Shown here: positions 1 to 64,000 of the stretch, in pieces | Position numbering within the stretch: position 1 is the first letter of the stretch | How the letters are laid out: each line of letters opens with the position of its first letter | NCBI GenBank assembly: GCA_025062195.1 | Contig: JANXAS010000008.1 | Coordinates: forward strand, 1-64,000 | Reading direction: 5' to 3' | Source of the DNA: Armatimonadota bacterium | Lineage (GTDB): Bacteria > Armatimonadota > Fervidibacteria > Fervidibacterales > Thermosaccharophagaceae | Length of the DNA: 64,000 nucleotides | Translations under genes and position numbers: made by a program | The notes under the pieces: generated by a model | Told to the model about the DNA's origin: nothing | Seen by the model: the letters and a program-made list of their open reading frames with translations, nothing else | Databases searched by the model: none

Positions 1-639
1 GGTTTCAAAGAGGTTATCTTGGCTATCAGCGGCAAGGATGTTTGGCGTAGCTTGAAATATGAGAGCGGCGTGCACAGGGTCCAGCGAATACCCATTACAG
101 AATCAAGCGGAAGGATTCACACATCAACTGCCACTGTTGCCATATTGCCCGAGCCGGAGGAAATTGATGTCCAGATAAATGAGGATGATTTGGAAATTGA
201 AACGATGCTCTCATCCGGGCCGGGCGGGCAGCACATGCAAAAGAATGAGACGGCTGTGCGCATAAGGCATAAGCCCACAGGTATTGTCGTCGTCTGCCAA
301 GACCAGCGCTCACAGTATCAGAACAAGGTGCGCGCCATGAGAATACTCAGAGCAAAGCTGATTGAAATGATGCGCCGAGAGCAGGAACAAAAGATAACGC
401 AGGTTCGCAAAGCGCAAATAGGGACTGGTGACAGAAGTGAAAAAACGCGCACATATAACTTCCCACAAAACAGGGTGACCGATCATAGGATTGGATTGAC
501 CGTATACAATTTGAATGAAGTGCTTGATGGCGAGCTTGACGAGATAATCTCCGCCATGCGCAGGCATGAGATGCATCAACTGCTTGCAGCAGATAGCCAC
601 ATTCAAGGCGAGCATTTGAGGCTTAAGGAAGGCGAATGA
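1..639 (+). CDS. prfA: Peptide chain release factor 1, C-terminal part (partial at window edge)
   Basis: Class I release factor that reads UAA/UAG in the ribosomal A site and triggers hydrolysis of peptidyl-tRNA. The reading frame is open from base 1 ([11 protein letters not shown]...), so the gene starts upstream of the window and the TTG at 19 in the ORF track is not its start. The catalytic GGQ motif is seen in [14 protein letters not shown], followed by the conserved [14 protein letters not shown] segment of RF1/RF2; the [11 protein letters not shown] and FESG-type context fits RF1. About 212 residues are present, covering domains 2-4. In many bacteria prmC, the methylase of the GGQ glutamine, follows prfA, but no prmC is visible here. 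The next clear gene is on the other strand. Confidence 0.95.
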
Positions 640-663
640 GTTATGGTGGTATGGTGAAGTGCG

Positions 664-1122
664 GTGGTAACGAAAAGCATTGCTTCGCTTAAGCGGCTCA
701 TGGGTATTTTGCTCTCATCAATGGCTCGCTATGTTAGCAGGTTTTGCAGGGCGCCATACCAATGGAGGTCAAATCGCCCTAAGAGGCTTTCATGTCGCAT
801 CGTCAGTAAGACACTCGCAAAAGTTTGTGAAGGCGATGACCACATTACAGTAGCCTTTCCCATGCCGCACGGCAGTTTGAGCTACGCGCGCATCCGGACA
901 TCTTCCACATCGGTTTTTGTGGAGACTAAGGGGACTGTTATCCTCTTGCGCCAACTCAGTGATGGGCAACACGGCGCATCCTTTTCAATAGATGTGACAG
1001 TGCGCCAAATAAGGCATTTGCCAGTCAGAGTGGATGCCTCACGGGGCTTTGCGACTATGGATGGAAGGCACAAGTTGCTATTGGTTCATTTGCCGAAAGC
1101 TGGGGCACGCCACCCAGTTTAG
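664..1122 (+). CDS. Uncertain hypothetical ORF downstream of prfA
   Basis: A 152-codon ORF with a GTG start fills most of the 530-base gap between prfA and the convergent membrane-protein gene. A weak GGTGA stands six bases before the start. The N-terminal third is rich in Arg and Ser and looks poorly protein-like. The rest (from about CEGDDHITVAF) could form beta strands. I recognise no family and see no conserved motif. Competing short minus-strand ORFs cover the same bases. It could be a lineage-specific gene, a decayed gene or non-coding sequence; I lean to not functional. Confidence 0.25.
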   Translation: MVTKSIASLKRLMGILLSSMARYVSRFCRAPYQWRSNRPKRLSCRIVSKTLAKVCEGDDHITVAFPMPHGSLSYARIRTSSTSVFVETKGTVILLRQLSDGQHGASFSIDVTVRQIRHLPVRVDASRGFATMDGRHKLLLVHLPKAGARHPV

Positions 1123-1169
1123 GGCTGCTGATGTAGCTAAAATTTGTTTCGGGATTTCGGTGAGATGGT

Positions 1170-1613
1170 TTATCCGTCGCCCTCACCAATTGCCTCCCGG
1201 GTTTGCTCCGCTTGTGTTTTTGCCTCTTCGCCCAGACCAGTGACTTTGGTTAAGCGTCTTCTTGTGGCGAGTTTGCCGAAGAGGATGTGTGGCAATATGT
1301 TGCCATGTTTAATTCCGAGTGCCCTCATAAATGCCCGGCGCTGCTGCCAAAAGCCGATGCAAAGGAGTGTCAGGAAGACAGCCCTCAAGAGCTGTGATAG
1401 CCCATGAAGCCCGACGAGTCCAATCGCCTCCCCGAAAGAGACTGCCTCAGCAATAGCAAATAATGCTAACGAGATTGTGAGTGTGCGCCACATACTTCCG
1501 AGCATGCCCGTGCTCAACAGCAGATAAAGTTCGGCGCAAAGTATGGCTGCAAGGATTGAGAGGAGGAAGATGGCAACAGTTAACATGCCGACTATGATGC
1601 TCCAAGGTGTCAT
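1170..1613 (-). CDS. Small membrane protein, translationally coupled to HD-GYP gene
   Basis: Unrecognised protein of about 147 residues. It has roughly three hydrophobic helices: one at the N terminus (SIIVGMLTVAIFLLSILAAI), a second over LTISLALFAIAEAV and a third around LLRAVFLTLLCIGF. A basic, then acidic cytoplasmic tail follows (RRAFMRALGIKHG... GLGEEAKTQAEQTR). The ATG at 1613 is preferred over the GTG at 1622 because GAGGTGA lies five bases before it. That site overlaps the TGA of the upstream HD-GYP gene, so the two are probably translated together. A partnership in signalling is an inference from this coupling only. Confidence 0.7.
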   Translation of the reverse strand: MTPWSIIVGMLTVAIFLLSILAAILCAELYLLLSTGMLGSMWRTLTISLALFAIAEAVSFGEAIGLVGLHGLSQLLRAVFLTLLCIGFWQQRRAFMRALGIKHGNILPHILFGKLATRRRLTKVTGLGEEAKTQAEQTREAIGEGDG

Positions 1614-1623
1614 AGAGGTCACC

Positions 1624-2616
1624 TCAGGCAGCGTGCTTTAGCACCGGATGCAACTCATATCGTGAGCATGTCTCCTGCAGCTCGTCGGGCAGTGTCTGAG
1701 TGAGCCTTTTAAGCAGTTGGCTGATGAAGGCATCGCCGAAGACCTTTGATAGCGCCAGCGAGATGTGCCACATTGCGTTTCGGTAAATCTTGGCTCGCTC
1801 ATCCAAGCCTATTACCCACGGCGTTTCGTCAGCAATTTGTGCGTCTTCAATGGTAATCGGGATCCCATCCTCCTTAAACGCCTCGGACAGTTCTTGAGCG
1901 AGGCGTTGAGTCAGCAATTCGCCAATCAACCTCTTTACGACCCACATCAGCTGTTGCACTAATCCCATGAATGCGCTTCTCAGTCTCGCCGTCTCCGACG
2001 AGACGAATACCTCAAGCGGGACTGTAAGGTATTCGTTTCTCATGTGGGTCGGTATAGAACGCTCTACGACCTTGATAAGCGCCTCAACTACTTGCGGGTC
2101 AAGTTGTGCGTGGGCAGCCCACTTAAGCCTATCAAGCGCTTGAGCGATGGTGAGCGGTGGGCGGTATGGTGATGGACGTGTCATTGATGCGAACGCCTCT
2201 GCGGCAGCGATTATGCGCCCCTCAATTGGTATCTCAGCGCCACGCTTACCGTGCGGGTAGCCTTTCCCATCCCAGCGCTCATGATGATGTTCAATAGCAT
2301 CTGCAGCACTGCTCGCAGACGGAAGGGCTTTGGCTATTCGTGCACCTATGATGGTGTGCCGTTTAACAGAGTCAAATTCTTCCGGAGTCAACCTGTCGGG
2401 CTTGTTGAGCAACTCCTTTGGAAGTTCCACCTTGCCAATGTCGTGTAACAAGCCGGCGCACTCAATCGTGCTAATGAGGTGGCTCGGCGACCGCCGCTCA
2501 ATAGCGATTAAGGTTGCCCACCGAGCAACTGCCTTGCTATGCCCCTCGCCACCGATTTCAAGCGAATCAACTGCTTCAGCGAGTGTCTCATATGCGCTCT
2601 GACTGCCGCGATTCAT
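1624..2616 (-). CDS. HD-GYP domain protein (putative c-di-GMP phosphodiesterase)
   Basis: HD-GYP proteins are metal-dependent phosphodiesterases that degrade cyclic di-GMP. The HD pair is in CAGLLHDIGKVELP, with an upstream H in GEGHSKAVARW, the HH motif in EHHHERWDGKGYPHG, and the GYP signature itself (GKGYP). A helical C-terminal region of about 140 residues, from MRNEYLTVPLEVF to the end, matches no family I know. The track start at 2682 would overlap ispE by 55 bases. The ATG at 2616 (MNRGSQSAYETLAEAVDS) begins 11 bases after the ispE stop and is preferred, giving about 330 residues. There is no receiver or PAS sensor domain, so the input signal is unknown. The small membrane protein gene follows directly. 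Confidence 0.85.
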   Translation of the reverse strand: MNRGSQSAYETLAEAVDSLEIGGEGHSKAVARWATLIAIERRSPSHLISTIECAGLLHDIGKVELPKELLNKPDRLTPEEFDSVKRHTIIGARIAKALPSASSAADAIEHHHERWDGKGYPHGKRGAEIPIEGRIIAAAEAFASMTRPSPYRPPLTIAQALDRLKWAAHAQLDPQVVEALIKVVERSIPTHMRNEYLTVPLEVFVSSETARLRSAFMGLVQQLMWVVKRLIGELLTQRLAQELSEAFKEDGIPITIEDAQIADETPWVIGLDERAKIYRNAMWHISLALSKVFGDAFISQLLKRLTQTLPDELQETCSRYELHPVLKHAA

Positions 2617-2627
2617 CACCAACACCA

Positions 2628-3587
2628 CTATGTGATTCTTGTTATCATGCTTCGTTGTGTCACCGACGCGATTGCTATCCAAACGCTGTTGCTCACTTCA
2701 GCGCTGCTCGGAAACAGACCGCTACCTTCGTAGCATCGGCGCAGCTCTTCGCTGAGCCATTGTTTGGCAGCCTCCGCTTCCTTTCTGGTCGCGAAGAGTC
2801 CTACTATTGTTGGACCGCTGCCGCTCATGACCACGCCCAATGGCTCTGTGCGCAATAGCAACTTTTTGAGGTAGCTTATCTCCGTGTGTGTTTCAGAAAC
2901 CACAGCCTCAAAAGCGTTGTAGAGATGCTTTCCTGCAGCACTCAAGTCACCGCACTGCAATGCCTCAATCAACGGTGCTGGGTCTCTACCTTCCGGCTTG
3001 CCTTTCAAGTCCCAGACTTTGTATGCCCACGCAGTTGGGACTTCAACCGGTGGCTTAACGAGGAGCATCCAAAGCTGAGCCTTAATGTTTAATGGCACAA
3101 TCACATCGCCAAAGCCTTCCACGAGCGCCCAGCCGCCGTGAATAAAGAATGGAACATCAGCACCAATTGACTTAGCAATCTCCATAAGGTCGGGTTGCTT
3201 TAAGCCCAAGTTCCAAAGCTTGTTCAATGCTACAAGCGCTGCAGCGGCGTTTGAACTCCCGCCGCCAAGCCCAGCTGCCACAGGTATCTGCTTATACAGC
3301 CTGATTAAGCCGCACATGGGCACATTAGCTGCCCTTGCAAGCGCTTCAGCGGCTTTCCAAACTGTGTTCTCATTCCCATTTGGTATGTTGGCATTGCTGA
3401 CTACGAGCTTGAATCCCTCCTTTGGCGGTAGCAATGTTGCAACAAGCGTATCTCGCAGGTCAATCGGGCACATGACACTAACGATTTCGTGATATCCGTC
3501 AGGGCGTTTACCTCGTATGTCAAGGAAGAGGTTCACCTTTGCAGCGCAACGAACAGTCACATTTACAACCCTCTTCACCGTCACCAT
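2628..3587 (-). CDS. ispE: 4-diphosphocytidyl-2-C-methyl-D-erythritol kinase
   Basis: GHMP-family kinase that phosphorylates the 2-hydroxyl of CDP-methylerythritol in the MEP route to isoprenoids. The conserved blocks are all visible: KVNLFLDIRGKRPDGYHEI near the N terminus, the ATP-binding loop PVAAGLGGGSSNAAAAL around residues 100-120, and the C-terminal MSGSGPTIVGLF motif. The 319-residue length is slightly above the usual 280-300. GGTGAG lies upstream of the ATG at 3587. It is the first gene of the group that continues into the HD-GYP protein and the small membrane protein. Confidence 0.95.
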   Translation of the reverse strand: MVTVKRVVNVTVRCAAKVNLFLDIRGKRPDGYHEIVSVMCPIDLRDTLVATLLPPKEGFKLVVSNANIPNGNENTVWKAAEALARAANVPMCGLIRLYKQIPVAAGLGGGSSNAAAALVALNKLWNLGLKQPDLMEIAKSIGADVPFFIHGGWALVEGFGDVIVPLNIKAQLWMLLVKPPVEVPTAWAYKVWDLKGKPEGRDPAPLIEALQCGDLSAAGKHLYNAFEAVVSETHTEISYLKKLLLRTEPLGVVMSGSGPTIVGLFATRKEAEAAKQWLSEELRRCYEGSGLFPSSAEVSNSVWIAIASVTQRSMITRIT

Positions 3588-3730
3588 GTTCCGAGACTCA
3601 CCGCCTTCATTCTCATCGTTAGCTGTGCATTTGGTTTAATCATTCGGCTTTCATGCATCACTCACTGGATCGTCCAATGAGTGTTTGCCATAAAGAGTCG
3701 CATTACAACACATCTTGCATCGCGCATGCC

Positions 3731-4456
3731 CTATGGTTGGCACGCCTTGCAGGGTCTATACCCAGCTTTCATTGATCCTTTGCGGCTTCGGAAGACGACG
3801 CGGTTTGGTTGTGAGATTTCCCTCGCGTATTTGCATGTTGGGCGATGGAATATTAGCGTCCTCTTGTTGCCAATATATGTTGCAATCCTATCGCGCTGTT
3901 CCCTCCATAACCCTTTCCCACTTCTAACTGCCTCTCGTTGAAGCCTCACGAAAAGATCAGCATATCTCACATTTGGTGGCACAGTGTATGCCATCGCGTA
4001 GCCGCGCTTTACAAGCTCCGCGTTGACGAAAATCTCTCTGCCACTTGTTTTGACGAAGACATAGGCAAGCCATCTGCCATGTTGGTCTTTCCTTTGGACA
4101 TCAAACTGAAGGTGCACCCTCTTTCTCAACACCAATTTTTCGTTCTCCCGCTTTGCCTCCATGTAAAATGGTTGGCTGCGCTCCGGGGCATCAATGCCTA
4201 TATAGCGCACGATGCGCCCATCTAAAAGACGCACAGTGTCACCATCAATGACTGAGATGACAACGCCATAACTTTCGCTTGCCTTCTTTGTCCGCCAAAG
4301 GCGTTGTGGTGCAGTTTTTGCGTCTGTGTGTCTTGCGAGTTTTAAAAGCGAGTGTATTGCGCCGAGCAGAATGGAAAGCAATGCGAGCGCCAAAAACAGC
4401 CTCGGAGATAAAGCTACAATGCCGCACAAACAAGTTCGTGTGCCGATTTTCACCAT
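3731..4456 (-). CDS. Thermonuclease-like SNase-domain protein with C-terminal Cys-rich module
   Basis: Membrane-anchored or secreted nuclease of the staphylococcal nuclease (SNase/TNase) family. An N-terminal hydrophobic segment (FLALALLSILLGAIHSLL) acts as signal or anchor. The SNase fold follows from about residue 65 with VIDGDTVRLLDGRIVRYIGIDAPE, the basic active-site region AKRENEKLV, and the RWLAYVFV and GYAMAYTVPPN strands. After the nuclease domain comes a module of about 45 residues, HRPTCKYAREI... GYRPCKACQP, resembling the Ada-type metal-binding domain that is often fused to SNase. It is expected to cut DNA or RNA outside the cytoplasm. It lies downstream of cooC-like 1 by about 120 bases and seems unrelated to acetyl-CoA synthesis. 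Confidence 0.88.
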   Translation of the reverse strand: MVKIGTRTCLCGIVALSPRLFLALALLSILLGAIHSLLKLARHTDAKTAPQRLWRTKKASESYGVVISVIDGDTVRLLDGRIVRYIGIDAPERSQPFYMEAKRENEKLVLRKRVHLQFDVQRKDQHGRWLAYVFVKTSGREIFVNAELVKRGYAMAYTVPPNVRYADLFVRLQREAVRSGKGLWREQRDRIATYIGNKRTLIFHRPTCKYAREISQPNRVVFRSRKGSMKAGYRPCKACQP

Positions 4457-4573
4457 GCCCTTTAATGCTCACTCCCCTTCAGGACGGCACTCTCACCTGA
4501 GGGTTTAATCCTCTCAATCCTTAAACACGGTTTAAGTAGGCATTGAGCTGCTGTAGCCGGCAAAAACCTCCTT

Positions 4574-5371
4574 TCAATTCTTTGCGATGCTGATGAGCCA
4601 GTCGCATATGCACCTTATGGCACTCCAAAATGGAGAAGCATCAACTTCGTCTAAAGGTGGAACGCCAGTTATCGCCTGCCCCCAAATGTTAACATCAAAT
4701 GGTATAAAGCACAGAAGCTGCACTTGCCTCTTCAATTTGCTGCACTCAGCTTCAACGAACGAGGCTATGGCGTTTGCTTCCTCATCATTGCGCACCTTGT
4801 TTCCAACGATTGCCACCTCTTTGATGCCCAACTCATGTGCGAGTGCGCATGCAGTGAGCGCTGTGCGCATGCTTGCAGCTGTTGGTTCTGTTACTATTAG
4901 CATGCCGTCAACATACATTGCGGTGCCCCTTGTAAGGTGCTCAATTCCAGCTGTCATATCCATTATCACAACTTCATCCCTCTCAAGCAGCAACCCCTGA
5001 ATGACTGCCCTTAGAAATGTATTCTCACGGCAGTAGCATTCTGACGCCGCCTTCTTAACCATGCCCATTCGCATTAACTTGATGCCCTCGCGAACTACAA
5101 CGAACTTCTCAAGGATGTCGTCAACCCTTGGATTGAGCACGAAATAAGGACCTACCCCACCAGTTCTCTCAATGATTAACTCTTTCAACTCAGCTATGGG
5201 TGCAATTTGGTCAACCTCTTCTGGCGGGAAGCCGAGCGCCATGCCAAGGTTGGCGTCCGGGTCCGCATCAACTGCATACACAGTGTAACCATACGAAGCC
5301 AGCATTCGTGACAGCGCTGCTGCAATTGTTGTCTTGCCGACACCGCCTTTGCCTGATATCGCAAACTTCAG
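4574..5371 (-). CDS. cooC: CooC-type nickel-insertion ATPase, copy 1 (proposed CTG start)
   Basis: MinD/CooC-family P-loop ATPase, expected to mature the nickel sites of CO dehydrogenase or acetyl-CoA synthase. It shows the deviant Walker A motif GKGGVGKTT at the N terminus, DADPDANLGMALG for switch I, a Cys-x-Cys pair (ECYCREN) at the position of the CooC metal-binding CXC, and DMTAGIEHLTRGT for Walker B. The track ORF starts at 5482, deep inside the upstream gene. AGGGGTGAT at about 5376-5385 stands four bases before a CTG at 5371. Reading CTG as Met gives MKFAISGKGGVGKTT, the canonical CooC N terminus, in a protein of about 265 residues. The alternative GTG at 5380 sits inside the ribosome binding site. 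The RACo stop lies one base upstream. Confidence 0.9.
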   Translation of the reverse strand: MKFAISGKGGVGKTTIAAALSRMLASYGYTVYAVDADPDANLGMALGFPPEEVDQIAPIAELKELIIERTGGVGPYFVLNPRVDDILEKFVVVREGIKLMRMGMVKKAASECYCRENTFLRAVIQGLLLERDEVVIMDMTAGIEHLTRGTAMYVDGMLIVTEPTAASMRTALTACALAHELGIKEVAIVGNKVRNDEEANAIASFVEAECSKLKRQVQLLCFIPFDVNIWGQAITGVPPLDEVDASPFWSAIRCICDWLISIAKN

Positions 5372-5372
5372 C

Positions 5373-7325
5373 TTAATCACCCCTTTTGTGTTTGACCGAT
5401 GGGAACTGCTGCAGGTCTGTGTGCGGTATAAAATTCGCCGATATGAACTCGCCCATGTAGCCTGGGTCAACGCTGAGTTCAATGTATGTCATCTTTGAAG
5501 CGATCCTGTGAGCCTCATCAAATGCAGCTTGTGAAAGCAAAGCAAGGCGAGCGCCTTTGACGGAACTGTTACCGAGAACGACGAACTTTTCTTCGGGCAA
5601 ATCCGGCAGCAAGCCAATTTCAATAGCCCTTCTCACATTCAAATGGCTCCCGAATGCGCCCGCAACAAAGATGCGCTTTATCTCGTCAATCCTCAGACCG
5701 ATTGAATTGAGCATAGACCTGAGCGCTGCATACACAGCAGCCTTTGAGCGTATCAAGTTTTTTATGTCGGCTTGCGTTATCGTGATGTCACGCCCTATGC
5801 CGGCATCTTGAGAGCGAACAAGCACAAACTCTATGTCGCCATCATCGTTTTGCCTCAGTTTGCCATTGCTTGGGTGTTCAACGAAATTGCCAGCCATGTC
5901 TATGATGCCGGCACGCTTCAACTCGGCGAGCAATTCAACAAGCCCAGAACCGCATATTCCAATTGGCTTTGCATCGCCTATGGTTTGGATGCTCACATCA
6001 AGCTCTGTTGGGTCAATCTTCACACCCGATATTGCGCCCCTTACGGAACGCATGCCACACTTTATCCCGCTGCCCTCAAATGCTGGACCTATGGAGCAGG
6101 CGCATGTCACCATGAAATCCCTGTTGCCAAGCACCATTTCACCATTCGTCCCCATGTCAATCAAAAGGGAGAGTTCGTCGCGCAGCACCATACCCGAGAC
6201 GAGTGTCCCAGCCACGATATCGCCGCCGACATAGCTGGCAACACATGGGAATGTGAATACATACCCGTCCTTGTGTATGGCAATCTCAACATCGCTTGCC
6301 CTAATTGGTGGGAATGCAGTCACAGCCGGTATGTATGGTTCTATGCGTATGTTCGTTGGGTCAATTCCGAGCAGAAGATGCGTCATGACGGTGTTGCCTG
6401 CAACAGTTGCACAGGCTATATCATCGTGCGATATGTTAAGGGAATTTGCAGCGTGCCTCAAAAGCGAATTGATAGTCCTCAGGGCAGCCTCGCGCAATTC
6501 ATTCAAGCCGTTAGCGTTGCGAGAGACATGCGCTATCCGGCTTATCACATCCTCTCCGAAGACAAACTGCTCGTTATACTTTGCCAGACGCTGAACCGTC
6601 TCAAATGTTTCTAAGTCAACAATATGAACGGTGACGGTCGTCGTCCCAACATCAATAGCAGCGCCGTAAACATGCTTTTCATCCTTCCCAGGGGTTATCC
6701 TTATGACTTCCCAGTGATCACAGCATTTAACCAGGGTGGCTGTCACTTCCCAGCCGCCAGCCCTTATAGCGGTTGGCAGTTGGCGAAGTGCATCTATGCT
6801 CACGCTTATTGGGCGCTCTGCGCCAAACCGAACTTGTGAAAATTCCCGTTTATCATTCAGCACTCGCTTCACAGCATTCAGCAGCCTTTTAAGATCGCTC
6901 ACATTGTCAGTGAGCGATGGCGGATGCATTTTTAGGTGCACTTTTATTGCCATTGGGCTTGGCGGGTAAACATTTAACCCGACCTCGTGCTCTGGCACTT
7001 CAAGCTCAATATGCTTGATTGCTTCCTCGGCAAATGTTACGCGTGACTCAATGGGGACTTCAACCACCAGATCATCAATCGGGAATGTTTGGCATGCGAG
7101 TGTATATCCTTCCGAACGCAACCTCTCACTGAGCGCTGCGGCTCTATCTGTCATGCGTGCCCTGCCGGAGAGCACACGCACAAGGCATTTCTCACATGTT
7201 CCCTCGCCACCGCATACGCTTGCTATCTCAATTCCGGCATCCCTTGCAGCCGAAAGGACGGATGTGCTCTCATCAACAAATATTGAGATGCCTTCCGGAA
7301 GGAACCGTATCCTGTTGAGCCGCAT
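5373..7325 (-). CDS. acsV: RACo-type corrinoid activation protein (2Fe-2S, ASKHA ATPase; DUF4445)
   Basis: Reductive activator of corrinoid proteins: it uses ATP to re-reduce accidentally oxidised Co(II) on the corrinoid iron-sulfur protein to Co(I). The N-terminal plant-type [2Fe-2S] domain has ligands in VCGGEGTCEKCLV and a fourth Cys in LACQTFP. A linker domain follows, then a large ASKHA-like ATPase/corrinoid-binding domain with AIDVGTTTVTVHIVDL, DMGTNGEMVLG, GPAFEGSGIKCGMR and GICGSGLVELLAEL. The 650-residue length fits RACo. ATG 7325 is chosen because GAGGTGA lies five bases before it; the GTG at 7334 overlaps that site. The position between two CooC genes in the acs cluster supports the role. 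The symbol follows acetogen usage and is less certain than the function. Confidence 0.92.
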   Translation of the reverse strand: MRLNRIRFLPEGISIFVDESTSVLSAARDAGIEIASVCGGEGTCEKCLVRVLSGRARMTDRAAALSERLRSEGYTLACQTFPIDDLVVEVPIESRVTFAEEAIKHIELEVPEHEVGLNVYPPSPMAIKVHLKMHPPSLTDNVSDLKRLLNAVKRVLNDKREFSQVRFGAERPISVSIDALRQLPTAIRAGGWEVTATLVKCCDHWEVIRITPGKDEKHVYGAAIDVGTTTVTVHIVDLETFETVQRLAKYNEQFVFGEDVISRIAHVSRNANGLNELREAALRTINSLLRHAANSLNISHDDIACATVAGNTVMTHLLLGIDPTNIRIEPYIPAVTAFPPIRASDVEIAIHKDGYVFTFPCVASYVGGDIVAGTLVSGMVLRDELSLLIDMGTNGEMVLGNRDFMVTCACSIGPAFEGSGIKCGMRSVRGAISGVKIDPTELDVSIQTIGDAKPIGICGSGLVELLAELKRAGIIDMAGNFVEHPSNGKLRQNDDGDIEFVLVRSQDAGIGRDITITQADIKNLIRSKAAVYAALRSMLNSIGLRIDEIKRIFVAGAFGSHLNVRRAIEIGLLPDLPEEKFVVLGNSSVKGARLALLSQAAFDEAHRIASKMTYIELSVDPGYMGEFISANFIPHTDLQQFPSVKHKRGD

Positions 7326-7526
7326 CAATGTCACCTCGTCAGCGCATTAGCATCACTGTGCGAGAGAGCGTGCCCATGCATTTGACGATGTCAGATCTGA
7401 GCATCAGTGTTGGAGACAAGAATTGTCTTTTGGTGCCCGTCATATATCCATTTTTGAGCATGCTGAAAGGGCAACTTTAACATAACGGCGCCAACTATGG
7501 TGAGCAGTTTGATCTGAAGCCATTGG

Positions 7527-8276
7527 TCATTCAAATATTCGTTGGGCTATTTCGCACACGGCTTTATATGCAGGGCTGTCTTTTGGGAGTTCGGTCAATG
7601 GTCGTCCCTCAATGTCACACTTGGTGATAAGTTCATCCTCAGGGATAACCCCGGCAATTTCTAACCTGGTCTTTTCAATCTCCTTCGAGAGCGCCTCAAC
7701 TGTTTTTTCTCCCGCCCTGTTTAGCACGAGGTATATCCTTCGCACATTCAGCTCAAGCGACTTAGATAGAGAAGCTATTCTGCTGGCGGAGCGTATGCCC
7801 TTTATCGTTGGGTCACTGGTTATGAGCAGGACATCAACATCCTGTGCGATTCGCCTGCTCAAATGTTCCATGCCGGCTTCATTGTCCATTACGAGGTAGG
7901 CATAGTTTGAGCGCAACCTCCCAATGAATTCGCGCAGCATCTGATTGGCAGCGCAGTAGCACCCTGGACCTTCCGGTCCTCCCATTGCAATTAGGTCAAC
8001 ATTATCTCCCTCAGTGATAACATCATGCAGTTGATATTCAACCATGCGCAACCTTGGTATGTTTGGCGATGGAGTTGCAGTGCGCGCCTGAGAGAGTATA
8101 TCAGCTATATAGCCGCTGACTTCCATACCGAGAGCCTCGTTCAAGTTTGAATTTGGGTCAGCGTCAATAGCCAGTATCGGTCCTCTACCGTTTTCAACAA
8201 GCCATCTTATGAGCAAGGCTGCAAGTGTTGTCTTGCCTGTGCCGCCTTTCCCAGCAATTGAGATATGCATTGTCAT
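7527..8276 (-). CDS. CooC-type ATPase, copy 2
   Basis: Second MinD/CooC-family ATPase of 249 residues. The N terminus is MHISIAGKGGTGKTTLAALL (deviant Walker A), then AIDADPNSNLNEALGM, a GPGCYCAANQ segment that keeps the CooC Cys-x-Cys pair, and VMDNEAGMEHLSRRIAQDV. It differs from copy 1 throughout, for example GTGKTT against GVGKTT, and is shorter at the C terminus. The two are therefore old paralogs, perhaps serving CO dehydrogenase and acetyl-CoA synthase separately; that division is inference. An AAGGGATGA site precedes ATG 8276. A 190-base gap separates it from RACo downstream and a 242-base gap from the DUF3786 gene upstream. Confidence 0.9.
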   Translation of the reverse strand: MTMHISIAGKGGTGKTTLAALLIRWLVENGRGPILAIDADPNSNLNEALGMEVSGYIADILSQARTATPSPNIPRLRMVEYQLHDVITEGDNVDLIAMGGPEGPGCYCAANQMLREFIGRLRSNYAYLVMDNEAGMEHLSRRIAQDVDVLLITSDPTIKGIRSASRIASLSKSLELNVRRIYLVLNRAGEKTVEALSKEIEKTRLEIAGVIPEDELITKCDIEGRPLTELPKDSPAYKAVCEIAQRIFE

Positions 8277-8518
8277 ATGTTCATCCCTTCTTTTGCACTT
8301 AAAGCCATCCGCATAATTTCGGTCTGTCTATGGTGATGAGCTGATTGTAAATGATGCCCGAATGTTCTCGCCAGAGCATGAAACAAGGTCCCATCAAAGA
8401 AAAGTTCGGCGCACTCTTAATCCCGCCCCCCATCACCTTTTGAGGATTGCAAGCTACGGTAGTCTATAACAATGCTTGCGTCGCTGCCACAGCCATAAGT
8501 ATTGTGAGTGATTCCACC

Positions 8519-9166
8519 CTACATTTTTGGTTTGGCAGCAGCTACAAGTTTTTCGGCCAAGTGCTCTCCGAGCACTGCCACATCCTCCGTTGTAAGGTAG
8601 CTTGATATGGATGAGTCGAAAAGGATGCTGATGCTTGCTGGCATCTCTTCATCCGCTGCCCAAAAGGCGATTATGATCGGCACCCTCGGCAGTGCCCATA
8701 TCCTCAATCCGACATCACCGTAGTTTACATCTTCTGCGCCAAGTTTCTTAGCAGCCTCGCGCAGCTTGCTTCCATCGTCATCCCCGAATACGCTTAAGAG
8801 CAGCTTCTTCACACGGCTATCAAAGCTCACATGATAGGCAATTCCTCCCGGAAGTTCCCTGAAATCAATTAACCTATCGGTGAGCGGCTTTCCGCTTGCT
8901 TGTGCAAGGTAGTGCAAAGCGAGTATCTTCAGGTGGATTGGGGCGCCTTCATCTGTCACGCACCTTACATCACAATCTGGCAGTGAGATCTCATAGACAT
9001 CGCCAAGCAAATTTAAGCTCACCTTTTGCTCTGCCTCAACGAGTTGCGCCCCGGCAAGTTCGCACTGCAATTTGATGTCAAGCTTACCCAAGCTTTCTTT
9101 GGCAAGTTCGTAAGCTATCCTATGCCCCTCGTGTTCATCTTTTGGGACATCGTTGAAAGTCTTCAT
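8519..9166 (-). CDS. DUF3786-family protein of the acs cluster
   Basis: A 215-residue soluble protein matching my memory of DUF3786, a family of unknown function that tends to lie near CO dehydrogenase and Wood-Ljungdahl genes in anaerobes. Recognisable parts are the helical start HRIAYELAKESLGKLD, the strands VSLNLLGDVYEISLPDCDV, the motif KILALHYLAQASGKPLTDRLIDFRELPGG read in short pieces, and a C-terminal part with PIIIAFWAADEEMPA and SSISSYLTTEDVAVLGE. No catalytic motif is obvious. It lies between cooC-like 2 and acsE on the same strand, so a role in corrinoid or metal-cluster handling is a reasonable guess, not a demonstrated one. The ATG at 9166 has only a distant GAGGGG site. Confidence 0.82.
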   Translation of the reverse strand: MKTFNDVPKDEHEGHRIAYELAKESLGKLDIKLQCELAGAQLVEAEQKVSLNLLGDVYEISLPDCDVRCVTDEGAPIHLKILALHYLAQASGKPLTDRLIDFRELPGGIAYHVSFDSRVKKLLLSVFGDDDGSKLREAAKKLGAEDVNYGDVGLRIWALPRVPIIIAFWAADEEMPASISILFDSSISSYLTTEDVAVLGEHLAEKLVAAAKPKM

Positions 9167-9310
9167 TGTGTTTTCTGCCCCTCGCAGCTTTGGGTGTAAA
9201 GATATAGATTGGCTTAGGGGGGCTTTGAACCGCGCCTTATTTGATCTACGGTTTCAATATTGCCATTTAGCTTTGTCGCAAAATAGAACACATGGGACAC
9301 CGTTATAGCT

Positions 9311-10189
9311 TCACACTTCAAGCCACGAGTGTGAATAGACGACTTTACCCATTAGCACCAATGTCGTCTTTGCATATATGCGCTCTTTCTCAGACAGCTC
9401 ATCCATGTTTGGCTTCTCTCCGTCCATTATGCGATGAACCAATTTCAGTATTTCCGGCATCTCGCCCCTCGCAAGCTTGATCAACTCATCGTCAAATGCG
9501 TTGACTATAGCGGCATCCAAACCATACTTCATGAGCATCGCAAGATATGTCCGATTCAGATGCGGGCGCAACTCGCTTGGAGTTCCATTTGAGACATTTG
9601 ATAAGCCAACGATGGACCTACATCCGGGAACGAGTTCTTTGAAGGCACTCATAAACTCAATCACGGAAACAACTTGCCCTATGTCGGCTGAAACCGGGGT
9701 GACAATTGGGTCAATTAAAATGTCCTCCGGTGAGACGCCCGCATCCGTAGCTCTTTGGACAAGCTCAACGCATAATGCGGCTCTTTCATCCGCGTCTCTC
9801 GGCATGCCTTCGGTGCCCCAAAGCAATCCAACCATTGCGGCATTATATGTTGTGGCGAGCGGAAGCATCCTCTCAAGTCTCTCGGGTTGAAGTGAAATTG
9901 AATTGATAAGTGCTTTGCCGCGATGCACCTTCAAGCCGGCTTCCATTGCATCTGGATTTGTTGTATCAAGCGATAGCGGAAGCTCAACAACCTCTTGAAC
10001 TGTCTTGACCATCCATTCCATAAGCTCTGGACCGTCTCTCCTCGCCGGTCCTATGTTGAGGTCAAGGTAATCCATCCCAGCTTCAGCTTGCTGCTTTGCA
10101 AGCTCCTGTATTGCGCTTGCATCACGATTCCTTATTGCAGCTCCTATCGTCTTGGACATGATGTTTATGTTCTCGCCTATAAGGATCAT
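9311..10189 (-). CDS. acsE: Methyltetrahydrofolate:corrinoid/iron-sulfur protein methyltransferase
   Basis: Moves the methyl group from methyltetrahydrofolate to Co(I) of the corrinoid iron-sulfur protein AcsCD, linking the methyl and carbonyl branches. It is a pterin-binding TIM barrel of 292 residues, against about 262 for the Moorella enzyme. The N terminus is MILIGENINIMSK. MDYLDLNIGPARRDGPELM, LSLDTTNPDAMEAGLKV, IDPIVTPVSADIGQV and VGLSNVSNGTPSE carry the pterin-binding and conserved Asp/Asn residues. The ATG at 10189 follows a GGGGTGGTT site. A 387-base gap separates it from acsC upstream, so the two may not share one tight translational unit. Confidence 0.95.
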   Translation of the reverse strand: MILIGENINIMSKTIGAAIRNRDASAIQELAKQQAEAGMDYLDLNIGPARRDGPELMEWMVKTVQEVVELPLSLDTTNPDAMEAGLKVHRGKALINSISLQPERLERMLPLATTYNAAMVGLLWGTEGMPRDADERAALCVELVQRATDAGVSPEDILIDPIVTPVSADIGQVVSVIEFMSAFKELVPGCRSIVGLSNVSNGTPSELRPHLNRTYLAMLMKYGLDAAIVNAFDDELIKLARGEMPEILKLVHRIMDGEKPNMDELSEKERIYAKTTLVLMGKVVYSHSWLEV

Positions 10190-10576
10190 CTTTAACCACC
10201 CCTGTATAATGGTGATTTTTTCTCTACCCTCGCACTACATCAGCTATCCTCCCACAGGAGTGACTTTAGACACGGCAGGGCTTACTCAAATTTGCCCCTA
10301 ATTTGCCCATAAGTTTTTCGGTGCTTATCCATCCATTCCGCTGGCTTCAGCCAGTGCTCGCTGGCGAAACGATGAGCGCAAATTCTCTCGGCGAGTTTTT
10401 TCATCGCACAAGGACGGTGCTCATGAATTTAGCGAGCGACCATGGTCTAAAGCCCATAGGATGGTTGTGAAAGAGTGTTCACCAACAGCATTTGCAGCAA
10501 AGAGCGTTTCACATCATCAAGAGCATCTTAAATTTGCGTTCGGCAACCTCTTCAGCAATAAAGGGGTGGCACAATC
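10190..10576. other. 387-base gap between acsE and acsC
   Basis: No convincing ORF on either strand; the plus-strand ORF 10461-10700 runs antisense into acsC. It contains a tight inverted repeat CTGGCT-TC-AGCCAG at 10341-10354 and the run GGCGAGTTTTTTC near 10400-10412. An inter-gene gap of this size inside a co-oriented pathway cluster leaves room for a separate promoter or a processing site for acsE; I see no clear -35/-10 pair. Confidence 0.5.
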
Positions 10577-11932
10577 TCAGGCAGCTTGCCATATAGTGCG
10601 CAAGTATGCGGGTATGTTAGCTGCCTCCCTCGGACCAACGAGTATCTCCCACTCGCCCCCGAGTTCCTCTTCAAGTGCGCCGCTCTCTGGCGCAAGGTAG
10701 CCTGGTATGATCAGCTTGCGATGTTTAACTTTGCTTTCAATCCCGCACTTCCTGACGAACGGCGCAATCACATCGGCAGTGAGTTTACCACCAGCCCATG
10801 CCGTCATCACTGATAGCCCTTCGGTATCCTTAACCAAAAGCCATGATGGCACTCGGCTGTTTTCTATCTCAGTTGAGACGAGGAAGTATGTCAGTGAAAA
10901 ATTGCAAGTCAAAAGCACCGGTGACTCTTCGTTTGGCTTACCTATCTCATAAATGCCCTCTTCAACCGCAAGTGGTCTTCTCGGGTCTGTGTAGATGTTC
11001 ATCCTTGCAAGCAAGAGTGGGTATAGCGAATGCCCTTGGAAATCCGAGAGAACTATTATGCCACCATACTTGGCGATGAATATCGCTCCGATGAATGTTT
11101 GCATCAGGAGGTCATCGCTCATCTCGCATGCCATAACGATTGTCGGAAAGCCAAGCTCTTTAACCTTGCCTACAAGGGCAGCTCTCCTCGCCATTATGTG
11201 ATGTGTAAATGCCTCCTTGAGCGAGCGTGCACCTGTGTCAATCAGCAGATCCTTTAATCCGGACTGCATCGCCATAGATGTCAACTTCGCAACGCCAATT
11301 AAGCCATTGCCCTTTATGGCAAGCGGGCATGTATACTCCTTTGCCAACTCAATCATCTCGTCAATATTCTCTTCAGTGGCTGCATAGATTAGCGGGCGCT
11401 TACCTTTGCATATTTCAAGTGCAGCTGCTTGTATTGATGGGTCGTAGCTGATAAGCATGATGCTGCAATCCGAACTGTTGGCAACTCGTCCAACCACATC
11501 GCCAAACCTATTAGGGTTGCCGGAATCGCACCTAAGCGCTGCCATTTCTGGGCGCAGGATAAACCCAGCCCTATCGTAAACCATCTTGTTGAGCTTATCA
11601 ATCCGGGCATCAATTTCGCTATCGTCCATTGCATCGCTTATGAGCATTGCTATCCCGGGTGGGTTGACGAATGTTTTCTCATGCCTGAAGAGAACCGTCT
11701 CACCACCAACTTTCACAACCCTTCCATCGCTGCCTATCACGACTTCCCTGATTGGGGGGGCAGCAACTTCAGAGAGCTTTTCTCTCGCCTCCTCAGAGAT
11801 GTATGGGCATGCATCAAGCTCAGCTTTCCCCTGTGCCAAGTTCATAGCAAATGCAAGGCATGTTGGCACACCGCATTCCCCGCAATTCTTTTTCGGCAAC
11901 AGCTTGAATATCTCAATACCGCTCAATGGCAT
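10577..11932 (-). CDS. acsC: Corrinoid iron-sulfur protein, large (gamma) subunit
   Basis: Large subunit of the corrinoid iron-sulfur protein that carries the methyl group from AcsE to acetyl-CoA synthase. The N-terminal domain binds a [4Fe-4S] cluster through NCGECGVPTCLAF and the later Cys of ELDACPY (C17, C20, C25, C42), the CdhE/AcsC pattern. A TIM-barrel region follows (MISYDPSIQAAALEICKG, LLIDTGARSLKEAFTHH). The C-terminal corrinoid-binding domain includes TAWAGGKLTADVIAPFVRKCG and IPGYLAPESGALEEELGG. At 451 residues it has the expected size. AAGGGGGCAT precedes the ATG. acsB lies 331 bases upstream, with a palindromic repeat in between. Confidence 0.96.
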   Translation of the reverse strand: MPLSGIEIFKLLPKKNCGECGVPTCLAFAMNLAQGKAELDACPYISEEAREKLSEVAAPPIREVVIGSDGRVVKVGGETVLFRHEKTFVNPPGIAMLISDAMDDSEIDARIDKLNKMVYDRAGFILRPEMAALRCDSGNPNRFGDVVGRVANSSDCSIMLISYDPSIQAAALEICKGKRPLIYAATEENIDEMIELAKEYTCPLAIKGNGLIGVAKLTSMAMQSGLKDLLIDTGARSLKEAFTHHIMARRAALVGKVKELGFPTIVMACEMSDDLLMQTFIGAIFIAKYGGIIVLSDFQGHSLYPLLLARMNIYTDPRRPLAVEEGIYEIGKPNEESPVLLTCNFSLTYFLVSTEIENSRVPSWLLVKDTEGLSVMTAWAGGKLTADVIAPFVRKCGIESKVKHRKLIIPGYLAPESGALEEELGGEWEILVGPREAANIPAYLRTIWQAA

Positions 11933-12263
11933 CGCTTATGCCCCCTTGAGTGTCCATGCAGAATGGCAGCACAGACGCTGTAAGTGGTGATAAAATGTGC
12001 CTTTACTACAAACTTTGTTGGTTAGGTTCGCATTTAGCCACCACCCGAAAGCGTAGTGGCGTCCTAAACCCGTTACTTGCCTCTTGTCCCGTTTCTTACC
12101 GCACTCCGCTTATCTCCGCACCTTACTACGAACCAACAAGCTTTTGAGCGAAGCACAAGAAAGCAAATACAGCAGCATGGACATATTGATGATTCAAGCG
12201 CTTAAAGCCCATGCGACTTTGATGCTCTCTGGCAAGATTGGTTTTTAAAAGAGCTGGCTCATA
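11933..12263. other. 331-base gap between acsB and acsC, filled by a palindromic repeat
   Basis: No gene is supported here. About half of the gap is copy A of the dispersed inverted-terminus repeat described separately at 12001-12153. The remaining bases, 12154-12263, run up to the acsB stop and show no strong hairpin with a T tract, so I cannot say that transcription ends here. Confidence 0.6.
12001..12153. repeat. Dispersed palindromic repeat, copy A (between acsB and acsC)
   Basis: The left end reads CTTTGTTGGTTAGGTTCG followed by CATTTAGCCAC. The right end reads CCTTACTACGAACCAACAAG, whose reverse complement CTTGTTGGTTCGTAGTAAGG mirrors the left end. The element is about 150 bp and non-coding, with imperfect inverted termini of about 20 bp. 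Related copies lie at 35911-36057, 36090-36249 and, as a half, 36253-36310. It looks like a MITE or REP-type element; no transposase is present in the window. Confidence 0.75.
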
Positions 12264-14468
12264 TTATCCGATTATCGGTGGCATCTCAAGCGCTGGGTGA
12301 CACTTCTCTTGCAAGTATGGCAATATCTCCTCCTCGGTAGTGCCGATTGTCTCATCGGCAATCATGTCAACCGTCATTCCTACCTCGGCGAGGCGCTTGA
12401 CCAACCTCTCACCCAACTCTTCCTTCAACATCTTCGGCATCCATACGAGCCTCTTAATTCCGCCATCTCCCTGCAGCCATTTTCTTTGCACAATCCAAAT
12501 CTTTGCGTGCCCGACAAATCCGGGCGTGCTAACGCCGCCACCTATTGTTCCAGCGAGTGTGGTGAACTTCATCCCGCATGGAGTCATTCCAGTGTATTCA
12601 CGGTTTACGGTCATGACACCGTTGCACAGGGGCAGAACTGCGGTTATGCATTCGCAACAGCCGCATGTCGTCATAGGTTTATCAACAACACTGTAGAAGT
12701 TGTAGCCATCAATTGCACCCCTTGAAGCTTTCCTGACGAACTCATTCACGCCCTTCCACGAACCTTTGAGTGAGTCCACGCATTCACCATATTGAACCGG
12801 TTGGTTTGGTCCCTCTGGGTTAACTTCATACATTGCCTTCGCATCAAGCCATGTATATGCTCCGCACAATCCGGGACGCTCTGGGCTAATTACACATACA
12901 TGCGTTGGCGCAAATGACTGGCAAAGCACACAAGAGTAAAATATATCCACATCCTCATCCTTCATGCCTTCCATGCGCGCATCCCTTGCATGGTATATTG
13001 TGCGTGCCTCGTCAAGCAGCTTGCGTACATCCTCTTCATTTGTGAATATGGTGACTTGGACTTTGTCCAATATGTTTCCGAAGTCCTGATGGAATCTTGC
13101 GTGCAATATCTCACCAATGTGCCTGAGCCTGAAGCCCTGGTTGAATGCGCTCCTGCTTATGCGCAACCAAACAATCTCGCGCTGCCCCATGTGGAAGACG
13201 CCCTGAGCGTAGTTGATGAAGTGGTGTATTTGCCGCTCAAGTATCGGTTCAAAGTCCTCCTGCATTTTTCTTCCGGCAACTTCAACAAGTGTTGCAAGTG
13301 GCATAGCGCTGCCTTCCTCAACTGCGTCAATGTCGGGGCCTATAATCTCAATCTTCCCGTCTTGCACCTCATCCATACGGCGCATCCTGCATAACTCAAG
13401 TGCGAGCGACCTTCCGCCACCAAATTCAACATACAAGTCGGCTTTGCGCACCCTTTCACCCTCAAATGCCGGTCCGTAAGCGACTGGCACTGGCACCTTT
13501 GTCACAGTTACCTTTAGACCGCGAACCTCAATTGCCTTTGAGACAATCTCAGAGTGCGGCACATTTGAAACAACATGCTCGTATGTGCAGATGCCTGTTG
13601 GCAGAACTTGAGGTATAGGGCTATCGGCTATCGTCGGGAAGCCCCAGTTTATTGCCCCAGCTGCATTAGCATACCATTCATCCGAAACGAAGCCGAGTGC
13701 AAGGACAAAAGCAAATATCCTGTCCTTATTGTAGATTAGGATGCGCCTATACTCACCTGGCTTTATCCCGCCAAAAGCCATTGCAGCCCTCGTTGCGAAG
13801 CCAACTGGGAACACAGTTGCAGATGTATCCGGACCAAATGGCACAAGGCGTGTTGTCCACCCAACCTGCACACCGGCTTCCACAAGCTGCTCTGCCATCC
13901 TGACACCGTTGTTATCCGAGCACATGAAGACATAGAGGTTCTTTTCCTGAAGTTCTCTGGCTATGAGAACCGCCGTCTCAACATCCGGTGGCGCACCAAG
14001 TATGGCTGCAAAGCCGGGCGCGGTGCCATCAACGAACTCAATGCCCCTCTTTCGCATGATGATGTCATCGGCTGCACCGAGCCAAATGTTCTCATCGGTT
14101 GGCTCCTCAGCGCCCGGCACATATGCATTTGGGTCCTCAAGATACTTGATCGCCTCAATTATTTCCTCGGCAAAGAATGTAGCCATGCCAGCATCAAGCG
14201 CCGGCGCAAGATATGGAAGGTGAACCTTCTCCCTGACAGGGGGTGGAAGCAGTCTCCTGCACAGTTTCAGGACTTGTTCCATATCGCCAAGCGTCCTAAC
14301 AGGTATTCCAGTTATGCCATAAATGATCGGCAAGTAATATGCTGTGTTTGGGAAGCCAACCTCTTGCTTAGCTCCCCACTTATCCATTGCCTCACGCCAC
14401 TTCTGCTCAGCCCTCGCCACTATCTTGTGTGCACCCCTAATTGCTGCAGAGCAGATCAGCTTTGACAT
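12264..14468 (-). CDS. acsB: Acetyl-CoA synthase, CODH/ACS complex subunit (bacterial type)
   Basis: Condenses CO, a methyl group from the corrinoid protein, and CoA to acetyl-CoA at the nickel-containing A-cluster. At 734 residues it has the bacterial length, with the N-terminal CODH-docking domain that archaeal CdhC lacks. The A-cluster ligands are visible: YSCVLCQSFAPTHVC and RPGLCGAYTW around residues 510-535, and the Cys-Gly-Cys that holds the proximal nickel in MTTCGCCECI near 598. TPGFVGHAKIWIVQRKWLQG and LPYLQEKCHPAL complete the C-terminal domain. The start is preceded by GGAGGGGTGA. cooS lies 96 bases upstream on the same strand. Confidence 0.98.
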   Translation of the reverse strand: MSKLICSAAIRGAHKIVARAEQKWREAMDKWGAKQEVGFPNTAYYLPIIYGITGIPVRTLGDMEQVLKLCRRLLPPPVREKVHLPYLAPALDAGMATFFAEEIIEAIKYLEDPNAYVPGAEEPTDENIWLGAADDIIMRKRGIEFVDGTAPGFAAILGAPPDVETAVLIARELQEKNLYVFMCSDNNGVRMAEQLVEAGVQVGWTTRLVPFGPDTSATVFPVGFATRAAMAFGGIKPGEYRRILIYNKDRIFAFVLALGFVSDEWYANAAGAINWGFPTIADSPIPQVLPTGICTYEHVVSNVPHSEIVSKAIEVRGLKVTVTKVPVPVAYGPAFEGERVRKADLYVEFGGGRSLALELCRMRRMDEVQDGKIEIIGPDIDAVEEGSAMPLATLVEVAGRKMQEDFEPILERQIHHFINYAQGVFHMGQREIVWLRISRSAFNQGFRLRHIGEILHARFHQDFGNILDKVQVTIFTNEEDVRKLLDEARTIYHARDARMEGMKDEDVDIFYSCVLCQSFAPTHVCVISPERPGLCGAYTWLDAKAMYEVNPEGPNQPVQYGECVDSLKGSWKGVNEFVRKASRGAIDGYNFYSVVDKPMTTCGCCECITAVLPLCNGVMTVNREYTGMTPCGMKFTTLAGTIGGGVSTPGFVGHAKIWIVQRKWLQGDGGIKRLVWMPKMLKEELGERLVKRLAEVGMTVDMIADETIGTTEEEILPYLQEKCHPALEMPPIIG

Positions 14469-14564
14469 CTTGAGTTCACCCCTCCACGATGAGTTGCTTT
14501 GAACTTGAGTTTAAAAACTTCCCGCTGGCTTAGGTATCAACTCACAATCTTCGCCCATCAAATT

Positions 14565-16508
14565 TCAAACCGCCTCTAACTGTCGCCTCATAGCCATATC
14601 AAACAGGATTCTCTCTCTCGCCTTGTCAATGCCCAATGCCTTGCGCCTCTCATCAATATGCTTTATCATCAACTTAGCCATCTCCTCCGGGTCTGGCTCA
14701 AATGCCCACTTAGCCTTGAACAGCTTTTCCATATCGCTGAATAGCCAGTTGGAGACAGTTTCGTTTCCAAGTGTGGGATAATGGACACCAAAGACCGTAA
14801 ATACGCCCGAGGCAACAAAATACATCCCTATTGCTATCGCCTTCTCAGACATCCATTCAGGCGCAGCACCAGCTGCCGGTAGGTCACTTATGTCATCTCC
14901 TAAGCCACCCTCTTTGACCATTGCAGTTGCTGCAATCAATATTCGGCTGTTGTCAACGCATGAACCCATGTGCAGGACTGGCGGAATCCCAACTGCTTCG
15001 CAAACCTCTCCAAGACCGTCACCTGCATACCTCAAGGCTTCATCCGGATTCATCAATCCGGCTTTAGCACACGCCATAGCTGCACAGCCAGTCTCAAGAA
15101 CAAGAACATCATTCTTGATGAGCTCCTTTACAAGCGTCACTATTGCGCTATCTTGAGTCACCCTCGGGTTGTTGCATCCAACCACACCGGCAACCCCTCT
15201 TATGCGCCCATTGATGATGTTGTCGTTAAGAGGGCGATAAGAAGCCCTGAACAGCCCGCCAAGCAAATAGGTGATTGTCTCATGGCTGAAGCCAGCTACA
15301 AAGTCAACGGCATAGTTCGGCACATAGCCGTTCCCACCGCGCTTTGCGAACTCTTCAATGGCAATCTCAATGAGCTTCCTTGCGGACTCAAGTGCATTGT
15401 GCTCGTTAAACTCAATGTGGGTTGCTCCGCTTATCTTCGCCTTTGGTGAAGTTGTTATGATGCGCCCGTGATAACATTCGGCTATCTCTGGCAGAGATTG
15501 CATTACGCACTGCACATCCACAACCATAGCATCAACTACACCGGTGAGGAGGGCAACCTCTTGCTGCAGGAAGTTGCCGGCTAATGGTATGCCGTGGCGC
15601 ATCAGCACCTCATTTGCTGTGCAGCATATCCCAGCTATGTTGATTCCCTTTGCGCCCTTGCTCCTTGCAAGCTCAACAAGCCTTTGCTCCCTTGAAGCGA
15701 GCACGACCATCTCTGAGAGCAATGGTTCGTGACCATGCACGATAATGTTGACATGGTCTGGCTTCAGGACGCCAAGGTTGACTTGGCTCACAGTTGGGTA
15801 TGGTGTGCCAAAGAGCACATCTTGAATTTCGGTTGCGAGCATTGAGCCACCCCAACCGTCAGCAAGAGCTACCCTTACAGCATGCAGGAGCAAGTTCTCA
15901 TAATCTTGGTCAGTGCCCATGTGCGTCCTGTGCAGTGCTTCAGTTATCTCCCTGTCAATACCCCTTGGGACGACTCCAAGTTCTCGCCAAAGTTGTTGGC
16001 GGCGCAGCGGGGCTCGCTTTATGAACAGTAGTTCGCCCTCCTGCTTCCCATACTCTTCAAGAGCTATCTTGGCTACATCCCTTGCTATGTCTTCAATATT
16101 GCGCCCCGATATTTCAACCCCGAAGTCCATGGCGAGCTTGACCAACTTCATCTCGTCCTTGATTTGGTAATCCCTCGTCTCACCGTTAGCGACAGCGAGC
16201 AAAAGTCTGGCTGCAGCCCTTCCATGGTCTGCGTGCGCTGCGCATCCGGCTGCCACTATGCGAAGGTAATTCCTTGCCACAACTGTATCTTGAGTTGCGC
16301 CGCATACGCCTCTCGGTGGCTCCTCACCTTTGCGTGCCACCAAACGGCATGGCCCCATAGCGCACAGCTTGCAGCAAATTCCATCCCTGCCTATTGGGCA
16401 TGGGCGCATTGCCTCAGCCCTGTCAAAGGCTGTCATAACGCCATCCTTTTTAGCCCGCTCAAGCATTTCAACTACAGCAGGATCTGCACTGTAATTGCTT
16501 TGCGACAC
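14565..16508 (-). CDS. cooS: Anaerobic Ni-Fe carbon monoxide dehydrogenase catalytic subunit
   Basis: Interconverts CO2 and CO at the C-cluster; in this context (also called acsA) it feeds CO through a tunnel to AcsB. The 647-residue length is typical. Near the N terminus, PCPIGRDGICCKLCAMGPCR and RGVCGA supply the B- and D-cluster cysteines (C37, C45, C46, C49, C54, C69). C-cluster and proton-path elements are VHGHEPLLSEMV, GICCTANEVLMRHG, VQCVMQS, VVGCNNPR, ETGCAAMACAKAGLM and MGSCVDNSRI. The GTG start follows GGAAGGTGATT at the right distance. Flanked by acsB and acsD, it is most likely the ACS-partner type and not a free-standing energy-converting CODH. Confidence 0.97.
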   Translation of the reverse strand: MSQSNYSADPAVVEMLERAKKDGVMTAFDRAEAMRPCPIGRDGICCKLCAMGPCRLVARKGEEPPRGVCGATQDTVVARNYLRIVAAGCAAHADHGRAAARLLLAVANGETRDYQIKDEMKLVKLAMDFGVEISGRNIEDIARDVAKIALEEYGKQEGELLFIKRAPLRRQQLWRELGVVPRGIDREITEALHRTHMGTDQDYENLLLHAVRVALADGWGGSMLATEIQDVLFGTPYPTVSQVNLGVLKPDHVNIIVHGHEPLLSEMVVLASREQRLVELARSKGAKGINIAGICCTANEVLMRHGIPLAGNFLQQEVALLTGVVDAMVVDVQCVMQSLPEIAECYHGRIITTSPKAKISGATHIEFNEHNALESARKLIEIAIEEFAKRGGNGYVPNYAVDFVAGFSHETITYLLGGLFRASYRPLNDNIINGRIRGVAGVVGCNNPRVTQDSAIVTLVKELIKNDVLVLETGCAAMACAKAGLMNPDEALRYAGDGLGEVCEAVGIPPVLHMGSCVDNSRILIAATAMVKEGGLGDDISDLPAAGAAPEWMSEKAIAIGMYFVASGVFTVFGVHYPTLGNETVSNWLFSDMEKLFKAKWAFEPDPEEMAKLMIKHIDERRKALGIDKARERILFDMAMRRQLEAV

Positions 16509-16566
16509 CTTTAATCACCTTCCCTAACAAGCAGAGTGACTGCGCCAAAAGCGCTTCGCACGCTGC

Positions 16567-17514
16567 TTAAGCGTTCCTCAATTCGTTTAAAGCCCTTCGG
16601 ACAAGCGCCACTGCGTCCGGGTGACGCATGATGAGTATATCAGCACCGGCAAGTGCAAGCAGCATTGCCGTGATTGCCTCCATAAGCACGCCTCTTTCTT
16701 TTGCTTTCCCAAGCAGAGGCGCTTCTTCTTCTCTCAACTTGGCTTCCCTTGTGCCCCACACCTCCTTTGCGACATTGCAAATCATTGGGAAGGCAAGCCT
16801 TTCATCCTCATGAAGCAATGCTGCAATCCTGATTCGTTCCATAACCGAGTATGAGTATTCAATTCCGTAACCGAGTCCGCCTACAGTTGGGTCAATCAAT
16901 ATCTGCTCATCCGGCACACCGAGGTTTGAGAGCAATATGTTTAGCTGCTTTGAAAGATTGATGTCAATCGGTGTGGATGCAGCCACAACTTGCCCATAGG
17001 CTATTGCCTGTGCTCCAACCCTTGCATAAATTTTCTCAACGACGGGTCCGACAACTATACGCTTTCCCTCGCACAACTCGCAAACAAGCCTGAGTGTCTC
17101 CATATCCTTTGCTTCATTGCCGCATCCCCAGACTATGAGCGGCACATCAATTGCATCAGCAACTTGCTTTGCTACCTTTGCCGCTTCCTCAGATGGTCTA
17201 TCAATGCCATACGGGTCGGTGCTGACAAGCTGTAAGCAAATCATCTCAGCCCCAAATTGCTCAATGCATTTTCTTGCCCATGCAATCGGGTCATTTAGGA
17301 CATCGCCATAGACTTCAAGCAAAGCCTCCGCCCACCCTTCTGGCGGATAATCATACACATCCATTGCTATTCGGATTGGGTTTGGCATCTCCCCCTCAAA
17401 TGTGTAAAACGGAAGGCAGCTCTCACCGCCAACCTTTATAGCCCTATCATTGGAGCCGATCACAATTTCCCTTATTTGACCGATATAAGTCTCCTTTGGG
17501 ATATTCAAGTCCAT
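16567..17514 (-). CDS. acsD: Corrinoid iron-sulfur protein, small (beta) subunit
   Basis: Small TIM-barrel subunit that pairs with AcsC to hold the corrinoid (CdhD/AcsD family). It contains YIGQIREIVIGSNDRAIKVGG, the same opening seen in AcsC as REVVIGSDGRVVKVGG, then CLQLVSTDPYGIDRP, VPLIVWGCGNEAKDMETL, ILIDPTVGGLGYGIEY and GADILIMRHPDAV. About 315 residues, the usual size. The ORF extends to a GTG at 17538, but GGGGTG lies seven bases before the ATG at 17514 (MDLNIPKETY), so that start is chosen. cooS follows 58 bases downstream; a 72-codon ORF precedes it. Confidence 0.95.
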   Translation of the reverse strand: MDLNIPKETYIGQIREIVIGSNDRAIKVGGESCLPFYTFEGEMPNPIRIAMDVYDYPPEGWAEALLEVYGDVLNDPIAWARKCIEQFGAEMICLQLVSTDPYGIDRPSEEAAKVAKQVADAIDVPLIVWGCGNEAKDMETLRLVCELCEGKRIVVGPVVEKIYARVGAQAIAYGQVVAASTPIDINLSKQLNILLSNLGVPDEQILIDPTVGGLGYGIEYSYSVMERIRIAALLHEDERLAFPMICNVAKEVWGTREAKLREEEAPLLGKAKERGVLMEAITAMLLALAGADILIMRHPDAVALVRRALNELRNA

Positions 17515-17580
17515 CGTTTTGCACCCCGCCTTTTTCACAGTTTGCTCTGCTATGAGGCAACGAAGGATGGGTTTGCAAGA

Positions 17581-17799
17581 CTAAGCGGGTGTTTTGCGTT
17601 TCTCAGAGCCATACCATTCAGTGCTATACCAGTAGCGCTCAGCATAGCTAAGGTATTTTTCGATCTCTTCAATGGTCTGCAACTTACGCTTCCAATTGCC
17701 CTCCTCTTCCGGCTGTGGTTTTCCAGGTTCGTATGTCTCGCCAAGTATTTCAACATCAATGCCATCAAAACGCTTCCTTCGTTCTATGGGAAATTCCAC
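17581..17799 (-). CDS. Small hypothetical protein at the head of the acs cluster
   Basis: A 72-residue, highly charged and aromatic-rich ORF: MEFPIERRKRFDGIDVEIL, then EEEGNWKRKLQTIEEIEKYL and YWYSTEWYGSEKRKTPA. The GTG start has an excellent GGGAGTGA site six bases upstream, and the gene ends 66 bases before the acsD start on the same strand, so it is probably translated and cotranscribed with acsD-cooS-acsB. No hydrophobic segment, no Cys and no family recognised. It may be a regulatory or assembly protein of the complex; that is a guess from position only. The competing minus-strand frame 17550-17768 has no ribosome binding site. Confidence 0.65.
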   Translation of the reverse strand: MEFPIERRKRFDGIDVEILGETYEPGKPQPEEEGNWKRKLQTIEEIEKYLSYAERYWYSTEWYGSEKRKTPA

Positions 17800-17876
17800 T
17801 TGGGCTCACTCCCTTTCCATATGGTCAATCCGTTTTCGTCCCAGTTATTTTGCAACCTCATTGCCCATACTCAACA

Positions 17877-17904
17877 ATAGGGGCACGGCATACCGTGCCC
17901 CTAT
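17877..17904. repeat. Perfect 12-bp hairpin between cobS and the acs cluster
   Basis: ATAGGGGCACGG, a CATA loop, then the exact complement CCGTGCCCCTAT. It lies after the cobS stop and about 80 bases before the small ORF that heads the acs cluster. On the minus strand it is followed by TGTTGAG, not a T run, so it is a poor intrinsic terminator. It could be a REP-like repeat, an RNA-processing stem or an operator. A shorter relative, AGGGCAC-8-GTGCCCT, occurs at 30705-30726. Confidence 0.8.
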
Positions 17905-17961
17905 CATCCTTCCGACCGTATAGACCCTCAATCAGTATAACGCGCAGGGTTTCTTGTTCCA

Positions 17962-18756
17962 TTAAGCGTTAGTAAACCTTTGCAGCATCACAAAAGCCAG
18001 CAATGATGTGACTTCGCATACTTCAACGATTGCCCCATAGCAATCGCCCGTCAGACCGCCAAACCTTCTTACCAATCGCCAAGAGATGAGAATGCTCAAA
18101 GCAACGCATTGCCACATGCAAATATGTCCCGCATAGCTGGCACAAATTTGCGTTGCGGCTGCTGTGTATATCGTTGCAGCAACAGTTTGTCCTATTCTAT
18201 GCCCCCTTAAGTGATAGGCTATGCCCTCTTCTGAGCGGGCATAGGGGAAAAGGAACATTGAGACCACAGCGCTATATCTTCCAAACATCGGTGATAACAG
18301 AATTGCAGTCCATCTCCAATTCGGTTCAAGCGAAACTATGAGCGCATACTTGAGCAGGAGCACGATGAATATGCCTGCAGCTCCGAAGGCGCCAATTTGT
18401 GGCTCTCGCATCACTTTGAGTTGCTCTTCACCGGACTTTCGGCTGCCAATTGCATCTATTAAATCTGCCAGCCCATCAAGGTGAAGCCCGCCTGTGATGA
18501 TCACGAACATGCTAACAGTTATGGCGCTCACGACACTCATCGGCACAAGCGAAAGCAATACGCTGTCAGCTGTGGCTACGACAGCGCCGATGATTAGCCC
18601 AACGAGTGGGAAAAGCCATCCGCATACCTTTATGGCATCCTTTGGACATAGCCCGTGAACCGGCACGACCGTGAGGAATGAAACGGCGCAAAACAGGGCG
18701 CCCACATGCAGCCTAATTACCTCGCGCATTCGCAGCAGTATAGCTTTTAAGCTCAT
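17962..18756 (-). CDS. cobS: Adenosylcobinamide-GDP ribazoletransferase (cobalamin synthase)
   Basis: Integral membrane enzyme that joins adenosylcobinamide-GDP with alpha-ribazole phosphate, the last step of B12 assembly. The N-terminal FLTVVP motif and the family signature GGLHLDGLADLIDAIGSRKS are present, followed by LLKYALIV and RRFGGLTGDCYGA near the C terminus. Several hydrophobic helices run through about 264 residues. The ORF runs back to 18834 inside cobT. The ATG at 18756 starts just after the cobT stop and gives the usual N terminus, so it is used here. It is the last gene of the cobU-cobT-cobS run. Confidence 0.95.
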   Translation of the reverse strand: MSLKAILLRMREVIRLHVGALFCAVSFLTVVPVHGLCPKDAIKVCGWLFPLVGLIIGAVVATADSVLLSLVPMSVVSAITVSMFVIITGGLHLDGLADLIDAIGSRKSGEEQLKVMREPQIGAFGAAGIFIVLLLKYALIVSLEPNWRWTAILLSPMFGRYSAVVSMFLFPYARSEEGIAYHLRGHRIGQTVAATIYTAAATQICASYAGHICMWQCVALSILISWRLVRRFGGLTGDCYGAIVEVCEVTSLLAFVMLQRFTNA

Positions 18757-18760
18757 ATGC

Positions 18761-19825
18761 TCATGCCACCGGACCTGAGACACCAGCCTCATCAAATGTA
18801 GCCATCTGAGAGAGCAGCTTGCACGCCGCATCAATCACATGCATGGCAAGGACAGCACCAGTCCCTTCGCCAAGGCGCATGTTTAGATTCAATATCGGCT
18901 CAAGCCCAATCCAGTCAAGCAATAGGCGGTGCCCCGGCTCCAACGAGATGTGCCCAGCGAACATGTAGCCCTGCACAAGCGGTTGCATTCTGAAGGCAAT
19001 TGCTGCAGCAGCAGTTGTGATGAATCCGTCAAGCACAACCGGTATTCGCCTTGCCGCACACGCTATCACAACGCCAACAAGTGCTCCTATTTCAAACCCG
19101 CCAACTTTGGAAAGAACTTCAATTGGGTCATCTGGGTTTGGGCGATGCAAGTTCAAAGCAGTTTCAATGACAGCGACCTTATGCTCATAGCGTTCATCAT
19201 CTAAACCCGTGCCCCTCCCCGTTACCTCTCTTGCTGGCTTTCCCATCAGCGCTGCCGCGATCGCCGCGCTTGGTGTCGTATTGCCTATCCCCATGTCACC
19301 GAGGGCAATCATGCGCACACCTTCATTGACGAGCATCTCGGTTATCTCAACGCCTATGCCGATAGCTTCCAAGGCTTGCTCACGAGTCATTGCTGGCTCG
19401 GTTGAGAGATCTCTTGTGCCCCACGCTATTTTCCTCAAGATGAGACCTTCATGCTGCGGCAGCTCCGCGGCAACCCCAACATCAATCACTATAAGCTTTG
19501 CGCCACAATGCCTGCTCAGCACGCTTATTGCTGCCCCGCCACGAACAAAGTTCATCACCATCTGCGCTGTAACTTCCTTAGGGTAAAGGCTCACGCCTTG
19601 AGCCACAACACCGTGATCGGCTGCAAATACAACTACAGCCTTCTTTTCCACATCCGGCATTGTCATGCCGGTTATTCCGGCAATGCGCACGGCAATCTCT
19701 TCAAGCCTGCCGAGGCTCCCAAGCGGCTTTGTGAGCTTATTCTCCCGCTCCCTTGCCTTAGCCATAGCGAGTTCGTCCAACGGCTTTATAGCCTCCAAAA
19801 TTGCCCGAAGCCTTTCCTCCTTCAT
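18761..19825 (-). CDS. cobT: Nicotinate-nucleotide--dimethylbenzimidazole phosphoribosyltransferase
   Basis: Makes alpha-ribazole phosphate from nicotinate mononucleotide and the lower-ligand base for B12. The family blocks are LTKPLGSLGRLEEIAVRIAG, VFAADHGVVAQGVSLYP, MIALGDMGIGNTTPSAAI, GRGTGLDD, VLDGFITTAAA and the catalytic-glutamate loop RLGEGTGAVLAM. The 354-residue length is standard. GGAGGGGTGGTGA precedes the ATG. The gene lies between cobU, with a 158-base gap, and cobS, almost adjacent, so cotranscription with cobS is likely. Confidence 0.97.
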   Translation of the reverse strand: MKEERLRAILEAIKPLDELAMAKARERENKLTKPLGSLGRLEEIAVRIAGITGMTMPDVEKKAVVVFAADHGVVAQGVSLYPKEVTAQMVMNFVRGGAAISVLSRHCGAKLIVIDVGVAAELPQHEGLILRKIAWGTRDLSTEPAMTREQALEAIGIGVEITEMLVNEGVRMIALGDMGIGNTTPSAAIAAALMGKPAREVTGRGTGLDDERYEHKVAVIETALNLHRPNPDDPIEVLSKVGGFEIGALVGVVIACAARRIPVVLDGFITTAAAAIAFRMQPLVQGYMFAGHISLEPGHRLLLDWIGLEPILNLNMRLGEGTGAVLAMHVIDAACKLLSQMATFDEAGVSGPVA

Positions 19826-19983
19826 TCGTTCACCACCCCTCCTCCATGTCCACCTATACAGGGTTCATCCGTCAACGATGACCAGCGGTGAGAACATAGC
19901 TAACGGTATCTGGATATGCCTATTGATGCGCCAAAATCCGTTGTTAGGCAGCAGCCACAATGCTGCGAAGCGGCACCAAATTT

Positions 19984-20508
19984 TCATCCACAACCCTTCA
20001 AACAAATTGGTATGCCAGCACAAAGCCAGTAGACACAATCAGCACCTGAGGCAAGCTTTTGATTTGCTTCTCCCAGCAGGTCTCTGAAGCGCCTGCCAAT
20101 AGGCGTTGCCGGAACAATTCCCATGCCAACTTCGTTGCTCACGATAATGGTATTGCATCTGCGCTCCTTACACGCTTTAAGCAGCCTCTCAACGGCGCAC
20201 AATATGGCATCATCATCTGCCTCAGCTGCAATGAGATTGGTGAGCCAAAGCGTGATGCAATCAATGACCACAACTTCAAACTCATCGCCATGCTCATCAA
20301 TCCATTCGGATACGCAAATTGGTTCTTCAATGGTCAGCCATTCTTTTGGGCGAGAACGCCTGTGCATCTCAATTCGCCTTTCCATCTCATCATCCGTGCG
20401 TGCTGCGGTGGCTATAAATGCCACTCTCGCATTGCCCTTTGCAAGTTCAACTGCAAATCTGCTTTTGCCGCTGCGCGCCCCACCAAGAAGCAATGTGATC
20501 AATCCCAA
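19984..20508 (-). CDS. cobU: Adenosylcobinamide kinase / adenosylcobinamide-phosphate guanylyltransferase
   Basis: Bifunctional enzyme that phosphorylates adenosylcobinamide and then activates it with GTP. It has the P-loop GGARSGKSRFAVELA at the very start, ATAARTDDEMERRIEMHRR, VVIDCITLWLTNLI and the IIVSNEVGMGIVPATPIGRRF block that marks CobU. The track ORF begins at 20535, but GGGGTG followed eight bases later by TTG (20508) gives MGLITLLLGGARSGKS, closer to family N termini; the next TTG (20502) is also possible. About 174 residues. It shares strand with cobT, cobS and the BtuF-like gene 90 bases upstream. Confidence 0.94.
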   Translation of the reverse strand: MGLITLLLGGARSGKSRFAVELAKGNARVAFIATAARTDDEMERRIEMHRRSRPKEWLTIEEPICVSEWIDEHGDEFEVVVIDCITLWLTNLIAAEADDDAILCAVERLLKACKERRCNTIIVSNEVGMGIVPATPIGRRFRDLLGEANQKLASGADCVYWLCAGIPICLKGCG

Positions 20509-20598
20509 GATGCTCACACCCCGATATTGCAGCACCGGTGTTATGCTCCATTAGTATGGGAAACAAAGTTGGCATGCCCACGGCACAGCGTTGCTTGA

Positions 20599-21528
20599 TC
20601 ACTTATGCCCGTGAAGAAGACGATGTAGTTCAGCTATCCCCAGTGTGATTCTTGGTCCCGGTCTGAAAATCAAATCGGCATCAATCGCATACACCCTGCC
20701 TGTGCGCACCGCTTTGAGTTGCTCAAAGCCGACCCTTCCCTTCACCTCTGAGAAAGCCTTGGCTGAATTAAGGCGACCGTGCCTCGCCAAAATGTAGACA
20801 TCGGGGTTAAGCGTCATTAGCGCCTCAAGGCTAACTGTTGGGAACTCACTCCTTGGCTTGAGTTGCCTCAGAATGTTGTATCCGCCAGCAAGTCCAATGG
20901 CGTCATCAATGAAGTTGTTAATCCCAACACCCATAAGGCTTGGTGGTGGTGATACCTCAATGAATACGCTCGGCTTCCTCTTGAGCTTTGATTGGGATGC
21001 CTTGATCCGCCTTATTTCAGAGCGCATTCTGTTGGCAAGCGATTTTGCCTCCCTGTATTTCCCGACAAGTTTTCCGATCCTCTCAACAGCGCTCGTTATG
21101 TCAATCACCCTTTTTGGGGACATGACGAATATTGGCGCACGGACTTTACCCTCAAGCGCTTCAACTTCGCTGATGGGGAGCACAACTGATGCCAGCACAA
21201 TCAAATCGGGATTGTGCTTTACTACAGCCTCAATATTTGGGCGCATGAAAGGTCCCACCCTCGGCAGGCGGCGGACTTCAGGGGGGTAGTCAGACCAATC
21301 GTCAACGGCAACGACAGACCTTCCGGCGCCTATGGCAAATAGTAGCTCTGTAGTGCTCGGTGAGAGCGATATGATACGTTTTGGTGACCTGTTGAGTTTG
21401 ATAAATCTTCCCAAATCATCCTTGACGACTTGCTGCAGCTGTTGTGCTTTGACAGTGTGGAGCCAGAAGGTCAGTGCCATCAAAACCTTCACTATACGCA
21501 TGGGGGTTGATTGTTCTCGGCTGCTCAA
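20599..21528 (-). CDS. BtuF-like periplasmic cobalamin (corrinoid) binding protein
   Basis: Substrate-binding protein of an ABC importer, family of helical-backbone metal/B12 receptors. There is an N-terminal signal (IVKVLMALTFWLHTVKAQQ), then VKDDLGRFIKLNRSPKRIISLSPSTTELLFAIGAG, which is typical of BtuF, VGPFMRPNIEAVVKHNPDLIV and SLEALMTLNPDVYIL. The TTG at 21528 is kept because AAAGGGTGA lies six bases upstream; the inner ATG at 21501 has none. No BtuC permease or BtuD ATPase is in the window, so its transporter is elsewhere or shared. Siderophore or haem binding cannot be excluded by sequence alone, but the neighbouring cobU-cobT-cobS and the upstream cobalamin riboswitch favour corrinoids. 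Confidence 0.85.
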   Translation of the reverse strand: MSSREQSTPMRIVKVLMALTFWLHTVKAQQLQQVVKDDLGRFIKLNRSPKRIISLSPSTTELLFAIGAGRSVVAVDDWSDYPPEVRRLPRVGPFMRPNIEAVVKHNPDLIVLASVVLPISEVEALEGKVRAPIFVMSPKRVIDITSAVERIGKLVGKYREAKSLANRMRSEIRRIKASQSKLKRKPSVFIEVSPPPSLMGVGINNFIDDAIGLAGGYNILRQLKPRSEFPTVSLEALMTLNPDVYILARHGRLNSAKAFSEVKGRVGFEQLKAVRTGRVYAIDADLIFRPGPRITLGIAELHRLLHGHK

Positions 21529-21873
21529 AATTGCTCACCCTTTCTTGAACGCCCTTTATTGCAAATTTTTGGCGGGCATCTCTCGCCGACTCGCTTTTGG
21601 CTTTAGCCTGCCGGCGCTGAAGAACAATCTTCCCACAGCTATGTCGTGAACTTTCGCCCGTAATCGTTAGTGAGTTCTTTGGCGCCGGCTTCTGCCGGCA
21701 AAATAGGCAATGGCGGACGCAATCCACCCGCAACTTTTCTGGTGGGCTTCACTCACGCTCACAAAGCAACGCCACCTGCCTACCTCCTGTTACCGTTGGA
21801 TAGAACCAGCCCAATGAGCTTTAGCCATTGGCTTAATACCAGCTGCCATAGCCCAAGCCCCAACGATCGCATT
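21529..21873. other. 345-base gap between prepilin gene and btuF-like gene
   Basis: No supported gene; the ORFs here are short and lack family features. A compact hairpin GCCGGC-TTCT-GCCGGC stands at 21684-21699. On the minus strand the T run precedes the stem, so it does not look like a terminator for the prepilin gene. Nothing here resembles a second riboswitch. Confidence 0.5.
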
Positions 21874-22683
21874 TTAGTTCAGGTCAAATAGCTCATCGGT
21901 GGCTAAGTTTCCGTCCTCATCAATATCGCCCAAGTTGTTCTTCCGAAAGTCATCTGCGTTGTATCCCCATCCGAAAGTCCCAGTTCGGTATACCGGTTTC
22001 CCTGCTTTCACATGTCCATCCAACCAGAGGACATTCCCCGTTTCGTTGTGGCGGGCGTGAAACCCCGGATAAGCATAGGAAGGTGGGTCAAGATAAGCAT
22101 TGCCTTCTAAGGTAGGTTGAGGATAGCTCCATGTGTTCATCCTTGCCGAATCGGCCATGAGAACCGTCTGAGCTGGGTTTTGAACCTTGGCAAGTGCAAC
22201 TGGGCTCACATCCCAACTTGGTGGTGTGAATGGAGAAAGGTATGCGTAGTTGTATGCATATCCGGTAAGCCCCAATGCAGCCCGCAGCGTATTGGGAAAA
22301 GATGGGCACGCTCTAATTTGTGTGTTCCTCATGTAAGGGTAGAGAAGCCCCTCTTGCTCGTTCAAGGCGCTACCATCCCAACTGCCCCACCAATAATATG
22401 TCTTTCCGACACCTCTAACCTGAACTGGCATCACTATTTCATCGTAGTCTTGGACATACATCATGAAAGCTAAGCCGATCTGCTTTAGGTTGGACTGGCA
22501 TGAAGCCTGTCTCGCCTTTTCCCTTGCGCGCGCAAACACTGGGAACAGTATCGCCGCCAAGATGGCGATTATGGCAATCACCACCAGCAGCTCTATTAGT
22601 GTGAACGCTCCCAACACTGATTGGTTTCTGTTCCCGGTTGTGATGGAACACACTATCGCTTTACACCTTTCAATGCGCCTCAT
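21874..22683 (-). CDS. DUF1559-type prepilin-like protein, copy 1
   Basis: Type IV pilin-like/type II secretion pseudopilin family with an N-terminal methylation motif. [20 protein letters not shown] is the cleavage site and hydrophobic helix, followed by [25 protein letters not shown], read here in two pieces. The C-terminal part has the H-X9-DG element typical of DUF1559 ([21 protein letters not shown]). The ATG at 22683 has GGAGGTG upstream and is chosen over 22725, giving about 269 residues. These proteins are numerous in Armatimonadota and Planctomycetota and act at the cell surface, with individual roles unknown. It is the first gene downstream of the cobalamin riboswitch, which is unexpected. 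Confidence 0.9.
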
Positions 22684-22889
22684 TACAGCACACCTCCATT
22701 GGCTTTGTTTTGGGTTATGCTGCACAACTTGCAGCCGATGGTTTAAATGGGATTATGGTTCCGACAGAGTGAGGGGCACTTATGCATAAGCTCGTTTGTT
22801 GCAGATAGCAAGCGACGATGGGGAAGCAGCTGCCCTTAGTTCACGAGGGAGCCAGTTATCTGTATCGCAATGCGGTGCACAAAATAACT

Positions 22890-22945
22890 GACCCCCGACA
22901 GCCACCCCCATCACAATGAGCGCCCTCAGCAGTCTGCCGGGGGTC
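22890..22945 (-). terminator. Candidate expression-platform hairpin below the cobalamin riboswitch
   Basis: On the minus strand GACCCCCGGCAG pairs with CTGTCGGGGGTC over 12 positions, one of them G-U, enclosing 32 bases. It is followed by AGTTATTTTG. It begins about 50 bases after the riboswitch core, where a regulated terminator would be expected. The long loop and broken T tract make termination less than certain. Confidence 0.55.
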
Positions 22946-22994
22946 TGCTAAACCATACCTTAAGCATGCTCATCGCCCTCCCGCGAGGCGGCAC

Positions 22995-23215
22995 GAGCAT
23001 TCCTGCGGGTGGACCGGTCTTCTGGCTCCCGGATCATCCTATTCCCTGCGCCTTCCCAGTTGGGGATCAGCCCCACCAGTGGCTTTTGGCAATGCAAGTT
23101 AATGCATCGCCTGCAGGTTTCGTCCCCGGTTACAGCTGCGGGGCAGCGACGGATTCTCACCGTCTTCCCGCACATCCACCCGCTATCGCACCGCATTTTG
23201 AAGTGATCAAAATCT
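22995..23215 (-). ncRNA. Cobalamin (AdoCbl-type) riboswitch
   Basis: On the minus strand, the order of conserved elements is that of the B12 element: GCGGGAAGACGGTGAGAATC, CGTCGCTGCCCCGCAGCTGT, AACCGGGGACGAAACC, the invariant B12-box core GCCACTGG, then CTGGGAAGGCGCAGG and a GGGAGCCAGAAGACC segment near the 3' end. It is expected to bind adenosylcobalamin and lower expression of the genes downstream on the minus strand, namely the prepilin gene and, if transcription continues, btuF-like, cobU, cobT and cobS. A TATAAT box lies just upstream. Boundaries are approximate to about ten bases. Confidence 0.93.
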
Positions 23216-23236
23216 CCTGATACAAGGGTGAGAAGC

Positions 23237-23266
23237 ATTATAGCGCGCTAATAGGATTCTGTTTAA
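23237..23266 (-). promoter_or_regulatory. Promoter for the cobalamin riboswitch transcript
   Basis: On the minus strand a perfect -10 box TATAAT (plus bases 23237-23242) is preceded by a weak -35-like TTAAAC with an 18-base spacer. Transcription would start near 23230, shortly before the riboswitch. Confidence 0.6.
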
Positions 23267-23613
23267 CAGGTTATGGAGCCCTATACAATTTCCAAAAACC
23301 AAAATGCCCTCCAACCTATCTGGGGTTTAACCTGGCTCTTAGCTGCGTTGGTTTGCGGCACCCCAGTTTTTGATAAGGGCAGTTGCACAGCCGTGTTTGT
23401 TATGCCCTTCATTTCGGTGTGGATGCTGGCTGGAGGACTCATACAATGTCTCACGAATTGGTTGACGCTTTCATCAAAAGCTGTTATCTTTGCAAGTAAG
23501 GATACACCATCACAGCGTATGTCTTAAGCGAAATTGATGCGGCATCTTTTTCGGCTCAATTTAAAGACAGCTGCACAGCTGTGGTCCTGCAACGATTGGG
23601 TGGTGGATCAAAA

Positions 23614-24495
23614 ATGCGCAAACGCGGGCTGGGTCGTGGACTGGATGCACTCATACCGTCAGCAATGGATGAGAGTTGGCTCACTGCGGTAACGCCAGAG
23701 ACCACTAATATCGTTGAGATAGATGTTGACCACATAAAGCCAAACCCATTCCAACCGAGGCGGGACATGGATCAAAGGGCGTTACAGGAGCTCGCCGACT
23801 CCATACGGGCGCATGGGCTGCTGCAACCGATCGTTGTTAGGCAAATTGAGGATGGTTACCAACTTGTCACCGGTGAGAGACGATGGCGCGCTGCGGTGCT
23901 CGCTGGCTTGCGGAAATTGCCAGCCATAATTAGGCAATGTGACGATCAGGAAATGATTGAGTTTGCACTGATTGAGAATTTGCAGCGCGAAGACATCAAT
24001 CCCATTGAGGAGGCAGAGGCATATTTCCAGCTTTCGCGGCGCTTCGGAATGACGCAAGAGGAGATAGCAGCGCGTGTCGGAAAGAGCAGGGCTGCCGTTG
24101 CCAATGCCATGCGCCTGTTGCAGCTTCCCGAAATGGTGAAGGAAGCCATACGCAAGGGTGAGATAAGTGAAGGGCACGGCAGGGCATTGCTAATGCTTGA
24201 TGATGAGCGCCTCATCCTTCAAGCGCTCTCACTCATAAAGAGGCATAGCTTATCGGTGAGGCAAACTGAAGCACTCGCCCGACGACTCAAAGAGCAGCGT
24301 GAGAAAGTTCCCAAGGAAAAGCGAGAGATGGATCCCAACCTGCTTTCGCTACAGGATGCGCTTCAGGAACGATTGCAAATGCGCGTCAGAATAAAGCCGG
24401 GCAGGCGTGGGGGCACAATTGAGATACGATACCTATCTGACAGTGACTTGCAGCGCCTCGTTGATCTCGTCCTTGGAGAGGTTTTTTCGCTTTGA
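23614..24495 (+). CDS. parB: Chromosome partitioning protein ParB
   Basis: CTPase and DNA-binding protein that loads on parS sites and works with ParA and SMC in origin segregation. The N-terminal KRGLGRGLDALIP is the ParA-contact region. NPFQPRR, LVTGERRWRAA (CTP/GERR motif) and ALIENLQREDINPIEEA follow. The helix-turn-helix is in TQEEIAARVGKSRAAVANAMRLLQLP, and the dimerisation domain closes the protein. The ATG at 23614 follows GGGTGGTGGA and gives 293 residues; the track start at 23581 adds a leader without family support. No parA, gidA/mnmG or other origin gene is next to it, which is unusual. I found no clear parS sequence nearby. Confidence 0.95.
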   Translation: MRKRGLGRGLDALIPSAMDESWLTAVTPETTNIVEIDVDHIKPNPFQPRRDMDQRALQELADSIRAHGLLQPIVVRQIEDGYQLVTGERRWRAAVLAGLRKLPAIIRQCDDQEMIEFALIENLQREDINPIEEAEAYFQLSRRFGMTQEEIAARVGKSRAAVANAMRLLQLPEMVKEAIRKGEISEGHGRALLMLDDERLILQALSLIKRHSLSVRQTEALARRLKEQREKVPKEKREMDPNLLSLQDALQERLQMRVRIKPGRRGGTIEIRYLSDSDLQRLVDLVLGEVFSL

Positions 24496-24538
24496 CCGCG
24501 ATGAGTTGCAACTCCGCTACAAAGGCATTGCTCCGGTG

Positions 24539-25258
24539 ATGCGTATGGGGCTTGGCGGTGCACTTATTCTGTCGGCGATAATGATGCGATTGCTTCTTCA
24601 AAATCCATGTGAGCCAATTCTCCCATATGTGAATGCACTGGGTGCATGCGAGCGTCTCCTGATGGCGTTGTGTGCACCACTCCTTCCCAAGCGCACATCG
24701 TTAACTGAGGCGCTCAAGCAGCAGTTTGAGTTTGACGAAGAGGCTGTAGCTCACGCTGTTACCGAATATGCGATGAGGTTGAACAGGCAGCTTAAGCGAA
24801 GCCTTGCGGAGGAGATTGCATCTGCATTAGTTGATGCCGCAATGCGTAATGGTGTGGATGCATGCTTGCTTGCAGCTGTTGTGGCGCGTGAATCCTCTTT
24901 CCGCTGTGATGCTCGTTCACCGAGTGGCGCTGTTGGGCTTGCGCAATTGATGCCGCAAACTGCGGCAGCGCTTGGTGTGGTTGACCCGCATGATATTGCT
25001 CAAAACTTGGATGGTGCTGCACGCTACCTTGCAACGCTGATGCGCCGTTGGTGTGGGAGAGACGACGCCGTTGAGATGGCGCTTGCCTCTTACAGGCTCG
25101 GTCCAAGATTGATTGAGTTGCGTCTTGGGATACCGGATGTGGCTGGCGTCGCTTCATACTTGGATGATGTCCTAAATCATTACATTAAGCTGCGCAGCTT
25201 GGTCAGGAGAGAAAAGGAGAGCAATTGCAGCAGTGACGCCGAAGAGGGAAGGAGATGA
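24539..25258 (+). CDS. Lytic transglycosylase (SLT domain) with N-terminal membrane segment
   Basis: Cell-wall muramidase of the Slt/MltC-like family that cleaves the MurNAc-GlcNAc bond. A hydrophobic N terminus (GLGGALILSAIMMRLLL) acts as signal or anchor. The catalytic region begins near NGVDACLLAAVVARESSFRCDARSPSGAVGLAQLMPQTAAALG in pieces: RESSF holds the catalytic Glu, and GLAQLMP is the second motif. LASYRLGP corresponds to the usual AYNAGP loop. The track ORF overlaps the parB end; ATG 24539, or the next at 24545, avoids this and starts right before the signal segment. About 239 residues. The next gene follows after 6 bases. Confidence 0.9.
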   Translation: MRMGLGGALILSAIMMRLLLQNPCEPILPYVNALGACERLLMALCAPLLPKRTSLTEALKQQFEFDEEAVAHAVTEYAMRLNRQLKRSLAEEIASALVDAAMRNGVDACLLAAVVARESSFRCDARSPSGAVGLAQLMPQTAAALGVVDPHDIAQNLDGAARYLATLMRRWCGRDDAVEMALASYRLGPRLIELRLGIPDVAGVASYLDDVLNHYIKLRSLVRREKESNCSSDAEEGRR

Positions 25259-25264
25259 AGGTTT

Positions 25265-25906
25265 GTGGAGGCATTGCAGCAATGGGCGCTGCAAATGCTT
25301 GACCGTTACGGTATGCTCGGGCTATTCACCATAGCATTCATTGAATCGTCTTTTTTCCCGATCCCTCCGGATGTGCTTCTGATCGCCATAACCACGAGGA
25401 CACCAAATGCAGCCTTTTGCGCCAGCATCATTTGCACGGTTGGCAGTGTGCTCGGTGCCCTCTTGGGATACGCAATCGGGTTTATTGGTGGGCGCCCGCT
25501 GCTGCTCAGACTCTTCAGCCGAAGCAAAGTTGAGGCTGCAGAATCTCTTTACCACGAGTATGGTGCATGGGCAGTTCTAATAGCTGCCTTCACTCCGATC
25601 CCTTACAAGGTCTTCACGATTGCAAGTGGTGTCTTCAAGTTGAACGTGCTTTCAATGCTTCTCATGTCAGTTATTGGGCGTGGCGCGAGGTTCTTCCTTG
25701 TGGCGTATTCGGTGCGCCTTGTTGGGCAAGCGTTCGTCAAGCAATTAGATATTTTAAGCCTCCTGCTCGTTTTGGTCTTGGTTGGTTTCTTTGCGCTCGT
25801 TTGGTTCTATCACCGAAGGAGAGGGATATCTGTTTCAAAAGCTGGTTTTAAAGGCGATGCAGGTGAGAAATGCTTTAATTCCCCAAATGGGTTGCGCGAC
25901 GGTTAA
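25265..25906 (+). CDS. DedA/YqaA-family (VTT domain) membrane protein
   Basis: Polytopic membrane protein of the DedA/SNARE-associated (VTT) superfamily; relatives act in lipid flipping and membrane homeostasis. It shows the N-terminal YGMLGLFTIAFIESSFFPIPPDVLL motif in parts, with the re-entrant ESSFFPIPPD, a GALLGYAIGFIGGR helix, and the second half-hairpin AFTPIPYKVFTIASGVFKL with the typical R/K after PIP. Length 213. GTG 25265 has GGAGATGA upstream. The last 25 residues after HRRRGI are hydrophilic and not family-like. Substrate unknown. Confidence 0.9.
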   Translation: MEALQQWALQMLDRYGMLGLFTIAFIESSFFPIPPDVLLIAITTRTPNAAFCASIICTVGSVLGALLGYAIGFIGGRPLLLRLFSRSKVEAAESLYHEYGAWAVLIAAFTPIPYKVFTIASGVFKLNVLSMLLMSVIGRGARFFLVAYSVRLVGQAFVKQLDILSLLLVLVLVGFFALVWFYHRRRGISVSKAGFKGDAGEKCFNSPNGLRDG

Positions 25907-26295
25907 GTTGGCTTCTTAGAAAGTCTTAAAGTTTGGCTTTCGTTTCATTCCCGCACAGCCCTATGGAAGCAAATCCAATGAGTGTGAGTTTGAGGGTGTG
26001 GCAATCTGGATGCGCAGATGAGAGTGGTGTATTTTAATGGGCAATGAGCTTCAGCTATCCATGTCACCCCAATGGTTAACTTTGACGGCGTGTTAAAATG
26101 AGTGTGGCTATAATGCTCTCCCCGGTTTAACATGACAACTGTTGCAACTGGTGAGCACCCATGAAAGGCGACTTTGCGCACTATGCAGAATGGCTTTTGA
26201 GCATGTGGCATCGTCTAAGAGGCATCCGGAAGACACATAGCCGAGTGGAGGAACAGAAGCCACAATCAAAACGGCTCCGTAAGGAGGTGAGGGTG

Positions 26296-26928
26296 ATGAG
26301 AGAAGAATTGCAGGGTGCATCTTCAAGCCATTTTAGGGATGACTTTGACAGCGATATAGCGCAGGGGGATTTGTTCCCACCGCAGCGAGACCATACATGG
26401 AGCATCACAAAGGATGAATTTGCGCCGCGCCCGCATGAGCAGCCTTGGAAGGTGGGCGTGTTTATAGATGTGCAAAATCTTTACCTGTGCATAAAGAGCG
26501 TCTTCAATCAAGCGAAAATAAACTACCGGGCGCTCAAAGAATTCTTGTCCCGTAACGGAGCCATCGTTAAGATGACCGCATTCACATGTTACGATCCGGA
26601 CAATCGCTCGCAGCTTGACTTCATACATGCTCTTGCAATCATGGGATATAGGGTTGTGGCGAAGCCGCTAAAACGCCTCCCCGATGGGTCTGTGAAGGCG
26701 AGCATGGACATGGAAATGGCAATTGAGATACTTTCAGAGGCACCACACCTTGATGAGATAGTCATCGTGACTGGTGACGGTGACTTCGCACCATTGATTG
26801 ATCAGCTCGCAAGGATGGGTAAGGTGGTCAAGGTAATCGGTCCGGATAAACTCACATCGCCCGAACTCATAAGATCCTGTGATGCATTCATCAACCTAAC
26901 TCAGATTGATGGGATCCTTGATATCTGA
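26296..26928 (+). CDS. NYN-domain (LabA/DUF88-like) putative nuclease
   Basis: NYN domains have a PIN-like fold and usually cut RNA. Motifs are VGVFIDVQNLYLCIK (first acidic residue), KASMDMEMAIEIL (second) and IVIVTGDGDFAPLIDQLARMGK (third pair). About 50 residues of charged sequence precede the domain. A near-perfect AAGGAGGTGA stands before ATG 26296, which is therefore preferred. The longer ORF from ATG 26161 also has a fair GGTGAG site and would add 45 basic residues, so both starts may be used. It is followed by the sodium symporter after 23 bases. Confidence 0.88.
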   Translation: MREELQGASSSHFRDDFDSDIAQGDLFPPQRDHTWSITKDEFAPRPHEQPWKVGVFIDVQNLYLCIKSVFNQAKINYRALKEFLSRNGAIVKMTAFTCYDPDNRSQLDFIHALAIMGYRVVAKPLKRLPDGSVKASMDMEMAIEILSEAPHLDEIVIVTGDGDFAPLIDQLARMGKVVKVIGPDKLTSPELIRSCDAFINLTQIDGILDI

Positions 26929-26951
26929 TCCAATTCAAGGAGGGCGTGCAT

Positions 26952-28775
26952 ATGCAGCGCGAGCGGTGGGCGACGAGGATAGGACTCATCTTAGCTATGG
27001 CTGGCAATGCTATAGGGCTCGGGAATTTCTTGCGCTTCCCCGGGCAGGCAGCTCGCAATGGTGGCGGCGCATTTATGATACCTTACTTTATCTCCCTCAT
27101 CCTGATGGGCATACCATTGATGTGGATGGAGTGGGCGCAGGGGCGATTCGGTGGCTCGCGAGGCTATGGGACTACACCGGGAATGTTCCACGATATGTGG
27201 CGTGCGCGCATAAGCAAATATCTTGGCACCCTCGGCATATTCATCCCGACGACAATCATGATTTATTACACCTACATTGAAAGTTGGACGCTTGGTTATA
27301 GCTTCCTTGCGCTTATAGGGGAGATGCCGAGGGTCGAACCAAATATGTCACCAAATGAAGTGCTCTCCCGGTTTGAGGAATACTTCACCTCGTATGTTGG
27401 CAAAAGCGGAGAATGGTTTATCTCCGTCAGCCCAACTGCTTATGTCTTCTTTCTAATAACGCTTGCGCTCAATATATGGATACTTGCTCGTGGTGTTGCT
27501 CGCGGCATTGAAGCACTCGCTAAGATAGCCATGCCGTTGTTGTTCCTATTTGCGATTGTGCTCGTAATAAGGGTTTTCACACTTGGCGCTCAGGTTCATC
27601 CCGATTGGACACCGCTCAAAGGTCTTTCATTCCTTTGGGAGCCAAAGTGGGTGATAGAGCGCTCAGGACATCACATCATTACACTGCTTGATCCAACGAT
27701 ATGGTTAGCGGCGGCTGGTCAAATGTTCTTCACGCTGAGTCTGGGAATGGGTGCCATACAAACTTATGCGAGCTACTTGGATGAGAATGACGATGTCATG
27801 TTGACAGGTTTAACGACGACGGCAGCAAATGAATTTGCTGAAGTTGTGCTTGGTGGCTCTCTTGCCATCCCGGCAGCGGTAACATTCTTTGGCTTGCTTG
27901 GGGCGCTTGAGGCTGCCGGAAAGGGTGTGTTTTACCTCGCCTTCATCTCAATGCCGGCGATATTCAGCTACCTGCCCGCCGGAAATCTTTTTGGCGCCGT
28001 ATGGTTTTTGCTGCTCTTCTTTGCCGGCTTCACATCCTCCGTCGCTATGTCGCAACCCATAATGGCATTTCTTCAAGAACACTTTGGTGTTAGGAGATTG
28101 AACGCAGCGCTCATGCTCGGCGTGTTTTACTTCGTCATGACTCATATTTGCATTTTCCTTCGCGGCGGTGTTGATGTGATGGACTTTTGGGCTGGCACAT
28201 TTGGTCCCCCATTGCTTGCCCTAATTGAGGTCATCATCATGATGTGGATATTTGGCGCCGATAGAATGTGGGAGGAAATGCATCGTGGTGCTGAGTTGCG
28301 CGCGCCGCGCTTCTTCTACTACACGAGCAAGTATGTGACTCCGCTGTTCTTGATGCTCATCTTTGGCGGTTGGATCTGGCAGAATCTTCTGCCGCAGAAG
28401 GTTTATCGTGGCTCTATAGAGCGAGTTGAATTTGTCGGTGGGGAAGCGCAGGTGACGATTAAAGCTGATGATAGGGAGGTTGTCGGTATAGTTAAACCGG
28501 ATGATGGCACCACATTGCTGCGCAACCGTAAAAATGTGGACTTGACAGAATTTGAGGCTGGTGAAGAGGTCTTTGCAAGCCACTTTAAAGGTAGCAAAGT
28601 ATTCAGCTTCATCGCTGATGAGGATTCGTATTACTCACTCATTGCAAGGAGTGTTGAGGGACAGCGCCCGGGAGTGACCATATGGATAACGAGGGCAGTT
28701 CTTCTGGTCATGTTTATTTCAATGTGCGTTGCTGTCGGAATCGCGTGGCGGATTAGGGAGGACGCAAGAAAATGA
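26952..28775 (+). CDS. Sodium-dependent transporter, SNF/NSS family, with an inserted C-terminal domain
   Basis: LeuT-fold Na+-coupled symporter for amino acids or similar small molecules. The first helix carries the family signature ATRIGLILAMAGNAIGLGNFLRFP, then GGGAFMIPYF, and further helices follow to near residue 470. AGGAGG lies eight bases before ATG 26952. Before the last helix (AVLLVMFISMCVAVGIAW) about 95 polar residues intervene, from YRGSIERVEFVGGEAQVTI to RSVEGQRPG. They are rich in beta-forming residues and are not part of the standard NSS fold. A 31-codon MetS-like gene overlaps the stop codon, which points to the MetPS-type subgroup with a small helper subunit. Substrate is not determined by sequence. 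Confidence 0.93.
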   Translation: MQRERWATRIGLILAMAGNAIGLGNFLRFPGQAARNGGGAFMIPYFISLILMGIPLMWMEWAQGRFGGSRGYGTTPGMFHDMWRARISKYLGTLGIFIPTTIMIYYTYIESWTLGYSFLALIGEMPRVEPNMSPNEVLSRFEEYFTSYVGKSGEWFISVSPTAYVFFLITLALNIWILARGVARGIEALAKIAMPLLFLFAIVLVIRVFTLGAQVHPDWTPLKGLSFLWEPKWVIERSGHHIITLLDPTIWLAAAGQMFFTLSLGMGAIQTYASYLDENDDVMLTGLTTTAANEFAEVVLGGSLAIPAAVTFFGLLGALEAAGKGVFYLAFISMPAIFSYLPAGNLFGAVWFLLLFFAGFTSSVAMSQPIMAFLQEHFGVRRLNAALMLGVFYFVMTHICIFLRGGVDVMDFWAGTFGPPLLALIEVIIMMWIFGADRMWEEMHRGAELRAPRFFYYTSKYVTPLFLMLIFGGWIWQNLLPQKVYRGSIERVEFVGGEAQVTIKADDREVVGIVKPDDGTTLLRNRKNVDLTEFEAGEEVFASHFKGSKVFSFIADEDSYYSLIARSVEGQRPGVTIWITRAVLLVMFISMCVAVGIAWRIREDARK

Positions 28776-28867
28776 GCTGGCAAGGTTGGTTGTGCATATC
28801 TATCGGTTGGGGAATAGTGATAGGCTTATTTGTGTATTGTTTTGCTCGCGTCCTTTCGCGCCCATAA
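28772..28867 (+). CDS. MetS-like small single-helix subunit of the NSS transporter (not in ORF track)
   Basis: A 31-residue ORF whose ATG overlaps the TGA of the transporter gene (ATGA). The product, MSWQGWLCISIGWGIVIGLF followed by VYCFARVLSRP, is one hydrophobic helix with a basic end. This is the size, place and form of the MetS family of NSS small subunits, which the large subunit needs for activity in Corynebacterium. The assignment rests on position and shape, since so short a sequence has few diagnostic residues. Confidence 0.75.
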   Translation: MSWQGWLCISIGWGIVIGLFVYCFARVLSRP

Positions 28868-29099
28868 GTTGGTGTGTAAACCCTGTGCAGTCCGCTTTTG
28901 GAACCAAAGGCAGCATCCAGCTCATCTGGATCAAATCCACCATAGGAGTTGCGCAATCGGCATAGCTTTGCAGGGGTGCGAGAAAGCCCGCCAGATAAAC
29001 GCTGACGAAAACGAGTGATGTGGGCAGCTCGACAGCAGCAGCCGCATTCAACTGCGCAGCCTCACCCACAATAAAGTGAGCGAAGCGGTATAACGCCTC

Positions 29100-29813
29100 T
29101 TATGTCACCCTTATGCCGAACTTCTCCTCAGCTTGTGATGGGAGCACATAAAGCGGCTTAAGTTGAAATATATCATCACCGTGCTTTTCCTTCTCCCAAC
29201 GAAGGCGTGCAAGTTGACCTATGCCCTCAGCTGTCGGGAGCACATGAGCAGCGCAAATAAAACTGCGAGATGCAACGACGTTAGATAGCAACCTGCGCCA
29301 CTCATCTCTCAGTGCGCCGCAGATGATGGTTGGCACATCGCTGCTAATAAGTTCGTTCAACAATATCTCAACATCAACGATGCGTTCACTTTGCAGTGTT
29401 TCCAATTCGCCATGCGCCCTAACAAATGTTGCCGAGTATGCTTCAAGTGGGCGTGTCGGACGGGATGGGTATAGGACAACCAACCTTCTCCCATCAGATA
29501 CGCACGCAAGATGTGCTATGCACTCAAGCGTTCTTATCCCCGTGATCGGCTTGCTGAGTGAATAAGCCATTGCTTTTGCGTATGCAACACCGATGCGTGT
29601 GCTTGTGAATGAGCCTGGTCCTATTGAGACTGCCACAAGAGATATGTCCTTAAGTTGACAGTTAGCTGCTTTGAGCGCTGACTGAGTCAGTTCGGGCAGC
29701 CTGATGAGCAAGTCACGATGCGTCCATGTTAGCAGCATTGCTTTTAAAGACGAGTTATCACACACTGCCACACTGCAAATTTCTCCTGTTGTCTCAATGC
29801 TTAGTATGAGCAT
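29100..29813 (-). CDS. tsaB: tRNA threonylcarbamoyladenosine biosynthesis protein TsaB
   Basis: Non-catalytic ASKHA-fold partner of TsaD in making t6A37 of ANN-decoding tRNAs. Diagnostic parts are MLILSIETTGEICSVAV at the start and VSIGPGSFTSTRIGVAYAKAMAYSL around residues 65-90. The C-terminal half is more variable, as usual. AAGGAGTGAT stands five bases before ATG 29813 and overlaps the tsaE stop, so the two genes are coupled; the track start at 29819 is a TTG inside that region. About 237 residues. TsaD and TsaC are not in the window. Confidence 0.92.
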   Translation of the reverse strand: MLILSIETTGEICSVAVCDNSSLKAMLLTWTHRDLLIRLPELTQSALKAANCQLKDISLVAVSIGPGSFTSTRIGVAYAKAMAYSLSKPITGIRTLECIAHLACVSDGRRLVVLYPSRPTRPLEAYSATFVRAHGELETLQSERIVDVEILLNELISSDVPTIICGALRDEWRRLLSNVVASRSFICAAHVLPTAEGIGQLARLRWEKEKHGDDIFQLKPLYVLPSQAEEKFGIRVT

Positions 29814-29819
29814 GCTCAA

Positions 29820-30305
29820 TCACTCCTTGCACAGCCGTTTCCAACCCTCGCGCACATCCAAAAGCAATTTTGAATGCCTTTCGCCGTGCGCCAAAAACTT
29901 GACATTTCTTCCAACGCTCTCATGTGACAGGAAAACATCCAAGCGTTCGTTCGGAAGAAGCTGCTTTATATATTCAGCCCACTCAATTACTACGACACCA
30001 CCACGAGATATATACTCGCTAAACGACACCTGCCAATCAATGTCGCTTGGATCAATCCCCTCAAGGCGGTAGGCATCCACATGGAACAAAGGCAGTCTTC
30101 CCGAATACTCACGCACAAGCACAAATGTCGGGCTTATAATGCGCTTTGTTGTCTCAAGACCTTCAGCTATCCCCTGTATGAGCGTTGTCTTACCTGTCCC
30201 AAGCGGTCCATAAAGGGCGACAATATCTCCACCGCAAAGGTATGCCGCCATGCACCTGCCAAGCTTTACCATCTCATCGGCAGTTGCAACATGCACTTCC
30301 CACAT
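29820..30305 (-). CDS. tsaE: tRNA threonylcarbamoyladenosine biosynthesis ATPase TsaE
   Basis: Small P-loop ATPase that resets the TsaB-TsaD complex in t6A synthesis. Walker A is in ALYGPLGTGKTTLIQGIAEGL, then ISPTFVLVREYSGRLPLFHVDAYRLEG in parts (SPTF and HVDAYRL are the family hallmarks) and VVVIEWAEYIKQLLP. The track ORF reaches 30428, but GGGAGCGA seven bases before ATG 30305 gives 161 residues, the normal size. tsaB follows with a gap of six bases. Confidence 0.93.
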   Translation of the reverse strand: MWEVHVATADEMVKLGRCMAAYLCGGDIVALYGPLGTGKTTLIQGIAEGLETTKRIISPTFVLVREYSGRLPLFHVDAYRLEGIDPSDIDWQVSFSEYISRGGVVVIEWAEYIKQLLPNERLDVFLSHESVGRNVKFLAHGERHSKLLLDVREGWKRLCKE

Positions 30306-31063
30306 GGCTCTATCGCTCCCAAGGTGATGAGTTGTATCTTTCAGCTGGTCACAACTGCATGATTTGCGATGCAGTGCCGAGATGTATTTTGGCATGCATT
30401 GCCGTTTTAGCTTTTTGTCGTCTCCCACTAACGGGTTGCTTGCCGCAACACAAAAACTGTAAAGCGCAAACAGGTTTGGTGACAGTCGCCGCGAACTTAA
30501 GCGAAGATGGCGTGCAGCTTATCCGCAGTTTAACCCATTCGTGATGCAAATGGCAGTGGCAAAAGCATTCCGATAGAAATTTTCATATTCAGGGCGTTGT
30601 TCGGAGATGTTTGTAGTAACGCACGGAACACAATGGAACGACATAAAAGGTGCTAAAGCGCCATCGCTTCGCGGCTAACCGCCAGCTTTTCCGAGGTCTA
30701 TAATAGGGCACGAAATGAAGTGCCCTCAAGGAAGCCGGGGACGCTACACTGCTATCGCTTCACGGTGTGCTGTTAACTTTTAGGCGACAAGGTGTGTGAA
30801 TCCATGGCTGAAGCTTCTCCTTTGGGATGAGAGCAAAATTTGGCGGGGATGACTTTATCTATGAGCTTTCTGATCTAAAGTTTGCAAGGCGCAAAGGAGA
30901 AATGCGGCGCCATTAAAGTGGAGCACGGGAAAGGAGGCATAGAGTGAGCTGAACGCCGCACTGCTACCGTTTCATGTCTGACTGCGAACTATGCCTTTGC
31001 AGGATGACTATGTCACATTGATTTTTGAGATGGCGTTACAGTTATAGCTTTCAATGTTAAGGA
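30306..31063. other. About 760-base intergenic region, no gene seen
   Basis: Divergent gap between tsaE (minus) and a membrane-protein gene (plus). ORFs here are short shadows. It holds a hairpin AGGGCAC-8-GTGCCCT at 30705-30726 directly after a TATAAT at 30699-30704, and a run of short motifs such as CGCTTCGCGGCTAACCGCC. The latter recall, weakly, the interior of the dispersed repeat. No tRNA-like cloverleaf was found by eye. Confidence 0.5.
30705..30726. repeat. Hairpin related to the 17877 stem
   Basis: AGGGCAC, eight bases, GTGCCCT. The same GGGCAC/GTGCCC core is found in the longer hairpin at 17877-17904. It may be a degraded REP-like unit or a regulatory stem; no T tract follows. Confidence 0.5.
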
Positions 31064-32677
31064 GTGGTGAATGATTTGCGATGGCTCCAGATCGGTTTGA
31101 AGCGTTTGTCGGATGAAGCGCTAATGCGAATAGCTATTTGGCTTACTCTGTTGCTTTGTGCCGCATTTGGTTTTATTGTCGCCTGTCCAGCAATACCTCT
31201 CGGTGTAGTTGGCGAGTGGGTATTGGAACGCAAACTTGCATCGCTTTCAAGTTGCATTCCTATGATGCTTGCAGTTGTGCTCATTATCTTTATCGCGTGG
31301 CGGCTCGTTTCATCATACCCGAAAAGCATCGGCTACTCCGTTTTTGCTCATATGCTCCTCTTCATACCTTTCATAATGCTCAAACTCGCTGCTCAAATGG
31401 CAGAGCCGCCGCATAGGAATCCGATATCTTTTGCGACATACATTGCAGTAAGCCCGATAGCCACATCTTACTTCACGGCAGCCCGTGATGCCGAGCGTGA
31501 GGGTTGGTTGAATGTCCTGCAAGGTTACGATGAGTTTATGCGCCGCCAGCCAGTTCACGCAGCAACTCATCCTCCGGGAATGCTCATGCTATACAGCCTC
31601 ATCAGGGTCACAACTTACAACTCAAGTTGGTTACAGCATATGGCATACGATGTGCTTGGTGGCAGGTGGATGATTTACGATCATATCTACATTGTGCGCA
31701 GGTTGCTCGGGATATCGGTTGAGCCGTGGGAATTGGCAGCAGCATTCTTAAGCTCTGCTCTCATGCTGTTTATGGGGGCTTTGGCACTGCCGTTTGTTAT
31801 ATACGGAGCTTTGATGCTTTCTAATTGCGCCTTAGGTAATGCTCCCAATGCAAACGCTCCATCCTGTGACATTTGCGCCTGTAGAGTGTGGCTTTCGGGC
31901 GCGTTTGCAGCGATGCTATACTCGTTCTCACCGGGACAGCTTGCCTACGGTATTTCACCAGACCAAGCGCTCACATTCATCTCCGCAGTTGGTGCAGTGT
32001 GCATTTGTGTGTGGATGATTAAGCCCGAATTCAAGTTTGCGCTCGCGCTTTGTGGCGTGGTCAGCTTCGTCGGTGTTATTTGCAGCTTTAAATTCCTGCC
32101 CGTAGTTGGGGTGTGGGTGATTTGGATAGTCGGTGCGATTTGGTGTGCATCGTCCAATGATGCGTGGAATGTTATCTCAAAGGCTATTAAGTCACTCCTG
32201 TGGCTTGTCATCCCGATGCTCTCCCTTGCTCTGCTTTTTGCCATCCTCTTTAATTTTGATTGGCTCAGCGCATTCTCAGTGGCTATGCGTGCACATAGTG
32301 AGCAAGCTGCGTCCGCAACTCGCACTTACTGGAAATGGGCTATAGTCAACTTGATTGAATTTGGCATTTCGCTTGGTCCAGCAACTGTTGCGCTGCTCAA
32401 AATTTGCTTTTTGCGCTCCATCACGCGAATGAACTTGATGTCCTTTTTGCCGTCCCTTTCATCAGCTGCAATAATTCTCCTGCTTGATGTGTTTGGCGTT
32501 GTTCGCGGCGAGGTCTCACGAATTTGGCTCCCATTTATGCCTATGCTCATAATCGGAGTTGCGTCTGGCGCGAATTTTTACAGCCATTGGCATTTGCCGT
32601 TCATCATCCTTTCAGCATCACAAGCAGCAATTGGCATTTTGGTCAGGGCAATGGTTGATTCGGTAAGACCTTGGTGA
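31064..32677 (+). CDS. Polytopic membrane protein, possible GT-C-type glycosyltransferase
   Basis: A 537-residue protein with about ten or more hydrophobic helices, so it spans the membrane many times. After the first helices there is a periplasmic-type loop with QPVHAATHPPGMLMLYSLI. The HPPG motif is often seen in GT39/GT87-like lipid-linked sugar transferases. An acidic DAEREGW precedes it. No other sure family signature is visible, and the Asp pair expected in the first loop of GT-C enzymes is not obvious. The start is uncertain: GTG 31064, GTG 31067 and TTG 31076 are all near AAGGAGTG. It stands alone between tsaE and uvrA. Confidence 0.75.
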   Translation: MVNDLRWLQIGLKRLSDEALMRIAIWLTLLLCAAFGFIVACPAIPLGVVGEWVLERKLASLSSCIPMMLAVVLIIFIAWRLVSSYPKSIGYSVFAHMLLFIPFIMLKLAAQMAEPPHRNPISFATYIAVSPIATSYFTAARDAEREGWLNVLQGYDEFMRRQPVHAATHPPGMLMLYSLIRVTTYNSSWLQHMAYDVLGGRWMIYDHIYIVRRLLGISVEPWELAAAFLSSALMLFMGALALPFVIYGALMLSNCALGNAPNANAPSCDICACRVWLSGAFAAMLYSFSPGQLAYGISPDQALTFISAVGAVCICVWMIKPEFKFALALCGVVSFVGVICSFKFLPVVGVWVIWIVGAIWCASSNDAWNVISKAIKSLLWLVIPMLSLALLFAILFNFDWLSAFSVAMRAHSEQAASATRTYWKWAIVNLIEFGISLGPATVALLKICFLRSITRMNLMSFLPSLSSAAIILLLDVFGVVRGEVSRIWLPFMPMLIIGVASGANFYSHWHLPFIILSASQAAIGILVRAMVDSVRPW

Positions 32678-33002
32678 CGGCACTATAGCGTATGCATTCT
32701 GACCAAGGTTCACGGGTATGATGCAGATGCCAATTTGTTTTCTCATATTCAACACCGCCAGCACCGCCACTGTTTACCCATCGCTGTTTAAGCTCGTGGG
32801 CATGATGGGATGCTAATTTGGTTTCATAGTGCTGTTGGTATTGTCGTCCTTCCGTCACTTTTAGGCTAAGGGCATGTTGCTCTAGCTGCGGGCATAGTCG
32901 TCAAAATGGATAAGGTGGCATGGCATACAGTATGCTCATATGCAACTAAAACGGTGTTATGGCTGCGCAAATACACTGCCTCAAAATGGGAGGCATTTAG
33001 CC
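32678..33002. other. 325-base gap upstream of uvrA
   Basis: No well-supported gene. A minus-strand ORF (32643-32858) overlaps the end of the preceding gene and has no family features. The GGGAGG that serves as the uvrA ribosome binding site lies at about 32988-32993. No LexA-type box is obvious by eye. Confidence 0.45.
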
Positions 33003-35900
33003 GTGGGAGTCCGATACATCACGATTAGAGGTGCAAGGCAGCATAACCTGAAGAACATATCGCTCAAGCTTCCGAAGGAAAAGCTCATTTGCATCACCGG
33101 CATAAGCGGCTCCGGCAAATCTTCGCTCGCATTTGATACCATTTACGCTGAGGGCGAAAGAAGGTATGTTGAATCGCTGTCAGCTTATGCACGCCAGTTC
33201 CTTGAGCGAGTGGATAAGCCTGATGTGGACTTCATAGACGGTCTATCTCCAGCTATCTCAATTGACCAAAGGGTTGCTTCCCACAACCCTCGTTCAACTG
33301 TTGCCACAGTGACGGAGATTTATGATTACCTTCGCCTGCTATACGCAAGGGTTGGCGTGCCTCATTGCCCAAGCTGCGGTCGAAAAATATCGCGCCAGTC
33401 AATTGATCAGATTGTTGACCAAGTGATGTCACTTCCTGAGGGGACAAGAATTTATGTCCTTGCACCACTCGTGCGCGGTCGTAAGGGAGAATACAGGCAC
33501 TTGTTTGATGAGATAAGAAGGCAGGGCTTCGTCAGGGTCCGCGTTGATGGTGTTGTCAGGGATGTGAATGAGGAAATTGAGCTTGATAGATACAAGCTTC
33601 ACTGGATTGAGGTTGTGGTTGACAGGCTTGTCATAAATGATCAGGTTATGGGCAGGCTTACAGACTCAATTGAAACAGCGCTCAAAGCCGGACAGGGTTA
33701 TGTGATCATTCATCGGCTCGATGATGCCGATGGAAGCGATCTTATGTTCACGGAGCATTTTGCCTGCCCAGATTGTGGTATTAGCATCGGCGAACTTCAA
33801 CCGCGCAACTTCTCCTTCAACAGCCCATATGGTGCGTGTCCGCATTGCGATGGCTTGGGGTCAATAGCTGAGTTTGATCCCGAGCTTGTGATACCTGACA
33901 AGCGCCTCTCAATTGCCGAGGGCGCTATTGTCCCTTGGAGGAGTTACACGAGCAACTACAAGCGTGAGATACTAAAAGCCCTTGCAAAGGCTTACGGCTT
34001 CTCCATACACACCCCTATAAAAGATCTCACCGAGGAACAGCTTAACGCTATCCTTTATGGCGCTGACAGGGCTGTGCAAGTTACTTATGTCAATCGCTAT
34101 GGCAGGCTGCGCACCATCACCACTTACTTTGAGGGCGTCATAAACAGCTTGCAGCGGGATTACGATGAGGGTGACGATGAATGGCGTGAGCACTTGCGCA
34201 GATTTATGAGGGCAAGACCCTGTCCAAAGTGCAATGGTGCAAGGCTGAAGCCAGAGAGCCTCGCTGTGAAAATAAACGGTTGGAACATAGCCGACGTTTG
34301 TAAGCTAACCGTCAAAGAGGCTTTGAACCTATTTGAGAATTTGGAGCTGCCGGAGCGGCAGCAAATTATAGCGCATGAGATGCTCAAAGAGATACGCAAC
34401 CGCCTTCGCTTTCTCGTTGATGTCGGCTTGGACTACCTCACGCTTGACAGGGAAGCTTCAACGCTCGCTGGCGGTGAGGCACAACGCATAAGGTTGGCAA
34501 CGCAGATAGGTTCTGGGCTTACAGGTGTCCTGTATGTGCTTGATGAACCGAGCATAGGGTTGCATCCGAGAGACAACAGAAGGCTGATTGAAACTTTGAA
34601 AAGGTTGCGTGACATGGGAAATACCGTCATCGTCGTTGAACACGATGAGGATATGATTCGCAGCGCTGATTTCATAGTTGACCTTGGACCTGGTGCCGGC
34701 GAGCACGGAGGATATGTTGTGGCGACCGGCACAGTTAATGACATCATCAGCTGCGAGGAATCAATCACAGGAAAATACTTGAGTGGCGAATTGCATATAC
34801 CGATACCTGAACGCCGTCGCCAGCCAACTGATAAGTGGCTCATTATCAAGGGCGCAAGGGAACACAACCTCAAGAACATAGATGTGCGCATACCGCTTGG
34901 TCTGTTCGTTTGCGTGACGGGTGTTTCAGGCTCCGGCAAAAGCACGCTCATGATTGACATCGTTTACAACAGGCTCGCATACTTGCTTCACCGCGCAATA
35001 ACACGCTGGGGCGACCACGATGAGATATTGGGCATCGAACACATTGACAAGGTGATAAACATTGACCAGTCGCCAATTGGTAGGACACCGCGCTCTAACC
35101 CAGCAACATACACCGGCGTATTTACTCACATAAGGCAGCTGTTTGCGCAAACGCGTGAAGCAAGGGCAAGGGGATACAAGGCTGGCAGGTTTAGCTTCAA
35201 TGTTAAGGGTGGTAGATGTGAGGCATGTCAGGGTAGTGGTGTCATCAAAATTGAGATGCACTTCCTGCCCGATGTCTATGTCACATGTGATGTTTGCAAG
35301 GGGAAGCGATACAACCGTGAGACACTTGAAGTCACATATAAGGGCAAGAACATCTCAGATGTGCTTGACATGACCGTCGATGAGGCACTCCAGTTCTTTG
35401 AGAACATCCCTCAGATAAGGCACATACTGCAAACACTCAGCGATGTTGGATTGGGTTACATAAAGCTTGGGCAACCGGCAACCACACTCTCCGGCGGCGA
35501 GGCACAGCGTGTCAAACTCGCTGAGGAATTGTCGCGCAAGAGCACGGGTAGAACTCTTTACATCCTTGATGAGCCAACTGTTGGATTGCACTTTGCCGAT
35601 GTGCATAAACTTTTGGATGTGCTTCATCGCCTCGTTGACGCTGGCAATACAGTCGTAGTCATTGAGCACAACCTTGAGATCATCAAGACCGCCGATTGGA
35701 TAATTGACCTTGGACCCGAAGGTGGTGATGGCGGTGGATATGTCATCGCTGAAGGTCCACCAGAAGCCGTAGCTGAAGCCGAAAATTCATACACAGGGCA
35801 GTTCCTCAGGCGCGTCCTTAAGAAGCATTGCAAGCTAAGAACAAACGAGAGAAAGAAGAGCAAACAGCCAACAGACGCTCACAGGCTCAGTGCAGGCTAA
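33003..35900 (+). CDS. uvrA: Excinuclease ABC subunit A
   Basis: Damage-recognition ATPase of nucleotide excision repair. It contains two ABC ATPase modules: Walker [13 protein letters not shown] near the start and [12 protein letters not shown] near residue 640; signature [19 protein letters not shown] and [15 protein letters not shown]; Walker [14 protein letters not shown] and [13 protein letters not shown]. Zinc sites are CPSCGRK, CPDCG with CPHCDGLG, and CEACQGSG with [12 protein letters not shown] 33003 follows GGGAGG by nine bases and starts [19 protein letters not shown], the typical N terminus; the track start adds 21 residues without support. 965 residues, normal. The last 25 residues are a basic, low-complexity tail. 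Confidence 0.98.
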
Positions 35901-35910
35901 ACAGCAATCG

Positions 35911-36057
35911 CTCTTTACCACAAACCTTTTTGTAAAGTTCGTAGTTAGCCACGAAGCGAAAGCGAAGTGGCAGCCTAAATTGTCCGTCGTCTAATTTTTG
36001 ACAGCGCTACGCTTTGCCTCGTGCCTTACTACGAACAAGTTGAACAAACAAACTTTC
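35911..36057. repeat. Dispersed palindromic repeat, copy B
   Basis: The left end is CTCTTTACCACAAAC then AAGTTCGTAGTTAGCCACGA; the right end is GTGCCTTACTACGAACAAG. The two ends are imperfect inverted repeats of each other, as in copy A. The interior differs from the other copies in sequence but keeps the GAAGCGAAA that follows the left end. Confidence 0.75.
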
Positions 36058-36089
36058 GTCACTTAGAGGGCGAGGTTGCTTGTGAGCCA

Positions 36090-36249
36090 AAAGCTTTGTT
36101 TGTTAAGGTTCGTAGTTAGCCACGAAGCGAAATGGCGTTAAGTTGGTGCAATGTGCGGTGTCATCATTTCACTTTGCGCTCACATTGACGGCGCTGGCTT
36201 TGCTCCGTGCCTTACTACGAACCAACAAAAACAAAAACTTTCGGGTGAA
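36090..36249. repeat. Dispersed palindromic repeat, copy C
   Basis: The left end is GCTTTGTTTGTTAAGG then TTCGTAGTTAGCCACGAAGC; the right end is GTGCCTTACTACGAACCAAC. It is the best-preserved copy and lies in tandem with copy B in the same orientation. Confidence 0.78.
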
Positions 36250-36252
36250 GAG

Positions 36253-36310
36253 AGCAGGTTCGCTCTTCACTGCAAACTTTGTCGGTTAGGTTCATAGTTA
36301 GCCACGGCTA
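36253..36310. repeat. Dispersed palindromic repeat, half copy D
   Basis: Only the left end is present: GCTCTTCACTGCAAACTTTG then TCGGTTAGGTTCATAGTTAG and CCAC. The right half is replaced by the CCGTCGGC hairpin at 36311-36329. A still weaker left end, reversed, may be present at about 44611-44650. Confidence 0.6.
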
Positions 36311-36329
36311 CCGTCGGCTGAGCCGACGG
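36311..36329. repeat. Perfect 8-bp hairpin in the repeat region
   Basis: CCGTCGGC, TGA loop, GCCGACGG, followed by CTTCTTAT. It could end transcription from uvrA, but the T content after the stem is modest. Confidence 0.6.
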
Positions 36330-36479
36330 CTTCTTATGGGCACGCTGATGGAGTGCTATGACCCATTTGTGCTTATAGCGTGTGGCGGACAATTTCGTCC
36401 GCTCGTTCTGAAGCGGTAGCGTGCTCTCACGGCGTGCGCTGCAAAATGTTTAACACACCAAATTTTGGGGAGGTGAAAA

Positions 36480-36499
36480 GGGCGCTCTACACTGCGCCC
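36480..36499 (+). promoter_or_regulatory. Hairpin immediately upstream of ttuB
   Basis: GGGCGC, eight-base loop, GCGCCC, followed by GTTATTCT and, eleven bases later, the GGGTGAT ribosome binding site. It may act as a leader attenuator or protect the mRNA 5' end. Its role is not shown by sequence. Confidence 0.4.
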
Positions 36500-36522
36500 G
36501 TTATTCTATGGGTGATAATGTC

Positions 36523-36717
36523 TTGAGAGCCATCTTCAGGGGTAAGGTTTATGAGTTTGAAGAGGAGAAAATGAAGGTTAGGGAGTTGCTTAAGCGGCTA
36601 AACCTATCACCAGAGAGCACACTTGTAGTTCGTGACAATGAAGTGCTCACCGAAGACGAACTTTTGAAGCGCGGCGATGAGGTGCGCATCATAAGCGCCA
36701 TATCGGGAGGAAGTTAA
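36523..36717 (+). CDS. ttuB: TtuB-like ubiquitin-fold sulfur carrier (C-terminal GGS)
   Basis: Beta-grasp sulfur carrier of the MoaD/ThiS type that donates sulfur, as a C-terminal thiocarboxylate, for 2-thiolation of ribothymidine 54 in tRNA of thermophiles. The C terminus reads VRIISAISGGS. Thermus TtuB, as I recall it, ends LSAISGG, so the match includes the SAISGG block. Here one extra Ser follows the Gly-Gly, which must be removed before adenylation or else the carrier is inactive. TTG 36523 is preferred to ATG 36508 because GGGTGAT lies six bases before it, giving 64 residues that begin MRAIFRGKVYEF. ttuA follows after about 100 bases. Confidence 0.85.
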   Translation: MRAIFRGKVYEFEEEKMKVRELLKRLNLSPESTLVVRDNEVLTEDELLKRGDEVRIISAISGGS

Positions 36718-36819
36718 TAAGAAGCCATTGGGGCATATAATGCTCCATAAGAAGGGGTGGACTATTTTCAATTCACACTTACATTGTCTGTATGGTCACA
36801 TTGCTCGGGAGGACAGACG

Positions 36820-37851
36820 ATGGGCTACAAGTGCAAGCTGTGTCCAAGCAAAGCCGTCATTTACATGCGCCAGCATAGGCTCGCGCTGTGCAGCGGTTGC
36901 TATGTGCAATGGTTTGCCAAGCAGACACAGCGCTCAATATCGGAGATGAGGATGCTCAGAAGGGATGAGCGTGTTCTCGTGGCGGTCTCTGGCGGGAAAG
37001 ACAGTTTAAGTCTATGGTATGTCTTAAGCGAACTCGGTTACGATGCCGAAGGGCTTTACATTGATTTGGGTATCAGCGATTTGGGCTATTCGGAAAGAAG
37101 CAAGACTTATGCGATGCATCTTGCGGATAAGCTCATGCGTCCGCTGCACATTGTCTCTGTATCTAAAAGCGTGGGCAAAGCGATACCGGAGTTGGTGCGC
37201 CGAAGTGACCGCTCACCATGCTCACTCTGTGGCTTAATCAAGCGATACATCATGAACAGGTTTGCTATTGAGGGCGGGTTTGATGTGTTGGCTACTGGTC
37301 ACAACTTAGACGACGAGGCTGCAACTTTGCTTTCAAATGTCCTTCACTGGCAAGTTGGCTATCTGGCGAGACAGTCGCCTATCCTCATGGAGCGAGACGG
37401 CTTTGTAAGGCGCATCAAGCCATTTTATCGGTTCACCGAGAAGGAGACAGCGCTTTATGCGCTGCTAAATGGCATTGCTTATATTGAGGATGAGTGCCCA
37501 TACTCGGTTGATGCAACAACTATTTTTCTCAAGGGCATTTTGAATCAACTTGAGGAGCGCATGCCCGGCACAAAGTTGCAGTTCTACAATAACTTTCTTG
37601 CACACGCAAGGGAGCTGTTTGAGCGTGAGCAAGCCCCGAAGGTGCAACTTAGGCAGTGCTCAATTTGCTCAATGCCAACTGCTGAATGTGTGTGCGCATT
37701 CTGCAGAGCGATAGAAAGGGTTGGAGGCACATTTGTTGGCTTGAATGTGGTGCGATATGAGCCGAAGCAGTGTGGGGCATCTTCTCAAAGCACAAAGGCA
37801 GCAATGACAGCTGAAGGTGATGACAATGGTGAGCAATGCCGATTGGCATAA
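36820..37851 (+). CDS. ttuA: tRNA-5-methyluridine54 2-sulfurtransferase TtuA
   Basis: TtuA/Ncs6-family enzyme that adenylates U54 and inserts sulfur from TtuB, raising tRNA melting temperature. The N-terminal zinc site is CKLCPSKAVIYM... LCSGCYVQWF. The PP-loop is VAVSGGKDSLSLWYVL. The Fe-S and catalytic Cys region is SPCSLCGLIKRYIMNR with GHNLDDEAATLL, and the second zinc site is CSICSMPTAECVCAFC. ATG 36820 with GGGAGGACA upstream gives MGYKCKLCPSK and 343 residues; the track ORF has 21 extra residues. The last 40 residues after ERVGGTF are variable. The pairing with ttuB supports both assignments and a hot habitat. Confidence 0.93.
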   Translation: MGYKCKLCPSKAVIYMRQHRLALCSGCYVQWFAKQTQRSISEMRMLRRDERVLVAVSGGKDSLSLWYVLSELGYDAEGLYIDLGISDLGYSERSKTYAMHLADKLMRPLHIVSVSKSVGKAIPELVRRSDRSPCSLCGLIKRYIMNRFAIEGGFDVLATGHNLDDEAATLLSNVLHWQVGYLARQSPILMERDGFVRRIKPFYRFTEKETALYALLNGIAYIEDECPYSVDATTIFLKGILNQLEERMPGTKLQFYNNFLAHARELFEREQAPKVQLRQCSICSMPTAECVCAFCRAIERVGGTFVGLNVVRYEPKQCGASSQSTKAAMTAEGDDNGEQCRLA

Positions 37852-38494
37852 TAAGCGTAGTCGTGGAGGGCGAGCGCACAATGGGAGTGAGTTCTCTCAC
37901 TATTTTGTTGAGCGCCCGCAGGTTGAGCATCGTCCAAAGGTAATATGCGCGCGCCTTCGCGGGAGGATGTTTTCATTTCACACCGATAAAGGTGTGTTCG
38001 CAAAGGACTATATTGACTTGGGGACAAAGAGGCTGATTGAAATGGTGGAGTTGCCGGAGGAGGGTGACATCCTTGATTTGGGGTGTGGGTATGGCGTTAT
38101 TGGGATTGTGGCGGCAGCGTGCAATCCGAAGGTAAGGGTATGGATGGTTGATATCAACGAACGAGCAGTAGCGCTTGCAAAGAAGAATGCTAAGGCATGT
38201 GGTTTGAAGAATGTGCACATACTTCACGGCGACGGTTTTGAGCCGCTGCCGGAAGAATTGAAGTTTGACGCCATACTATCAAACCCGCCAATGAGAGCCG
38301 GTATGAGGGTCGTTATGGGGATGCTCCGAGGGTCGCACGAGCGCCTCAAGCCAAACGGCACTTTATGGATAGTTGTAAAGACAAGTCAGGGTGCAAAGCG
38401 CTTGCAACGCATACTCCAAGATATGTTTGGCAATGCCGAAACCGTAGATAGGCATGGCGGTTACAGGGTGATTAAGGCGACGAAGCGCAGTTGA
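37826..38494 (+). CDS. Class I SAM-dependent methyltransferase, RsmC-like
   Basis: Methyltransferase small (MTS) domain protein resembling RsmC/RlmG, which methylate guanines of rRNA. It has YFVERPQVEHRPKV, SFHTDKGVFAKDYIDLGTKRL, the SAM-binding loop ILDLGCGYGVIGIVAA and the catalytic NPPMRAG motif (NPP[FY]-like), with KPNGTLWIVVKTSQGAKRL following. Single-domain, 222 residues from ATG 37826, half the length of E. coli RsmC. The GGTGAT site overlaps the end of ttuA, so it is probably cotranscribed and coupled with it. The exact nucleotide target cannot be read from sequence. Confidence 0.85.
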   Translation: MVSNADWHNKRSRGGRAHNGSEFSHYFVERPQVEHRPKVICARLRGRMFSFHTDKGVFAKDYIDLGTKRLIEMVELPEEGDILDLGCGYGVIGIVAAACNPKVRVWMVDINERAVALAKKNAKACGLKNVHILHGDGFEPLPEELKFDAILSNPPMRAGMRVVMGMLRGSHERLKPNGTLWIVVKTSQGAKRLQRILQDMFGNAETVDRHGGYRVIKATKRS

Positions 38495-38626
38495 AATTTA
38501 ACACCCAGCGCCATTGCCACAAAATTTGGATACCATACCAGCAGCTGGCAGCCATCGCAGGATAATTATATCATTCAAAGTCGATGCCACATGTGCGTTC
38601 TGCACATAAAGGCTTTTGGAAAAGGG

Positions 38627-39295
38627 ATGGATAAGATGGTTTACAACTTACCGCCGTTGGAAGAGTCGCATCGGTATGGCGGTTGGCTAAATGCGTTCGT
38701 TCAAACATGGCTTGGTGCCTGTTTTCGCCCACTGGATTTCTTTTACTCAGTTGGCAGGGGGGTTAGCTTAAGTGAGCCACTTCTGTTTGGGATGATCATG
38801 GGATGGGTAGGTGCGTTTCTATCGTCGCTCATTTCGCTCATCTTTAACATCCCGATGTTTTGGTTTTTGAGGGCGATTGGTGGCGAGCAGGTATCAACTG
38901 CTCATGCCATGATGTCTCAAGTTGCATGGGTCGTAGTCTACGCGTTTTTTGGTTGGCTATTTGCCCTGCTTGGGATTTCGCTAAGTGGTTTGATCCTGCA
39001 TCTTTTGCTTTATCTCCTTGGCGGCGCGAGCAAAAGTTTGGCTACAACCTGCCGAGTAATTGGATACGCATGGGCGCCTCAAATCTTCAACATAGTGCCA
39101 TTTGTTGGTCAATTGGTCTCGTTCATCTACATAGTCATCTTGGAAATCATTGGCTTAGCACACGCTCACGAAACGGAATACTGGCGTTCTGCCATCGCTG
39201 TTCTTTTGCCGATATTGCTTGGCTGTTGTTGCGCAGTTGTTCTGATAGGTTACCTTGCAGTTTTATTTGCGGGGCTCGCAACCGCACCGCATTAA
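38627..39295 (+). CDS. Yip1-domain membrane protein
   Basis: About 222 residues with five hydrophobic helices in the C-terminal part, preceded by a soluble segment NLPPLEESHRYGGWLNAFVQTWLG and the motif RPLDFFYSVGRG, which is the usual lead-in of bacterial YIP1-family proteins. LLYLLGGASKSLATTCRVIGYAWAPQIFNIVPFVG, quoted in parts, is the conserved core. Function of bacterial members is unknown. ATG 38627 or 38636 is the likely start; the track ORF begins earlier without family support. Confidence 0.8.
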   Translation: MDKMVYNLPPLEESHRYGGWLNAFVQTWLGACFRPLDFFYSVGRGVSLSEPLLFGMIMGWVGAFLSSLISLIFNIPMFWFLRAIGGEQVSTAHAMMSQVAWVVVYAFFGWLFALLGISLSGLILHLLLYLLGGASKSLATTCRVIGYAWAPQIFNIVPFVGQLVSFIYIVILEIIGLAHAHETEYWRSAIAVLLPILLGCCCAVVLIGYLAVLFAGLATAPH

Positions 39296-39497
39296 CTGTC
39301 TTGGAAGGCAAATCAATTGTATTGTCGTGGCTTACCCAAGACGGTCGTTAACGGCCATCGCTAAAAGAGGATAAGGCTACAATTTGTTTTTTCAGAATTC
39401 CTCCGCCCACAAGTGGCAATGCTACAAGATGAGCGAATGGTTTTGGGTTTATCCACAATGGTGGCGTAAGAATCCCGCATTGTCATGATGTAAAATC

Positions 39498-40652
39498 ATG
39501 CCTTATATTGTTGAGCTGGGGCGCATGTTGATGTCAAGATGCCTCTCTGTATCGCTTATCACAAGTTGGAATGTTGATTGCGGCATAGCTCGCTATAGTG
39601 CCGAGCTTGTCGGGGCGCTCCGCAAGCTCGTTGACATCATCATCATTCCATTTGGTCCTCAGGTCTGGCAACGCCTCAATTTGCCAACAGATACTGCTGC
39701 GCAGCGCACAAGAGCTATTGAAGCCGCCAATTTAGCATCTCACACTAACATAGCGCATATACAATTCCAACCGCAATTCTTCGGCGGCATGCACCCTTTA
39801 AGGTGCACATTCCCAATGCTTCTTATGAGTTTGAAAGTGCCAGCTGTGGTCACAGTGCATGAACTTGACATTCATGGTGCTTTTCCAATCTCCTCAGTGA
39901 AGCTGCTTATAAACATCTGGCTGTTCAGGAGGCAAAGAATTAAACACTTTATCGTCCATAACGAATTCACGAAACGCTGCCTCGGTAAGCTTGGCATTAG
40001 TCAAGAATGCGTGAGCGTTATACCGATGTGGGCACCAAAGGTTAAGCAGTCAAGGTTTAAAAGGCAAGAGGTCCGCAAGTTGCTCGGTTTAAGTTCTCGG
40101 CATGTGATCGGCGCGTTTGGCTTCATAGTCAAGAGGCGAGGATACGATCTATTGCTTGAAGCACTTGAACCATTCCCAAGTGATACTCTGCTTGTAATAA
40201 TAGGTGGAAAGCACCCTCTTGATAGAAGCGGTTATTATGAATCCTTCATAGAGCGCCTCACGAATTGGCGTTGGAGTGATAAAGTTATCGTCAAGGGTTT
40301 TGTGAGCGAGGACGAATTGCCACTGTGGTTTTCCGCCATTGACTTTGTTGTGGCACCGTTTACTCAGTTAACTGCCTCGGCTTCGCTGCTCCGTTGCATT
40401 GCCTATGGCTTGCCGATCATCTGTTCAGACTTGGAGCCACTCCGTGAACTCCAAGAGATGTCAAAATGTATGCGCCTCTTCGGGGTTGGCGATGCTGTCA
40501 GTTTGCGTGGCGCCATCCTTGAACTGCTAAATGATGATGCTCTTAGAGAATGCCTCTCACAAAATGCGCTTTCATTCGCCTCGTCATACACAGTTGAGGA
40601 TGCAGCCAAGTTAACCGCTCAAGCTTACACCCAAGTGTTGCGTCATGGATGA
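39498..40652 (+). CDS. Glycosyltransferase, GT4/GT1-like
   Basis: GT-B-fold glycosyltransferase using a nucleotide sugar. N-terminal domain: SVSLITSWNVDCGIARYSAELVGAL (acceptor-binding loop GIARY) and VVTVHELDIHGAFP. C-terminal domain: IGAFGFIVKRRGYDLLLEAL, VIVKGFVSEDELPLWFSAIDFVV and the donor-binding region RCIAYGLPIICSDLEPLRELQ; the usual EGFG/E-x7-E motif is changed to a T/S-rich TQLTASASLLRC. 384 residues from ATG 39498, though ATG 39525 or 39531 is possible. It is an isolated gene with no polysaccharide cluster around it, so its sugar and acceptor are unknown. Confidence 0.85.
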   Translation: MPYIVELGRMLMSRCLSVSLITSWNVDCGIARYSAELVGALRKLVDIIIIPFGPQVWQRLNLPTDTAAQRTRAIEAANLASHTNIAHIQFQPQFFGGMHPLRCTFPMLLMSLKVPAVVTVHELDIHGAFPISSVKLLINIWLFRRQRIKHFIVHNEFTKRCLGKLGISQECVSVIPMWAPKVKQSRFKRQEVRKLLGLSSRHVIGAFGFIVKRRGYDLLLEALEPFPSDTLLVIIGGKHPLDRSGYYESFIERLTNWRWSDKVIVKGFVSEDELPLWFSAIDFVVAPFTQLTASASLLRCIAYGLPIICSDLEPLRELQEMSKCMRLFGVGDAVSLRGAILELLNDDALRECLSQNALSFASSYTVEDAAKLTAQAYTQVLRHG

Positions 40653-40838
40653 AGCTGCATTCATCGCGTTTTGATATACTATCATTCCACAGCATCAAGC
40701 ACGGCTATGTAGAACACTATGATGGGCACCTTGTAAGGGCGCATAAATTGGGCTTGAAAAATTGGGCTGCCTATCGCCCCTTTAACTTCGCGCCATTTGC
40801 TATATTCACGCTACCAATATGCTGCTTACCACTGTGGA

Positions 40839-41594
40839 TTAATCACTTCGGACTGTCAGCTGTCGTAGTTCAACCATTCTTAGCCATTTAACATGCCCAT
40901 CGTAGAAGGCAAAGTTGGCACCCTCGTTGTGCCTTGCAGCGCCAACTTGACTTGCATAGTAGGTATGGTGTGGCGGAAGTGTTGTGCCAGTATCGCATGT
41001 TCTGCCGCACCTTCTGTATGGGCAGGTGACTAATGCGTCACCACCGTAATCTCCGCAGACAATTGTATTGCCGGGATCTTCAACATAGGAATCCTCACGA
41101 CCAAACCAACCGCCTTTGACACCATCGTTGCTGCTGATCAAACCGTATCCGAGTCGCGGCGGATTGCATCTTGCTGTTCGCCTGGTTGTTCCGTTGCGGT
41201 CAGGTGCACTTGGGCAAACAAAGATTTGCAGGTTTTTAATATATGGCACAAGCATAGAGCGCCACGAGTAGTTCCCAAGCGGTCCTGGCGTGCCATCAAA
41301 AGGAAAGTTATCCACATCCCCAACAGGACCACCACAAGGGTCGCCACCTGCACATGGTCCACAATGATGCCTTACATTTCTCTCGTCATAATCCTGACGA
41401 TACATGACCATAGCTTGTGCTATTTGCTTCAAGTTTGAAAGGCAAGCTGAGGCACGAGCTTTCTCCCTCGCCTTCGCAAATACAGGGAACAGGATAGCTG
41501 CCAAGATCGCGATAATCGCGATCACAACGAGCAACTCAATTAGCGTAAAGCCACATCGGTGCCTTCGCAATATTAGTGTCACTCTATCACGCAT
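40839..41594 (-). CDS. DUF1559-type prepilin-like protein, copy 2
   Basis: Same family as the gene at 21874. The pilin-like N terminus [20 protein letters not shown] is followed by [23 protein letters not shown], read in two pieces, a Cys- and Gly-rich middle ([17 protein letters not shown]), and the closing [18 protein letters not shown] motif (H-X9-DG). 251 residues, with AAAGGGGGATGA before the ATG. The two copies are nearly identical in the first 50 residues and then diverge strongly, as is normal in this family. Several extra Cys pairs suggest disulfides in the exported part. Role unknown. Confidence 0.9.
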
Positions 41595-41821
41595 CGTTCA
41601 TCATCCCCCTTTGAGTTTGTTAACATCTTGTGCGTTTCCTGAAAGGCTTATCTCACAATTCCTTGCGAGTTATCACCCCCTTGCTGCTTGGTTCCTAACA
41701 TTGCTTCCAATAAACATTATAGCGAAAAAACTCTCGTCAACCTGCTTATGGGAGTAGAAATTACGGTGCGGGGCACTGACAAGTATATAGCTGATGGAGT
41801 CACAAAAGATGTTATAAGCTC

Positions 41822-41851
41822 GCAGCGGTGGACACAGTAGCCCACCGCTGC
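41822..41851 (-). terminator. Hairpin terminator after groL
   Basis: GCAGCGGTGG, ten-base loop, CCACCGCTGC: a perfect 10-bp stem starting 16 bases after the groL stop. On the minus strand it is followed by GAGCTTATAACATCTTTTG, a diffuse T-rich stretch, so termination is likely though not of the textbook form. Confidence 0.65.
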
Positions 41852-41866
41852 TAATTCTTCGCCGGA

Positions 41867-43492
41867 TCACCATTCGTCAGGGTATTCCGATGGTGGCGTT
41901 GTCTCCTTTTTCTTTTCTGGTATCTCAACAACAGTGGCTTCAGTGGTGAGTATCATTGAGGCAATGCTTGCAGCGTTTTCAAGGGCGAGTCTCACAACTT
42001 TTGCTGGGTCAACTATGCCAGCTTCAAACATGTCCACATACCTTTCGTTAAGCGCATCAAAGCCATGCCTCTCTGGCAGCTCCTTGACTTTCTCAACGAC
42101 GACCGAGCCATCGTATCCAGCATTTTCTGCGATCTGGCGCAATGGCTCCTCAAGTGCTCGCATAACGATTTGCACACCGATGCGCACATCACCGTCTGTC
42201 TCTTTCCTCAACTCTTCAAGTGCAGGCAGGCACCTTATGTATACCACACCGCCACCGGGAACAATACCCTCCTCAATTGCAGCCCTCGTTGCCGATAGAG
42301 CATCTTCAAAGCGATGTTTCTTTTCTTTGAGCTCGCTCTCAGTTGCTGCACCAACTTCAATAACCGCTACGCCGCCCGCAAGCTTGGCTAACCTTTCCTG
42401 TAACTTCTCACGGTCATAATCGCTCGTCGTTGTTTCTATCTCCTTCTTGATCTGCTCAATGCGTCCTTGTATAGCTTCCTTCTTCCCGGCACCCTCAACT
42501 ATCGTCGTTTCTTCCTTCCGGACGATGACACGCCTTGCCCTGCCAAGCATTTGAAGGGTGATATTCTCAAGCTTGATTCCCAAGTCCTCGGTTATAAACT
42601 TGCCGTCAGTCAATATAGCTATATCCTGCATCATTGCCTTGCGCCGCTCACCATATCCCGGAGCTTTAACAGCGCAAGACTGCACAACGCCTCGCAGCTT
42701 GTTGACCACAAGCAAGGCAAGCGCTTCGCCTTCAACATCCTCCGCTATGACGAGCAATGGTTTGCCAACGCGAGCAATCTGCTCCATCAGTGGCACAAGC
42801 TCACGAGCCGAACTTATCTTCTTCTCGTAGAGCAGGATATACGGATTCTCAAGGACGCACTCCAAGTTCTCCGGGTCGGTGATGAAGTAAGGCGATAAGT
42901 AACCTCTGTCAAATTCCATTCCCTCAACTACATCCACTGTCGTTTGGATCCCCTTTGCCTCCTCAACTGTGACAACGCCGTCTTTGCCGACCTTGTCCAT
43001 TGCGTCTGCTACTATCTCACCTATCTCAGTGTCATTGCCAGCTATAGCAGCAACCTTCGCTATATCATCCTTCTCCTTAACTTCGGTTGCCATCTCCTTT
43101 ATGCGCTCGCATGCTCTCCTAACAGCCATTTCAATTCCCTTACGAACCATGACAGGGCTTGCACCAGCTGACACTGCTTTCAAGCTCTCGTGTAGGATGC
43201 GTTGTGCAAGCACTGTTGCAGTTGTCGTCCCATCACCGGCAACATCATTTGTCCTACGGGCAACTTCTTTAAGCAGCTGTGCGCCCATATCCTCATCTCT
43301 GTTTTCAAGTTCAATCTCCTTTGCGACGGTGACACCGTCTTTCGTCACCGTTGGTGACCCCCACTTCTTTTCAATGAGCACATTTCTCCCCCTCGGACCG
43401 AGTGTCACTTTAACAGCATCGGCAACAATATCGGCGCCCCTTTCAAGTGCTTTTCTTGCTTCCTCACTGAACAGCAACCTCTTTTTCGCCAT
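41867..43492 (-). CDS. groL: 60 kDa chaperonin GroEL
   Basis: ATP-driven protein-folding chamber. Standard blocks are visible: [32 protein letters not shown] in parts, [32 protein letters not shown] and [13 protein letters not shown]. 541 residues. The C terminus is [19 protein letters not shown], charged and Pro-rich, without the GGM repeats found in many GroELs. AAGGAGGTG precedes the ATG. groES is not next to it. A perfect CIRCE operator lies about 150 bases upstream, so control by HrcA is very likely. Confidence 0.97.
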
Positions 43493-43644
43493 AGTGCCTG
43501 CACCTCCTTCAACGATTTGTTTAAGACTGAAAATAACATTTTCGTGAGCTCACACTATGCTTGCAATCGTTAGCGAGAGCCAACTGACAGCTGCTCCTAA
43601 ATGGGGTTAATTGTAGCTGCCCCTCTTGCCACCACAGCCATATT

Positions 43645-43671
43645 TTAGCACTCATAAAATAAGAGTGCTAA
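43645..43671 (-). promoter_or_regulatory. CIRCE operator (HrcA binding site) for groL
   Basis: TTAGCACTC, nine bases, GAGTGCTAA: an exact match to the CIRCE consensus. It lies between the LOG-family gene and groL, upstream of groL in the direction of transcription. HrcA bound here represses groL until heat shock. Confidence 0.96.
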
Positions 43672-43697
43672 CGAGGCTATCTTAAGCTCCGCACACC

Positions 43698-44510
43698 TTA
43701 TGTGATCCCGTAGCGCGCTTCTTGCCGGGTGCCTCTTTTGCCTTTTCTTCGTTGAAGGCGTGCCCTCATTTCAAGCTCTGCCAAACGCGCCACAATTGCT
43801 TTCACCACATCCTCTGGTGAATCAACGACACAAAACAGCTCTGTGTCTTTAGGTGAGATATATCCCTCCGGAAGCATTGCTTCACTTATCCACTTGACAA
43901 ACCCGCCCCAATACTCGCTTCCATATAACACGATCGGGAAGTTAAGTATGCGTTTCGTTTGCGCCAAACAAAGGGCTTCGGTAAGCTCGTCAAGCGTTCC
44001 ATAGCCTCCGGGGAAGATGACGAAGCCAAAGGAGTATTTGACGAACATCATCTTGCGGCAGAAGAAGTAATGAAAGAGAATCGCTATGTCCTGGTATGGG
44101 TTTGGCTGTTGTTCGTCTGGCAGCTCAATGTTAAGTCCAATTGATAGCCCACCGCCAAGCTTTGCGCCCCTGTTTGCGGCTTCCATTATTCCAGGTCCTC
44201 CACCTGTGATTATTGCCAAGCCTTTTCGGGCAAGCAGTTCGGCTGTGCGCATCGCTGCTTTGTAATACTTGTCCTCAGGTCCAACCCTTGCAGAGCCAAA
44301 TATGGCAATTGCAGGTCCCACTCGGGAAAGCACTTCAAAGCCGTGAATGAACTCGCCCATGATGCGCAGGACACGCCATGTGTCAGTCTTCGTGAAATCG
44401 GGTGACTGTCTTGATGAGTCAAGCAACTCAAGATCGTCAAGGACGGCCCTTTCAAACTCATCGTCCTGTCTTCCGGTTGTGCTCTTTCCCCTAATGCGTC
44501 TGTCGCTCAC
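43698..44510 (-). CDS. LOG-family protein (TIGR00730 Rossmann fold)
   Basis: Family of cytokinin-riboside monophosphate phosphoribohydrolase-like (LOG) enzymes; bacterial members hydrolyse nucleoside monophosphates. The signatures are AIITGGGPGIMEAANRGAKLGGG, in parts, and FVIFPGGYGTLDELTEAL (PGGxGTxxE). It carries about 70 N-terminal residues before the core and a basic C-terminal tail (RRKGKRGTRQEARYG). The GTG start at 44510 has GAGGTGATT upstream. 270 residues. It sits upstream of groL on the same strand but CIRCE separates them, so it is probably a separate transcription unit. Confidence 0.9.
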   Translation of the reverse strand: MSDRRIRGKSTTGRQDDEFERAVLDDLELLDSSRQSPDFTKTDTWRVLRIMGEFIHGFEVLSRVGPAIAIFGSARVGPEDKYYKAAMRTAELLARKGLAIITGGGPGIMEAANRGAKLGGGLSIGLNIELPDEQQPNPYQDIAILFHYFFCRKMMFVKYSFGFVIFPGGYGTLDELTEALCLAQTKRILNFPIVLYGSEYWGGFVKWISEAMLPEGYISPKDTELFCVVDSPEDVVKAIVARLAELEMRARLQRRKGKRGTRQEARYGIT

Positions 44511-44953
44511 TTGGAATCACCTCGCTATGCTTAATTGGAAACTCTTTTCGGCTACAGTGCAGCTACCGTGAGCAGTCAATGGTTAGCAAACTTACCAGCG
44601 AGCCAATCTGTTTGGTGATTTATACGAACTTGTGGTGAAGAGCGATCGCATTTATGATGCCTCACAAAAAGGACAATTGGAAACGGATGCTTAACATGAT
44701 CAACTGCCTGACCCGCTGCGAATGCCTGGATACTTATCGCTGTGCCGTAAATGAAGTCCATAGCGATGTGCGGTTGGGCATGATGCAAACCTTTTACACT
44801 GGCACTCTAAAGTTTTAAGATTGGCTATAGCGTGGTTAATGTGGGGCGAGAGAAGGGCATCACACTGCACCCAGTTGTCTCCTTTTAGTGCTGTGCGTTT
44901 GTTTTAGCGCCCATGAGGCGTATATCACGGCAAACGCAAATGGGGTGGAAGGA
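44511..44953. other. 443-base divergent gap, no gene seen
   Basis: Between the LOG gene (minus) and an unknown protein (plus). ORFs are short. Bases 44611-44650, TACGAACTTGTGGTGAAGAG and neighbours, are a reversed, decayed match to the left end of the dispersed repeat. No clear promoter pair was found. Confidence 0.45.
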
Positions 44954-46150
44954 ATGCACCTTAGCATGTGGATATTTCCGTGGGACTTAATGGATGAAGG
45001 TGTTGAGACAGTGTTGAAGCGCATACATGATGAGCTTGGGATTGATACCGTCAGCGTAGCTCTTAGTTATGATGCTGGGAAGATGCTCTTGCCGCACAAC
45101 CCGAGGCGAAAGGTTTACTTCGCTGAGGAGGGCGTGGTTTATTTCCAACCTATGCCGGCTTGGTATGCCGGCTTAGATTTGCAGCCAACAGTGAGCAGCA
45201 TATGCAAGGAAAGGAATTTGCTCGCCGAGGTCATTGATGCCTCTAACAAACTTGGTATGAGAGTTGTTGGGTGGTTATTATGCTGCCATAATACAAGGCT
45301 TGCCTCCCAGCGAAGAGATTGCGCAGCTGTAAACTGTTTTGGTGACACTTACATAACGCATCTTTGTCCGAGCAACGATTCCGTCAGGGAATTAATTTCG
45401 GCTATAGTTGGCGACCTTGTCACGAACTACCCACTTTATGCAGTTGAGCTTGAGGCGTTTGAATATATGCCTTTTCAGCACGCCTATCACCACGTGAAGA
45501 TGGAGATTGAATTGCCACCATTGGTTGACTTCCTGCTCGGCTTGTGCTTCTGTCACGCGTGCGAGAGAAGGGCAAGGGAGAGCGGTGTTGATTTTGAGGC
45601 TGTGAGGAATTCTGTCCGAAGCGAACTTGAAAGCTTCTTCTCATCCCCATCTTCATATCCCTGTGAGAAACTCAACTGGGATATGATTACAACGAGGTTT
45701 GGGACGGAGATGGAGGGCTACCTTCAGATGCGCATAACAAGCATGGATTCTCTGCTCAAGTTCCTTCATGAGAGAGTGGGATTGCGTGGGCGGACAAAGC
45801 TGCATTTGTTTGGTGAGGCTCATCCAACCGAGCTTTGGCAAATTGGCTTGGAGCCAAGCTTACTAATGGAGCACGCAGACGGTGTGATAGTCCTTGCGTA
45901 TCGTTTATCACCAGATCAGTTGCGTATATCGCTAAGGGTCAACAGGGTGATGCTCAAGGAGAAAACATTGATTGTGGGGTTGCTTCCATCCGAGAAGTAT
46001 GTTGGCTCCTTTGACGGCTTCGTTGAGCGCATAAGGATATGTATTGAAAACGATGTTGACGGTTTGTCCTTCTTCAATTATGGTGTTCTCTCACGCCATC
46101 ACCTCAAGTGGATAAATTCAGCGTTGGAGTATGCTGTTACGGGAAAATGA
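44954..46150 (+). CDS. Unrecognised 398-residue protein, probable TIM-barrel
   Basis: I do not recognise a named family. Sequence character suggests a beta/alpha barrel: MWIFPWDLMDEGVETVLKRI, LGIDTVSVALSYDAGK, LGMRVVGWLLCCHNTRLA, YPLYAVELEAFEY, KLHLFGEAHPTELWQIG, ADGVIVLAYRLSPDQL and NDVDGLSFFNYGVLSRHHLKWI follow the strand-helix rhythm of glycoside hydrolases or hydrolase-like barrels. The ELEAFEY and FGEAHP acidic residues could be catalytic. There is a CFCHACERRARESGV segment with a CxCxxC pattern that might bind metal. No signal peptide. ATG 44954 is chosen over the track start. It precedes a secreted GH29 fucosidase by about 185 bases. Confidence 0.7.
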   Translation: MHLSMWIFPWDLMDEGVETVLKRIHDELGIDTVSVALSYDAGKMLLPHNPRRKVYFAEEGVVYFQPMPAWYAGLDLQPTVSSICKERNLLAEVIDASNKLGMRVVGWLLCCHNTRLASQRRDCAAVNCFGDTYITHLCPSNDSVRELISAIVGDLVTNYPLYAVELEAFEYMPFQHAYHHVKMEIELPPLVDFLLGLCFCHACERRARESGVDFEAVRNSVRSELESFFSSPSSYPCEKLNWDMITTRFGTEMEGYLQMRITSMDSLLKFLHERVGLRGRTKLHLFGEAHPTELWQIGLEPSLLMEHADGVIVLAYRLSPDQLRISLRVNRVMLKEKTLIVGLLPSEKYVGSFDGFVERIRICIENDVDGLSFFNYGVLSRHHLKWINSALEYAVTGK

Positions 46151-46335
46151 TTCAGTGCCCATCGTGATTTTATGATGCATTGTAAGTTCGCATTTGTTAG
46201 CTTTGCGCTTTGTAGCTTGTAATGTCCCGCCGAAGATTGTTACACTATTTGAAGTGGTATTGGACTTTGGGTGCAACGGATGTGGATAGCATGTATGGGC
46301 ATCATAGAGCCTTGGCAGTGTGGGAGGTGTGAAAA

Positions 46336-48108
46336 ATGATTGGCGGTCTGTGGGTGAGAGGTTTTACGCCGTTGGCATTTTTGGCAACATTCGTCGGTGT
46401 GGTGCTACCCTGTGGTGCTCTCTCGCAGGAACAGTGGTTTGAGGAGTCAAGGGACAGGAGGATGAAGTGGTGGCGTGAAGCCAGGTTTGGGATGTTTATT
46501 CACTGGGGAGTTTACGCAGTTCTTGGCGGCATATACAAGGGCAAGCAAATACCGGGAATAGGTGAGTGGATAATGCATCGTGCTCGTATACCTGTGGCTG
46601 AATACAAAGAATATGCGAGGCAATTCAACCCGGTAAAATACGACCCGGATGCGTGGGTGAGCCTCGCAAGGGAAGCCGGCATGAGATACATCGTCATCAC
46701 ATCAAAGCATCATGATGGTTTTGCGCTGTTTGATTCAAAGGTCACCGATTGGGATATTGTTGATGCAACACCGTATGGTAAGGATTTGCTTAAGCCGTTA
46801 GTTGAGGCGTGCAGGAGACAAGGGGTAAGGATTGGCTTTTATTATTCACAAGCTCAGGACTGGTGTCATCCCGGTGGTGCTGCAGCTGGCGGTCACTGGG
46901 ACAAAGCTCAAGAGGGTAGCTTTGATGAATACCTGCGTAAGATCGCAATCCCGCAGGTGCGTGAGTTGTTCACCAACTATGGTGAGCTTGATATCATCTG
47001 GTGGGACACACCCGTGAATATGACGAGGGAGCGCGCCGAACTGTTTTTGCCTTTGCTCAAGCTCCAACCAAATATAGTGATGAACAACCGCCTTGGCGGT
47101 GGCATACATGGTGACTTTGAAACGCCAGAGCAGCATATACCCGAGACAGCAATTGTTGGGAGGGATTTTGAAGTTTGCATGACCATGAACGATACATGGG
47201 GCTATAAGGTGTATGACCAAAATTGGAAATCTACAGCGACTCTAATACGCAACCTTGTGGACATTGCAAGCAAGGGTGGAAACTACTTGCTCAATGTCGG
47301 ACCTACACCGGAAGGTGAAATACCGCAGCCATCAATTGAGCGGCTCAGAGAGATGGGGAAATGGCTTAAGGTGAATGGCGAAGCAATTTATGGGACGCAG
47401 GCAAGTCCATTCAGGCGACCAACATGGGGCAGATGCACAAGTAGGGAGTTGGGTGATAAGACGATACTTTACTTGCATGTGTTTGATTGGAAGGAAGGCG
47501 CAAAGATTGATGTGCATGTGAACAACGAACCGATTGCATGTTACTTGCTTGCTGACAGGAAGCGCAGATTGCAAGTTGATAGGGCAGAAGAGGGCTTAAC
47601 GGTTCAGCTTGAGGGTGACGCTCCGGACAAAATTTGTTCCGTCATTGCGCTTGAGATTAAGGGTAAGCCAGTGGTAATCACTCAAGCGATAAGGCAAGGT
47701 GCTGATTTCTCTGTTGTGCTAAAAGCTGCAGATGCAACTGTGCACAATCCGCCTGGTGTTAGCATACCGGCAAGATATGAGTATGGTGGACCAAAGGATA
47801 ACATTGGTTTTTGGTTTGACCCTCGCTCAACGGTTGAGTGGAAATTTAAGGTTACAAAACCACTGGAGTTTGATGTGCATGTTCAAGTCGCAACGCCATC
47901 AACAAATGTTCAAGCGAGGGTGCTTATCAACGGTCAGGCACTGCTGATGAGGGTGCCCACAACGGGGGATTACGACAAGTATACAACTGTGGTGATAGGG
48001 CGAGTGAAATTGGAGAAAGCCGGAGAATACACGCTAAGGGTTGAGCCGGTTCAAGATGGCTGGCGCCCGATCAACCTGCGCTCTGTAACACTTAAGCCAG
48101 TTAAATGA
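46336..48108 (+). CDS. Alpha-L-fucosidase, GH29, secreted
   Basis: Retaining glycosidase that releases fucose from glycans. A signal peptide (GFTPLAFLATFVGVVLPCGALS) precedes the barrel. The barrel starts WWREARFGMFIHWGVYAV and continues ITSKHHDGFALFDSKVTDWDI, read in parts, and IGFYYSQAQDWCHPGG. The nucleophile Asp is in LDIIWWDTPVNM, and GGNYLLNVGPTPEGEIP closes the domain. A beta-rich C-terminal region of about 120 residues resembles a carbohydrate-binding module. 590 residues; GGGAGGTG lies before the ATG. It implies scavenging of fucosylated polysaccharide by an organism that also has CO/CO2 metabolism. Confidence 0.94.
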   Translation: MIGGLWVRGFTPLAFLATFVGVVLPCGALSQEQWFEESRDRRMKWWREARFGMFIHWGVYAVLGGIYKGKQIPGIGEWIMHRARIPVAEYKEYARQFNPVKYDPDAWVSLAREAGMRYIVITSKHHDGFALFDSKVTDWDIVDATPYGKDLLKPLVEACRRQGVRIGFYYSQAQDWCHPGGAAAGGHWDKAQEGSFDEYLRKIAIPQVRELFTNYGELDIIWWDTPVNMTRERAELFLPLLKLQPNIVMNNRLGGGIHGDFETPEQHIPETAIVGRDFEVCMTMNDTWGYKVYDQNWKSTATLIRNLVDIASKGGNYLLNVGPTPEGEIPQPSIERLREMGKWLKVNGEAIYGTQASPFRRPTWGRCTSRELGDKTILYLHVFDWKEGAKIDVHVNNEPIACYLLADRKRRLQVDRAEEGLTVQLEGDAPDKICSVIALEIKGKPVVITQAIRQGADFSVVLKAADATVHNPPGVSIPARYEYGGPKDNIGFWFDPRSTVEWKFKVTKPLEFDVHVQVATPSTNVQARVLINGQALLMRVPTTGDYDKYTTVVIGRVKLEKAGEYTLRVEPVQDGWRPINLRSVTLKPVK

Positions 48109-48196
48109 CGCTGTGGATTTGTAGTGCTGTCGCGAAGCTGCGCGGACCATCAGCCTTCAAACTTAAGCAGGGGTGCTGCCATTAGATACGGTGGAC

Positions 48197-48934
48197 TTAG
48201 ATGGCACTCGCTATTTCATCAAGGACTCGCATGAGTGCATCCCGTCTGTTTTCGGCTCTCAATATTGGTCGTCCAACAATGATGTAGTTTGCGCCGCGCT
48301 TAATTGCCTCAGCCGGTGTTATATATCGGCGTTGGTCATCAGCAGCTGCCCATGATGGGCGGACTCCGGGGACGAGGATGAGCAAATCATTTCCGCAGGC
48401 TTCTCTGACATCATTTATTTCTCTGCCGGACGCCACAACACCATCTGCTCCAGCAAGCTTTGCAAGCTTTGCCATCGTGACAACATACTCGGAAACTGAT
48501 GTCTTGACTTGCAGCTCATCGTTGAGCTGCTGCTCTGATATGCTTGTTAGGAGCGTTACGGCGAATACAAGCGGAGGCTTATATGATGTTTCCATTGCAC
48601 CGTTGCGTGTTCCTAAGATGCAGGCTTTAATCATTTCAAGTCCGCCGCATGCGTGCACCGTCAACGCCCATATGCCATACTTTGAGAGCGCAAATGACGC
48701 CTCATAAACTGTGTTTGGTATATCGTGCAACTTCAAATCAATGAGCACCGATGCGCCCATTTTGGTCATCTCTATGGCGACATTAAATCCGGCGCTGCAA
48801 ATCAAAGCACACCCTACCTTAAACTGCCTGCAAAGTGGCATCAACTCCTCGGTCAGGAGGGTTGCCTCATCCCTTGTTCGAACATCAGCAGCTATGATGA
48901 GCCTATCAGACGGGCTTTGATTTGCGTTTTTCAT
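48197..48934 (-). CDS. pyrF: Orotidine 5'-phosphate decarboxylase
   Basis: Last step of UMP synthesis. TIM barrel of 245 residues with RLIIAADVRTRDEA at the start, the catalytic signature VLIDLKLHDIPNTVYEASF, VVASGREINDVREACG, the phosphate-binding PGVRPSWAAADDQRRYITPAEAIKRGANYIIVGRPI, quoted in parts, and a short C terminus. AAGGTGGTG precedes the ATG. It converges with the fucosidase gene and stands alone, away from other pyr genes. Confidence 0.96.
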   Translation of the reverse strand: MKNANQSPSDRLIIAADVRTRDEATLLTEELMPLCRQFKVGCALICSAGFNVAIEMTKMGASVLIDLKLHDIPNTVYEASFALSKYGIWALTVHACGGLEMIKACILGTRNGAMETSYKPPLVFAVTLLTSISEQQLNDELQVKTSVSEYVVTMAKLAKLAGADGVVASGREINDVREACGNDLLILVPGVRPSWAAADDQRRYITPAEAIKRGANYIIVGRPILRAENRRDALMRVLDEIASAI

Positions 48935-49129
48935 TTAGCCCACCACCTTTTGCCCGTTGGAACCGCTCCAATCGCATGGCAAAAGGAGCATGGTAATTTT
49001 ATGTGCTATAATGCTTTAACAACCATAACCTGCAATGATTAGGTCATGCTGCGTTAATTGTGCCATAGCGCTCCTGAATGATGCAGACAGCCTTGTTACA
49101 TTTATTTTGCTTTTGGAGGCGAGGAGATA

Positions 49130-50386
49130 GTGGATGAGAGAGAACAAGGTGAGACAAAGGGCGGTGCGGCAAAAACGGTGGACGACAGGCTTTCTAAGCC
49201 TTTGGAACTGCTCAATTCAATGCCGCCAAATCGCATCCTGCTTGGAGCTGGACCAAGCGATGTTGACCCGAGAGTTTTGAGGGTGCTTTCACATCCGCCA
49301 GTTGGTCACCTTGACCCTTCGTTCCTTTGCGTGATGGACGAAGTGAGAGAGATGCTTCGCGTCGTCTTTCAAACGAGGAATAAGCTCACCTTCCCGCTGT
49401 CTGGGACTGGCTCTGCTGGTATGGAAGCATGCCTTGCAAATGCGATTGAGCACGGTGACAAAGTCATGGTTTTCGTCAACGGCTATTTCGGAGAACGCAT
49501 GTGCGAGATGGTCAATCGTCTTGGCGGGGAGCTTGTCAGGGTGGATTGCGAGTGGGGGAGTGGATTTGACCAGGACGAGATGTGCAGGTTGATAAGACGG
49601 CACTCACCAAAGGTTGTTGCAGCGGTGCATGCTGAGACATCAACTGGAGTCCTTCAACCACTTGATAAGGTCTATGAGGCGGTGCGGGATGTGGATGCGC
49701 TGCTTGTTGTTGACTGCGTCACTTCGCTTGGCGGAGTGCCAGTCTTTACCGATGATTGGGGTTGGGATATGGCGTATTCCGGGACGCAAAAGTGCATTGG
49801 TTGTCCGCCGGGGCTTGCCCCTATAACATTTAATGATAGGGCGATTAACCGAGTGAAAATGCGCAAGCGAAAGCCCACAAGCTGGTATTATGATGCGGTT
49901 TTGATATCAACCTATTGGGGTGAGGATAGAGCCTATCACCACACTGCCCCGATAAATATGGTTTACGCCCTCAGGGAAGCCCTGAGATTGCTCCTTGAAG
50001 AGGGTTTGCAGAAGCGTTGGCAAAGACATGCTCAAAATGGCGAAGCGCTTGTTGCTGGGATTGAAGCAATGGGTTTAAAGTTGCTTGTCCAGAAGGAGTT
50101 TCGCATGCCATGTTTAACTGCTGTTTGCGTTCCTGAGGGCGTTAACGAAGCTAAAGTCAGGAATTGCTTGCTCAGCGAATTCAATATAGAGATTGGTGCG
50201 GGCTTAGGCGCTTTGAAGGGGCGGATATGGCGCATCGGGTTGATGGGATATTCTTCTCAAAGGCGCAATGTCTTGCTTCTCCTATCGGCGCTCGGTGCAG
50301 CATTGAGGATGGAGGGCTTCAATGCCGATGTCTCATCGGCTATAAGCGCTGCCTCTGAGGTGTTTGCGAAGTATGATAAGCTATAA
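49130..50386 (+). CDS. Class V aminotransferase, alanine-glyoxylate aminotransferase-like
   Basis: PLP enzyme of the AGXT/serine-glyoxylate group. It has RILLGAGPSDVDPRVLRVLSHPPVGHLDP in parts, PLSGTGSAGMEACLAN, HAETSTGVLQPLDKV, VVDCVTSLGGVPVFTDDWGWD, the PLP lysine in YSGTQKCIGCPPGLAPI, and RIGLMGYSSQRRNVLLLLSAL near the end. Likely reactions are transamination of glyoxylate with alanine or serine; the exact pair is not readable. About 30 residues of polar leader precede the domain. The GTG start follows GAGGAGATA. rdgB begins 12 bases after its stop, so the two are probably one operon. Confidence 0.92.
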   Translation: MDEREQGETKGGAAKTVDDRLSKPLELLNSMPPNRILLGAGPSDVDPRVLRVLSHPPVGHLDPSFLCVMDEVREMLRVVFQTRNKLTFPLSGTGSAGMEACLANAIEHGDKVMVFVNGYFGERMCEMVNRLGGELVRVDCEWGSGFDQDEMCRLIRRHSPKVVAAVHAETSTGVLQPLDKVYEAVRDVDALLVVDCVTSLGGVPVFTDDWGWDMAYSGTQKCIGCPPGLAPITFNDRAINRVKMRKRKPTSWYYDAVLISTYWGEDRAYHHTAPINMVYALREALRLLLEEGLQKRWQRHAQNGEALVAGIEAMGLKLLVQKEFRMPCLTAVCVPEGVNEAKVRNCLLSEFNIEIGAGLGALKGRIWRIGLMGYSSQRRNVLLLLSALGAALRMEGFNADVSSAISAASEVFAKYDKL

Positions 50387-50398
50387 CGGGTGAGCAAG

Positions 50399-51028
50399 AT
50401 GAGCCAGCATAAGATGAAGCTATTCATCGCAACATCAAATGCTGGCAAGCTGCGAGAGCTGTTGCTGCTGGTTGAGAGCGATAGCAGGCTGAGGGAACTC
50501 GTTGAACCTGTCACCCCAAATCAAGTTGGCATAGAGATTGAGTTTGAAGAGCATGGCGAAAGTTATATTGAGGTTGCAAAGCACAAGGCTTTGCAAGCCG
50601 CGAAGGTCAGCGGGATGGTGTCGTTGGCTGAGGATTCGGGTTTAGAGGTGGATGCACTTTCTGGCTTCCCGGGAAGCCGCTCAGCAAGATTTATGGGCAA
50701 GGGAACATCATATGACCTGAAGAACCAAGCCATATTGGAGATGCTCTCATCCGTGCCAATTGAAAAGCGCTCAGCCCGTTACAAATGCGCTATGGCGCTT
50801 GCCACCCCTGAAGGGCTTGTGGATGTTGTTGAGGAAGAAGTGGAAGGGCTAATTGCATTTGAGGCAGTTGGGGAGGGTGGTTTCGGATACGACCCCATAT
50901 TTTACCTTCCGGGGCTGGGATTCATGATGGCACAACTCCCTATCATCGTGAAGAATGCAATTAGCCACAGGGGAAAAGCTTTCAGGCGCATAGCGCATGC
51001 GATAAAGATGGTGGCAGCTCGCATCTGA
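50399..51028 (+). CDS. rdgB: Non-canonical purine NTP pyrophosphatase (RdgB/HAM1)
   Basis: Hydrolyses dITP, XTP and similar deaminated purines to keep them out of nucleic acids. It has KLFIATSNAGKLRELLLL at the start, MVSLAEDSGLEVDALSGFPGSRSARFMG in parts, GEGGFGYDPIFYLPGLG, and the SHRGKAFRRI substrate loop at the end. 209 residues. GGGTGA lies before ATG 50399; the GTG at 50390 overlaps it. The next gene starts 20 bases later. Confidence 0.95.
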   Translation: MSQHKMKLFIATSNAGKLRELLLLVESDSRLRELVEPVTPNQVGIEIEFEEHGESYIEVAKHKALQAAKVSGMVSLAEDSGLEVDALSGFPGSRSARFMGKGTSYDLKNQAILEMLSSVPIEKRSARYKCAMALATPEGLVDVVEEEVEGLIAFEAVGEGGFGYDPIFYLPGLGFMMAQLPIIVKNAISHRGKAFRRIAHAIKMVAARI

Positions 51029-51047
51029 GTTTCCGGAAGTGATCAAC

Positions 51048-51713
51048 ATGTTGCGTATTCTGCTCGTTTCGGACATGCATGGTGATTTGACACATCTCTT
51101 TTCAGCACTGGATGCCGAGCAACCGGATTTGCTCATATGTGCTGGAGATTGGGGTGACCCGAAAACTATACCGAGGGAGAAATACGAGCAATTGCTCAGC
51201 ATGTTGCCCGTCTTCACTGTCTATGGAAATCACGATGACATTGACCTACTGAGCCAGTTGCGTAACGCTGATGGGACGCCGGTTCTTCTGCGCAACGGCG
51301 AAGTTGTAAAATCTGGGGGTATCACTTTGACGGGCATAAACGGAATATGGGCAAAGTCAAAGCGCAAGCCATTTTATGTTCTTGATGAGGAAGTGCACAT
51401 GGCTGCTAACATGGTGGCTTCCTATGGTGTTGATTTGCATGTGCTTGTCACTCACGCCTGCCCCATCGGGATTGCCGATATGACTCCCAAAGGGACTCAC
51501 GGTGGGCAGAGATGCTTCCTTGAAGCTTTCAAGCTAATCCGTCCAAAGCTGTATGCGTGTGGGCACTTGCATCTGCCGCAACACCGGAAACTTAAGGATG
51601 GGACACTTGTCATAAACATTGGCTATACGAACCTCGGAGATTACGCGGTTGTGGCAGTAGGGAATAATGAATGTGTATTTGAGAAAATCGTTGTGAGGAG
51701 CACACTGCAATAA
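51048..51713 (+). CDS. Calcineurin-like metallophosphoesterase
   Basis: Two-metal phosphoesterase. All motifs are present: LLVSDMHGDLTHLF, LLICAGDWGDPK, VYGNHDDIDLL, LHVLVTHACPIG and YACGHLHLPQHRKL. 221 residues from ATG 51048, with GGAAGTGAT five bases before; the GTG at 51039 overlaps that site. Many small proteins of this family are phosphodiesterases of unknown substrate, and nothing here narrows it. It lies between rdgB and argS in a same-strand run. Confidence 0.9.
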   Translation: MLRILLVSDMHGDLTHLFSALDAEQPDLLICAGDWGDPKTIPREKYEQLLSMLPVFTVYGNHDDIDLLSQLRNADGTPVLLRNGEVVKSGGITLTGINGIWAKSKRKPFYVLDEEVHMAANMVASYGVDLHVLVTHACPIGIADMTPKGTHGGQRCFLEAFKLIRPKLYACGHLHLPQHRKLKDGTLVINIGYTNLGDYAVVAVGNNECVFEKIVVRSTLQ

Positions 51714-51746
51714 TCCGCAACATGCCCCTGATGAGGTGAAGCACCA

Positions 51747-53432
51747 ATGGTAGCCATTAGGGATGCATTGACAAAGGCGTTGCTCAAAGCTTTGGAGAAG
51801 GCACGCTCACATGGTGAGATTGAGTTTTGCGAGCTGCCAAGGTTTATAGTGGAGCGCCCGCCACATCAAACATTCGGCGACTATGCGACCAATATAGCGA
51901 TGATGCTTGGCAAAGAGTTAAAGAGGGACGCCAAGGAGATAGCGGATATCATTCTTAAGCATCTGGATTTGGATAGCGGCTTGGTTGAACGAGTTGAGGT
52001 TGCTGGGACTGGTTTTATTAACTTTTACCTTCGCTCCGATTGGCTGTGCGACATGGTCAGGCAAGCTGTTGCTGAAGATGAACGCTTTGGACATAGCAAT
52101 ATTGGCGATGGGCAAACGGTTCAGGTTGAGTTTGTAAGTGCAAACCCAACAGGTCCTTTGCATCTCGGGCATGGTAGGGGTGGAGTCCTCGGCGATGTAA
52201 TTGCGCGTTTGTTGAGCGCTGTTGGATTCAAAGTCCATCGTGAATTCTACATAAACGATGCAGCCACAAGCACTCAGATGCGCAAGTTCGGGCAATCCCT
52301 TGAAGTCCGTTACTTGCAATCCTTCGGTCACCCAGCACAGATGCCAGAGGATGGATACAAGGGCGAGTATGTTGTGGATATAGCGAGTGAGATACGAAAG
52401 GAATTTGGCGATAAGTATCTTCACATACCATCCGGTGAGAGAGTATCCATATTCACTCAACTTGCAATGGAGAAAATGCTCGCAAGACAAAGAGCTGTTC
52501 TTGAGCGCTTCGGAATAAATATGGATAGCTGGGTAAGCGAGCAATGGCTATATGATGGCGGAAGGGTGAGAGAAGCAATAGAGAGGCTGATTAATAGTGG
52601 GTGGACATATGAGCAAGATGAAGCCATATGGCTGAGGACAACATCTTTTGGCGATGATAAAGACAGGGTGTTGGTTAGGTCCGATGGCACACCTACATAC
52701 CTTGCAGCGGATGTTGCTTACCACATTTACAAGTATGAGCGTGGCTTCAAATCGCTCATAAACATTTGGGGACCAGACCACCATGGCTATGTTGCGAGGT
52801 TGAAAGCCGCTTTAAAGGCGCTTGGCTACGATGTCAGCAAGATGCATGTCATCGTCTACCAAATTGTCAGGCTGTTCAAAGACGGTGAGCTTGTCCCTAT
52901 GGGGAAAAGGGAGGGCGAAATGATCACGCTTGAGGAGTTGTTGGATTGGGCAGGGGTGGATGCAGTGCGTTTCTTCCTGCTGATGCGCAGCGCCGACAGC
53001 CCAATTGACTTTGATGTCACGCTCGCAACGAAGCAGTCACAAGAGAACCCGGTTTACTATGTCCAGTATGCTCATGCGAGGGCGTGCAGCATTTTCAAGC
53101 AGGCAAGCATTGATAGGCATCCGGCGTTGACAGTTCCGAAGGACAAAGTTAACTTATCGCTTTTGACGCACAGTTCCGAACAGCTCTTAATGCGGGAGGT
53201 GGCTGAGTTATTGGATATTGTTAGTGAAGCGGCTTTGCGCTATGAGCCGCACAGGCTCACAAGCTATGCGCATCAGCTTGCTACGGCTTTCCATAGCTTC
53301 TACACCTCCTGCAGGGTGCTGGGCGACGATGAGATGCTGAGCGCGGCTCGCCTGATGCTTACAGATGCTGCAAGGATTGCAATAAGGAATACCCTTGCCC
53401 TAATGGGTGTATCAGCGCCAACTCAGATGTGA
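51747..53432 (+). CDS. argS: Arginyl-tRNA synthetase
   Basis: Class Ia synthetase charging tRNA-Arg. The N-terminal Add-1 domain is in PRFIVERPPHQTFGDYATNIAM. The HIGH motif appears as NPTGPLHLGHGRGGVLGDV. EFYINDAATSTQMRKFGQSL follows, and the KMSKS equivalent is VPMGKREGEMITLEELLD, the degenerate form usual for ArgRS. The DALR anticodon-binding domain ends at FHSFYTSCRVLGDDEM. 561 residues. GAGGTGA precedes the ATG. Confidence 0.97.
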   Translation: MVAIRDALTKALLKALEKARSHGEIEFCELPRFIVERPPHQTFGDYATNIAMMLGKELKRDAKEIADIILKHLDLDSGLVERVEVAGTGFINFYLRSDWLCDMVRQAVAEDERFGHSNIGDGQTVQVEFVSANPTGPLHLGHGRGGVLGDVIARLLSAVGFKVHREFYINDAATSTQMRKFGQSLEVRYLQSFGHPAQMPEDGYKGEYVVDIASEIRKEFGDKYLHIPSGERVSIFTQLAMEKMLARQRAVLERFGINMDSWVSEQWLYDGGRVREAIERLINSGWTYEQDEAIWLRTTSFGDDKDRVLVRSDGTPTYLAADVAYHIYKYERGFKSLINIWGPDHHGYVARLKAALKALGYDVSKMHVIVYQIVRLFKDGELVPMGKREGEMITLEELLDWAGVDAVRFFLLMRSADSPIDFDVTLATKQSQENPVYYVQYAHARACSIFKQASIDRHPALTVPKDKVNLSLLTHSSEQLLMREVAELLDIVSEAALRYEPHRLTSYAHQLATAFHSFYTSCRVLGDDEMLSAARLMLTDAARIAIRNTLALMGVSAPTQM

Positions 53433-53519
53433 GTTTGACGAGCATAATTGGATACGCCGCCCCAAGCAGCATGCATCTGTCTGATTTGCCTAAGGCGCTT
53501 TGATGAAGGAGTGAGCAAG

Positions 53520-54476
53520 ATGGCAGATGTGGTTTGCCTCGGCATTCTCGTTGCGGATGTAGTAGCAAAGCCTGTTGATCGCTACCCGGAGAAGGGAAGG
53601 CTTGTCTTGACCGAGAGAATGGAGACACACATAGGCGGATGTGCAGCAAACACAGCAGTGGGGTTAGCCAAGCTTGGGGTAAAGGTGAAGGTGGTCGGCA
53701 AAGTCGGCAACGATGCCCTTGGCGATTTTTTGAGGAAGGCACTCTCTCAAGCCGGCGTTGATGTCAGCGGGATCATTGTTGATGATGCTGTTGGAACTTC
53801 AGCGACGATGGTTATGGTGCATAGCGATGGCGAGAGAAGCTTCATACACTATCCGGGTGCAAATGGCGCTTTGCGCCTCGAGGAGTTTGACATTGACGAG
53901 ATAGCTAAGGCAAAGGTGCTTGATATCGCTGGCACATTTGTCATGCCAGGATTTGATGGCGAACCAACTGCAAACCTTCTCAAAGCAGCAAAGGAGAGAG
54001 GTGTTACAACATTTCTTGACACAGTTTTTGATGCGACTGGGCGGTGGATGAAGTTGCTTGCGCCGTGCCTGCCATTCGTTGATTATTTCATCCCAAGTTA
54101 TGAGGAGGCGCGCCACCTGACGGAGCGGGATGACCCAAGAGACATGTGCAAGGTCTTACTTGAACACGGTGTGAAAGTAGCCGGAGTTAAGCTCGGAGAA
54201 AGAGGATGCTATATTACCGATGGCACCGAGAGCCATTACATTCCCGCATTTGATGTGGTCCCAGTTGATGCAACCGGCGCTGGCGATGCTTTTATGGCTG
54301 GATTGCTTGTTGGAGTGTTAAATGGTTGGGACTTATACACGGCTGGCAAATTCGCTAATGCAGTTGGGGCGCTATGTGTTATGGCAATTGGAGCAACTGG
54401 CGGCTACAGGAGCTTTGAAGAGACAATCAGGTTTATGGAGACTACACCGATGAGGGAGACAAAGCTTTTTGTTTAG
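53520..54476 (+). CDS. PfkB-family carbohydrate kinase
   Basis: Ribokinase-like sugar kinase. It begins DVVCLGILVADVVAKPVDRYPEKG, with GGCAANTAVGLAKLGVKVKVVGKVGND in parts (substrate-binding signature 1) and VVPVDATGAGDAFMAGLLVGVLNGW (anion hole, catalytic Asp in GAGD). 318 residues from ATG 53520, which has GAAGGAGTGA upstream; the track ORF adds an unsupported leader. The substrate is not readable from sequence; relatives act on ribose, fructose, adenosine or other sugars. It starts about 90 bases after argS. Confidence 0.93.
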   Translation: MADVVCLGILVADVVAKPVDRYPEKGRLVLTERMETHIGGCAANTAVGLAKLGVKVKVVGKVGNDALGDFLRKALSQAGVDVSGIIVDDAVGTSATMVMVHSDGERSFIHYPGANGALRLEEFDIDEIAKAKVLDIAGTFVMPGFDGEPTANLLKAAKERGVTTFLDTVFDATGRWMKLLAPCLPFVDYFIPSYEEARHLTERDDPRDMCKVLLEHGVKVAGVKLGERGCYITDGTESHYIPAFDVVPVDATGAGDAFMAGLLVGVLNGWDLYTAGKFANAVGALCVMAIGATGGYRSFEETIRFMETTPMRETKLFV

Positions 54477-54496
54477 TTGTTACGAGGTGATGCCCA

Positions 54497-55105
54497 TTGA
54501 AATTGATGATGCTGGTAAGTGAAGCTGAGTTAGATGGTTTGAAGGCAGAAGGGCTTGATGTGTTGGTTGATAGCCTTTGGCTTTCGGGCATGAGCAGCGC
54601 CGAGATAACTCATTGGCAAAGTATGGCAGAGCATCTGGTGAATGAGTTTGCTTGCGATGTTATAGTTGAGTTACCTGATGCAGATGCCCGTTCTCTCTCA
54701 GAGTTAGCCGATGCAATTTGTAAATGGCAGCCTAAGCTCATCCCGCAGTTCCCGATTAATAAAGATGGCTTGCTGACTTGCAAAAACTTTTCATCCGCTG
54801 GGTCAAAAACGGCAATAGCTGTTAGCGAGATGGGTCAGATAGCGATTTCGTTAAAGGCGTTGCCAACGCTATTACGATTGCCAATATCAGTTACTTGTGG
54901 GACTACTAAGGGCGGCTTTGTTGAATTGGTTCAAATTCTTTCATCAGTAATACAGTCAATCAAGCATGTCCGTGAGAGAGAACATGTCCCTCACATCGTT
55001 CTTGAGGTGGGGTCAAAAGAGGAACTCAACATCGCCACTGTAGTTTCCCCAGATGGCTTGTTGTTGCCATTGTGCCTGTTCCGTGATATGGTGGGCGGAT
55101 TGTAA
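54497..55105 (+). CDS. Unrecognised protein downstream of the PfkB kinase
   Basis: A 202-residue soluble protein with alternating strand and helix segments: LMMLVSEAELDGLKAEGLDVLVDSLWLSG in parts, CDVIVELPDADARSLSELAD, FPINKDGLLTCKNFSSAGSKTAIAVSEMGQIAI in parts, RLPISVTCGTTKGGFVELVQIL and LEVGSKEELNIATVVSPDG. No family comes to mind. The TTG start has GAGGTGAT five bases upstream and lies 20 bases after the kinase stop, so it is probably coexpressed with the kinase. Confidence 0.7.
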   Translation: MKLMMLVSEAELDGLKAEGLDVLVDSLWLSGMSSAEITHWQSMAEHLVNEFACDVIVELPDADARSLSELADAICKWQPKLIPQFPINKDGLLTCKNFSSAGSKTAIAVSEMGQIAISLKALPTLLRLPISVTCGTTKGGFVELVQILSSVIQSIKHVREREHVPHIVLEVGSKEELNIATVVSPDGLLLPLCLFRDMVGGL

Positions 55106-55535
55106 GTTGTGGGGAGGACACATTAGATGCCGCCACAAAATAGGTGGACTGCTGCCTGCACTCACATCGCTTTCGCAACGCCCAACCTGTCTGCAATAGG
55201 AGTTAAGCAGTTGAATGTAGGTGCTTCGCTCACTTTTTCTTTTAGCGTTACAAAATTCGCTCTTCATTCAAGATTCAAAAAATTGTTGATGTATCGGAAG
55301 GGCGGACTGCTGCCACATCAAAAGTTTGCAAGTAGGTTTCATCTGCCCCTTATGGAGCTAAAATTCAGCGCTGCATCACCCTACGATTTATCAGCGACTA
55401 TTGATGTTGCCGAAATTTGTTGGGCTGGCAACATTGCTATGAATGCCTCCGTGTAACACCTTTTTCAAAAAATAGGTAGTGTCTACCCACAGAAGCCTAT
55501 CACAACAGCATCGCTCTCGCTTTGTTCCTGCTTTC
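55106..55535. other. 430-base convergent gap with one doubtful ORF
   Basis: A plus-strand ORF at 55127-55456 (109 codons) has a good GGGGAGGA site eight bases before its ATG but no protein-like features. The sequence GGACTGCTGCC occurs twice within it. It may be a decayed gene. Nothing else was found. Confidence 0.4.
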
Positions 55536-55925
55536 TTATCGTCCCCTTTCACGAAATGCTTCTGCTCCCGGTGGGACGATGTCTTCAAGGATAACTCTGT
55601 TCTTTAGCTGCAATGTTTCGGCGTCAAACTGGTAGAGCACATTGCCGCGCACAACATACACATACTTCTCATTTGCGTAAATGGCAACGGGCAATGCTGC
55701 TCTAAACATCATGCGCTGGAACGCTCCTCTATCAAATCCACGAGGACCTTCACGCTGTTGCTGTTCACCACGCTGGAAAGCCCCCGGTTGTTGCACCTGT
55801 TGCCTAATCTGTGGCTGATCTTGTTGTGGCGGTTGAGCGGTTGATGCGCGCAGGCAAACAGCAATCAGGCATGCTACAAGCGGCAATGCAATAAGCGTTA
55901 CAGGCATCACTCTTCTTGCCCTCAT
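55536..55925 (-). CDS. Secreted Q/P-rich protein with beta-propeller-like repeat, paralog 1
   Basis: 129 residues: a signal peptide (VMPVTLIALPLVACLIAVCL then RASTAQ), a Gln/Pro/Arg-rich linker (PPQQDQPQIRQQVQQPG), then a block beginning ALPVAIYANEKYVYVVRGNV and running through LYQFDAETLQLKN to VILEDIVPPG. That block looks like one blade of a PQQ- or WD-type propeller. Its DNA is almost identical to the same part of the next gene upstream (56001-56450), while linker and tail differ. Too small to be a whole propeller; it may bind something at the cell surface or assemble into multimers. No function known. Confidence 0.75.
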   Translation of the reverse strand: MRARRVMPVTLIALPLVACLIAVCLRASTAQPPQQDQPQIRQQVQQPGAFQRGEQQQREGPRGFDRGAFQRMMFRAALPVAIYANEKYVYVVRGNVLYQFDAETLQLKNRVILEDIVPPGAEAFRERGR

Positions 55926-56000
55926 GGCATTGCACCTCCTTCAGGTTCTTTCATAAGTTCTTTCGTTTGTGTTCTCATTGTGAATCATTGTGCGAACAGG

Positions 56001-56450
56001 TCATTGTCTTGGCTGTGCACCCGGCTGTGGGAGTGGTTGAGGCGCAACTGTCCCTGGAGCTGGTGGGCGAGGTTGCCCCGGTGGGACGATGTCTTCAAGG
56101 ATAACCCTGTTCTTTAGCTGCAATGTTTCGGCGTCAAACTGGTAGAGCACATTGCCGCGCACAACATACACATACTTCTCATTTGCGTAAATGGCAATGG
56201 GCAACGGCATCCTAAACATCGGTGGGAAACCGAAGCCCGGCGGCTGCCCCGGGAAGGCTGGCGGCTGACCTGGTTGGAATTGTGGCTGCCTCGGTGGCTG
56301 TTGCGGCTGAGGTTGTTGAGGTAATTGAACCTGTTGAGGCTGTTGAGTTTGTGGTGGCTGAGCAGTTGATACATGCAGGCAAACAGCAATCAGACATGCC
56401 ACAAGCGGCAACGCAATAAGCATCATTGGCACAACCTTTCGTATCTTCAT
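56001..56450 (-). CDS. Secreted Q/P-rich protein with beta-propeller-like repeat, paralog 2
   Basis: 149 residues, tandem paralog of the gene at 55536. The signal VVPMMLIALPLVACLIAVCL is followed by a long low-complexity region of Gln and Pro (QPQQVQLPQQPQPQQPPRQP, then GQPPAFPGQPPGFGFPP), the shared block from LPIAIYANEKYVYVVRGNV to VILEDIVPPG, and a Pro-rich tail (APGTVAPQPLPQPGAQPRQ). A Pro-rich exported protein of this form could lie in or cross the envelope. It is divergent from dsbD, with about 220 bases between. Function unknown. Confidence 0.75.
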   Translation of the reverse strand: MKIRKVVPMMLIALPLVACLIAVCLHVSTAQPPQTQQPQQVQLPQQPQPQQPPRQPQFQPGQPPAFPGQPPGFGFPPMFRMPLPIAIYANEKYVYVVRGNVLYQFDAETLQLKNRVILEDIVPPGQPRPPAPGTVAPQPLPQPGAQPRQ

Positions 56451-56673
56451 GACATCTCACCCCCTTGATCTAACCAACGCGCTTTGCGTGGTCACCAACT
56501 TAGACGAAGGCGCATTTGATATGTTCACGCATTGAGACGCACCTTACAGTGCGCAAGGTGAGGTGGCAAACTAAAGTAACCTATGCGCAGGTGAAGAGCG
56601 CTGTCGTCCTATTGCATTGCTACATAATACGCTTTGTGAGGTTATTAGTTGACCTTTGGAGGTGCAATCTTTC

Positions 56674-58578
56674 ATGCCGAGAAAGCGTCGTGATATGTTT
56701 GGCGTGATGAACTGCCTGTCATCGCTATCTTCGGTCGGAATCGGAATATGTATTGTGCTGATCTCCCTTGTGTGTCCTCCCACCAATCTGTCCTATGGTG
56801 CACAACCTGAAGTCAAAGCCGAAGCGCATATGGATACCTCAGCCATAAGGCGTAACGGTAAAGTCAACATTATGGTTCTTGTTAGGCTCCCAAAAGGGTT
56901 ACATGTCAATTCACACAAGCCAAAGGAAAAGTGGCTCATACCAACAACGCTTTCTCTCAAGCTGCCAAGTTGGCTCAAGGTTGAGCGCACATATTATCCA
57001 CCAGCGAAGGTGCTGCACACTTCATTTGGCGAGCTATTAGTTTATGAGGGCGAGTTTGCGATTGTCACAACATTGATTGCCTCTCGTGATGCACCTTTGG
57101 GCGTGCACCGCATATTTGCAGACCTGCGCTATCAAGCCTGCGATGAGCGCCGTTGCTACCCGCCAAGCAGCTTGCGGTTGCCAATCACAGTCATAGTTGT
57201 TAGTGAAGGTGCTAAGGTCAAGCCAACAAACAGCGATTTGTTTAGGCGGTATGCAAGCCATCTCAAGCTGCCGCCTGAAGTTGAACAAAAGGAAAGCACG
57301 AGCATCATTGGTGTTGGGGCTTCGGAGCGCATCTCATCGCTCATTCGCCGTTTTGGTTGGACAGCTGCGCTTCTAATCATATTTGCCTTTGGTGTAGCAC
57401 TCAACTTGACGCCCTGTGTTTTCCCGCTCGTGCCGATCACTATCGGATACTTTGCGAGTCGTTCTCACGGTAGCGTTTCAAGGCTGGCAACTGAAGCATT
57501 GCTATATGTGCTTGGCATAGCCATCACTTACTCATTAATGGGCGTTGCAGCCGGACTAACTGGCGGATTGTTTGGCTCAGCGCTGCAGCACCCAGCTGCT
57601 CTCGTCATCGTTGCCAGCATTATCGCCATTTTTGCCCTTTGCATGTTCGGCGCATATGAGATTGAGTTGCCATCACGGCTCCTTGGTCGCCTGCACAACT
57701 TTGCACAAGCAGTTGGACCATTCGGATTGGGCATGGTTGCCGGATTCATAGCAGCGCCATGTGTTGCTCCGTTCACAGCAGCATTGCTCGCTTTCGTTGC
57801 TGCATCAAGGAGCGCAGCTATAGGTTTTCTCTGTTTCTTTGCGCTCTCACTCGGTCTTGGGCTGCCATATATTTTCCTTGCGCTCTTCTCAGGTTCGCTG
57901 CATCGTCTTCCAAAATCCGGTATTTGGATGGATTGGGTGAAGAAGGCGCTCGGGTTTGCTTTGCTCGCTTTATCCATTTATCTTATCATCCCTCTTTTGC
58001 CGCACCTTGTTGCTCCATTTGCGCTCCCGTCATTGCTTCTGATCGCCGGCATTCATCTTGGATGGTTTGTTTCGCCACGAGATGAGCAAGGGCGCTTTTT
58101 CGCTTTCAAGAGGGTTGTCGGGGGGTTGATGGTCATGGCTGCCATCGGATTGTTGATGCATTCCAGCTACACCGTCGGCTATGAGCGCGGTTATGATGCA
58201 GCGCTTAGCGCATCGGCAAAGAAAGATGACTACTTAATTTGGAAGGATTACTCGGCGAGGTTGTTCAAAGAGGCGCTCAAAACGGGCAAGCCGGTTTTGA
58301 TCAAGTTTACAGCCAAGTGGTGTCCCGAATGTAAAAAGCTTGAGCGTCAAACCCTTTCACATAATGATGTTCTGAAGGAGCTCAAGAAGATAACTTGCCT
58401 TCGTGTTGACTTGACCTTCAAAAACAGCGTTTCAGAGGGACTCAGGAAGCGTTACGGTGTTTTAGGTTTGCCGACGCTTATCTTCATCGGCTCAGATGGG
58501 GAAGAGTTGCATCACTTGCGAGTTGAGGGCTTCGTTGATAAGGATGAGTTGCTCAACCGTTTACTTCAGTTGAGGTGA
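56674..58578 (+). CDS. dsbD: Thiol:disulfide interchange protein DsbD
   Basis: Carries reducing power from cytoplasmic thioredoxin across the membrane to periplasmic thiol proteins. Signal sequence, then the periplasmic alpha domain with the Cys pair in LRYQACDERRCYPPSS. The membrane domain holds VALNLTPCVFPLVPITIGYF and FIAAPCVAPFTAALLAF (transport cysteines). The C-terminal thioredoxin domain has FTAKWCPECKKLERQT (active site WCPEC). ATG 56674 with GGAGGTG nine bases before is chosen over TTG 56656. About 634 residues, near the size of E. coli DsbD. In an anaerobe it likely serves cytochrome or exported-protein maturation. Confidence 0.94.
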   Translation: MPRKRRDMFGVMNCLSSLSSVGIGICIVLISLVCPPTNLSYGAQPEVKAEAHMDTSAIRRNGKVNIMVLVRLPKGLHVNSHKPKEKWLIPTTLSLKLPSWLKVERTYYPPAKVLHTSFGELLVYEGEFAIVTTLIASRDAPLGVHRIFADLRYQACDERRCYPPSSLRLPITVIVVSEGAKVKPTNSDLFRRYASHLKLPPEVEQKESTSIIGVGASERISSLIRRFGWTAALLIIFAFGVALNLTPCVFPLVPITIGYFASRSHGSVSRLATEALLYVLGIAITYSLMGVAAGLTGGLFGSALQHPAALVIVASIIAIFALCMFGAYEIELPSRLLGRLHNFAQAVGPFGLGMVAGFIAAPCVAPFTAALLAFVAASRSAAIGFLCFFALSLGLGLPYIFLALFSGSLHRLPKSGIWMDWVKKALGFALLALSIYLIIPLLPHLVAPFALPSLLLIAGIHLGWFVSPRDEQGRFFAFKRVVGGLMVMAAIGLLMHSSYTVGYERGYDAALSASAKKDDYLIWKDYSARLFKEALKTGKPVLIKFTAKWCPECKKLERQTLSHNDVLKELKKITCLRVDLTFKNSVSEGLRKRYGVLGLPTLIFIGSDGEELHHLRVEGFVDKDELLNRLLQLR

Positions 58579-58591
58579 TAAAGCTGAAGCT

Positions 58592-59149
58592 ATGCTCAAA
58601 CGACCGAGCGAAAGGGAATGTCGCCCACCGCTATCGGAGGCAAGGAACTGTGTGCGCCTTCCAATATGCGTCATCCTTGACAGCATAAGGAGCCTCTACA
58701 ATGTGGGCGCTATATTCCGAATTTCGGACGGCGCTGGGATACGAAAGCTTTATCTGTGTGGTATAACCGGCTGCCCACCGGACCCTGAGATTGAAAAGAC
58801 TGCCCTTGGAGCAACACTAAGCGTGTTCTGGGAATACCACCAAGATGTGGCATTCATTATTGCGAGCCTGAGAGAACAGGGTTGGAAGGTTGTTGCCTTA
58901 GAGAGAACTTATGAGAGCCTGCCATACACGGCTTTCCCGAAGGAAGCGTTTCCTGTATGCTTGGTCGTTGGCAATGAGGTTGATGGTGTGAGTGATGCAG
59001 CTCTCAAGCTATGTGATTTCGCGATTGAAATACCACAGCTTGGTTGGAAGCGATCTTTAAATGTGGCGGTCGCTTACGGAATAGCAGTATATGAGCTTGT
59101 GCGCAAATGGATGGAGTGCAAAGGCAGCGAAAGTGCATGGTCGCTATAA
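58592..59149 (+). CDS. TrmH/SpoU-family RNA 2'-O-methyltransferase
   Basis: Knotted SPOUT methyltransferase. Three motifs are present: LDSIRSLYNVGAIFRISDGAG, PVCLVVGNEVDGVSD and IPQLGWKRSLNVAVAYGIAVYELVRKW (the usual IPM..G..SLNV). 185 residues without the N-terminal substrate-binding domain, so closest to short TrmH/TrmL-like proteins. The target, tRNA or rRNA ribose, is not readable. It follows dsbD after 13 bases. Confidence 0.92.
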   Translation: MLKRPSERECRPPLSEARNCVRLPICVILDSIRSLYNVGAIFRISDGAGIRKLYLCGITGCPPDPEIEKTALGATLSVFWEYHQDVAFIIASLREQGWKVVALERTYESLPYTAFPKEAFPVCLVVGNEVDGVSDAALKLCDFAIEIPQLGWKRSLNVAVAYGIAVYELVRKWMECKGSESAWSL

Positions 59150-59375
59150 TCCATTTTATGGGATCGCAAAAAAAATTTCTCTGTGAATGTTGAGGTCTGC
59201 AGGCTTGCAAGATTGGCAGTGGTGGATGCAGTCCGCTTGAAGAGAACCGCTGACGGGAAGAAAAGATTTGGTTGGCTTAGCAGTCATCCATTGGTTGCGT
59301 CTGTCACTAACCAACCTCATTTCATCAATTGGGTTGGCATTAAAGAGGCACTATGAATATTCGGGGGTGAGTATA

Positions 59376-60332
59376 GTGAGCAATACTTCGGCAGGAGAAG
59401 TTGTAGTTGAGCTTCGCAATGTGCGTAAAGAGTATCCGACTGGGTGGGGCGGGACAATACTGGCACTTGATGATGTTTCATTTGAAGTCTATCGTGGCGA
59501 GATATTCGGGCTTGTTGGACCAAACGGTTCTGGTAAGACTACAACGCTTAAGCTTATACTCGGGCTTATCTTCCCGACATCGGGCGAGATAAAAGTTTTT
59601 GATTCAAGCCCATTTGACATAAGCGTCAAGAACAAAATAGGCTTCCTTCCCGACGGTCCATACTTTTACGACTTTCTGAACGCCGATGAGCTGCTTGACT
59701 TCTATGGACGGCTCTTTGGATACAGCAAGTCGGAGAGAAAGGAGCGTATTGAGCAACTGCTTGACCTTGTCGGTATGAAGCGCTTCAGGAAAATGCCGCT
59801 TCGCAATTACTCAAAGGGCATGATGCAGCGAATCGGCTTAGCGCAAGCTCTTATAAATGACCCAGACCTTCTCTTGCTTGATGAGCCAACAACCGGAATT
59901 GACCCAATAGGGGCTCATGACATTAAGCAACTCATGCTAAAGCTCCGTGAGCAAGGCAAGACCATCTTCCTATGTTCGCACTTGCTTGCCGATGTCCAAA
60001 TGATATGCGATAGGGTTGTCATTCTCAACCTTGGCAGGGTGATACGAAAAGGGACTGTTAAGGAATTGCTTGAGCCAACTGCTGTGACCGAGATTGTTGC
60101 TCGTGAGGTGAGTGAGGAGGTCTTCAAGTATGTAAGTGAATTGGGAGCCACTGTTGAAAGAAGAGATGGCGATGTTGTCTTTCGCCTATTAGACCATGAT
60201 CGTGCTCCCGAGGTGATTGAAACCATACGCTCGCACAATGGGCATGTTGTTTCAATAACTCGCCTCACCGAAACGCTTGAAGATGTATTTATCAAAGCCG
60301 TTAAAGAGGCTGGTGCTCCGCAGATAACATAG
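59376..60332 (+). CDS. ABC transporter ATP-binding protein
   Basis: ATPase of an ABC-2-type exporter. Walker A is GLVGPNGSGKTTTLKLILGL, signature NYSKGMMQRIGLAQAL, Walker B LLLLDEPTTGIDPIG and the H-loop FLCSHLLADVQ. The last 80 residues form a regulatory-type C-terminal domain. The GTG start at 59376 has GGGGGTGA before it and gives 318 residues; the track ORF starts 36 codons earlier without support. The permease gene follows after 59 bases, so the two form one exporter. Substrate unknown. Confidence 0.94.
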   Translation: MSNTSAGEVVVELRNVRKEYPTGWGGTILALDDVSFEVYRGEIFGLVGPNGSGKTTTLKLILGLIFPTSGEIKVFDSSPFDISVKNKIGFLPDGPYFYDFLNADELLDFYGRLFGYSKSERKERIEQLLDLVGMKRFRKMPLRNYSKGMMQRIGLAQALINDPDLLLLDEPTTGIDPIGAHDIKQLMLKLREQGKTIFLCSHLLADVQMICDRVVILNLGRVIRKGTVKELLEPTAVTEIVAREVSEEVFKYVSELGATVERRDGDVVFRLLDHDRAPEVIETIRSHNGHVVSITRLTETLEDVFIKAVKEAGAPQIT

Positions 60333-60391
60333 AGTGGCAAAAATACACGCCCAATGTCGCTGAATAATCCACAGTCGGGAGGTGTTAGGAG

Positions 60392-61204
60392 ATGAGAGTT
60401 GTATGGGTTATCGCAAGGAACACATTCCACGAAGCCATCAGGCGGAAGTTTTTCTGGGTCATATTTCTGTTTGCGCTCGTGGCTATAGCCTCAGCCAACT
60501 TGTTCAGCGGGATAGCGCCCGGTGAGGAGAAGAAATTCGTCTTTGACTTTGGGCTTGGCTCTATAACCCTATTTGGGATGCTCATCGTTGTCTTTCTTGG
60601 CGCAACGATGATACCCAGCGAGGTTGACCGAAGGACCATCTTCACCATCCTTTCAAAGCCTGTCAGGAGATGGCAATTCCTCATAGGGAAGTTTCTCGGG
60701 TTGGCTTTGACGACTCTCGTTACAGTTGCGTGTATGGGTGCTCTGCTTATAGCCGTTCACTCCTATATCGCTAAGGGTTTGGATATTAATGTGGTTAAGG
60801 CAGTCGTGCTCGCCTTCTTTCAACTGCTAATTGTTGGAGCAATAGCCCTCGCAGCATCAACGAGGGGTTCCCTCGCATTTAATATTGTCTTTGCTGTGCT
60901 CGTCTATTTTGTTGGTGCTCAAAGTTCTTCATTGCTGACGCTTGCCGAGCCGGAGAAACACCTTGCGCATGCACACACGCAGCATGTTGAGCCTGTCTCT
61001 TGGAAGGCTTATGTATTTCGTGGCGTCCTTAAGACGATTTATTGGCTTGTGCCACACCTTGATAACTTTGATGTGAGACAGGCTATCGTTACCGACTCAG
61101 TCGTGCCATGGCAGACTATTTTCAACTGCATCCTTTACGGGTTGCTATATTGTTCCGTGTTGGTTATCGTGGCAATAGTCCTGTTCCAAGACCAAGAATT
61201 TTAA
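60392..61204 (+). CDS. ABC-2-type transporter permease
   Basis: Membrane partner of the ATPase just upstream. 270 residues with about six helices: the first in FFWVIFLFALVAIASANLFS, then SITLFGMLIVVFLGATMIPSEVDRRTIFTILSKPVRRW in parts, whose cytoplasmic loop with E and R residues is typical for ABC-2 permeases, and later FLGLALTTLVTVACMGAL. A His-rich loop (EKHLAHAHTQHVEP) lies before helix 5 or 6. GGGAGGTG and AGGAG precede the ATG. A TPR protein follows after 24 bases and may be part of the same system. Confidence 0.9.
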   Translation: MRVVWVIARNTFHEAIRRKFFWVIFLFALVAIASANLFSGIAPGEEKKFVFDFGLGSITLFGMLIVVFLGATMIPSEVDRRTIFTILSKPVRRWQFLIGKFLGLALTTLVTVACMGALLIAVHSYIAKGLDINVVKAVVLAFFQLLIVGAIALAASTRGSLAFNIVFAVLVYFVGAQSSSLLTLAEPEKHLAHAHTQHVEPVSWKAYVFRGVLKTIYWLVPHLDNFDVRQAIVTDSVVPWQTIFNCILYGLLYCSVLVIVAIVLFQDQEF

Positions 61205-61228
61205 ACCCAAAGTGTGAGGTGATGGGCG

Positions 61229-62221
61229 TTGCGCAAGTTATTGCTGATATTATCGCTTGTTATCCTTATATTGGCGCAAGGTCCATTGCAATCCCTCATT
61301 TACAAGCAGCGTGAAATTTATAAACTACTTCCGCCGATTGATGTGCTTGTGCTTTACCAACTTATGCCGGCTGAAGCTATAACGATAACGCTTGTAGGGA
61401 CGATGCTCGGCGGCTTTCGTGGCGTTGCTGCAAAGATGCTCTGGCTCAAATCGGACGAGTATTGGCATTCAGGGCGTTGGTATAGCATGCTCCCGATAAT
61501 GCGCACTATAACATGGCTTGACCCAAGTTTCGTTCAGGCTTGGGATACAGCCGGTTGGCATGTGGCATACAACCTTAGAGCCGAGGCTAAAACCGAAGAG
61601 GAGCAAGATGAGTATGTCAGGAGGGGTTGCGAGATACTTGAAGAGGGAATAAGATGGAATCCTAAGTCTTGGCAGCTTCTCTTCCAGCTCGGTTGGACAC
61701 ATTATGATAAATCGGGCAACCTCGCAGAGGCGATCAAATGGTTCAAGCGTGCTCGTCCGCTTGAGGACTGGAAACCGGGCGACCTTCCAAGGACTCATCA
61801 CATGATTGCGCATGCGTATGAGCGTCTCTCAGATATACCTATGGCTCTCAAGACATGGAAGGATGACTTCAAGTATGAGCACTACTGTGGCGCAAACAAG
61901 GGTGCTGTTGAGACAATAACAGAGCGCTATGTTGTCCCTTGGAAGTTGATGGAACAGGGGAGATACGAAGAGGCAATCGCGTGGATGGATAAACTCCTTG
62001 AGAGGGAGGAGTTAAGGCATTCAAGCATAGTCAGGCATGTGCTTGCCGAGATATACCGTCGCATGGGCGATTTAGAGACAGCTCAAGCAATAATGGAGCA
62101 GTGGTCAAATAAGAATAAGCTTGATGCTGGTGCCCGTTACAAAGCGAAGCTTTGGAAGCGCATGCTTGAAGAGAAGAAAAGCTCAAAGGGCGGATTGGCT
62201 GGGACTCAAGCGCAGCCTTAA
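61229..62221 (+). CDS. Membrane-anchored TPR-repeat protein
   Basis: 330 residues. The N-terminal hydrophobic segment LLLILSLVILILAQGPLQSL anchors or exports it. Several tetratricopeptide-like helix pairs follow, for example NPKSWQLLFQLGWTHYDKSGNLAEAIKWFKRA in parts, LPRTHHMIAHAYERLSDIPMALKTW and GRYEEAIAWMDKLLEREELRH. Such repeats bind partner proteins. The TTG start has GAGGTGAT five bases upstream. It lies directly after the ABC permease gene, so it may be a scaffold for that exporter; this is inference from position. nusB follows after 19 bases. Confidence 0.85.
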   Translation: MRKLLLILSLVILILAQGPLQSLIYKQREIYKLLPPIDVLVLYQLMPAEAITITLVGTMLGGFRGVAAKMLWLKSDEYWHSGRWYSMLPIMRTITWLDPSFVQAWDTAGWHVAYNLRAEAKTEEEQDEYVRRGCEILEEGIRWNPKSWQLLFQLGWTHYDKSGNLAEAIKWFKRARPLEDWKPGDLPRTHHMIAHAYERLSDIPMALKTWKDDFKYEHYCGANKGAVETITERYVVPWKLMEQGRYEEAIAWMDKLLEREELRHSSIVRHVLAEIYRRMGDLETAQAIMEQWSNKNKLDAGARYKAKLWKRMLEEKKSSKGGLAGTQAQP

Positions 62222-62240
62222 ACTTTGGGGGGAGGATAAT

Positions 62241-62678
62241 GTGCGCAAGCGCCACAGGGCGAGGCGGATAGCGCTTCAGGCATTATTTCAAGCCGATGTT
62301 GGCGGTGCGCCAATTGAGGAGGCGCTTGAATTTTTATTTCAGGACAAGCAATTGCCTAAGGATGTGATTGAATTTGCCACGAGGCTTGCGTTGGGCACAT
62401 GGCAACACAGGGACGAAATTGACAGGGTGATTCAAGAATGCGCCCCGCATTGGCCGATTGAACGAATGGCAAATGTAGACCGCAACATATTGCGCATGGC
62501 TACCTATGAGATACTTCACATGCCGGATACCCCACACAGCGTCTCCATAAATGAGGCAGTTGAGCTGGCAAAGCTTTTTGGCACTTCTGAATCCGGAAGG
62601 TTCGTAAATGGCATCCTTGGCGGAATCGTTAAGAGACATTGCACGCCGCAACAGGAGAGCGACACCGAGAACAATTGA
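62241..62678 (+). CDS. nusB: Transcription antitermination factor NusB
   Basis: RNA-binding component of rRNA antitermination with NusE/S10. It begins VRKRHRARRIALQALFQADVGG, has WPIERMANVDRNILRMATYEILHMPDTPHSVSINEAVELAKLFGTSES in the conserved core, read in parts, and ends with FVNGILGGIVK. The GTG start at 62241 follows GGGGGAGGATAAT, giving 145 residues; the track ORF begins inside the TPR gene. xseA follows, a frequent neighbour in bacteria. Confidence 0.95.
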   Translation: MRKRHRARRIALQALFQADVGGAPIEEALEFLFQDKQLPKDVIEFATRLALGTWQHRDEIDRVIQECAPHWPIERMANVDRNILRMATYEILHMPDTPHSVSINEAVELAKLFGTSESGRFVNGILGGIVKRHCTPQQESDTENN

Positions 62679-62802
62679 GAGATGGCGCCCCATCCGGCAC
62701 ATAACTCGTTTTAGGAAGCCAAAATTTTGAATGGTGCAGGTGGCTCTTTTGAGAATTGCTTGAAGCGAGTGAAGTGAGAAAGTTAAGGCAGGTGCAGGTT
62801 GA

Positions 62803-64000
62803 ATGAACAGGTATGTTGGGAATGAAAACAGCATGTCGCCACTTGGCGTCGTTAGGAGATTGCGTCTTGGGATGCCGCTTGAAGAGGTCGGGATTTTAAC
62901 TGTGAGCCAGCTTTCAGAATACATCAAGCGGATGATAGATAACGATGAATTGCTCCAAAATGTGTGGGTATCTGGTGAGCTGTCAAATGTGAAGCGCCAT
63001 TCATCCGGCAATCTCTATTTCACTCTCAAGGATGTAGATCAATCGCAAATTGAATGCGTTATGTGGGCTGAGCATACATTTAAGCTCTCCTTCCAGCCAT
63101 CCGATGGGCAGCATGTCATCGCAAAAGGGTATGTTAAAGTCTACCCGCAGAGGGGGCGTTATCAACTATACGCAAAGGAGCTGCACCTTTGTGGTGTTGG
63201 GGTGCTATGGGAGCGTTTTGAAGCGCTAAAGCGCAAGTTAGAGTCGGAGGGATTGTTTGACCCGTCAAGGAAGCGCTCGCTACCGAAGTTCCCGGAAGTC
63301 GTTGGTGTAGTCACGTCACCTGACGGTGCAGCAATAAGGGACATAGTGCGAGTTTGCAGGAAGCGTTGCCCAAGTGTGCAACTTATACTCATCCCGACGA
63401 TGGTTCAGGGCGCAGAGGCAGCACCGCAAATTGCGGCAGCAATCAAGTTCGCAAACGAGCTTGGCATGTTTGATGTTCTGATTGTGGGGCGTGGTGGTGG
63501 CTCAATTGAAGACCTATGGGCTTTTAACGAGGAGGTCGTGGCAAGAGCTGCTGCTGAGTCACGGATACCTGTAGTGAGCGCCGTTGGGCACGAGACTGAT
63601 TTTACCATCCTTGATTTCGTTGCGGATGTGCGTGCTCCAACACCATCTGCAGCTGTGGAAATGGTGGTGCCTGACTTAGCAGAGTTGCAGAATCGCTTCC
63701 GGAAGCTGCTCGGTAGACTCGTCTTCGCCATAGAAGCATTGTTCAACAGCGCCCGCCAAAGATTGAGGGCACTCACAACAAGGCGGGTGATGACAAGTCC
63801 GGAGGAATTGCTGGATATAAAGAAACAGCGCCTTGATGAGTTGCATCAGAGGTTGATCCACTCGTTTCGCAATGCACTTCTCAAGCATAGGCATAGGCTT
63901 GCGTCAATTGAGGGTAAATTGCAAGCGCTCAACCCAAAGGGCGTTTTGGAGCGAGGCTATGCATATGTCAGGCAGCCTGTCACTGGCGGTATCGTGAAGA
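62803..64000 (+). CDS. xseA: Exodeoxyribonuclease VII large subunit (partial, runs off window)
   Basis: Degrades single-stranded DNA and, with XseB, acts in mismatch and recombination repair. ATG 62803 begins [15 protein letters not shown]. The OB-fold domain follows ([33 protein letters not shown]), then the catalytic region with [44 protein letters not shown] in parts and [29 protein letters not shown]-like sequence ([10 protein letters not shown]). The last part, with a coiled-coil character, reaches [12 protein letters not shown] and is cut by the window edge. It is not in the ORF track because no stop is reached. 399 codons are seen. Confidence 0.96.
   Translation, partial: [399 protein letters not shown]

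Follow-up and report, generated by a model that had tools for sequence, protein, structure and literature searches.

A Dehalococcoidia/Desulfobacterota-type CODH/ACS island beside a riboswitch-led B12-salvage block in an Armatimonadota genome

An intact and probably working CODH/ACS island of the Dehalococcoidia/Desulfobacterota type, located next to a riboswitch-led B12-salvage block, was found in a presumed anaerobe of a small phylum, the Armatimonadota. The island was probably obtained by horizontal transfer, either shared with or parallel to that in a distant phylum-mate (G005). Judging from sequence, we assign this reading a probability of about 0.75. The window, that is, the whole stretch of DNA analysed, covers 64 kb of a 76-kb contig (G000:C159) from a 3.42-Mb MAG of 170 contigs, which is 96.95% complete and 0.55% contaminated. 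The new observation is that the window genome and G005 carry this ACS type with acsV and cooC moved downstream, whereas most other ACS-bearing phylum-mates carry a Moorella-like ACS instead.

The complete carbonyl branch is encoded by nine full-length genes, all on the minus strand from 17538 to 4574, in the order acsD-cooS-acsB-acsC-acsE-DUF3786-cooC-acsV(RACo)-cooC. The run starts with acsD (16567-17538; PF03599; NF003376, 399 bits, cut-off 280) for the CFeSP small subunit, followed by cooS/acsA (14565-16508; TIGR01702, 683 bits, cut-off 478) for the Ni CO dehydrogenase and acsB (12264-14468; NF040764, 1086 bits, cut-off 800) for a 734-aa bacterial-type acetyl-CoA synthase. The CFeSP large subunit gene acsC (10577-11932; NF003195, 610 bits) and acsE (9311-10189; NF005719, 263 bits), encoding a 292-aa methyl-THF:CFeSP methyltransferase, come next, and then a DUF3786 gene (8519-9166; PF12654, 165 bits). 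The last three genes are cooC1 (7527-8276), for a nickel-insertion ATPase, acsV/RACo (5373-7334), for the reductive activator of the corrinoid protein (RACo_C_ter, 337 bits, with Raco_middle, linker, and Fer2 domains), and a cooC2/acsF-like gene (4574-5482) that overlaps acsV. Both ATPases are of the CbiA/MinD type with a CYC motif, and cooC1 was annotated with a P-loop.

Metal ligands were verified by residue position and by comparison with solved structures. The A cluster of AcsB is intact (C513, C516, C525, C535, and C602-G-C604), and CooS retains the cysteines of the D cluster (C37, C45), the B cluster (C46, C49, C54, C69), and the C cluster (C295/C296, C334, C445, C475, C517). The N-terminal CxxCxxxxC and C42 of AcsC, the 2Fe-2S cysteines of AcsV, and the P-loop and CxC of both CooC proteins are likewise present. 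AcsB contains the CODH_A_N, CdhC, and ACS_CODH_B_C domains, an architecture that is bacterial and not archaeal owing to its N-terminal CODH-binding domain, and solved acetyl-CoA synthases align with it end to end. AcsC is aligned over its full length by chain A of 2h9a, and AcsE aligns with 2yci, although it exceeds the 262 aa of the solved chains by approximately 30 aa. An earlier note on this DNA had described a complete, bacterial-type carbonyl branch on one strand, with AcsD, CooS, AcsB, AcsC, AcsE, a RACo activator, two CooC ATPases, DUF3786, and intact diagnostic ligands. All nine genes could be matched to families at full length, and no cysteine of the A, B, C, and D clusters or of the corrinoid protein was missing. 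The span that it gave, 4574-17799, was right at the 4574 end and too long at the other, where the acs run stops at 17538 and no island gene lies in 17538-17799.

The same note had proposed a search for methyl-branch and formate dehydrogenase genes. Single-family searches of the MAG contigs recovered all of them, fhs, folD, metF with metV, and fdh, on contigs other than the acs contig. On contig C114, fhs, metF, and metV lie together, with a [NiFe] hydrogenase (small and large subunits and maturation protease) between fhs and metV-metF; folD is on C115, and an NAD-type formate dehydrogenase arranged as NuoE-NuoF-NuoF-FdhA is on C93. One genome thus holds fdh, fhs, folD, and metF beside the carbonyl branch. 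An ADP-forming acetyl-CoA synthetase scored over its cut-off, and neither acetate kinase nor heme-copper oxidase (COX1) had a match in the genome. Also on C114, close to a gene for an MtaA/CmuA-like methyltransferase and the fhs-metFV cluster, a minus-strand gene (locus L034, 17619-19949) encodes a 776-aa protein with two stretches weakly similar to QueG/reductive dehalogenases.

Measured against the established pathway, the gene set amounts to a complete Wood-Ljungdahl pathway (WLP) in an organism without a heme-copper oxidase; its direction and use are what we infer. From the gene content, the likeliest physiology would be anaerobic, H2/formate-linked acetogenesis. CO2 would be converted via formate to methyl-THF, and AcsE would transfer the methyl group from there to AcsCD, the corrinoid protein that AcsV would hold in the reduced state. 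CooS would reduce CO2 to CO, and AcsB would join methyl, CO, and CoA into acetyl-CoA. The product may enter biosynthesis or be converted by the ADP-forming synthetase to acetate with a gain of ATP, and the electrons may come from H2 or formate.

A mainly oxidative pathway, serving acetate or syntrophic oxidation or CO use, seems rather unlikely, although several observations agree with it. Sulfate reducers and syntrophs are among the sources of the closest ACS homologues in the best 80 named loci, acetate kinase is missing from the matches in this genome, and hydrogenases can work in either direction, as can NAD-linked formate dehydrogenase. However, the ADP-forming acetyl-CoA synthetase agrees with a route to acetate like that proposed for Hebobacteria (PMC10290634), and the lack of a match for heme-copper oxidase, the respiratory enzyme searched for, also speaks against oxidation. 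According to the same study, published in 2023, the Armatimonadota lineages Hebobacteria and Zipacnadia have a complete or nearly complete WLP and group-4 hydrogenases, like the window genome, and the AcdAB-type acetate formation of Hebobacteria resembles its ADP-forming synthetase.

Elsewhere in the genome, a formate-hydrogenlyase-like cluster on C148 (locus L139) includes a HycE-like large subunit of a group-4 [NiFe] hydrogenase (1704-1, minus strand). Its frame reads FLAERI-TGA-GI-TGA-GFIHS, in which an in-frame TGA codon takes the place of each of the two L1 nickel-ligand cysteines (UxxU), and from there continues without interruption through DPCFSC to the end of the contig. When the TGA codons are read through, the protein matches PF00346, PF00329, and NiFeSe_Hases and shares approximately 40% identity with HycE and with annotated large subunits of hydrogenases. 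A SECIS-like hairpin with a GGU apical loop lies 17 bases past the second TGA (-16 kcal/mol, z -3.0), and the genome contains a tRNA-Sec with anticodon TCA. A double-selenocysteine nickel ligand set is probable from these features. The accessible part of a 2026 review of prokaryotic selenoproteins gives [NiFeSe] subunits as UxxC or CxxU and contains no UxxU hydrogenase, and no second genome with one was seen among the loci compared. We regard this enzyme as a strong lead rather than a result. Tentatively, a lineage whose sampled relatives of the same taxonomic order lack ACS may have become an anaerobic acetogen by gaining a Dehalococcoidia/Desulfobacterota-type corrinoid and CODH/ACS block, with the pathway driven or balanced by the UxxU membrane group-4 [NiFe] hydrogenase; we consider this possible but doubtful.

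The block upstream of the island, absent from the earlier note, is also on the minus strand. A cobalamin riboswitch (22995-23194; RF00174, 90.5 bits), just preceded by a promoter-like site (23265-23237, 10/12), is followed by a pseudopilin-like gene, a btuF-like substrate-binding protein gene (20599-21528; PF01497), cobU (19984-20535; PF02283), cobT for the lower-ligand phosphoribosyltransferase (18761-19825; PF02277), cobS for cobalamin synthase (17962-18834; PF02654), and then the acs run. This block fits the B12 requirement of AcsCD. With 423 bases between cobS and acsD, a single riboswitch-cob-acs transcript would be no more than a possibility. The pseudopilin-like gene (21874-22725), between the riboswitch and the B12 genes, encodes a DUF1559-like protein with a pseudopilin-type N-terminus, one of several proteins with such an N-terminus encoded here and in L160 (11225-14781). 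Within 22500-24500, gene strand and GC skew flip next to parB, at approximately 23 kb, a pattern like that around replication origins.

Gene order was compared with the 80 named loci most similar to the window (AcsB relatives from Chloroflexota, Desulfobacterota, and similar groups), a choice that biases donor sampling. The core order acsD-cooS-acsB-acsC-acsE was found in 34 of these best 80, and acsB-acsC-acsE in 65 of them. Loci with the same core include those of Dehalococcoidia W156 (L055), Dehalococcoidales bin896 (L109), and a Syntrophaceae member (L063), whose AcsB proteins are 67-72% identical to that of the window; AcsE is of the longer kind in L055 as well (291 aa). Some Dehalococcoidia/Desulfobacterota loci also have DUF3786 after acsE. 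They differ from the window in host phylum and in the position of acsV/cooC, which, where found, is usually upstream of acsD and not downstream of DUF3786. Among the loci compared, cooC-acsV-cooC downstream of DUF3786 is common only to the window and G005 (L036). This phylum-mate has the same nine genes in the same order, but belongs to a different family and has a GC content of 58%; its acsD and cooS are separated by a NuoEFG-like block, and its island has fhs at the 3' end. The Moorella order is cooS-acsB-acsC-acsV-(cooC)-acsD-acsE. It is shared by the clusters of most other ACS-bearing phylum-mates (L041-L053), which encode the same enzyme set as the window but whose AcsB is only 51-57% identical; acsC and acsV are adjacent in most of those examined and in none of the best 80 named loci. 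In two further phylum-mates (G244, L039; G241, L040), open frames of 1129-1133 aa encode AcsB with an AcsD-like domain joined to its C-terminus, and the protein encoded beside it is CooS-like (37-39% identity) but has only some 400 aa.

The DUF3786 gene comes after acsE not only in the window but also in G005 and 11 of the best 80 named loci, and this neighbourhood is conserved in several phyla. The AlphaFold prediction has a mean pLDDT of 93, and a Foldseek search returned no PDB match at E values up to 0.001, nor was there any sequence match. Invariant residues among 11 sequences include H85, R118, D172, E174, E194, and D195 and no cysteine; a role in assembly or protein-protein contact is more likely than one as a cysteine-based metallochaperone. 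A literature search found no account of DUF3786 in acs clusters, and the term was met only in the context of DNA methylation.

AcsB matches were found in 43 of the 291 phylum genomes (35 over the cut-off) and in none of the four genomes of the same taxonomic order. The closest AcsB proteins, among the best 80 named loci and the phylum-mates, are those of G005 (73%), Dehalococcoidia (72-73%), and other Chloroflexota (down to 70%), and then Desulfobacterota. In trees that included no cultured acetogen, AcsB of the window paired with that of G005 (SH-aLRT 98) amid Chloroflexota and unclassified sequences, with 17 other phylum-mates outside this set. The same pair appeared for AcsC (support 91) and AcsE (support 98), while the positions of CooS and AcsD, within the same ACS type, were poorly resolved. 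Core gene order and AcsB placement thus both assign the island to the Dehalococcoidia/Desulfobacterota type and not to the Moorella type. Since this order and the closest relatives are common in Dehalococcoidia and sulfate reducers, the carrier is new but the system is already known.

These comparisons modify several claims of the earlier note. The order does differ from that of Moorella, as it had stated, but is nothing new; with 34 of the best 80 named loci sharing it, what had looked unusual is ordinary for another ACS lineage. The phylogeny that it had suggested joined the window to G005 for AcsB, apart from 17 other phylum-mates, and for AcsC, and resolved CooS poorly. GTDB kinship places the genome in a phylum of 291 genomes, which, as far as phylum size tells, is neither Bacillota nor Desulfobacterota. 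A notable new spread of ACS into this phylum can no longer be claimed, given the 43 genomes with matches and the WLP already published for Armatimonadota (PMC10290634); in Chloroflexi, the WLP with CODH/ACS has also been described (PMC5736913).

An ancestral, vertically inherited ACS of the window type, lost from most lineages of the phylum or exchanged there for the Moorella-like version, is unlikely. It would account for the nine-gene order and the AcsB, AcsC, and AcsE pairings shared with G005, a member of another family. In contrast, AcsB and CobT are both missing from all four relatives of the same taxonomic order, most other ACS-bearing phylum-mates differ in ACS type and gene order, and a single phylum clade was rejected (p-AU 0.0166). 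Horizontal transfer is preferred. Foreign composition was considered as a sign of transfer and was not seen (GC 0.498 in the acs region and 0.493 elsewhere); because the composition of the acs region equals that of the rest of the genome, any transfer must be old. An empty insertion site was sought in the same-order relatives, where only an HD-ispE pair and cpn60 were recovered, synteny insufficient to define a site.

Binning error, in which a co-sampled member of the Dehalococcoidia or Desulfobacterota would be the source of the acs contig, is highly improbable: AcsB is equally near Dehalococcoidia and G005, as this would allow, but the tetranucleotide composition of the acs region agrees with the remainder of the window and with four further contigs of this MAG (r = 0.82-0.92; 0.72 for the short cob block) and disagrees with two Dehalococcoidia loci (0.41-0.45), the HD-ispE pair on the acs contig is also adjacent in same-order relatives, one of which has a cpn60 71% identical to the copy on this contig, and the MAG also supplies the methyl-branch genes needed for a full pathway. 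Contamination thus appears unlikely.

At least two separate lineages of acetyl-CoA synthase occur in the small phylum, so that finding ACS in a member is no evidence of simple vertical inheritance of an ancient pathway. DUF3786, with a well-defined predicted fold that matches nothing solved, becomes a concrete candidate for a CODH/ACS assembly factor. The genome also represents a candidate acetogen, with the full pathway readable within a single MAG.
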